From positions 1-26,330 of IMG/VR virus record IMGVR_UViG_3300035698_027111: a DNA stretch of 26,330 nt, one strand, 5' to 3'. The position numbers were made by a program, and so were the translations under genes. The first letter of the stretch is position 1. Each line of letters begins with the position of its first letter. The notes beneath the pieces were generated by a model, which worked only from the letters and a program-made list of their open reading frames with translations, ran no database searches and was not told where the DNA came from. The DNA is from a virus. Below, one piece after another: positions 1 to 26,330 of the stretch.

Positions 1-3
1 AAA

Positions 4-132
4 ATGGGAGTCTTTGATTTACCAACTACACATTGGAAATGCTCTAATCCAAAATGTGATTATGAGATTTGTACTGATACCAAAAACAAGGTTTGTGACA
101 AATGTGGCAAGCCTATGATTAAGGAGGATTGA
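4..132 (+). CDS. Small zinc-ribbon-like protein (42 aa)
   Basis: The short frame from ATG at 4 to TGA at 130-132 encodes 42 residues with cysteines at 13, 18, 23, 31 and 34. The final CxxC (C31/C34) and the earlier C13-x4-C18 pair look like a small zinc ribbon. The start lies almost at the window edge, so the true start could be further upstream. It is followed at once by an AGGAGG site that overlaps its own 3' end and serves the next gene, so the two are probably co-transcribed. Function is unknown. Zinc ribbons of this size in viruses are often nucleic-acid or protein-interaction modules, but nothing here specifies a partner. Confidence 0.55.
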   Translation: MGVFDLPTTHWKCSNPKCDYEICTDTKNKVCDKCGKPMIKED

Positions 133-137
133 GGGAA

Positions 138-389
138 ATGGAATTTACCAAAAATTTAGTATGTTATCCACTAGCACAAAAAGTATTAGCTGTTGCAGTA
201 TCTAATTATACTTCAGAAAAAAATAAAGATGAATTTAAATTACTTGATTGGGCAGCATATATTGATGCAGTTGATGGAATTCTTCATGAATCTGAAAAAC
301 ATCAAGTTGCTAGAAATGGCAGTAAACTCCCAAAAGAAATAGCAAAATTGTTATTTCCGGGATTAGATATAGAAAAATATAGAGATTAA
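138..389 (+). CDS. Hypothetical small protein (83 aa)
   Basis: The frame encodes 83 residues from ATG 138. An AGGAGG at 122-127 lies about 10 nt upstream, which favours this ATG over the in-frame TTG at 129. The protein is soluble, mixed in charge and probably mostly helical, with an ALAV-type hydrophobic N-terminal segment, a central Asp/Trp-rich part and a C-terminal FPGLDIEKY segment. I do not recognise the family. It sits between two tiny cysteine-motif proteins, its stop is one base before the ATG of the next gene, and it therefore belongs to the same small plus-strand operon. Confidence 0.6.
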   Translation: MEFTKNLVCYPLAQKVLAVAVSNYTSEKNKDEFKLLDWAAYIDAVDGILHESEKHQVARNGSKLPKEIAKLLFPGLDIEKYRD

Positions 390-390
390 T

Positions 391-549
391 ATGGAATATA
401 AATATTTTAGATATTCTTGTACAAACTGTTTAGCACACTATAAAATAACCAAGAAAATTAGATTTAAAAAATGTTTATGTTGCAAAGCAAGATTAACAGA
501 ATTATTGCCAACCATTGTTCAAGTTGATAAAAATTTAGAGGTAATCTGA
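391..549 (+). CDS. Small zinc-finger-like protein (52 aa)
   Basis: ATG 391 lies one base after the previous stop, and the frame ends with TGA at 547-549 (52 aa). It is lysine-rich in the middle and carries CxxC (CTNC, C10/C13) followed by a CLCC cluster about 15 residues later. This four-cysteine arrangement is typical of a very small zinc finger. No catalytic motif is present. Spacing to its neighbours indicates translation coupled to the gene before it. The function is unknown; a nucleic-acid-binding role is only suggested by the basic residues between the cysteine pairs. Confidence 0.55.
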   Translation: MEYKYFRYSCTNCLAHYKITKKIRFKKCLCCKARLTELLPTIVQVDKNLEVI

Positions 550-551
550 AG

Positions 552-665
552 ATGACCGATAAGTGCCCGTTGTGTATGTCTAAATGTTATCCAGAAGAAG
601 GTATGGAAACAATTTATAGATGCCCAAAGTGTAATTTACCTTTGGACATCAAAGATTTAAAATAA
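552..665 (+). CDS. Tiny zinc-ribbon protein (37 aa)
   Basis: The frame runs from ATG 552 to TAA 663-665 (37 aa). GAGGT at 538-542, inside the end of the previous gene, is a well-placed ribosome binding site. The sequence is built around CPLC at residues 5-8, a further C12, and CPKC at about residues 24-27. That is a standard zinc-ribbon layout with almost nothing outside it. It is the third miniature cysteine-motif protein in this 660-base block. The gene ends six bases before the convergent gene on the other strand. Function unknown. Confidence 0.6.
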   Translation: MTDKCPLCMSKCYPEEGMETIYRCPKCNLPLDIKDLK

Positions 666-690
666 AAAAAATTAATCCTGTGAAGGATTA
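664..690 (-). terminator. Hairpin plus T-run terminator of the 1687-672 operon
   Basis: On the minus strand a perfect 7-bp stem (TAATCCT / AGGATTA, 684-690 and 673-679) with a 4-nt loop is followed by a run of eight T (671-664) and further T-rich sequence. The hairpin overlaps the last codons and stop of the gene at 672-1184. It would end the minus-strand transcript just before it enters the convergent small-protein operon. The stem is AT-rich, so the T-run may do most of the work. Confidence 0.55.
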
Positions 691-1184
691 TCATCTGTTG
701 CAGGTGGTGGGACTGTATTCTGTTTTGGTAAATCTTTTTTTCTTTTTTCTTCATCCTCAACAGAAATAAATAATGCGACACCATGTCCTCTCCTCTTGCA
801 TTGATAATTGAAATGGTTACCTATTACTTTATTTATTTTAGATGTACCAATAAGAATATGTTCTCTTGCTTCACTAACACTTAGTTCATCAAACAATTCC
901 TTACCACCATATTTTTGTGGTTCAACTTTTGTCAAAGCTATCTCATATATTTTTTCATCTGAAATAGCTCCACCTCTTAGTTCAACTTCATTACGAATCT
1001 TGTCACATTCAAATTTGAAATCAGCTAAGGCACAAGCAATGCAATAAGGCTTATATATTTTTTTATGCTTTTGGTCAACATCTGCAATAGTAGCTTTAAA
1101 TTTGTCCATACCATGTTTAAAATTTAATGGTGTAATTTCTTTTTTTTCATCTTCTGTTAAAGGTCTTGTAATAATATCACTCAT
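672..1184 (-). CDS. Hypothetical protein with Cys/His cluster (170 aa)
   Basis: The start at 1184 is chosen because AAGGAGG at 1193-1200 sits 8 nt upstream; an upstream in-frame ATG at 1235 would lie deep inside the preceding gene. The 170-aa product has a possible metal site: YCIAC near residue 50, a nearby C, and a later QCKRRGHG. The C-terminus is lysine/proline-rich and ends in an acidic tail that is likely disordered. I do not recognise the family. It overlaps the 3' end of the upstream coiled-coil gene by 8 nt, so it is the last cistron of a three-gene operon, and its stop codon is inside the terminator hairpin. Confidence 0.65.
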   Translation of the reverse strand: MSDIITRPLTEDEKKEITPLNFKHGMDKFKATIADVDQKHKKIYKPYCIACALADFKFECDKIRNEVELRGGAISDEKIYEIALTKVEPQKYGGKELFDELSVSEAREHILIGTSKINKVIGNHFNYQCKRRGHGVALFISVEDEEKRKKDLPKQNTVPPPATDDNPSQD

Positions 1185-1473
1185 TTTTAATTTCCTCCTT
1201 ATCAACTTCTTTTTTAACTTCAACTCCTTTTGCAAGTTGTTCTTTGCAAATTTTTAGAATAAATTTAGATTGTTCAACATTTTCTTCTAATTTTTTCTTT
1301 ATTGCTATTAATTCATCTAATTTATTAAGATAATTAATATGTAATTCTTTGTCTATCATATGTGACAATCCATCCATCCTAATTTGTTGTCTTCTGATAC
1401 TCTCTGCATGTCTCCTTGAAGACCTTTGTGTAAGTTCTCTTTCTTCTTTAGATAGTTTTCTATATTTCACCAT
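1177..1473 (-). CDS. Hypothetical coiled-coil protein (98 aa)
   Basis: The 98-aa product is highly charged and rich in Lys, Glu and Arg. Its N-terminal third is strongly basic (LSKEERELTQRSSRRHAES), and residues about 45-90 have heptad-like hydrophobic spacing that predicts a long helix or coiled coil. GAGGG lies a few bases before ATG 1473. It overlaps the upstream gene by 14 nt and the downstream gene by 8 nt, which implies coupled translation. No recognisable catalytic or DNA-binding domain. A small oligomeric scaffold or regulator is possible but unproven. Confidence 0.6.
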   Translation of the reverse strand: MVKYRKLSKEERELTQRSSRRHAESIRRQQIRMDGLSHMIDKELHINYLNKLDELIAIKKKLEENVEQSKFILKICKEQLAKGVEVKKEVDKEEIKNE

Positions 1474-1687
1474 GTTCTTCCCTCTGTATTTTGAAGTGTT
1501 TTATAACAACTTCTTTTTTATTTTTAGCTAATTGCTTGAAAAGAAATTCAATTCTATTGAATGCTTCATCAACACCCATACCATAAACTGTTAAAGATTT
1601 ACTATAATTTTCATTAGGTCTTTGTGGGCTTTGCTTTATTTGAATATTAATTTTTTCTATTCCAGCTCTAAAATCTATGACATCCAT
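1460..1687 (-). CDS. Hypothetical small protein (75 aa)
   Basis: This is the first gene of the minus-strand early-type operon. The start at 1687 (MDVIDFR) is preferred. An upstream in-frame ATG at 1714 would add an implausible run of isoleucines encoded by the AT-repeat of the promoter region. The 75-aa product mixes beta and helical character with a basic C-terminal half (FKQLAKNKKEVVIKHFKIQ). No family is recognised. There is no clear Shine-Dalgarno site, and a TATA-like box lies about 50 bp upstream, so a short-leader transcript is likely. Confidence 0.55.
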   Translation of the reverse strand: MDVIDFRAGIEKINIQIKQSPQRPNENYSKSLTVYGMGVDEAFNRIEFLFKQLAKNKKEVVIKHFKIQREEHGEI

Positions 1688-1808
1688 TATAATTATAATT
1701 ATAATTATATTCATTTATAAGTTTTATTACATTTTTATATAAAAATAGACATGAAAGAAACAAATTTATATAAAAATTTATAAAGACTTAAAATAATTTT
1801 ATATAAAA
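1688..1808. promoter_or_regulatory. Divergent control region with three TATA-like palindromes
   Basis: This 121-bp gap separates divergent operons starting at 1687 (minus) and 1809 (plus). It contains three copies of the self-complementary box TTTATATAAA at 1734-1743, 1765-1774 and 1798-1807, with starts 31 and 33 bp apart. The flanks extend the palindromes; the first is ATTTTTATATAAAAAT at 1731-1746. The middle box is centred about 39 bp before the plus-strand ATG and could be a TATA box for a short-leader transcript. The first could serve the minus operon. The third abuts ATG 1809 and is too close to be a TATA box for that gene, so it may be an operator. A stretch of TTATAA-like repeats lies at 1688-1712. 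Confidence 0.6.
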
Positions 1809-2015
1809 ATGGTGAAAATACACAAATATAAAATAAGAAAATTAACTACTTCTACAATGCATAAAGATTATTTTGGGATAACAATTCCAAATAAGATAGC
1901 AACACAATTCTCAGGCACTACATTTTCAGTCACTCAAGATGGTGACCAAATCATATTGAAATCTGGAGCTGATTGCAATATCAGAACTCCTAACTTTGAG
2001 GTATTACCAAAATGA
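1809..2015 (+). CDS. AbrB/SpoVT-like small DNA-binding regulator (68 aa)
   Basis: The 68-aa product has a basic N-terminus followed by a stretch (YFGITIPNKIATQF, then FSVTQDGDQIILK) that matches the swapped-hairpin beta fold of AbrB/MazE-type DNA-binding proteins: a beta strand ending in TIP, a short helix, then two strands around a Gly turn. Such proteins are common archaeal and viral regulators that bind AT-rich operators as dimers. It is the first gene of the glycan operon and lies directly beside three palindromic boxes, so autoregulation there is a reasonable guess. There is no Shine-Dalgarno, consistent with a short-leader mRNA. Its stop overlaps the next start by 4 nt (ATGA). Confidence 0.6.
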   Translation: MVKIHKYKIRKLTTSTMHKDYFGITIPNKIATQFSGTTFSVTQDGDQIILKSGADCNIRTPNFEVLPK

Positions 2016-3232
2016 AAATAATGTGGTTGAGTGATAGCTGTTTTACTATTACAGGATACAGCACAATCAGTTGGAACATATTAAATGGACTTGCAAATGC
2101 AGGTCATGAATGTCATTTATTGGCACATAATTATGTTGGTCAAGACCAGCCACCTGGAAATAAAATTGTAGATACACCACCATTTAATTTCTGGATACAC
2201 GGCACAGGTAACAAACCATACATGCAAGACAGGATAGAAGCATTGTTAAGGAAGCATAAGCCAGATATTTTTTGTGTATTGCTAGATACTTTCATGTTAT
2301 ATCCATGGTTTAATCAGCTAGATTTAGCACCTGCAAAGACAATATTTTATTTTCCATCTGATGGTGGAGGAGGGATGCCACTCAATTGTGATACCATATT
2401 AAAAAAAGTTAATGTTCCTGTTGCTATGGCTAAGTTTGGGCAAGAGCAAGTATTAAAGATGCATGGTATCAAATCAATGTATATACCACACGCTGTAGAC
2501 ACCAACAACTATAAACCTTTAGCAAATAAAGAACAGTTAAAAGCCAAGTATGGCCTTCAAGGGAAGTTTATATTTGGGACTGTTGCACGTAACCAAGGAA
2601 GAAAAATGCTTGATAGAACTATAAAAGCATTTACCAAATTTGCTCCTACTGCACCAAATGCTTTATTATTCTTACATTGTGACCCAACAGATGGAGCAGC
2701 TGTATTTCCTATAATGGATTTAATCAATAGACTTAAGATTAGAAATAGAGTTGTATTCAGTGGTATGCAAGCCTTTGATGGATTCACATATGAAAAAATG
2801 AATGAAATATATAACTTAATGGATTGTCATTTATTGACCACAAGTGGTGAAGGATTTGGTGTACCAACTATTGAAGCTGCTGCTTGTGGAATCCCCTCAA
2901 TTGTAACTGATTATACTACCACTAGAGAATTAATTGTTAATAATGGACAATGTGGTTTACCAGTTAAACTTGTTGGCACAAATAATAATGTTGAAGTACA
3001 CAATGATGAAATATTGAATGGAACCATAACAGGAAGTTGGATGGTTGAAAGAGGTGTCATGGATATTGATGATTGTGTAAAGCAAATGTCGAAGATTTAT
3101 AATGATGCTGAGCTGAGAGAAAAATTAAGCAAAGCTGGTGTCAAGAAAGTTGAAAAATACTATTCATGGAAAAAAGTTATCCCACAATGGGAAAAATTAA
3201 TGGAAGATATGGCAAATGGTAGCAGTCAATAA
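2012..3232 (+). CDS. Glycosyltransferase family 4 (GT-B fold, 406 aa)
   Basis: The enzyme would transfer a sugar from a nucleotide donor with retention, in the cytosol. The N-terminal Rossmann domain opens with a short strand and a Gly/Ser-rich loop (TGYSTISWN) typical of the acceptor side. The C-terminal domain begins near residue 186 and carries the donor-binding basic pair (R193, K198 in ARNQGRK). It also has the GT4 E-x7-E motif (E280/E288 in GEGFGVPTIE) followed by an AxACG turn. Full length for the family at 406 aa. It overlaps its upstream regulator by 4 nt and its downstream neighbour by 17 nt, placing it firmly in the operon. Donor and acceptor cannot be read from sequence. Confidence 0.88.
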   Translation: MKIMWLSDSCFTITGYSTISWNILNGLANAGHECHLLAHNYVGQDQPPGNKIVDTPPFNFWIHGTGNKPYMQDRIEALLRKHKPDIFCVLLDTFMLYPWFNQLDLAPAKTIFYFPSDGGGGMPLNCDTILKKVNVPVAMAKFGQEQVLKMHGIKSMYIPHAVDTNNYKPLANKEQLKAKYGLQGKFIFGTVARNQGRKMLDRTIKAFTKFAPTAPNALLFLHCDPTDGAAVFPIMDLINRLKIRNRVVFSGMQAFDGFTYEKMNEIYNLMDCHLLTTSGEGFGVPTIEAAACGIPSIVTDYTTTRELIVNNGQCGLPVKLVGTNNNVEVHNDEILNGTITGSWMVERGVMDIDDCVKQMSKIYNDAELREKLSKAGVKKVEKYYSWKKVIPQWEKLMEDMANGSSQ

Positions 3233-3482
3233 AATTAAAAGTAATAATGAAATACAAGCTCTCATAGGAGTTTTAAAACTGAAAGGAGTCAATGCAGGAA
3301 TTTTACTTGTTGATGGATTTGGTTCTATACTCTTTGGAACTCAAAATGATAAATTAGGATTAATAGAAGCAGCTAAAACAGAAGAAGAATATTTCAAATT
3401 GATGAGACAAAAAAAAGCATTAGATTTTATTTATGACAATCCAGATGAAAATAAAACAGAGAAACAAGATTACATGGGATGA
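3216..3482 (+). CDS. Hypothetical small protein in glycan operon (88 aa)
   Basis: The 88-aa frame starts inside the end of the GT4 gene (17-nt overlap). Its N-terminal half alternates hydrophobic and small residues (IQALIGVLKLKGVNAGILLV), then GFGSILFG, as in an alpha/beta domain with a small hydrophobic core. The C-terminal half is charged and helical. I do not recognise a family, and no catalytic motif is visible. Its place between a glycosyltransferase and a nucleotidyltransferase suggests an accessory part in the same pathway, but that rests on context only. Confidence 0.6.
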   Translation: MVAVNKIKSNNEIQALIGVLKLKGVNAGILLVDGFGSILFGTQNDKLGLIEAAKTEEEYFKLMRQKKALDFIYDNPDENKTEKQDYMG

Positions 3483-3488
3483 TTAACA

Positions 3489-3932
3489 ATGGAAAGTATA
3501 GCATTATCAGGTGGATTTGACCCATTACATAATGGGCATATTAATTTATTCAAAGCAGCAAGAAAAATTGTTGGTAAAGATGGCAAAGTAATTGTTATAC
3601 TTAACAACGACCACTGGCTGAAAAAAGAGAAAGGACATGTTTTTCAAGATGAAAAATTAAGAGCAACAATACTAAATGAATTAAAAAGTATTGATTGGGT
3701 CTTGACTACAAGACATACAAAAGATGATAAAGATTTTTCTGTTTGTAAAGAATTAGAACAATTGATGCCAGATTATTTTGGCAATGGTGGAAACAAAAGT
3801 TATAGTAATGTTCCTGAAGTAGAATTATGCAACAAATTAAAAATAAAAATGATATGGAGTCTTGGGGATGAGAAAGAAAATAGTCCTCAAGAGTTAATGG
3901 AAAATGCGAATAGTTTTAATAAATCCGAATGA
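3489..3932 (+). CDS. HxGH cytidylyl/adenylyltransferase-like enzyme (147 aa)
   Basis: The protein opens with SGGFDPLHNGHINLF. This is the GxFDxxHxGH signature of the nucleotidyltransferase family that includes glycerol-3-phosphate cytidylyltransferase and the RfaE/HldE adenylyltransferase domain; the HNGH residues are 14-17. Further on, PDYFGNGGNKS aligns with the PDxFxNGGD segment of these enzymes and SYSNVPEVELC with the NxPEVExC stretch. The C-terminal serine-rich triphosphate motif (ISSS type) is degenerate (ENSPQELM), so activity is likely but not assured. It would activate a sugar- or polyol-phosphate as a nucleotide donor for the neighbouring glycosyltransferases. The 3' end overlaps the radical SAM gene by 29 nt. 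Confidence 0.82.
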   Translation: MESIALSGGFDPLHNGHINLFKAARKIVGKDGKVIVILNNDHWLKKEKGHVFQDEKLRATILNELKSIDWVLTTRHTKDDKDFSVCKELEQLMPDYFGNGGNKSYSNVPEVELCNKLKIKMIWSLGDEKENSPQELMENANSFNKSE

Positions 3933-5160
3933 AAGAGAAATATTACAGCATGCAGGAGATAGAGTTCCATTAGGAATTTTATTCATAGCAGGTTACTTAG
4001 AAAAATTAGGTCATGAAGTTAAAATATTTGATTTGAATCATGAGCCATTAAATAATTGTATAAATTATTTGCACAAATACAAACCAGATTTTGCTGGTAT
4101 TAGTTTCACAACTCCTATGTATAAAAAAGTAATGGAGCTTGCAAAATATATAAGTGCTAGGACAAATGATAGTGTAAAACTTATTGCTGGTGGTAGTCAT
4201 CCAAGTGCTGACCCAGATAGCTGTACTAAGGATTTTGATTATGTTATTGTTGGTGAAGGTGAAACTGGATTTAAAGAACTATTTGAAATAAAAGATAGTA
4301 TGGATAAAATTAAAATTAAAGATTGGAAGACAAGAATGACTGGTGGTATTGTAACTGGTCCACAAATAAAAGAACTAGACTATCTACCACACCCAGCATA
4401 TCACTTAATTGATATGAATAATTATAATATGATTCAAAATGATAAAAGAACTGCAACATTAATTACTTCACGAGGATGTAATGGTCATTGTGTTTATTGC
4501 TCTAGGAAATCATTAGGTCAAGGAGTTAGAATGCATTGTCCTGATTATGTATATGATGAAGTGTTCCACATGGTAGATACTTATGGATTTAGAAGTTTTT
4601 ATTTCTTAGATGATATGTTTACTTATGACAAGCAAAGGGTAATAGACATCTGTAATAAAATAAAAGGACTACACATTAAATTCAGGTGTACAACTAGAGC
4701 TGATTGTGTTGATTATGATTTATTAAAAGTAATGAAAGATTCAGGACTAGAAACTATCAGTATTGGAATTGAACATGCTGACAATGAAGTATTAAAGAAA
4801 TGTGCTAAGGGAATGACTATTGAACAAAACGAACAAGTCATCAAATGGTGCAATCAATTAGGAATTAAAGTGAAAGGTTTCTTTATAATTAATTTACCAG
4901 GAGCAACTAAAGAAACTGCTATGAAAACAATTAAATGGATTCAAAATCAACAGCTAGATTCAGCTGACCTATATCCATTGACTGCATTTCCTGGTTGTAC
5001 ATTGTGGGAACATTATGAAAAATTAGGGATGCGGTTATTGGATGACTCTTATGAATATGTATTAGCAGGAGATGGTTTGAAAGTTAATATAGATAGCAAA
5101 GAATTTCCTAAAGAAGAAGTATTAGAGGTGCTTAAACATTGGCAGAAGATAAAAAATTAA
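3904..5160 (+). CDS. B12-binding-domain radical SAM enzyme (418 aa)
   Basis: Residues 1-130 form a Rossmann-like cobalamin-binding-type domain (start VLINPNE, then VPLGILFIAGYLE, GISFTTP, IAGGSHPSADP and VIVGEGE). The radical SAM core follows with the 4Fe-4S motif CxxxCxxC at C192/C196/C199 in SRGCNGHCVYC, and later IGIEHADNEVL and FFIINLPGATKET. This order is that of class B radical SAM methylases and their relatives such as BchE- and hopanoid-type enzymes. The domain lacks the DxHxxG cobalamin-ligating histidine, as many members do. Likely role: methylation or rearrangement at an unactivated carbon of the sugar, lipid or glycan handled by this operon. Neighbours overlap on both sides. Confidence 0.88.
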   Translation: MRIVLINPNEREILQHAGDRVPLGILFIAGYLEKLGHEVKIFDLNHEPLNNCINYLHKYKPDFAGISFTTPMYKKVMELAKYISARTNDSVKLIAGGSHPSADPDSCTKDFDYVIVGEGETGFKELFEIKDSMDKIKIKDWKTRMTGGIVTGPQIKELDYLPHPAYHLIDMNNYNMIQNDKRTATLITSRGCNGHCVYCSRKSLGQGVRMHCPDYVYDEVFHMVDTYGFRSFYFLDDMFTYDKQRVIDICNKIKGLHIKFRCTTRADCVDYDLLKVMKDSGLETISIGIEHADNEVLKKCAKGMTIEQNEQVIKWCNQLGIKVKGFFIINLPGATKETAMKTIKWIQNQQLDSADLYPLTAFPGCTLWEHYEKLGMRLLDDSYEYVLAGDGLKVNIDSKEFPKEEVLEVLKHWQKIKN

Positions 5161-6440
5161 TAATATGTTACATCTTAGAAAATGATGAAGATGTTTTCCC
5201 TCTTAGTTATAATAGCATATATGATATTGCTGATGAGATTATTGTTGTGTGGAGTCATGGGGTATATAATACTACACCACGTCTTGATTTCTTGTTCCAT
5301 TATAATATCAAAGATGAAGATGGAAAAGTTAAAATTATTGAAAAAGATTATGAACATGCTTACAAAGGTGCCAATGGCAAACAAAGAATTGTTTATTTAG
5401 ATTATCTTAAGAAACATTTTTTAGATGATTGGTGTCTTGTTGTAGATGCTGATGAAATATTACAAATAGAAAAAACAAAAAAACAATTGTTATTTTTCTT
5501 AGAAGAGAAAGCACATTATGGTACTCAAATATTTAGCCCACACATGCGACATGTTATGTATGCTATAAATAGAGAAGACACTTTCCAGAAAGAACATTGG
5601 TGCTTATGTAGAATGTTCAAAGTAACAGAGGATTTATTTTATAAAGAAGTTGAACATCCTGTTCTTCAGAGCAAACAGGAAAAACATATGGAGAATTTAA
5701 ATGTATTAACACTTTGGCACTTTGCTTATGCTAGAGAATTATTTAGGACTAGAAAAAAATATCTTAATCATGTGAAAAAATCTAATATACATTCTTTAGA
5801 ATTTTTAGAATGGTGGTATCATAGACATTTGTTAAATGAATTCACAAATGAAAAATTTGATATTGAAGAGTATCCTAACATAATAAAAGACTTTTTTAAT
5901 TTAGATAAACTTAAACAAGAATTATATTTTGGTAATAGAAAAGCAGAAATCAAACATGTTGAGATGGTCAAACAATGGAATGAATATTTCATACCAAGAA
6001 CTGTATTTGATTTAGGATGTGGTCGTGGTCCTTTCTTAAGATATTGGGAAATGTGTGGACATCATTGTAAAGGTTTAGAGATATCTAGTTGGGCAATTGG
6101 TCATAAGATATGCAACACAGAAATAACTCATGGAGATATCTGTGATAAAACTAATTTTAAAGAGGAGTATGACTTGGTTACTGCTGTTGATATATTAGAA
6201 CATTTAGAATATAAACAACTGGATAAGGCTTTAAAAAACATGTCTAGTGTTACATACACACATGCTTTATTTAGTATTCCATTCAAAGGAGATAAGAATC
6301 TTGAAGCAGACCCAACTCACATCATTAAAGAAAGCAAAGAATGGTGGCTTAAAAAAATATCTAAATACTTCAAAATAATACCAACACCAGAACATTTCTA
6401 TTTCAAAGGACAAATAATAATAGGTGAAAAAATAAAGTGA
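5139..6440 (+). CDS. GT2 glycosyltransferase fused to SAM methyltransferase (433 aa)
   Basis: The gene starts at TTG 5139: GAGGTG at 5125-5130 is 8 nt upstream and no ATG is near in this frame. Residues about 5-200 resemble the GT2-like family that has an ADEIIVVW strand and a VVDADEI motif (D103/D105, the DxD metal/donor site). Residues about 285-430 are a class I SAM methyltransferase with motif I VFDLGCGRG (about 289-297), an acidic end of strand 2 (GLEIS) and DILEHL. A single chain could therefore add a sugar and methylate the product. It overlaps the radical SAM gene by 22 nt and the next methyltransferase by 4 nt. Confidence 0.85.
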   Translation: MAEDKKLIICYILENDEDVFPLSYNSIYDIADEIIVVWSHGVYNTTPRLDFLFHYNIKDEDGKVKIIEKDYEHAYKGANGKQRIVYLDYLKKHFLDDWCLVVDADEILQIEKTKKQLLFFLEEKAHYGTQIFSPHMRHVMYAINREDTFQKEHWCLCRMFKVTEDLFYKEVEHPVLQSKQEKHMENLNVLTLWHFAYARELFRTRKKYLNHVKKSNIHSLEFLEWWYHRHLLNEFTNEKFDIEEYPNIIKDFFNLDKLKQELYFGNRKAEIKHVEMVKQWNEYFIPRTVFDLGCGRGPFLRYWEMCGHHCKGLEISSWAIGHKICNTEITHGDICDKTNFKEEYDLVTAVDILEHLEYKQLDKALKNMSSVTYTHALFSIPFKGDKNLEADPTHIIKESKEWWLKKISKYFKIIPTPEHFYFKGQIIIGEKIK

Positions 6441-6949
6441 AAACTCATAGAGGAGTAACAAGACAAGCATTGGATAAATTCCTTAAAGAACATGAAGGAA
6501 AAATAAACACCGTATTAGAATTAGGATGTGGTGCTGAACATTTCAAAAAATATTTTCAAGAAAAAAATATAGATTGGACTGGTATGGATTTATACAGATG
6601 TGCCAATGATGTTATACGAGGAGACTTCCACAACATACCTTTTTTGACTGATACATTTGATTTAATTTTCAGCTGTCATAGTTTCGAACATGGTGTTTCA
6701 CCAGTAAGAGCTTTGAATGAAATGCAAAGAGCTACTAGCAAATATATTTTCATATCAACACCTTATCATTGCAAATATCAAATATTGGAAGCAGATGAAG
6801 ACCATATTTTTTGTTTAACAGATATGCAAATGGAAAGATTATTTAGATTCTGTAACATAAAAAAAATAGATATTTTTACTGAGAAAGAAGAAGGAGAAAC
6901 CAATGAACAATTTTGGTGTTTGATAAGTATAGGTGAAATAAATGACTGA
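6437..6949 (+). CDS. Class I SAM-dependent methyltransferase (170 aa)
   Basis: GTG 6437 overlaps the previous stop in a GTGA coupling. The compact methyltransferase has motif I VLELGCGAEHF (residues about 26-36), an acidic residue after strand 2 (GMDLY), the IPF/FDLIFSCHSFEH stretch equivalent to the UbiE/Methyltransf_11 motif, and a later FISTPYH strand. The SFEH sequence is characteristic of the sugar- and polyketide-type methyltransferases of this superfamily. At 170 aa it lacks an added substrate domain. With the adjacent GT2-methyltransferase it suggests more than one methyl group on the final glycan. A small-molecule or protein target cannot be excluded. Confidence 0.83.
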   Translation: MKTHRGVTRQALDKFLKEHEGKINTVLELGCGAEHFKKYFQEKNIDWTGMDLYRCANDVIRGDFHNIPFLTDTFDLIFSCHSFEHGVSPVRALNEMQRATSKYIFISTPYHCKYQILEADEDHIFCLTDMQMERLFRFCNIKKIDIFTEKEEGETNEQFWCLISIGEIND

Positions 6950-7090
6950 AGAACAAATTTTAAATGAGTTAATTGAAATAAAAAACGATTGGGTTGGATA
7001 GTAGCTGGGATATGGATTCCATTCTTACTGGGTTTAGGATTACTAGGCTTATGGATATTTTTGTATTTCCTTGCAATCGGGATGAGTTAA
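6942..7090 (+). CDS. Small membrane protein encoded across a -1 slippery site (49 aa)
   Basis: ATG 6942, with AGGTGA at 6930-6935, opens a frame of 19 codons ending at TAG 6999. Inside it lies a perfect heptamer A_AAA_AAC (6980-6986) in the correct phase for -1 slippage. Shifting there gives a 49-aa product ending at TAA 7088-7090. It has a charged amphipathic helix (MTEEQILNELIEIKN), then RLGWIV and a strongly hydrophobic membrane segment (IPFLLGLGLLGLWIFLYFLA). The join makes a natural small membrane protein, whereas neither frame alone does. Two explanations fit: programmed frameshifting, or a one-base indel in the A6 run (sequencing error or mutation). It lies between two methyltransferase genes. 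Confidence 0.55.
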
Positions 7091-7091
7091 A

Positions 7092-7763
7092 ATGGAAATG
7101 AAAAGTGATGAAGAGTTTTGGCACAACACACATACATTGAAACAAGCTTTTAGGAAAATAATACACAACAGTGCTGATTTTGAAGAGTTCAATAAAGATA
7201 CTGAAAGAGATTGTAAATATATATTAAACAATTTAAACATTCAAAAAGAGGATACTGTCATGGAATTTGGTTGTGGCATAGGAAGGTTGATGGCTCCTTT
7301 GTCTAAATATTGCAAACAAATAGTTGGTGTAGATGTTAGTGCTAATATACTGGCACAAGCAGAAATATATTTAGGTAATTTCAAAGATTTGAATAGTATA
7401 ATACAATTAACTGAAATGCCAAATGCACATACTATTCCGTTAGAAGATAATACATTTGATAGAATATATAGTTTCATCGTACTGCAACACATCCCAAAAT
7501 ATTATGTTTTTGCAAATCTAGTTGAATTAGGAAGAGTGTTAAAGTCTGGTGGTAAAATATTATTACAATTTCCAGATTTGAGAAAACAGAAACAACACTT
7601 CTTAACACATGTTAGATATAGAACACAAATGACAATTTCATCTGCTAGGATGTATTATTATTTGAAAGAAGAATTAAAAGTATGGTTTTCAATGTTACAA
7701 TTTAAAGATGTAGAAATATATGAAAAGGATGGTGTTGATTTATGGGTGAAAGCAACAAAATAA
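7092..7763 (+). CDS. Class I SAM-dependent methyltransferase (223 aa)
   Basis: The N-terminal 50 residues are a helical lid (FWHNTHTLKQAF). They are followed by motif I VMEFGCGIGRL (about 56-66), the post-I acidic residue in VGVDVS, and a FDRIYSFIVLQHIP segment matching post-II/III of the Methyltransf_11/25 group. A GRVLKSGGKILLQFP motif follows, in which the LKxGG turn is diagnostic for that superfamily. The C-terminus adds helices that may bind substrate. This is the third methyltransferase domain in the operon. The 3' end overlaps the next GT2 gene by 22 nt. The methyl acceptor is unknown; by context it is likely a sugar hydroxyl or carboxyl. Confidence 0.85.
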   Translation: MEMKSDEEFWHNTHTLKQAFRKIIHNSADFEEFNKDTERDCKYILNNLNIQKEDTVMEFGCGIGRLMAPLSKYCKQIVGVDVSANILAQAEIYLGNFKDLNSIIQLTEMPNAHTIPLEDNTFDRIYSFIVLQHIPKYYVFANLVELGRVLKSGGKILLQFPDLRKQKQHFLTHVRYRTQMTISSARMYYYLKEELKVWFSMLQFKDVEIYEKDGVDLWVKATK

Positions 7764-8572
7764 ACAAAATGGAAAGAACAACAATACATATATGCACAAG
7801 AGATAGACATTCTGAATTAGCTTTATTGCTACAAAGTTTAAGAACTCAATACTATCAAGAATTTGATATCCTAATATTAGATGATGCGAGTGGAAGTCCA
7901 ATTACTAATTGTGAATTCCTTATGAAAATTATTAATAGATTGATGCTAGAAAATCATAAGGTTAAACTCATAAGAAACAATACAAGTAATGGAGTGGCAA
8001 GAGCAAGAAACATGTTAATAGACAAAGACGATTTTGACAATCCTCTTACTTGTAGATTGGATGATGATTGCATTTTAGAACAAAATTATTTAGAATTTCT
8101 TAAAGGTGTTATTGATAATAATTATGATATAGCAACTGGAGTTATTCCTAACATTGATGCTCCTGAAATAATAAGAAAAGTTGAATGTGTTGAGCCTGTC
8201 ATAAGTAGAATTGATATTAATGATAAAGGTGAACCAATTTATATAGGAGATGACTTAGGATATTGTTATGATGAACATTTACAGTTACCAACTCATCATT
8301 TCAGAACTAATGCTATGTACAAATCAAAAATAAAACTTAAATATGAAGACAAGTTATCTAAAATTGGATTCAGAGAAGAATCAATTTGGTCTTTAAGAGC
8401 TATAATGCAAGGATATAAAATAGGTTGTAGCACATTTGCCAAAGCTTATCATTTAAGGTCAAGCTCTGGGGGGTGTAGAGCTGCTAATTATGCTGAGTGT
8501 GTTCAATTAGATGAAGATACATTTAGGAAATTTATCAAGAAAAATAAAAATGAAATACTTTCAAAAATTTAA
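7742..8572 (+). CDS. Glycosyltransferase family 2 (GT-A fold, 276 aa)
   Basis: The typical GT2 layout is present. The first strand ends in ICTRDR near residue 20, ILILDDAS (D47/D48) is the nucleotide-binding aspartate site, NTSNGVARARNM matches the GxxxARN helix, and LDDDC (D107-D109) is the DxD metal/donor motif. The acceptor part contains HFRTNAMYK and GFREESIWSLRAIMQGY, in which the FREE acid pair resembles the ED(V/T)-type catalytic base region. An alternative ATG at 7769 would shorten the N-terminus by nine residues with all motifs intact. It is inverting by family. It would extend or decorate the glycan made by neighbouring enzymes. Confidence 0.87.
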   Translation: MGESNKINKMERTTIHICTRDRHSELALLLQSLRTQYYQEFDILILDDASGSPITNCEFLMKIINRLMLENHKVKLIRNNTSNGVARARNMLIDKDDFDNPLTCRLDDDCILEQNYLEFLKGVIDNNYDIATGVIPNIDAPEIIRKVECVEPVISRIDINDKGEPIYIGDDLGYCYDEHLQLPTHHFRTNAMYKSKIKLKYEDKLSKIGFREESIWSLRAIMQGYKIGCSTFAKAYHLRSSSGGCRAANYAECVQLDEDTFRKFIKKNKNEILSKI

Positions 8573-8705
8573 AAAGGTAAATACACCATTGAAAGATATG
8601 GTGAAAAGAAAATGCACTGGGTGTGGAAAGATGGCTAAGATTGCTAAGAGTAGTTTTGATTATCATTTATGTAAAGAATGTTATGGTAAAAATGGAAAAA
8701 ATTAA
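8550..8705 (+). CDS. Small zinc-finger protein in glycan operon (51 aa)
   Basis: ATG 8550 is preferred over in-frame ATG 8511, which lies deeper in the GT2 gene. The 51-aa product is lysine-rich and carries CTGC and, about 18 residues later, LCKEC: two CxxC knuckles forming a treble-clef or ribbon-like zinc site. It overlaps the GT2 gene by 23 nt and the following GT4 gene by 14 nt. It resembles the miniature cysteine-motif proteins at 4-665 in size and style but not in clear sequence. Function unknown; the basic charge allows nucleic-acid binding. Confidence 0.55.
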   Translation: MKYFQKFKKVNTPLKDMVKRKCTGCGKMAKIAKSSFDYHLCKECYGKNGKN

Positions 8706-9786
8706 TATAATGGGAAATTTTTTTGGTACAAGTGGTTACAATATACATACAAAATGTTTGGCTAATGCCTTATATACACAGACAAGTGAAGTAAGAATAG
8801 ATTCAACCAAACATCCCAATTGGGAATTCAATACTACTGATGCTGAATTCAATATGCTAACTAAAGATTTTGATATAGAAGCAACAACCATAATGATATC
8901 AACTCCACCTTTTTGGAGATTTGGACTTATGCAAAACCCTAAGAAGTTTGCTGGCTGGGTTATTTGGGAAGGAGATAAGATACCTGAATACTGGATTGAA
9001 TATTTGATAGATAAAAAAGTTGATTATATATTTGTACCAAGCAACCATGTTGAAAATGCTATTAAAAATACATGTGATTCTTTGACTTGGAATAAATTAA
9101 TTGAACCAAAACTTCATATAATTCCACATGGTGTAGATATCAATAAATATAAATCATTCCCTAGATGTGACTGTGAAAAATTTACTTTTGTTTGCAATAA
9201 AGGATGGAGAGGAGATGGAGAAGATAGAGGTGGAATACAATATTTATTGAAAGCTTTTAATGAAGAATTCACAAAAGAAGAAGAGGTGCAATTGATAGTC
9301 AAATTAAATCCTGCTTACATGCCACAAAATTTAGAGGTGGCTATGAAGAATTTAAACATTGAAAACAAAGGTAACATAAGAATAATAACTGATAACATGA
9401 CTGTCAAACAACTCTGTGATTTCTATAACATGGGTGATGTATTTGTAAGTACCACTAGAGGTGAAGCTTTCAACATTCCAGGTCTTGAAGCAATGGCTTG
9501 TGGTTTACCTAACATACAGACTCAATTTGGTGGACAAATGCAATACATGACAACAGATAATAGTTTATATATTCCAGGTTTTGATTTGGTAGAGGTTAAA
9601 CATGACATACAATATGAAGGAATTAAATGGTTACAGCCTAACATTAATAAGATAAGAAAAATATTGAGACATGCATTTAAAGAACAAGACATGATGAAAG
9701 AAAAAGGAGAACAAGCTGAAAAAGATGCACAGAAGTTTACTTGGAATAATAGTGCAAAAAAAATAATAAAAATAATAAAAAATTAA
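8692..9786 (+). CDS. Glycosyltransferase family 4 (GT-B fold, 364 aa)
   Basis: The start at 8692 (MEKINIMGNF) removes an N-terminal stretch that is only the zinc-finger gene read in another frame. The acceptor domain opens with a Gly loop (GTSGYNIHT), and the linker carries IIPHGVDI, a hallmark of GT4 (HxGVD). The donor domain has a KGWRGDGEDRGG strand/loop and the E-x7-E motif E258/E266 in RGEAFNIPGLE followed by AMACG. It is the second GT4 of the cassette and differs strongly from the one at 2012, so the two probably make different linkages. It is the last gene of the plus-strand operon; its stop overlaps the stop of the convergent gene. Confidence 0.87.
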   Translation: MEKINIMGNFFGTSGYNIHTKCLANALYTQTSEVRIDSTKHPNWEFNTTDAEFNMLTKDFDIEATTIMISTPPFWRFGLMQNPKKFAGWVIWEGDKIPEYWIEYLIDKKVDYIFVPSNHVENAIKNTCDSLTWNKLIEPKLHIIPHGVDINKYKSFPRCDCEKFTFVCNKGWRGDGEDRGGIQYLLKAFNEEFTKEEEVQLIVKLNPAYMPQNLEVAMKNLNIENKGNIRIITDNMTVKQLCDFYNMGDVFVSTTRGEAFNIPGLEAMACGLPNIQTQFGGQMQYMTTDNSLYIPGFDLVEVKHDIQYEGIKWLQPNINKIRKILRHAFKEQDMMKEKGEQAEKDAQKFTWNNSAKKIIKIIKN

Positions 9787-9790
9787 AATT
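9756..9790 (-). terminator. T-rich terminator of the virion/lysis operon
   Basis: Read on the minus strand, the 35 bases after the stop of the last structural-block gene are almost all T with scattered A (runs of 8, 5 and 6 T). Archaeal RNA polymerase terminates on such oligo-T tracts without a hairpin. The tract is the poly-Lys/Ile 3' end of the convergent GT4 gene, so its composition could also reflect coding. Confidence 0.35.
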
Positions 9791-10118
9791 TAACTTTAGT
9801 TTGACAATCTAAAAAGTAAGCTGCAACTGATGGATTATAAAATTTGAATACATCTTTTGCACAATACATTTGTTTCTTGGCTCGTTCTACACTCTTATTA
9901 TTTATTGTTGTCTTGATTTCTTCAATGCCAAGTTTTGGTGTTTTATATATTTTCAAAATATCTAATTCACCTTCGACAACAGGAGCAACAGAATGGTCAA
10001 AATATTGGATGTTGTAAGCCACTGCAAGTATATGATATTTCTCTTCTTTCCAAATTTGTTTTATTCTATCTTGAATTCCTTTGTTATGTATTCCTCTTGC
10101 TTTGTCACATCTAACCAT
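9783..10118 (-). CDS. Miniature PD-(D/E)XK nuclease-like protein (111 aa)
   Basis: The 111-aa product shows the order expected of the PD-(D/E)XK core. An N-terminal helix with acidic residues (IKQIWKEE) comes first, then a beta-hairpin with GELDIL (D53), a strand with GIEEIKT (E67-x-K69), and a helix with a polar Gln (KKQMYCAKD, Q83), as in RecB/Cas4-type nucleases. The length is close to the minimum for this fold, with no added domains. AAGGT precedes ATG 10118. It is the last gene of the virion/lysis block, so it may act late in DNA processing or host DNA degradation. Assignment is by motif pattern only. Confidence 0.5.
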   Translation of the reverse strand: MVRCDKARGIHNKGIQDRIKQIWKEEKYHILAVAYNIQYFDHSVAPVVEGELDILKIYKTPKLGIEEIKTTINNKSVERAKKQMYCAKDVFKFYNPSVAAYFLDCQTKVKF

Positions 10119-10304
10119 TTACCTTAATTCCCATGTCATAGCTTGTTTGGTAACTGCTCTTAAAATAATGTTGAATACTCCTGCAGCTGTCATTGCAATC
10201 CCAGCTGTAAGTTGGTCACTAACAACTGACATTATCCCAATCAATATTGCTAGAACATTCATCCAAAATACTTTACTGTGATAAAACTTTTTTACTTCTA
10301 CCAT
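10119..10304 (-). CDS. Holin-like small membrane protein (61 aa)
   Basis: Start 10304 is chosen for its GAGGTG site (10311-10316) six bases upstream; longer in-frame starts lack one. The 61-aa product has a short basic N-terminus (KKFYHSKVFW), then two hydrophobic segments (MNVLAILIGIMSVV and ATAAGVFNIILRA-like region) separated by a short polar turn, and a basic/polar tail. This small two-span layout with an N-terminal charged stretch and a central NIILR motif is common among phage holin-like proteins. With the TM/coiled-coil protein and the peptidase-like protein upstream it forms a plausible lysis cassette. Confidence 0.55.
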   Translation of the reverse strand: MVEVKKFYHSKVFWMNVLAILIGIMSVVSDQLTAGIAMTAAGVFNIILRAVTKQAMTWELR

Positions 10305-10327
10305 GTTATACACCTCACTCATTATTT

Positions 10328-10645
10328 TCATTTTGTTTTCAATAATTCTTTTACATCTGATTTGATTATATTCAAATCTTGATTTATTGTGTCTAATCTT
10401 TCATTCAGAATAGCTGAATTTCTTTCATTATCTGAAATTTGATTATTCATTTCTTTTATTATTTCCTGCTGATGGGGTATCCCTTCATCTAAAATCTTTT
10501 CCATGTTTTCTACTCTATTAGTAAGCTGAGCATATCCAAATACAAATGAACTTAATAATACAAGTAATGTTATCACTAAACTCATAATTGCAAAAGGTTT
10601 ACTAATAAGATATCCACCATTCCCATCTGAACTAAAATGCTTCAT
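10328..10645 (-). CDS. Single-TM coiled-coil protein, lysis-cassette type (105 aa)
   Basis: The protein has a short cytosolic N-terminus, one membrane segment at about residues 18-42 (IMSLVITLLVLLSSFVFGYA), and then a long heptad-patterned region (NRVENMEKILDEG, NNQISDNERN, LDTINQDLNIIKSDVKELL) ending in LLKTK. This is the reverse of XhlA-type holin partners, in which the coiled coil precedes the membrane helix, but it suits a membrane-anchored coiled coil such as a spanin- or pinholin-associated factor. GAGGTG lies before ATG 10645. Function is inferred from its neighbours. A structural or pore-associated role is equally possible. Confidence 0.5.
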   Translation of the reverse strand: MKHFSSDGNGGYLISKPFAIMSLVITLLVLLSSFVFGYAQLTNRVENMEKILDEGIPHQQEIIKEMNNQISDNERNSAILNERLDTINQDLNIIKSDVKELLKTK

Positions 10646-10648
10646 GTC

Positions 10649-11086
10649 TTACACCTCTATGTAATATGGTATCATACCATTATCTTCTAATCTAAATATC
10701 AAATTGTTTTGTGGCTCAACTGCTTTCAATTGACCAAAGATATTAACAAAGCAATTTAAAGCATGTTTACTACCATCACTCCTAATAACATGCACTCTGC
10801 CAAATGAATGTCTGCCATTGAACAAACTAACGAGTCCAATTAAAACACGTGAATAATCTTCACAATCAAATACTTCTTTTTTATATTTAATGAATCTGAA
10901 TATGTTAAGCTTAAGAAATTTTTCTAATTCTCCTTGCTCTATTAACCATTTCTTATTGTCTGTTATTTCTACATAAGCATTTTTATATTTTCTTCTTAAT
11001 GTATTTTTCATTGTGCTGTTACTCATGTAAGTATCTTCTGTGAAATAATAATTTCTGAATATCCATCTAAATATTTTTATTAACAT
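10649..11086 (-). CDS. Transglutaminase/papain-like cysteine peptidase candidate (145 aa)
   Basis: ATG 11086 has GGAGGAG directly upstream, better than in-frame ATG 11098. The key feature is FDCEDYS (C75, E76, D77) at the start of a helix, then SDGSKHALNCFV (H108, with the small-residue pattern of a catalytic His strand) and AVEPQNN (E124). A DCED helix, an H-A strand and an acidic residue in the next strand is the usual order in transglutaminase-like cysteine peptidases of phages. The N-terminus is aromatic and basic. It is first in a cassette with two small membrane proteins, so it may cleave the host cell wall or a surface protein at exit. This is not a classical lysozyme. Confidence 0.45.
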   Translation of the reverse strand: MLIKIFRWIFRNYYFTEDTYMSNSTMKNTLRRKYKNAYVEITDNKKWLIEQGELEKFLKLNIFRFIKYKKEVFDCEDYSRVLIGLVSLFNGRHSFGRVHVIRSDGSKHALNCFVNIFGQLKAVEPQNNLIFRLEDNGMIPYYIEV

Positions 11087-11098
11087 TTTCTCCTCCAT

Positions 11099-11887
11099 CT
11101 ATATTGTATCAAAATCACTATGTCTAACATCATCAAAATAAAAATAAACATGACCACCACCATCTGCTTCATATTGTGTAACAAATCTTATTTGAGGACC
11201 ATTACTTAATGTTTCATCTGTTAATTCTTTTATGCCATTAACATACACATCATAGACATCACCACCTTTAGCAACAACAAACAAAGCTATACTACCAGTA
11301 TATGTATCTTCACTTCCAGTAGATATTGATTTTACAGAAGTATAACCATCAGTATCATTACCAATATATATAGTAATAGAAAAAACTTCAGAAGAAACAT
11401 CATTCATATCAAAATATCCTCTACACCAACTATTTCTATTTTTAGGCAATGTCTTAGAAGTTACTGTAACAACTTGATTATAGTCATCACCACCACCATA
11501 ATTCTTAGATGGGGAAATCATTTTAAGTTCATTTGTAGTGCCACCAGCAAGTTGTGTATTACTTACTAATGCTGTACCAGCAGGACCTCCTTGTCCTTCA
11601 TCTGTAGAGGTAACATCCCATAAAGTTGAATTAGGTACATCTCCTCCTGATTGACCATCAAAATTATCATAGACTGTATAGTAACTTGGATTGGTAAAAA
11701 ATAATTGATTTCCTCCCACTCCTAACCATTGTGTACCATTGTGATAATACATCTTACTACTACCAGGATTATAATACATCAAACCAGTAGCTGGAGTTGG
11801 TACTGCTCCACTTTCAAATGTCATTGTAGTTGGTTTAAAATTATTTAAACTTCCTGCTGGGTATATTGAACCATTATAATATGTCAT
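11099..11887 (-). CDS. Tail-tip/receptor-binding protein with lectin-like beta domain (262 aa)
   Basis: The N-terminal 60 residues carry a short motif (GLMYYNPGSSKMYYHNGTQW) also found in the adjacent 60-aa protein. From about residue 70 the sequence is Gly/Ser/Thr/Asn-rich and beta-stranded, with NFDGQSGG, TLWDVTST, RGYFDMNDVSSE, IYIGNDTDG, VNGIKEL and HVYFYFDDVRHSDF. The strand order and the closing FYFDDV resemble concanavalin A-like lectin/glucanase sandwiches in phage receptor-binding proteins. It is the last of the tail-tip genes before the lysis cassette. Likely role: host-surface glycan binding; enzymatic activity is not evident. Confidence 0.5.
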   Translation of the reverse strand: MTYYNGSIYPAGSLNNFKPTTMTFESGAVPTPATGLMYYNPGSSKMYYHNGTQWLGVGGNQLFFTNPSYYTVYDNFDGQSGGDVPNSTLWDVTSTDEGQGGPAGTALVSNTQLAGGTTNELKMISPSKNYGGGDDYNQVVTVTSKTLPKNRNSWCRGYFDMNDVSSEVFSITIYIGNDTDGYTSVKSISTGSEDTYTGSIALFVVAKGGDVYDVYVNGIKELTDETLSNGPQIRFVTQYEADGGGHVYFYFDDVRHSDFDTI

Positions 11888-11893
11888 TTTCTT

Positions 11894-12076
11894 TCACCAT
11901 AAATTTATCCATTCTGTTCCATTGTAATATTTATAGCAACTAGCACCTGAATCATAATAATGCAAAGCTTCTACACTTCCTGGTGCTGCTATCTCATCAC
12001 ATTTAAGGCTATTGTAAGTTCCATCATTCAACCATTCTGCCATAGGTCTTGAACCATTGTCCCAACTTACTGTCAT
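11894..12076 (-). CDS. Small tail-tip protein with YYNGT motif (60 aa)
   Basis: Start 12076 (MTVSWDNGSR) has a GAGG site upstream, inside the end of the previous gene. The 60-aa product is almost wholly one module: WDNGSRPMAEWLNDGTYN, then ALHYYDSGASCYKYYNGTEW. The latter matches a segment at the N-terminus of the next gene's product, where tyrosine pairs and NGT/QW recur. Such hYY-x-NG-x-W modules occur in fibre-attachment and collar-like proteins. It probably forms a small trimeric or clamp-like tail-tip piece. The gap to the next gene is 6 bases. Confidence 0.5.
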   Translation of the reverse strand: MTVSWDNGSRPMAEWLNDGTYNSLKCDEIAAPGSVEALHYYDSGASCYKYYNGTEWINLW

Positions 12077-12077
12077 A

Positions 12078-12437
12078 TTAAAAAACCTCAAATATTATTT
12101 CAACTTCTAATTCAATTGTACCATCAAATTCAACTGATGGGAAAGCTTCTCTATCCCAAACTGTTCCACCAGACACTTCACTTGATACTGCAACTTCTCT
12201 TAATAATAATCCACTCATATCAATTGAGCTAAATGCTGCTGAATATGCTATTTTTTTTGCAGTTGATATATCAAATCCAGTAGCAGCAATTTCTTTCCTA
12301 TCAGTTTCAGCAACTAATCCTGTTTGCCCAACTGCAAAAGTTCCACTTCCACTTCCTATTGCAAGATATCCAGGTCTAGTTCCACTTGGACCCATTAATA
12401 ATGCATTCCCTGATTTACCTGAATCTGTGACACCCAT
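12078..12437 (-). CDS. Tail-tip/fibre-associated protein (119 aa)
   Basis: Start 12437 follows a GGAGGAG site and lies one base after the hub gene's stop. The first half is Gly/Ser-rich (GPSGTRPGYLAIGSGSGTF), followed by AVGQTGLVAETDRKEI and a second half with strands (IAYSAAFSS, LLLREVAVSS, TIELEVEIIFEVF) and a VWDREAFPSVEFDG turn. This matches the general pattern of short phage tail-fibre and upper-baseplate proteins in which a GxTxL..ETxR segment precedes a beta domain. Position between the hub and small tip proteins supports a tail-end location. No enzymatic motif is present. Confidence 0.55.
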   Translation of the reverse strand: MGVTDSGKSGNALLMGPSGTRPGYLAIGSGSGTFAVGQTGLVAETDRKEIAATGFDISTAKKIAYSAAFSSIDMSGLLLREVAVSSEVSGGTVWDREAFPSVEFDGTIELEVEIIFEVF

Positions 12438-12438
12438 A

Positions 12439-14004
12439 TTATTCTCCTCCTGAACGAACAACCACTGCTCCACTTTTATTATTTCCAACAAGTGGTTGTA
12501 ATGAACCAGCTCCAACTGAGCCTATTATGCCATTGATAGGATGACCTATCACCCATGAATTATTTATCTCAACTGTTTTGATTTTCCAATTTGAAACTTT
12601 CAGACCCATGCTACCAGTTGAACTTTGTAATCTTGTAAATATATCTGTATTCAATAATTCATTAGATTGTAATCTTCTTAAGTCAAGCAATATTTGTTTG
12701 ATAGTATCTGTTACATCTGGTATCTTCTCTGAAACTTTAACATCTAATACTTCATAAGCAAGATTTTTTCTTTTAGTGAAATTGTAAGTTGCTTCTAATA
12801 TTTTATATATTTTTGAAGAAACATTTTGATTTGGGAAATTACAAACAGCAGTATTTCCTGGTGTGACATCACTAATATTTCTAATCCTAGATAATATCCC
12901 AAGAACTTTAGCATCTTTATTCTGTGACAAAAATTTCCTTGCTTTTGTTTTAGCAAACAATGGGTCTTTAATACTTTTGTCCATAATAACTTTACTTCTT
13001 ATTCCATATGCTTCTTGACTATCTATGTCCTCTGCAAATTTAATAATAGGAGTATCTCTATCATATGCAGCAAATATATCATCTCCACTTGTTGGAAGAT
13101 TATCACCTGCATCAGTACCAGATGTGAAAATAATATTGGCAGAATCAAAATTAACTAAATATTGTATGCCAGAAGGTGGTGCACTTTCTACAAGCTCAAA
13201 AATACCACCTTGCTGAATTGAACCATTGACTGTAATTTCAGTATTGTGAGGTTGAAAATCTAATGTAAATTCACTACCAGCACCATCTGCTACAAAATCA
13301 TTTTCCCATTTAGTCAAAACCCTATCTCCATAAACCCAAATTCTATTTGAAACATTCCTATCTGATTCTTTAAAGATTGCTGTTTTAGTATTTGAATTGT
13401 CAAAAATAATGCCACTACTGATAGAATCTTTTGTTTCAAAATGCAAATCTTTATCAACATCAATATAGAATATAAAACCAGCAAGCTCTGCTAATTCTTG
13501 CATAACATCAAACAAAGTTCTTTGATTGATTCTAAATGAAGTAAGTGTAACCCCTGTTGGATTAACATTTGTTATTGTTATTTCTGGAAGATAATTAACC
13601 ATAAGATTTTCAACTATTACAGAAATTTCATCATCATTATAAACAGTTGGTGGAATTGTTATGTCTTGCATTCTAGCTGTATAATCTCTTCCTTCAATAA
13701 CTATAACTGAATTTCCTCTGCTGTCTTCTCTAGTTCTTATCTCTTCAATTATACCTAAAAATATTTTATTCTCCCAACTATCATCTTCTAAATCTATATA
13801 AGGATTAGAAATAGAAGTTGAATGTACTTCAATCTCACCATTGATGCTAAGACTATCTAAATTAATTCCACAATTATTATTAATGGTAGCATTGAATCTA
13901 CTAGAAGTATTGTTTTCACCAATGGCTGCTTTGACTTGAGCATTATCAATATCTGTAATAGTAACATCATCTAATTTTATTACACAATAATTAGCATCAC
14001 CCAT
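12439..14004 (-). CDS. Tail hub/baseplate protein, Tal/gp27-like (521 aa)
   Basis: This large beta-rich protein follows the tape measure gene directly, overlapping by one base (TAATG). The N-terminal 250 residues read as two hub-like barrels (YCVIKLDDVTITDIDN, LSINGEIEVH, IFLGIIEEIRTRED, VIVIEGRDYTARM), then a helical linker (RTLFDVMQELAELAGFIFYID). The segment VIEGRDYTARM followed by a helix and FYIDVDKDLHF is typical of hub proteins related to T4 gp27 and siphovirus Tal. The C-terminal part after residue 400 is Asn/Ser-rich with helical and fibre-like segments. It should close the tail tube and carry the tip proteins encoded downstream. Confidence 0.65.
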   Translation of the reverse strand: MGDANYCVIKLDDVTITDIDNAQVKAAIGENNTSSRFNATINNNCGINLDSLSINGEIEVHSTSISNPYIDLEDDSWENKIFLGIIEEIRTREDSRGNSVIVIEGRDYTARMQDITIPPTVYNDDEISVIVENLMVNYLPEITITNVNPTGVTLTSFRINQRTLFDVMQELAELAGFIFYIDVDKDLHFETKDSISSGIIFDNSNTKTAIFKESDRNVSNRIWVYGDRVLTKWENDFVADGAGSEFTLDFQPHNTEITVNGSIQQGGIFELVESAPPSGIQYLVNFDSANIIFTSGTDAGDNLPTSGDDIFAAYDRDTPIIKFAEDIDSQEAYGIRSKVIMDKSIKDPLFAKTKARKFLSQNKDAKVLGILSRIRNISDVTPGNTAVCNFPNQNVSSKIYKILEATYNFTKRKNLAYEVLDVKVSEKIPDVTDTIKQILLDLRRLQSNELLNTDIFTRLQSSTGSMGLKVSNWKIKTVEINNSWVIGHPINGIIGSVGAGSLQPLVGNNKSGAVVVRSGGE

Positions 14005-15497
14005 TAATAAGTCACCATGTCATTTAATTTACTTTGTAAAGCTTCAGCAATGTCATCTTCATTAACACCACTAATTGTACCAATGTTTATAACTGTTGCT
14101 TTTGAGTTGTCATTTGAAACTGAACCTGTTGGTTCAACACCAAACATTTCTGCAACTTTTCCAAGTGCAACTACCTTACCACTTTTAATTTTTTCTCTTG
14201 CTCTATTAAATTCTTTTGCACCACCAAACTTACCAACAAGTTGAGCTTGTGCACTTCTTACTGCATCAAGCCTTTCTCTCTCTTCTTTTAATTGAAAATT
14301 AAGTTTGGCATGTTCATCAGTTTGTATCTTTACCCATTTAATAGTATCTTCTCTTTGAGCAACATCTTGTGATGCTGCTTTTCTTAATTGAAACAATACA
14401 TTTGTTTCTCCCATAAATTTACCTGTTAATTTATCTATTTCTGTCCCCATTACACTGGTAGACATTTTAATTCTTTCTTGTTCACCAACTAATTCACTTA
14501 AATCTTCATCTAAGTTTGAAACCATTTCATCAAAATCACCAAGTGCAAATGAGGTTTCTGTAATAGATTTACCTAAGTCACCACCAATTGCTTCTCCTAA
14601 TTTACCTAAAAGATTTATAGATTCTTTTGTTTTCTTATTTAAATTTTCATCTTCTGATTTGGATAATCTATCTACACTGTCAGCAATAGAATTAATAGCA
14701 TCATGCAAATCTAAAATATTTTCAACATGTTCTGCTATTTTACCTGTATTTTCAGATAAGGTTTGACCAAATTCAGTTGAGAAATTTTTCCATCTTGCTT
14801 GTAATGATTGAATAGATTCTTTAGTAGTATCCATAGCACCACCCATGTTTTCCATATTAGAAGTTCCAATTTCAATCACCGCATTAGTTACAGCTTGTTT
14901 CTTTTCTAAATCAGTTAATTCAGAAGTGGCTTTGTTTATACTAATTGCATATTTTTCATATGCTTCTTCCATATTTAAAATAATACCTAAATTATCTAAG
15001 ATTAATTTGGATTGTCTTCCAATACCAGTTGCTATATCATTAAAAGCAGTAGTAACATCTGTTCCCATTGCTTGTGCAGCAGCCCTAGCAATTTCCATCA
15101 TTTGTGGCAAAGCCTCTTTGTCTACACCTAATAACATTGCTCTGTTAGCAGCTTGAATTGCATCTATCTCAGCAACTGTACCAGCTGAAGCTTTTTTAAT
15201 TGAAGCAAGTAAGTTAGGTGCTGCAGTTCCTGCAAGTTTATTGAATGCATTTTCAAGACCTTCCATTTGCATTCCTAATTGAATAGATTCTTGTGTGAAA
15301 TTTTTCACAGCAAATATAACAGAACCAGCAATAGCTGCACCACCGATGGCTCCTACTAATCCTCTCATGCTAGTAGTTAATCCACCAACTTCTTTCTTGG
15401 TATTTCCAAATTTCTTTTTCATACCATTTAAATCTTTTTGCAACTGTTTGGTATCAGCTCTAATTTCAACAAGTAATTTTCCTATTTTTTGTGTCAT
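14004..15497 (-). CDS. Tape measure protein (497 aa)
   Basis: The N-terminus (KLLVEIRADTKQLQKDLNGM) is the classic start of tail tape measure proteins (VEIxADxxxLxK.L). A Gly/Ala hydrophobic segment (GLVGAIGGAAIAGSVIFA, about 46-63) and the conserved FNKLAGTA...SAGTVAEIDAIQAANRAMLLGV...GTDVTTAFNDIATGIGR domain follow. The C-terminal half is helical and charged. At about 1.5 Å per residue of helix, 497 aa suggests a short tail of roughly 70-75 nm (estimate). The start overlaps the stop of the frameshift extension of the chaperone gene, as expected for siphoviruses. Confidence 0.88.
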   Translation of the reverse strand: MTQKIGKLLVEIRADTKQLQKDLNGMKKKFGNTKKEVGGLTTSMRGLVGAIGGAAIAGSVIFAVKNFTQESIQLGMQMEGLENAFNKLAGTAAPNLLASIKKASAGTVAEIDAIQAANRAMLLGVDKEALPQMMEIARAAAQAMGTDVTTAFNDIATGIGRQSKLILDNLGIILNMEEAYEKYAISINKATSELTDLEKKQAVTNAVIEIGTSNMENMGGAMDTTKESIQSLQARWKNFSTEFGQTLSENTGKIAEHVENILDLHDAINSIADSVDRLSKSEDENLNKKTKESINLLGKLGEAIGGDLGKSITETSFALGDFDEMVSNLDEDLSELVGEQERIKMSTSVMGTEIDKLTGKFMGETNVLFQLRKAASQDVAQREDTIKWVKIQTDEHAKLNFQLKEERERLDAVRSAQAQLVGKFGGAKEFNRAREKIKSGKVVALGKVAEMFGVEPTGSVSNDNSKATVINIGTISGVNEDDIAEALQSKLNDMVTY

Positions 15498-15700
15498 CTT
15501 GTAGACCTTTTTGAATTATTCAAAGCTTTTTGTCTGGCATTATCAGCATTATTTTTTTTAATAAGCCATTGTACATCTTCCCAACTTAAAGTATCTATGT
15601 AATCTAGTGTCCAATTAAATGTTTTAACTAGCCACCATCTGACTTTGTTTCTGTAATCTATTGCTTCGGAAAATCTGTATCTTTTTTCTTCTTTTGTTTT
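15494..15700 (-). CDS. -1 frameshift extension of the tail assembly chaperone (T-like ORF)
   Basis: The frame is open from just after a TAA at 15701-15703 to TGA at 15494-15496 and contains no ATG or other good start. It encodes a Trp/Asn/Lys-rich helical segment (RWWLVKTFNWTLDYIDTLSW, EDVQWLIKKNN), the kind of sequence found in the second half of gpGT-type tail assembly chaperones. It is in the -1 phase relative to the 85-aa gene before it and ends overlapping the tape measure ATG. Slippage in the AAG AAA AAA GAT run (about 15682-15690) would give a chaperone of about 140 aa. This position between tail tube and tape measure is where siphoviruses carry such a frameshift. Confidence 0.75.
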   Translation of the reverse strand, partial: KTKEEKRYRFSEAIDYRNKVRWWLVKTFNWTLDYIDTLSWEDVQWLIKKNNADNARQKALNNSKRSTR

Positions 15701-15915
15701 TTATTAATGTCTGCAATTTCTTTTAAAAGTTTGACACCATCATCCTTGTGCCAATCATCTAAAAAAGATAAATCAGTTGGGTCTATAACAGTTAATCTTA
15801 TCTGTCTTTTGAAGGAAAATCCTTCATCCATCAAAGTTAAATGTCTCTCCCAACTTAATTCTCTTAATTGAAATGTAACTCCATTAATAACAACTGTTTT
15901 CTCTTTAAGTTTCAT
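15658..15915 (-). CDS. Tail assembly chaperone, G-like form (85 aa)
   Basis: The product starts MKLKEKTVVINGVTFQLREL, a short beta-rich leader typical of siphovirus tail assembly chaperones, followed by WERHLTLMDEGF and a helical SFLDDWHKDDGVKLLKEI segment. It ends in a lysine-rich tail encoded by the homopurine stretch where slippage is expected. It lies between the tail tube gene (5-base gap) and the tape measure gene, the canonical position. The short form should be the abundant product; the -1 frameshifted form carries the extension described at 15494-15700. The chaperone would bind the tape measure during tail-tube polymerisation. Confidence 0.8.
   Translation of the reverse strand: MKLKEKTVVINGVTFQLRELSWERHLTLMDEGFSFKRQIRLTVIDPTDLSFLDDWHKDDGVKLLKEIADINKKQKKKKDTDFPKQ
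15682..15690 (-). other. Candidate -1 slip site in chaperone gene
   Basis: On the minus strand the codons read AAG AAA AAA GAT. The -1 frame is open from this point through 15494, and a stop in that frame upstream (15701-15703) restricts slippage to 15661-15700. The site is not a textbook X_XXY_YYZ heptamer because the base before the AAA pair is G. A single-tRNA slip from AAA to AAA, with Lys in the P site, is the simplest model. Confidence 0.5.
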
Positions 15916-15919
15916 TTAA

Positions 15920-16900
15920 TCACCATGTGTATGAACCAACATCAACTGCTATTGGATGAATTGTTTTTGGTACAAATGTGACTGTGTCCTCGTCAGCTCC
16001 TTCTTTTCCAATTGGTGAAGAAACTGGCATAACTTTACAACCACTCATACCAATATTAAGTCTAAGACTTCCAGCTTGCACAACATTTATCATTGCATTG
16101 AATTCACTACCACCCATAAAATATTGGTTGTATAGTGTCTTTGCTTTGCTTGCTATACTATCCATTACAAATTCAAATGTATAGTCTCTATTCAATGGAT
16201 ATGGTGTATCAACTTGTTGACTACCATTACAATAATGTGGTGCTGCTATATTGTTATTTATAGTTAAAGACCAACTTTTCATTGTATCCATTATGTTTGC
16301 TGCTCCTGATGGTATGTTAAGAGTTGTGTGATTCCACAAAAATGGTTTAGTTGAATTGTCTGCAGTCATTGTAGTTACTGCACCTGAACTATAAATCATT
16401 TCTTTAGCTCTATAATTAACATCTACAGTTACTGGCTCACCATCTGAAGTTGAGATTGCCATTGTATTTACCATACAACCTTGATAAGTTCTAATCTGAT
16501 TTCCACCAGTTGCGCATTGTTTAGCCATTTCAAGTGCAAAACTTATGAAAGGACTTTTGACTCCTGATGTGTAATTATTCCCATCACAACTATTTGTTGG
16601 AACAAATGTGTGTAATGAACCATTTGCTGTTCCCATACTACCTAATGCAAACTGCATCATCTTCCAATTCTGTGGATAAAAACTAAATGTACCCACATGG
16701 TCAATTGGACCGTCTGAAGAAAGACTTACATCTCTTGTATCAGCACCTGCATATCTATGATTTATTACACCAGTGCTATCATCTGGTGCTGCATTTTGTA
16801 TCAATCCTGGCCACTGTAATGTACCACCAGTTGGATTGGCATATGTTCCACTCTCAAATTTGAATCCTACTTTGTTTTTATCTGCTATAAATATTCCCAT
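15920..16900 (-). CDS. Major tail tube protein (326 aa)
   Basis: Start 16900 (MGIFIADKNKVGFKFESGTY) follows an AGGTGA site; an in-frame GTG three codons earlier is part of that site. The protein is beta-rich with Gly/Ser/Thr loops. Its opening GFKFESGTYANPTG resembles the start of tail tube proteins that describe the outer strand, with later VNTMAISTSDGEPVTVDVNYRAKEMIYSSG (split by loops) and FEFVMDSIASKAKTLYNQYF. It sits between the tail terminator and the chaperone, the canonical slot for the tube protein. At 326 aa it is larger than lambda gpV and probably carries an extra surface domain. Confidence 0.78.
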   Translation of the reverse strand: MGIFIADKNKVGFKFESGTYANPTGGTLQWPGLIQNAAPDDSTGVINHRYAGADTRDVSLSSDGPIDHVGTFSFYPQNWKMMQFALGSMGTANGSLHTFVPTNSCDGNNYTSGVKSPFISFALEMAKQCATGGNQIRTYQGCMVNTMAISTSDGEPVTVDVNYRAKEMIYSSGAVTTMTADNSTKPFLWNHTTLNIPSGAANIMDTMKSWSLTINNNIAAPHYCNGSQQVDTPYPLNRDYTFEFVMDSIASKAKTLYNQYFMGGSEFNAMINVVQAGSLRLNIGMSGCKVMPVSSPIGKEGADEDTVTFVPKTIHPIAVDVGSYTW

Positions 16901-16909
16901 GTATATCAC

Positions 16910-17359
16910 CTATTCTGTTACGAATAAAAATTCGACCTCCATAACTTTACTTTTAATCCCAGCTTTTCCTGGTTCATCAACATTGACTATTGAATTTAAT
17001 TTGTAGTCATGCAAATCAGCATTTGTTGATGGTGCAGTTCCACTAAATTGTGTAGAACGCAAATAATTATAAACATCTTGAGTTAAAGAATCTTTCTCAG
17101 CTTCATTCCTTGCCCAAATTCTTATTTCAATTGGAACATTAACTAAGCTTATTGTACTTTGCATTCCTGCTCTTTCTCTGTCAGCAATACCATTATCTTT
17201 AACAGTAATGATTGGATATTTAACAGGTCTTTCTGGATAAGAAGTCATAACAAATCTTTCACGACCAGGACGAGAACCAATTGGGTCAGTTATATTAGAG
17301 CCTAAATTATCTCTAACAAATTTAACTGTATCTGTAATAAATGTATCTGTGCTTACCAT
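16910..17359 (-). CDS. Tail terminator/tail completion protein (149 aa)
   Basis: Start 17359 (MVSTDTF) has GAGG about 7 nt upstream; the longer in-frame start lacks a site. The sequence FVRDNLGSNITDP, RFVMTSYPERPVKYPIITVK, then VPIEIRIWARNEAEKDSLTQ and VYNYLRSTQF follows the pattern of siphovirus tail terminator/completion proteins: a helix, a hairpin with YPxI/ITV, a central strand (IEIRIWA) and a helix with Leu/Asp. Order in the block (neck protein, then this, then tail tube) supports the role: a hexameric ring that caps the tail tube and docks to the head. Confidence 0.7.
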   Translation of the reverse strand: MVSTDTFITDTVKFVRDNLGSNITDPIGSRPGRERFVMTSYPERPVKYPIITVKDNGIADRERAGMQSTISLVNVPIEIRIWARNEAEKDSLTQDVYNYLRSTQFSGTAPSTNADLHDYKLNSIVNVDEPGKAGIKSKVMEVEFLFVTE

Positions 17360-17400
17360 GTTCAACCTCGCTTGGTTTAGTTTCAATCACTCGCTTGTGA

Positions 17401-17772
17401 CTAAAATTTAATGCTTTCTTTAATTGATTTTATTAGTTTATTATTATTTCTTGTTAAGCTATTTCTGAAATGTCTTCTTGGTCTTATTTTACTTGTACCA
17501 AATTCCATAAATTTTGCATGCTCAACTGGACTGAATACAATTGCTGCAAACATTGGAGTTATATCTGTTGCTACTGAATCTAAAAATTGACCAGTATCAA
17601 CACTTCTTTGTTCAACTCTATGTCCAGCAATACTTTCTTTAATTTCACCTTCTAAAAAAAATCCTGCTTTATTAACTGCAACACTTATTTTCCTTTTTTC
17701 TTTTTTACTAAATTTATCAATATTATTAAATAATTTTGAAAGTCCTTTAATCTTAATATTTGTCTTACTCAT
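17401..17772 (-). CDS. Neck protein, HK97 gp10-like (123 aa)
   Basis: The protein has a basic helical N-terminus (LSKLFNNIDKFSKKEKRKI) and the diagnostic C-terminal sequence VEHAKFMEFGTSKIRPRRHF, matching the A-x-x-x-EFGTxxxxPxxFxRxA motif of the HK97-gp10 family. These proteins form the head-tail neck or connector ring. Length (123 aa) is normal for the family. It overlaps its upstream neighbour by 4 nt (ATGA) and precedes the tail terminator after a 41-base gap that holds the latter's ribosome binding region. Confidence 0.88.
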   Translation of the reverse strand: MSKTNIKIKGLSKLFNNIDKFSKKEKRKISVAVNKAGFFLEGEIKESIAGHRVEQRSVDTGQFLDSVATDITPMFAAIVFSPVEHAKFMEFGTSKIRPRRHFRNSLTRNNNKLIKSIKESIKF

Positions 17773-18203
17773 TCTCCTAACAAACTTCCAGTTGGTAAAA
17801 ATCTCATATACACTGTCTTGAAAACAACTTCACCTTCTATCTCAGGTGGTGAATGAATACCATTTTCAATGATTGCATATTCTTTAGTTCCAGGTGCTGG
17901 ACTTCCTCCTAAACCTATTCTTATAATGCCACTGGTATCAAAATTTCCAGGTATGAAAAATTTGGAATCATCTTGTTCTACTCTTCCTTGTTCAAGTAAA
18001 AAAGCATCGTGACTTCCACGTGTTGCTTTAATTGGTTGTTTCAATCCTGAAGTATAATAATCAGTCCCAGATTTAACCAAAGTAACATCATCATCATAAT
18101 TAGCATCTGCTCCTGATTCTGCAAAATATCTAAACCTTGCAATTTCACCACTCTTAATGGCTCCCATGAATTCTTTACGGACACCTGATGCTGTCACAAT
18201 CAT
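17769..18203 (-). CDS. Head-closure/stopper-like protein (144 aa)
   Basis: Start 18203 (MIVTASGVRKEF) is preferred because GGAGTGAG lies about 8 nt upstream; the frame continues 11 codons further but without a site. The protein is beta-rich: FMGAIKSGEIARFRYFAESG, VTLVKSGTDYYTSG, FIPGNFDTSGIIRIGLG, YAIIENGIH and EGEVVFKTVYMRFLP. It lies between the connector-type protein at 18324 and the neck protein at 17401, the slot usually held by the head-closure (stopper) protein. No diagnostic motif is recognised, so the role is inferred from position. It overlaps the small 48-aa frame upstream by 29 nt. Confidence 0.55.
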   Translation of the reverse strand: MIVTASGVRKEFMGAIKSGEIARFRYFAESGADANYDDDVTLVKSGTDYYTSGLKQPIKATRGSHDAFLLEQGRVEQDDSKFFIPGNFDTSGIIRIGLGGSPAPGTKEYAIIENGIHSPPEIEGEVVFKTVYMRFLPTGSLLGE

Positions 18204-18321
18204 AAAACTCACTCCATATTTCTGGATATTTCTCATTCAGATAATCATTATAATCATTATAATCATTATAATCATCTTGAACAGTTGCTCCTTCCTCTCT
18301 ATCAATTTCCATTAGATTCAT
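18175..18321 (-). CDS. Small acidic repeat protein (48 aa)
   Basis: A short frame from ATG 18321, two bases after the previous stop, to TAA 18175 encodes 48 residues. Its centre is a tandem NDY/DYN repeat (DDYNDYNDYNDYLNEKYPE) from a 9-bp DNA repeat, flanked by an acidic N-terminus and a C-terminus with two cysteines. No Shine-Dalgarno site is evident, so translation would depend on coupling to the upstream stop. It overlaps the head-closure gene by 29 nt. It could be a real small virion or assembly peptide, or a non-coding remainder filled by the repeat. No family is recognised. Confidence 0.4.
   Translation of the reverse strand: MNLMEIDREEGATVQDDYNDYNDYNDYLNEKYPEIWSEFYDCDSIRCP
18241..18276. 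repeat. 9-bp tandem repeat (ATAATCATT, four copies)
   Basis: Four tandem 9-bp units, ataatcatt three times then ataatcatc with one change, lie in the middle of the 48-aa frame and are translated there as Asn-Asp-Tyr. The unit length keeps the reading frame, so copy number could vary without breaking it. Confidence 0.9.
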
Positions 18322-18323
18322 TT

Positions 18324-18704
18324 TCAAGTAAATGTTTGATAAAAATTTATATTCCTTCCCAATTCAGCTCTTTCTTCTTTGTATTCTTTACAATACTTAT
18401 CTGCTGAATCTTCTATTGCAGACCCTTTCCCTTGATTAACAGTGAAATCTCCTAACTTTATACTGGCAGCATCTGTTCCTTGATTTATCATAGCAGTTGA
18501 AGTCTTACATAATGCACATGCTATCATTGCTGGCTGAAACTTATCTGTTATGCTATCAACATCAATAGTTTCATCACCATAATTTTTCATACTATTAGCA
18601 CATTGATTTATAAATGTATCAACTTGTCCACTAACTCCTGGAGTGATATCATCTATTATATCAAACACTATTGCAGCTATTGAACCAGCATTTAAGTTTG
18701 CCAT
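18324..18704 (-). CDS. Head-tail connector/adaptor protein (126 aa)
   Basis: The helical 126-aa product (IAAIVFDIIDDITPGVSGQVDTF split by turns, then NQCANSMKNYGDETID, FQPAMIACALCKTSTAMI) has a C-terminal helix with KYCKEYKEERAEL. All-helical proteins of this size immediately after the capsid genes are typically the portal adaptor (gp6/gp15-like connector 1). Here the gene follows the decoration-like genes and precedes the head-closure and neck genes. Residues GTDAASIKLGDFTVNQG form a small beta hairpin within the helices, as in several adaptors. The assignment is from fold type and order. Confidence 0.6.
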   Translation of the reverse strand: MANLNAGSIAAIVFDIIDDITPGVSGQVDTFINQCANSMKNYGDETIDVDSITDKFQPAMIACALCKTSTAMINQGTDAASIKLGDFTVNQGKGSAIEDSADKYCKEYKEERAELGRNINFYQTFT

Positions 18705-18709
18705 TATGT

Positions 18710-19078
18710 TTACCTATACTTGACTGTGACATCTAAAGTTTGTGTTCCAGATGCTGTTGAACCTGTATGTAATATAATAGGTCCATTTGCTATAAATGGT
18801 ACATGTTCTGCACCAGCTATACTTCCTGCTGCTGTTGACTGTGAAAATAATCTTGGTTGTGTAACTCCATAAGCTGCACCACTAGGTAAATTTCTCCTAA
18901 AGAATTCTTCACCAGTCCCACTGACAGTCAAGTAAATACTCCCAGTTCTATTAAAGTTCCATTCTACAGAAAGTATTTCACCATTAATTGATTGGTCATG
19001 TTCATATGTAGTAACTGTATCAGCTGTATTAATCTCTTCAACCCATCTACGCTCTTTAATCCTATTGTCTCTTACCAT
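18710..19078 (-). CDS. Beta-rich virion protein (122 aa)
   Basis: Start 19078 (MVRDNRIKERRW) is set by AAGGAGG just upstream; the frame is open further upstream but that part overlaps the preceding gene. After a charged N-terminus the protein is strand-rich: SVEWNFNRTGSIYLTVSGTGEEFF, RLFSQSTAAGSIAGAEHVPF, IANGPIILHTG and GTQTLDVTVKYR. It reads like a compact beta sandwich, possibly a head decoration or minor capsid protein. It lies between the second decoration-like gene and the connector gene, preceded by a T-rich tract. No specific family is recognised. Confidence 0.6.
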   Translation of the reverse strand: MVRDNRIKERRWVEEINTADTVTTYEHDQSINGEILSVEWNFNRTGSIYLTVSGTGEEFFRRNLPSGAAYGVTQPRLFSQSTAAGSIAGAEHVPFIANGPIILHTGSTASGTQTLDVTVKYR

Positions 19079-19118
19079 ATTATCCTCCTTATCGAAAACC
19101 ATGCACTTTGGCGTGGAT

Positions 19119-19146
19119 ATAAAAATAAAAAAATAAAAAATGTTAT
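19119..19146 (-). terminator. T-rich tract after second decoration gene
   Basis: Immediately after the stop of the 175-aa gene the minus strand reads T6, A, T7, A, T5 and further T/A. Oligo-T tracts without a hairpin terminate archaeal RNA polymerase. The next gene has its own AAGGAGG site, and read-through or a new promoter would be needed for it. Confidence 0.4.
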
Positions 19147-19674
19147 CTAGTAAAGATATACTGACATTGTTCCTTCTGAACCTGCACCCATAATAACAAT
19201 ACCACGATTGACTCCAGCACCTGTTGCCTTTGCACAATTTAAAGCATTTCCTGCTCCTACTGCAAATCCATCACCAACACTTAATGTGTCTTCAGCGACA
19301 ATTCCAGTATATGGTCCTCTAGTTAATATAGTTGGACTTGAACCTGATGCAGTTGTAGCCAAACAAATACCGACTGGCATTGGTTCCTCTGTACCTTTAC
19401 AAACAAAGGTTGGTGCTGTTCCTGATGCACCTGAAACTTCAACCCACATACCACCACTAATTATTGCTTCTGCTGGTATATTATTGATAACAATACCTTC
19501 ATTGACTGCATTTGGTAATATGAGTGAACTTCCCACTGCTAAATCATTACTAACAATAACATCATCTGCTGTTACAGTATCTGATGCATATAAATTTGTA
19601 CCTGAAATTATTGCGGTTTGAGTATCTTCTTGATTCACTTCTTCGAATCCCATTCCGTCTTTAATACCTGCCAT
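19147..19674 (-). CDS. Capsid decoration-like protein, second copy (175 aa)
   Basis: The C-terminal 90 residues show the small-domain pattern of DUF2190-type decoration proteins: FVCKGTEEPMPVGIC, LTRGPYTGIVAEDTLSVGDG, AVGAGNALNCAKATGAG and a final IVIMGAGSEGTMSVYLY. The same pattern, including the RGxFxxxADxxVxxGxxV block and the GAGSEG ending, occurs in the 148-aa protein at 20676. The N-terminal 80 residues are different and include an acidic stretch and IVSNDLAVGSSLILPN, which looks like an added beta domain. A GAGGTG-type site precedes the start. It lies on the other side of the major capsid gene from its paralog. Role: head-surface decoration, or a trimeric spike. Confidence 0.65.
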   Translation of the reverse strand: MAGIKDGMGFEEVNQEDTQTAIISGTNLYASDTVTADDVIVSNDLAVGSSLILPNAVNEGIVINNIPAEAIISGGMWVEVSGASGTAPTFVCKGTEEPMPVGICLATTASGSSPTILTRGPYTGIVAEDTLSVGDGFAVGAGNALNCAKATGAGVNRGIVIMGAGSEGTMSVYLY

Positions 19675-19766
19675 AATTAATTCACCTCATTGCTTATCGA
19701 GGACGCATTTAAAATAAAGCCCTCACAAAAACACGCACAACACGAGACATTTTCTCAAATTGTGTT

Positions 19767-19797
19767 AAAAATATAAAATAAAAATAAAAAAAATAAT
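19767..19797 (-). terminator. T-rich terminator after major capsid gene
   Basis: Starting a few bases after the capsid stop codon, the minus strand has an 8-T run, then T5, T4 and T5 separated by single A. The remaining 90 bases before the next gene hold no convincing ORF. This probably ends part of the capsid transcripts and lets capsid-region genes be expressed at higher level than the downstream genes. Confidence 0.5.
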
Positions 19798-19804
19798 TAC
19801 AACT

Positions 19805-20665
19805 CTAAGAGGTTGTAATCTTTGCTGTTGCCTTAGCTCTAACATATCTGAAAGCAATTCTTTGAGTAAGAGTTGCAGCTTCCATGTCATAAACTGGCAA
19901 ACTGAATCCTTCAACAGTAAGAGGTCTTTTTTCAGCTCTTAAGAATGCATGTAATTTATCATAAACATATGCATATTTACTGTATGTTGAAGATGGTGCT
20001 GCATTAGTTGAAAACTTAAGAACATTCAGTCCATAGATTGTTCCTAAAAATCCTTTTGTCAGCATATCAGTGTTTCCCACTTTGTTAGCTTCAACAAAAG
20101 TATCAATGTTTCTTAAATCATTTAATACTTCCATTCCCACAAGCAAAGTTGATGCTGCATAATCATCATCATCAAGATATTGCATTGCTCTAGTGATATT
20201 TGCAATTGTAATTGCAGCTCCACCAGAAACAGTGTTCTGTGCACTATCTAGTTGTGATATGATTAAATTGGTTTCATTTTCAGCAAATCTTTTTGATAAA
20301 ATCATAATGTTATGCTGAAGCAAATTCCATTTTGCATCTTCCATCATTTCTTTTGTAATCCTAATACCTGCACCATATTTTTTAGGTTTTACGTTGAATG
20401 ATGTGTATTCTGTCTGGTCTAAAATAATTTCAGCTCCTTCTGGAATAATCCTGATATCACCTTTATTTTCTACCACTAAATCAACATCTACACTGGAACC
20501 TGGAATATCTCCTGGACCCATTGTAATTGCAGCTTCACTCATTGGGATTAAAGCCTTGTCAACTTCATCAATAAGAGTATCGTGAATTTTCTTTACAATA
20601 AGTAATGAACCTTCAGTTCCTGTTCCTGTTGATAGTAATTCTCTAATATATTTTTGTTCTGCCAT
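19805..20665 (-). CDS. Major capsid protein, HK97 fold (286 aa)
   Basis: The sequence order matches HK97-fold capsid proteins. A helical N-arm comes first (YIRELLSTGTGTEGSLLIVKK split by a turn), then the E-loop region with VDLVVENKGDIRIIPEGAEI, and EYTSFNVKPKKYGAGIRITKEMMED, typical of the spine-helix/P-domain start of small-phage capsids. Next come the helix ILSKRFAENETNLIISQLD and the A-domain strands (STLLVGMEVLNDLRNID, FLGTIYGLNVLKF). The last strand is AFRYVRAKATAKI. At 286 aa it is a compact capsid protein without a large scaffold domain, which agrees with a separate scaffold gene upstream. AGGTGA precedes the start. It follows protease and scaffold genes, the canonical order. Confidence 0.85.
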   Translation of the reverse strand: MAEQKYIRELLSTGTGTEGSLLIVKKIHDTLIDEVDKALIPMSEAAITMGPGDIPGSSVDVDLVVENKGDIRIIPEGAEIILDQTEYTSFNVKPKKYGAGIRITKEMMEDAKWNLLQHNIMILSKRFAENETNLIISQLDSAQNTVSGGAAITIANITRAMQYLDDDDYAASTLLVGMEVLNDLRNIDTFVEANKVGNTDMLTKGFLGTIYGLNVLKFSTNAAPSSTYSKYAYVYDKLHAFLRAEKRPLTVEGFSLPVYDMEAATLTQRIAFRYVRAKATAKITTS

Positions 20666-20675
20666 TCTTTTTCAC

Positions 20676-21122
20676 CTATCCATGAATGTCTACTATACAG
20701 TATCCTTCTGAACCTGCACCTGTAACAGCTCGACCGATTGACCTATTTGCAGCAATATTTCCTGCAACAGAGCCTAAAACATCAACTGCATGTCCTCCAC
20801 CTGTTATAACTTTTTGTCCTGGGACAACGTTTCCATCAGCTGTAACAATAAACATTCCTCTTGTAGCTACAGCCATTGGTGCACCACTTGCAACAATTCC
20901 ATTAAGTGCAATTCCTGTGAACTCTCCACCTGAAGCACCAGCTGCGAATGTGATATCAGTTGTTGCAAAACTATTTGTTCCTGAACTAACAGTAGCAGTT
21001 GCAGCAGCACCTGATGAAAATACAAATTGACCACCTGAAATTACTTCACGAGCGTAACCACCAATTATTCTTGGAGCTCCACCATCAGCAACATTAACAT
21101 ATCCTACGGGATTTTGTGCCAT
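20676..21122 (-). CDS. Capsid decoration protein, DUF2190-like (148 aa)
   Basis: The protein is rich in Gly, Ala, Val and Thr with short strands: REVISGGQFVFSSG, FTGIALNGIVASGAPMAVAT, RGMFIVTADGNVVPGQKV and a closing GRAVTGAGSEGYCIVDI. This is the pattern of DUF2190 capsid-decoration proteins (small SH3-like/beta-tulip folds) that sit at three-fold positions on HK97 shells. It lies between the scaffold and the major capsid genes, the usual place for decoration proteins. AGGTGA precedes ATG 21122. A paralog is encoded on the other side of the capsid gene. Confidence 0.75.
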   Translation of the reverse strand: MAQNPVGYVNVADGGAPRIIGGYAREVISGGQFVFSSGAAATATVSSGTNSFATTDITFAAGASGGEFTGIALNGIVASGAPMAVATRGMFIVTADGNVVPGQKVITGGGHAVDVLGSVAGNIAANRSIGRAVTGAGSEGYCIVDIHG

Positions 21123-21132
21123 CTTTCTTCAC

Positions 21133-21459
21133 CTATCCTTTATAAAGCATGAATCCTTTTCCAGAATCAGCCTTTTCAACTTTGTAACCATCAAGTTTAG
21201 ACTCTTGAGTCTCTACTTCTTCTTCATCTGAAACTTCACCTTTTGTTTCAGAATCTCCTTCAGGTTTAGTCTCTTCTTCTTTCTCTTCTTCTTGCTCTTT
21301 AATTTTCTTAGCAAGTTCTTCTTTCACTTTCTTATCCACTTTTTCATTAATCCTTACTTCTTCTTCCAACTTCTTCTCCTTAGCTTCAAATGTAGCAACT
21401 TTTTCTTGAAGTGCTTCATTCTCTTCTTGGAGTTTAGTATCTACTTTCTCTTCTGCCAT
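21133..21459 (-). CDS. Scaffolding protein (108 aa)
   Basis: The product is almost entirely charged, rich in Glu and Lys, with heptad-like hydrophobics (LQEENEALQEKVATFEAKEKK split by repeats) over residues about 8-70. An acidic stretch follows, and a small C-terminal part (GYKVEKADSGKGFMLYKG) could contact the capsid protein. Short coiled-coil scaffolds of this kind between the protease and capsid genes are typical of HK97-like virions. It is short (108 aa), and the preceding protease carries an acidic C-terminal tail that may add scaffold function. Confidence 0.75.
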   Translation of the reverse strand: MAEEKVDTKLQEENEALQEKVATFEAKEKKLEEEVRINEKVDKKVKEELAKKIKEQEEEKEEETKPEGDSETKGEVSDEEEVETQESKLDGYKVEKADSGKGFMLYKG

Positions 21460-21468
21460 CTTAAAATC

Positions 21469-22065
21469 CTACTTATTTATATTTTCTTCTTCTGAAGATG
21501 TATCAGATTCATCTGGGACATCACCTTCTTCTTCTTCAGAAGCATCAGAAACATTTTCTTCTTTATTTTTTACATATTCTGTAAACAAACTAACATTCTC
21601 AGAAACAGGTTTTATTTTCAATCTTTCTTCCTGTGTTGTTGCTTTACTAACTTTCTCCATATACTGTTTGATTGAAGTGCCAACCACTCCTGGTGTTGGA
21701 GTTGTGCTCAGTTCCATTGCTTCTAATTCCCTTACTATTAATGGAGAGTTTGGGTCATTTTCATCTTCCATAACTACTTTGCCAGCAATAGCACCAATAC
21801 TAACTTCTTTGATTCTACCATCTCTAATTCTTTCTTGTACTGATTCATCTACTATCCAACCCTCATAAGATACTACACCATTTTCAAAACTTGTTTTAGT
21901 AGTTCTTCCAATTGTATTATCTGTAGTTGGTATATGGTCTTTCAGCATAGGCTTGTCTCCTAATGTTGGAGCAAATTTTTCCAATACTTCATTACCATAA
22001 AGAACATTATTTCTACTCAGACCTGCTCTCACAGCAACACCTGTTATATGCATTTTACTACCCAT
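21469..22065 (-). CDS. Prohead maturation protease (198 aa)
   Basis: The protease domain (residues about 5-145) has the herpes/HK97 prohead-protease layout. LKDHIPTTDNTIGRT carries the catalytic His H44, GRIKEVSIGAIAG the catalytic Ser S89, and ELEAMELSTTPTPGVVGTSI is the family's ELSxxxxPxxPxA-type strand and loop. The segment after about residue 150 is Glu/Asp/Ser-rich (VSDASEEEEGDVPDESDTSS), probably disordered and scaffold-like. GAGGTGA supports ATG 22065, which overlaps the preceding 53-aa frame by 8 nt. It should cut the scaffold and the capsid N-arm during shell maturation. Confidence 0.85.
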   Translation of the reverse strand: MGSKMHITGVAVRAGLSRNNVLYGNEVLEKFAPTLGDKPMLKDHIPTTDNTIGRTTKTSFENGVVSYEGWIVDESVQERIRDGRIKEVSIGAIAGKVVMEDENDPNSPLIVRELEAMELSTTPTPGVVGTSIKQYMEKVSKATTQEERLKIKPVSENVSLFTEYVKNKEENVSDASEEEEGDVPDESDTSSEEENINK

Positions 22066-22219
22066 TAGAATTCACCTCAGATACAGGTTTGATAGTTGCA
22101 CCAAAAACTATTGGAACATTCTCAGCAACAATAACTCTGCCATCTTTATCTCTTTTGACTTCATCCTTTTTATTAGATTCTTTCTTATCTTTACTTGATT
22201 GTGGTTTTGATATAGGCAT
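22058..22219 (-). CDS. Small protein at the head of the capsid operon (53 aa)
   Basis: ATG 22219 has GAGGTG at 22226-22231, and the frame ends at TAG 22058, overlapping the protease start by 8 nt, so translation is coupled. The N-terminal half is Lys/Ser/Asp-rich and likely disordered (MPISKPQSSKDKKES). The C-terminal half has one short hydrophobic strand (RVIVAENVPIVFGATI). No family is recognised. It may be a small head protein or a leader for protease translation. It is the first gene after the TATA-like box at 22273-22290. Confidence 0.6.
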   Translation of the reverse strand: MPISKPQSSKDKKESNKKDEVKRDKDGRVIVAENVPIVFGATIKPVSEVNSNG

Positions 22220-22271
22220 ATTTTTCACCTCATTGTGTTTATTTATATTTTGTTGATTTAAAAAGTTTTTG

Positions 22272-22291
22272 TAGTTTTTATATAAAAACTA
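22272..22291 (-). promoter_or_regulatory. TATA-like palindromic promoter of the capsid operon
   Basis: The core AGTTTTTATATAAAAACT (22273-22290) is a perfect palindrome, extending to 20 bp at 22272-22291. It contains the same TTTATATAAA box seen three times at 1734-1807. It lies about 60 bp upstream of ATG 22219 in the short gap before the head genes, well placed for an archaeal TATA box with a start near 22255 (estimate). It overlaps the last codons of the gene at 22289, so the head genes can be transcribed separately from the adhesin genes. Confidence 0.55.
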
Positions 22292-24619
22292 TTGCCAAGT
22301 TAAATTTACTCCTTGGTCAATAGTTATGTTACAACCTGTTGTATTTATAATTAATTCATCAAAATTAGTCACTTCTCCTGTGATATTTATTTCACCTGTG
22401 TTTGTAGTTGTGAAATTCTCTCCACCTAAATCACAAACACTAACACTACAATATTCTGAACAATCAACTGGTGTTCCTCCTTGAATACTTGCACATTCAC
22501 AAGTGCTACTTGGTGGTTGTTCACAGTTTCCTGTATTTATAGTATCAAAATTAATAGTAAATGGTGATGCAGAACCACCCAACCAACTAACACCTATATC
22601 ACAAAATTCATCATCAAAAAAGGATGAAAGAAATTTAACTTCATTTATTCCTGCTTCATCTTGCCATAAAGTTTGATTTGCCCAATTAACTCCCCCATCT
22701 GGTGATATAGCATACCATATATCTTCATCATCAGCATCATCTACAGCAAACACCCATACACTATCACCTTCCGTTTCTTGTGTATCAACAATTGCTGTTA
22801 CAAGAGCTGCAGTAGTTGCTTGAACATCCATATCAATACCTGTATCCACAGAAGAATCTGTGGTATCAGTTTTACTTGTTAAATAATCTACCTCTGTATT
22901 TGTACCGCCTTTAGGAACTGAAATGTGAAGTGAATAATCTGTTTCTGTTATAACTCCTGTTGCAGAAATATAATTAACTAAATATTCAATATCAGTAAAA
23001 GTAACTTCTGTGCCAACAGTATTAGATGTACCATTAAACAATCTTCCATAAACATCCGCATAATCTGGAGTAGTTATATCCTCAGATATTGAATACCAAA
23101 CAAACGCATCCTTATCCCCATAAGTTTTAATTCCAAGAGGATTTGAGTATCTTGAACCATCAACACTTTGAAGTGTTATTGGAAATCCAGCTTCAACATC
23201 ATCTGTATCAAAATCACCATCTCCACACCCAGTACTGTTTTTTTCTTTAAATAATAAACTTTGATATTCATATATCGATGTTATACTATCATCTTCAAAA
23301 CTAGAAACTATTAAAACACAATCATCTTCATCAAGGGCTATTCTATGCAATCCGATATCATCTAATGTGTCTGGAGAACTGAACCACGTTTGTTCAGTTC
23401 CACAAGAAATAAATGGTGTAGTACCTGTTAATTCACACCTTCTATAACGAGCATAATAATCATTTGCATTTCCATAAGCACAATGTAAATAAGTAGTTGT
23501 ATCATCATAATCTATAGCACAACCATAAGCATCATAAGGTATAACTCTTACTGAATGAATATCCACGCCATCTGTCCATGAAGTTAAATCAGCCCTATCT
23601 GCAGATATTGTGTGTAAATCTGTATCAGCATCAGCATATAAAACATGCCATCTATCATTATTTTTATCAAAAAAAACTCTAGCAAGATATGATTCATCCC
23701 AACCTCCACCAGCTTCTCTAGTTGAAGTTACAATAATAGTATTCCAACCAATTTTAAAAGACATATTTTCCTTAAATTCATCATAATTAACAACAAAACA
23801 ACTTTTATCTTTTGATAAATCTAAAACATCTTTATTAAAAGTAATATCACTTAAAACATTTTTTGTTAAAGGAACTGATGCAATTTTTTTTGAATCTAAT
23901 AATAAATTTGTTTTGTAATTTTCCTTATCTATATGTTCAATGCAAAAACCAGTACTTCTATCATTTATTATTTCATATTCAATTAAAAGATTTTCTTCAG
24001 TACCAGATTTCGTGATTATCCAATTTTGTGCTGTATAATTAATATTACCAATAATTGTAGATATATTTTCTATTATTGGTTTTTCTTTTGGTTTTAATTT
24101 AATATCACCAATCCATAATGGGTCTATATCTACATACTCACCTGTCTTGAAACTCCATTTAACTGTTTGCCATTTCTCTTGATGAGAGAGTAATTTAATC
24201 TTATTCACTTTGCCTCTATCCCAACAATCGCCATCTTTGATTGGTCTCCATTTCTTACCATAAGTTGGAACTAACCAATCAACTTCAATTCTTGGTTCGG
24301 TATTGATTATATTATCAACGTTGTCTAAATTTGCATGCAGTGTTCTAGACCTAGACATCTTCTTGAACAAAGTTTTATTCTCGTATTTAGTTCCATTATA
24401 ATGAGCAAAACAAACTCTCCAATAAGATGTGGTTAAATTAATATAACCTGCACATTCTACATTAGAATCAGAACAATCAATATCACCTGTATGAGTATAA
24501 TCTATTCCTTTAAGATTAAATAGAGCTCCAAGTAAGTCTGTGTAAGTTACTAATCCTCCACCAGCTATCAATATTGTTGTTAATATAGCTGCTACTTGTT
24601 GCCATTTCATGTCTCCCAT
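22289..24619 (-). CDS. Large anchored adhesin/receptor-binding protein with propeller-like domain (776 aa)
   Basis: The N-terminus has one hydrophobic segment (VAAILTTILIAGGGLVTYTD, residues about 8-27), a signal anchor or membrane helix. Residues about 30-190 form a beta domain with many N-x-S/T sequons and several cysteines, including WSFKTGEYVDIDPLWIG. The middle (about 310-640) repeats short strands such as DRWHVLYADADTDLH, TYLHCAYGNANDYY and GVNWANQTLW, consistent with a BNR/sialidase-type beta propeller. The C-terminus has a Cys-rich patch (STCECASIQGG to CSVSVCDLGG) and a small beta stalk ending GVNLTWQ. This composition is common in surface proteins of DPANN-type archaea and their viruses. 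It could be a spike, or a host-membrane protein. It follows the fibre gene by 3 bases. Confidence 0.6.
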   Translation of the reverse strand: MGDMKWQQVAAILTTILIAGGGLVTYTDLLGALFNLKGIDYTHTGDIDCSDSNVECAGYINLTTSYWRVCFAHYNGTKYENKTLFKKMSRSRTLHANLDNVDNIINTEPRIEVDWLVPTYGKKWRPIKDGDCWDRGKVNKIKLLSHQEKWQTVKWSFKTGEYVDIDPLWIGDIKLKPKEKPIIENISTIIGNINYTAQNWIITKSGTEENLLIEYEIINDRSTGFCIEHIDKENYKTNLLLDSKKIASVPLTKNVLSDITFNKDVLDLSKDKSCFVVNYDEFKENMSFKIGWNTIIVTSTREAGGGWDESYLARVFFDKNNDRWHVLYADADTDLHTISADRADLTSWTDGVDIHSVRVIPYDAYGCAIDYDDTTTYLHCAYGNANDYYARYRRCELTGTTPFISCGTEQTWFSSPDTLDDIGLHRIALDEDDCVLIVSSFEDDSITSIYEYQSLLFKEKNSTGCGDGDFDTDDVEAGFPITLQSVDGSRYSNPLGIKTYGDKDAFVWYSISEDITTPDYADVYGRLFNGTSNTVGTEVTFTDIEYLVNYISATGVITETDYSLHISVPKGGTNTEVDYLTSKTDTTDSSVDTGIDMDVQATTAALVTAIVDTQETEGDSVWVFAVDDADDEDIWYAISPDGGVNWANQTLWQDEAGINEVKFLSSFFDDEFCDIGVSWLGGSASPFTINFDTINTGNCEQPPSSTCECASIQGGTPVDCSEYCSVSVCDLGGENFTTTNTGEINITGEVTNFDELIINTTGCNITIDQGVNLTWQ

Positions 24620-24622
24620 TTT

Positions 24623-26330
24623 TTACCCCACTATTTGAACTTTGCCTGCTGCATTTCTCCAAATATATTGTGTACAACTAGAACCATCAAAACATATTTT
24701 ATTTTGTGCATCTAATTCAATATCATTACCATTACCATCTAAATTTGCAGCTAATTGTGGAGAACCATCATCATCTAAATCTTCCATATATTGTGAATGA
24801 GTATGACCACCAAAACAAGCAGAACTAGCTGCACAGTCTCCTGATGCATCTTTAAGAATATCACATTCAAGTTGAGTCCCAGTTGATTCATATTCACAAA
24901 TTCTTTCATCTGTTAAAGTTCCTTCATTAACACTAAATTCAGTTCCTGTTAAATCCAATAGAGTGCCACTTGCTGTATATGTTGTATCTGTATCTCTAGC
25001 ATCTATTGTTGTATTAAGTTCTGCTTCATCGAATGTTAATACATTTCCTACATCTGCAAACCATTTAGATTGCAAACTTGTCATAGTTATCCAAGCAGAA
25101 GCACTTCCTGTTAAAGGACCTGTTAATCCTGTTGCAGTCAACATTCCTGTATCAGCTGCATAAGTTATTCCTGCATCTGTCTTTGGTAATAAACTTCCAG
25201 TAGCATCAGTCCATAATCCTACAAAAGATGTTGCATCTGCTGTATCTGCTACCACAATTGTTGTTGGTGTTATAGCTGCAGTACCATCAAAATTAACTCC
25301 ACCTATTGCTCGTGTTGTTGTAAGTTTGGGAGCTGAAACTATTGTAATTACTGGGGTTGTAGTTGTTGTTGCTATTGTTGCTGCACCATCTGCAGAAGTT
25401 ACAGATGTTACAGTACCTACTTCTGTTGAATATCCATATGATTCAATTGAAGTATTTAATTCAGCTTCATCAAAAGTTAAGACATTACCTACGTCAGTGA
25501 ACCATTTAGCTTGTACACTAGTTAAGGTTATCCAAGCTGTGCTATCTGCTGCCAAAGTTGTTGTATCTGAATTACCTTCTAAATTTCCAATAAATAATTC
25601 TGATGCAGTTACATTATTGAAAGTAACATCACTTGCTTGTAATACGTTCTGGTCCATATTAAATAATTCATTATCACCTTCACCTGTGTTAAGAGTTGGA
25701 GCATCTAAAGTTCCACCAGTGAAAACATAACTCCCTGAATCAAATGTTCCTGCAGTTATTTTAGTTGCTGCATAAGTATTATCACCTGTACACAAAGAAG
25801 CAGATGCACAAGCTCCAGCTGTATCTTTAATTGTATTGCATTCCAATTGAGTTCCTGTAGCTTCATATTCACACACTCTCTCATCTGTTAAAGTTCCTTC
25901 ATTAACACTAAATTCAGTTCCTGTCAAATCCAATAGAGTGCCACTTGCTGTATATGTTGTATCTGTATCTCTAGCATCTATGGTAGTATTAAGTTCAGCT
26001 TCATCAAATGTTAATACATTACCAACATCTGCAAACCATTTAGCTTGTAAACTTGTCATAGTTATCCAAGCAGAAGCACTACCTGTTAAAGGTCCAGTGA
26101 ACCCAGTTGATGATAACATTCCTGTTCCTGCATTATATGTTATTCCACCATCTGTTTTTGGTAATAAATTCCCCGTTGCTGATTCCCATAATCCAACATA
26201 AGAAGAAGTATCAGTTGTATCAGCTACTACAATTGTTGTAGGAGTGATAGCAGCAGTACCATCAAAGTTGACACCACCTATTGCTCTTGTTGTTTCTAAG
26301 GCAGTTGCTGTACCAGCATTACCATCTAAT
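24623..26330 (-). CDS. Repetitive tail-fibre/adhesin protein, N-terminus outside window
   Basis: The frame is open through the right edge, so the N-terminus is missing; about 568 residues are visible. The sequence is Thr/Ala/Gly-rich and made of repeats: RAIGGVNFDGTAAITPT, LLPKTDxGITY, TGLTGPLTG, WITMTSLQxKWFxDVGNVLT, FDEAELNTTIDARDTDTTY and GTLLDLTGTEFSVNEGTL. Such modules are standard in phage tail fibres and structural adhesins. The C-terminus has a SQYMEDLDDDGSPQLAANLD segment with KICFDGSSCTQYIW before the stop. The short CxxxxC pairs inside each repeat could form disulfides. It lies upstream of the 776-aa adhesin gene and is probably co-transcribed with it. Confidence 0.75.
   Translation of the reverse strand, partial: LDGNAGTATALETTRAIGGVNFDGTAAITPTTIVVADTTDTSSYVGLWESATGNLLPKTDGGITYNAGTGMLSSTGFTGPLTGSASAWITMTSLQAKWFADVGNVLTFDEAELNTTIDARDTDTTYTASGTLLDLTGTEFSVNEGTLTDERVCEYEATGTQLECNTIKDTAGACASASLCTGDNTYAATKITAGTFDSGSYVFTGGTLDAPTLNTGEGDNELFNMDQNVLQASDVTFNNVTASELFIGNLEGNSDTTTLAADSTAWITLTSVQAKWFTDVGNVLTFDEAELNTSIESYGYSTEVGTVTSVTSADGAATIATTTTTPVITIVSAPKLTTTRAIGGVNFDGTAAITPTTIVVADTADATSFVGLWTDATGSLLPKTDAGITYAADTGMLTATGLTGPLTGSASAWITMTSLQSKWFADVGNVLTFDEAELNTTIDARDTDTTYTASGTLLDLTGTEFSVNEGTLTDERICEYESTGTQLECDILKDASGDCAASSACFGGHTHSQYMEDLDDDGSPQLAANLDGNGNDIELDAQNKICFDGSSCTQYIWRNAAGKVQIVG
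24896..25355. repeat. Long imperfect direct repeat, copy 1 (partner 25871-26330)
   Basis: The DNA here matches 25871-26330 at a constant offset of 975 bases with scattered substitutions. Matching blocks include the segments aligned at 24916 and 25891, and at 25306 and 26281. A shorter third copy of the KWFxDVGNVLTFDEAELN module lies at about 25444-25540. This is duplication within the fibre gene. Confidence 0.85.
25871..26330. repeat. Long imperfect direct repeat, copy 2 (partner 24896-25355)
   Basis: Second copy of the 975-base-offset duplication in the fibre gene. It runs into the window edge, so the repeat may be longer, and further copies may lie beyond it. Differences between the copies are mostly single bases that keep the protein sequence similar. 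Confidence 0.85.

Follow-up and report, generated by a model that had tools for sequence, protein, structure and literature searches.

Glycosylation of chlorovirus capsids is carried out by soluble viral glycosyltransferases (GTs), including a protein that joins a GT to a methyltransferase (MT) (PMC5408694). One chlorovirus enzyme, B736L, is without a proven acceptor, and the capsid glycans of NY-2A lack mannose (PMC9614988), which weighs against reading relatives of B736L as modifiers of the virion. Among tailed viruses, the mycobacteriophages Che8, Corndog, and Myrna possess glycosylated capsid and tail-tube proteins (PMC12363180, PMC11256854). Little is known of the viruses that infect DPANN archaea, or of the surface interplay between them and these ultra-small, gene-poor hosts. 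Two tailed proviruses of Woesearchaeales have been published, in a text from which the string "glycosyl" is absent (PMC11705971), and no description of a cassette of the kind presented here was found for DPANN viruses in the literature covered, which left most subscription journals outside its scope.

Here, we describe a cassette at positions 1809-9786 of a 26,330-nt stretch of viral DNA, referred to in full as the window. With a probability of about 0.58, we read it as a modular glycan-assembly locus of an archaeal, probably DPANN-infecting, tailed virus family, whose products would assemble a short, methylated glycan in the cytoplasm on proteins of the virion (tail or capsid).

Gene content of the cassette

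All cassette genes lie on the plus strand, and their domains were called with Pfam, NCBIfam, and PHROGs profiles. At the head stands a small AbrB/SpoVT-like DNA-binding protein (1809..2015), assigned by eye and without a Pfam or NCBIfam match, homologues of which occupy the same place in many relatives, including G001 (54%), G003, G014, G016, and G017. It is followed by GT4a (2012..3232; PF00534, E=3.5e-16; phrog_2170 over its full length, 1.1e-36), a GT-B enzyme that forms the conserved left bookend, is present in 50 viral contigs, and, in a profile comparison, matches chlorovirus B736L (3oy2) over full length (E=1.1e-12). An 88-aa ORF without assignment (3216..3482), 25% similar to an ORF of the G001 cassette, precedes a cytidylyltransferase-like nucleotidyltransferase (NTase; 3489..3932; PF01467, 2e-10; phrog_7878, 2e-19; PDB 3glv, 1e-4) with a GGFDPLHNGH motif. 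Next come a B12-binding radical SAM enzyme of class B type (3904..5160; PF02310, 5e-21; PF04055, 1.5e-22), the GT2-MT fusion (5139..6440; PF13704 and PF13489), which is a conserved core enzyme, and two class I methyltransferases, MT2 (6437..6949; PF13489/PF08241), with a 35% full-length relative inside the G017 cassette, and MT3 (7092..7763; PF08241, 4e-16). The conserved penultimate gene encodes the GT2 enzyme GT2b (7742..8572; PF00535, 6.6e-13), and the GT-B enzyme GT4b (8692..9786; PF13692, 1.7e-11; phrog_2170, 2.6e-27) forms the right bookend. A small zinc-ribbon-like ORF, recognized in the sequence by its CxxC...CxxC pattern (8511..8705), overlaps the annotated start of GT4b, which probably begins after this ORF at ATG 8692 (364 aa, as in most relatives), the mechanical ORF running from 8623.

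Every domain named in a preliminary description of this DNA (one NTase, two GT4, one GT2, the GT2-MT fusion, two further methyltransferases, and the B12 radical SAM enzyme) was recovered at its place. Its "single overlapping operon" holds only approximately, since most genes overlap by 4-29 bp, while gaps of 142 bp and 50-119 bp separate MT2 from MT3 and precede GT4b. A sigma-70 promoter scan gave no excess over shuffled sequences. The claim of a "complete" activation-transfer-methylation set was overstated, because no sugar-phosphate-making enzyme occurs inside the window: alongside the one NTase, there is no sugar kinase, isomerase, or epimerase.

Putative enzymes of sugar activation, modification, and transfer

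The radical SAM enzyme combines an N-terminal B12-binding domain with a radical SAM core whose CX3CX2C motif is invariant across relatives, as in class B enzymes. Its AlphaFold model (pLDDT 91) was matched by Foldseek to AprD4, the top hit, and to OxsB, TsrM, MgmA, CysS, and TokK; in sequence, only the core aligns with AprD4, whereas OxsB, MgmA, and TsrM align over the B12 domain as well. We infer that it acts on a sugar or its precursor, by C-methylation or by another radical reaction, and since AprD4 works as a dehydratase on sugar 1,2-diols, deoxygenation rivals C-methylation. The NTase scored 48.6 bits (E=7e-13) against TIGR02199 (HldE/RfaE domain II), under the NCBIfam equivalog cutoff of 181.5 bits; judged by sequence, it is nearest to this family and related to it but no member by the equivalog rule, and its identification as HldE was therefore rejected.

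In the GT2-MT fusion, the DxDE and GxG motifs are invariant among relatives. The nearest relatives of the GT domain are protein GTs: its best PDB match is GmaR (1.7e-14), and Foldseek returned the peptide S-GTs SunS/ThuS, with fold matches extending to the Che8 GT (Q855A2; E=1e-8, at a low TM of 0.24). The PDB search yielded no match to the chlorovirus A064R structures, and with GmaR and SunS/ThuS as the best matches, an A064R-like (fringe/GT34-like) identity was rejected. In general, however, the family to which a GT belongs is a poor guide to its acceptor, which counts against a firm assignment to virion proteins.

Fixed ends and exchangeable interior

Across relatives, the cassette retains its ends, AbrB-GT4a on one side and GT2b-GT4b on the other, together with the GT2-MT fusion. 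The 28 complete cassettes hold 20 distinct interiors, with GT2b in 28/28 and GT2-MT in 26/28. Other interiors contain kinase, NTase, and epimerase together, GMD, UGD, transketolase, and pyruvyltransferase, so that relatives hold fuller sugar-nucleotide pathways than the window does. GT distances correlate with capsid distances for GT4a (r=0.50, p=0.014), GT2-MT (p=0.009), and GT2b (p=0.019). Radical SAM distances do not track the capsid (r=-0.08), and for GT4b no significant correlation with the major capsid protein was found, the latter counting against a virion target. With GTs conserved throughout the family and a sugar chemistry that can be swapped, the pattern suggests diversifying selection on the identity of the glycan, as in bacterial O-antigens.

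The interior genes resemble DPANN surface-glycan loci, and modification of the host surface would fit this likeness equally well. More speculatively, and with doubts of our own, the cassette might be an O-antigen-like locus of DPANN viruses, its GT bookends fixed and its sugar-tailoring interior traded with, or acquired from, the cell-surface glycan clusters of DPANN archaea. The viruses would then cover their particles with a glycan that resembles the host's and is modified by the radical SAM enzyme, and could switch serotype.

Virion genes and host

Facing the cassette is a virion module on the minus strand (9783..26329), assigned with PHROGs, which comprises the hub (12439-14004), tape measure (14004-15497), tail tube (15920-16909), capsid (19805-20665), protease (21469-22065), a large TM-anchored protein (22289-24619), and the fibre (24623-26329), with small late genes among them. 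In all 19 of the 19 loci having late genes, the cassette occupies the tail module's distal end, at a median of 2.8 kb from hub/g145 and on either strand. GT4a homologues in several unrelated bacteriophages keep similar company: those of S-CBS4 and phiPsal1 lie among virion genes with an MT and a second GT, that of Mae-JY09 adjoins a capsid gene, and that of TJE1 precedes the terminase, accompanied by NTase, epimerase, and MT. The homologues of S-EIVl and RM378 are away from annotated virion genes, which argues against a virion role. No relative of GT4a at E<1e-50 was present in 377 other genomes of the DPANN class.

The preliminary description had proposed a tailed virus, probably of an archaeon, and this was borne out. 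Among 84,980 species genomes, a capsid relative was found only in one Pacearchaeota MAG, the nearest isolate capsid is that of Halogranum HGTV-1, and the relative L250 encodes archaeal-type tRNAs: a 71-nt tRNA-Tyr with C1-G72 and two over-long, intron-like tRNAs. These signatures outweigh the DnaE-type polymerase of G001 and G003, which would point to bacteria as hosts. The hosts are thus archaeal and probably of the DPANN group, an assignment to DPANN that rests on binning. When 378 DPANN-class genomes were compared with the window for CRISPR-spacer-like matches, 251 of them gave short, AT-rich hits close to noise and unusable, and tetranucleotide agreement between the virus and the MAG contigs (0.94-0.96) is consistent with this host but uninformative in AT-rich genomes.

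Proposed function and alternative readings

In the proposed pathway, whose target, order of steps, sugar, and catalytic roles are all inferred, the HldE2-like NTase would activate a host-derived sugar-1-phosphate, with a heptose-like sugar as the best guess, and the B12 radical SAM enzyme would C-methylate or otherwise remodel the sugar or its precursor. GT4a, GT2-MT, GT2b, and GT4b, the soluble core enzymes, would add sugars sequentially; GT2-MT is the best candidate for starting the chain on protein and methylating it, and MT2 and MT3 may cap the sugar. The viral cassettes and records examined yielded neither a lipid-carrier transferase nor a flippase or oligosaccharyltransferase. The GTs appear soluble and, as noted, sit with virion genes, as in cytoplasmic virion glycosylation. 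A hydropathy scan of 165 cassette ORFs of relatives revealed no multi-spanning membrane enzyme, only isolated hits and one 54-aa ORF with two, and accordingly no flippase, polymerase, or transporter of a Wzx/Wzy or ABC-type O-antigen locus. The AglH and AglB families (PF00953, PF21436), which mark archaeal Agl N-glycosylation loci, are absent from 9 viral records and were both detected in two DPANN genomes, one being the putative host.

Of the three targets proposed earlier, virion proteins are thus the best supported, the host surface is possible, and DNA bases are unlikely. The enzymes might instead work on lipid-linked oligosaccharide or surface glycans of the host, adding or methylating sugars on an AglH-made precursor. 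Export of the product by the host flippase and AglB would then alter the S-layer against superinfection, or would glycosylate a viral spike that is secreted, the protein encoded at 22289-24619 being an example. We consider this doubtful, although the cellular DPANN relatives of the radical SAM enzyme (38-43%) have AglH, AglB, heptose-type genes, or NeuB beside them in surface-glycan loci, the Pacearchaeota MAG carries such a locus with a radical SAM relative, and cyanophage LPS clusters show that viruses can carry genes of surface type (PMC3037559). The g776-type protein begins with a membrane segment and is enriched in N-X-S/T sequons (z=2.4 in the window, 3.8 in the G001 homologue); the "adhesin sequons" invoked previously find weak statistical support only here and in one G001 fibre-like protein, and since the viral records yielded no AglB, such sequons would need that of the host. 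Against this reading stand the cassettes, in which no membrane enzyme was found, the inheritance of the core GTs together with the capsid, their place at the tail module end, and the GT4a homologues amid virion genes in phages of unrelated hosts.

Some phages glycosylate their DNA, and the relative G001 has a ThyX gene, yet a role of the cassette in making glycosylated, methylated DNA bases is very improbable. The thymidylate-synthase/hydroxymethylase family PF00303 is absent from 9 records, with a positive control, the GTs are closest to protein and polysaccharide GTs, and the sugar-nucleotide and sugar-tailoring interiors fit base modification badly; a Tet/JBP (PF12851) search gave no match, but with its control likewise silent it is uninformative. 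The interior genes do look like host glycan genes, as would be expected of a host island misassembled onto a viral contig, the outcome against which the preliminary description had warned, or of a random moron cluster, but there is next to no chance of either. The cassette was linked to capsid and tail genes in many independent contigs; the same bookends recur in dozens of related viral contigs, one a 57-kb genome with terminal repeats, including G001 (127-bp repeats) and G017 (99-bp repeats), at a constant position by the tail module. This recurrence excludes chance and misassembly. The earlier idea that a tailed virus of an archaeon carries a glycan pathway including methylation and a B12 radical SAM enzyme is supported.

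Comparison with known systems

If glycosylation of virion proteins is correct, B12 radical SAM sugar chemistry would be placed within a viral virion-decoration pathway, and with enzymes that look soluble and a cassette of a size suited to expression, the question is directly testable. Cyanophage LPS clusters (P-SSM2, S-SSM7) likewise bring together many sugar-nucleotide and GT genes in a virus (PMC3037559), but are confined to larger cyanophage genomes and form no family-wide cassette at the tail module. DPANN cellular N-glycan and surface loci (G375:C31, G013:C8, G281:C24) share the radical SAM subfamily (32-43%), an HldE-like NTase with kinase, GT9, and epimerases; G375 and G013 have AglH and AglB, whereas the viruses have neither. 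In Synechococcus phage S-CBS4, Pontimonas phage phiPsal1, and Tetrasphaera phage TJE1, a GT4a homologue (24-27% identity, 67-98% coverage) stands beside an MT within or adjoining head genes, joined by a second GT in the first two and by NTase and epimerase in TJE1, but these sets comprise 2-5 genes, lack a radical SAM enzyme, belong to bacterial hosts, and are of putative function.

Mycobacteriophages, like the virus described here, are tailed and encode their own GTs, but, as far as the cited papers describe them, carry few GT genes and lack a cassette with conserved ends that includes an NTase, a radical SAM enzyme, and sugar-nucleotide enzymes (PMC12363180, PMC11256854). Chlorovirus PBCV-1 resembles the cassette in its virus-encoded, mostly soluble cytoplasmic GTs, its GT and MT protein (A064R), its viral sugar-nucleotide enzymes, and its independence of host secretory glycosylation (PMC5408694, PMC9614988), as well as through the GT4 enzyme B736L, homologous to GT4a. 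In contrast to A064R, with its fringe/GT34-like domain, the fusion has a GT2 domain near GmaR/SunS, and the cassette adds a radical SAM enzyme, an NTase, a compact layout, an exchangeable interior, and an archaeal tailed virus. The favoured reading is a cytoplasmic virion-glycosylation system that probably works like those of chloroviruses and mycobacteriophages, and what is new is a conserved-ended cassette with an interchangeable interior, in which core GTs and not the radical SAM enzyme track the capsid, in viruses of probably DPANN hosts.

Organization of the glycan cassette

The window is a fragment of 26,330 bp from IMG/VR. The cassette at 1809-9786 encodes two GT4 enzymes (GT4a, 2012-3232; GT4b, ending at 9786), one GT2 (GT2b, 7742-8572), a GT2-methyltransferase fusion (5139-6440), two further methyltransferases (6437-6949 and 7092-7763), a cytidylyltransferase-like nucleotidyltransferase (NTase, 3489-3932) and a B12-binding radical SAM enzyme (3904-5160); Pfam, NCBIfam and PHROGs recovered every domain named in the preliminary description. 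The single overlapping operon proposed there holds for most genes, which overlap or nearly do, but gaps of 142 bp and 50-119 bp precede the 7092-7763 methyltransferase and GT4b, whose start is more likely 8692 than 8623. Between GT2b and GT4b lies a small CxxC...CxxC zinc-ribbon-like ORF (8511-8705). The NTase and HldE domain II are relatives, but the NTase scores below the equivalog cutoff of that family and was not classed with it. Hub, tape measure, tail tube, capsid, protease and fibre genes were assigned by PHROGs to the strand facing the cassette.

Recurrence and inheritance

At least 292 capsid relatives were found by profile scan. The GT4a profile matched 60 viral contigs, and the analysis covered 50 of them; the same cassette recurs in dozens of relatives. 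The possibility that a host island had been joined by misassembly is ruled out by the recurrence of capsid and radical SAM genes together in two more contigs, found by independent searches and one of them the relative G001, and by terminal repeats in G001 (57,358 bp; 127-bp repeat) and in another relative, G017 (99-bp repeat). The G001 cassette spans the contig ends, which, with the repeat, indicates a complete, circular or permuted genome.

Of 28 cassettes covered in full between GT4a and GT4b (26 once two near-identical pairs were merged) and 4.1-11.0 kb long, all 28 have GT2b and 26 have the fusion; 20 distinct labelled interiors occur among them. Besides radical SAM enzymes of the B12 and SPASM types, the interiors encode, among others, sugar-nucleotide enzymes (epimerases, UDP-sugar dehydrogenase, GDP-mannose-dehydratase type), pyruvyltransferase, cupins, methyltransferases, transketolase and E1 halves, and an NTase accompanied by a GHMP or PfkB kinase; a PfkB kinase, NTase and epimerase standing side by side in G016 resemble an ADP-heptose route. 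The G001 cassette also contains a ClpP-like serine protease gene (L041:1189-1746). In G002 the radical SAM gene (20002-21268, locus L262) occupies two overlapping frames, a B12 part and a SAM part, which may reflect a frameshift, a real split or a sequencing error. Late genes accompany the cassette in 19 loci. In every one of these it is placed at the tail module's distal end (hub/g145), at a median distance of 2.8 kb, downstream on the same strand in 13 and convergent in 6.

In Mantel tests on pairwise identities, whose power is modest with nine genomes, capsid identity correlated with GT4a (p 0.014), the fusion (p 0.009) and GT2b (p 0.019); GT4b correlated with GT4a but showed no significant correlation with capsid, and the radical SAM enzyme correlated with neither capsid nor GT4a. 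The core thus looks co-inherited with the virion genes, whereas the interior looks swapped.

Predicted radical SAM chemistry

The predicted radical SAM model (pLDDT 91) matches the folds of AprD4, OxsB, TsrM, MgmA, CysS and TokK. Because its intact B12 domain aligns to OxsB, MgmA and TsrM, whereas alignment to AprD4 is confined to the core, B12-dependent C-methylation is more likely than AprD4-like deoxygenation; either is compatible with a sugar. Cellular relatives (E<1e-50) occur in 63 of 378 genomes of the class containing the Pacearchaeota MAG described below. The closest three lie in a surface-glycan locus with PfkB, HldE2-like NTase, HAD phosphatase, GT9, AglH (lipid-carrier initiator family) and AglB (oligosaccharyltransferase) in G375, beside a PEP-mutase/NTase fusion and NeuB in G281, and amid NeuB-like and epimerase genes in G310. 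In the last but one, a DPANN genome, the relative lies at L194:11422-12741 (G281:C24); its neighbours there are the fusion, which joins PEP-mutase to a cytidylyltransferase, and a phosphonopyruvate-decarboxylase-like TPP enzyme, and the locus possibly directs a phosphonate-decorated surface glycan with B12-dependent methylation.

Host assignment

A search of 84,980 species genomes with the capsid profile yielded one match, in a Pacearchaeota MAG that also has the full cassette, together with tail genes, on a contig of 61 kb. Distant capsids (about 25%) occur in contigs of other genomes of its class, adjoined by portal and/or protease genes in the two examined; these provirus-like regions (L165, G312:C2; L166, G240:C6) carry two tandem distant capsid-like genes. 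ARAGORN located 20 tRNA genes at 2861-6206 of L250, a cassette-bearing 82.9-kb contig. Among them, a tRNA-Tyr of 71 nt has the C1-G72 pair of the archaeal/eukaryal type; in bacteria this tRNA carries G1-C72 and an extended variable arm. Two further, over-long Rfam tRNA matches in L250 (110-121 nt) are consistent with archaeal introns. An archaeal host is well supported, and binning makes a DPANN host likely. G001 (L041:15696-18863, adjoining ThyX) and G003 (L049:12333-16478) encode a DNA polymerase III alpha subunit of bacterial type (DnaE with a PHP domain; phrog_405, E<1e-250), which is odd in relatives of an archaeal virus.

Proposed target of the glycan

Several observations constitute evidence for a virion-protein target. 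No membrane enzymes were apparent among 165 cassette ORFs of relatives, and the AglH and AglB families, both of which occur in the putative host and in a second DPANN genome, were absent from nine viral records. In phages of unrelated hosts, the GT4a homologue lies amid virion genes with a methyltransferase and a second glycosyltransferase (S-CBS4, phiPsal1), adjoins the capsid gene (Mae-JY09), or stands upstream of terminase with an NTase, epimerase and methyltransferase (TJE1); in S-EIVl and RM378 it is not amid virion genes. The glycosyltransferase domain of the fusion is closest by profile to GmaR (E=1.7e-14), a flagellin glycosyltransferase, and by fold to the SunS/ThuS peptide S-glycosyltransferases. 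GmaR and SunS/ThuS act on proteins or peptides, so this likeness counts towards the same target, as does the full-length match of GT4a to chlorovirus B736L.

Modification of the host surface is a possible alternative, favoured by the likeness of interior genes to those of DPANN surface loci and by the N-X-S/T sequon content of a membrane-anchored protein (22289-24619) and of its G001 homologue (40822-44751), which in both exceeds that of shuffled sequences (z 2.4 for the former; z 3.8, with 39 observed against 23.6 expected, for the latter). Both are large proteins with an N-terminal membrane segment, encoded next to fibre genes; sequon glycosylation of either would need host AglB, and the pair may be AglB-glycosylated spike or surface proteins.

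Comparison with known systems

Chloroviruses glycosylate their capsid in the cytoplasm with soluble viral enzymes, and a chlorovirus glycosyltransferase-methyltransferase protein is thought to complete the glycan (PMC5408694); the acceptor of B736L is unproven (PMC9614988). The present cassette would work like such virus-encoded virion glycosylation, with virion proteins as the putative acceptor. Virus-encoded virion glycosylation is itself known; what is new, and what sets this cassette apart, is its archaeal setting, its modularity between fixed bookends (GT4a and GT4b) and its B12 radical SAM chemistry.
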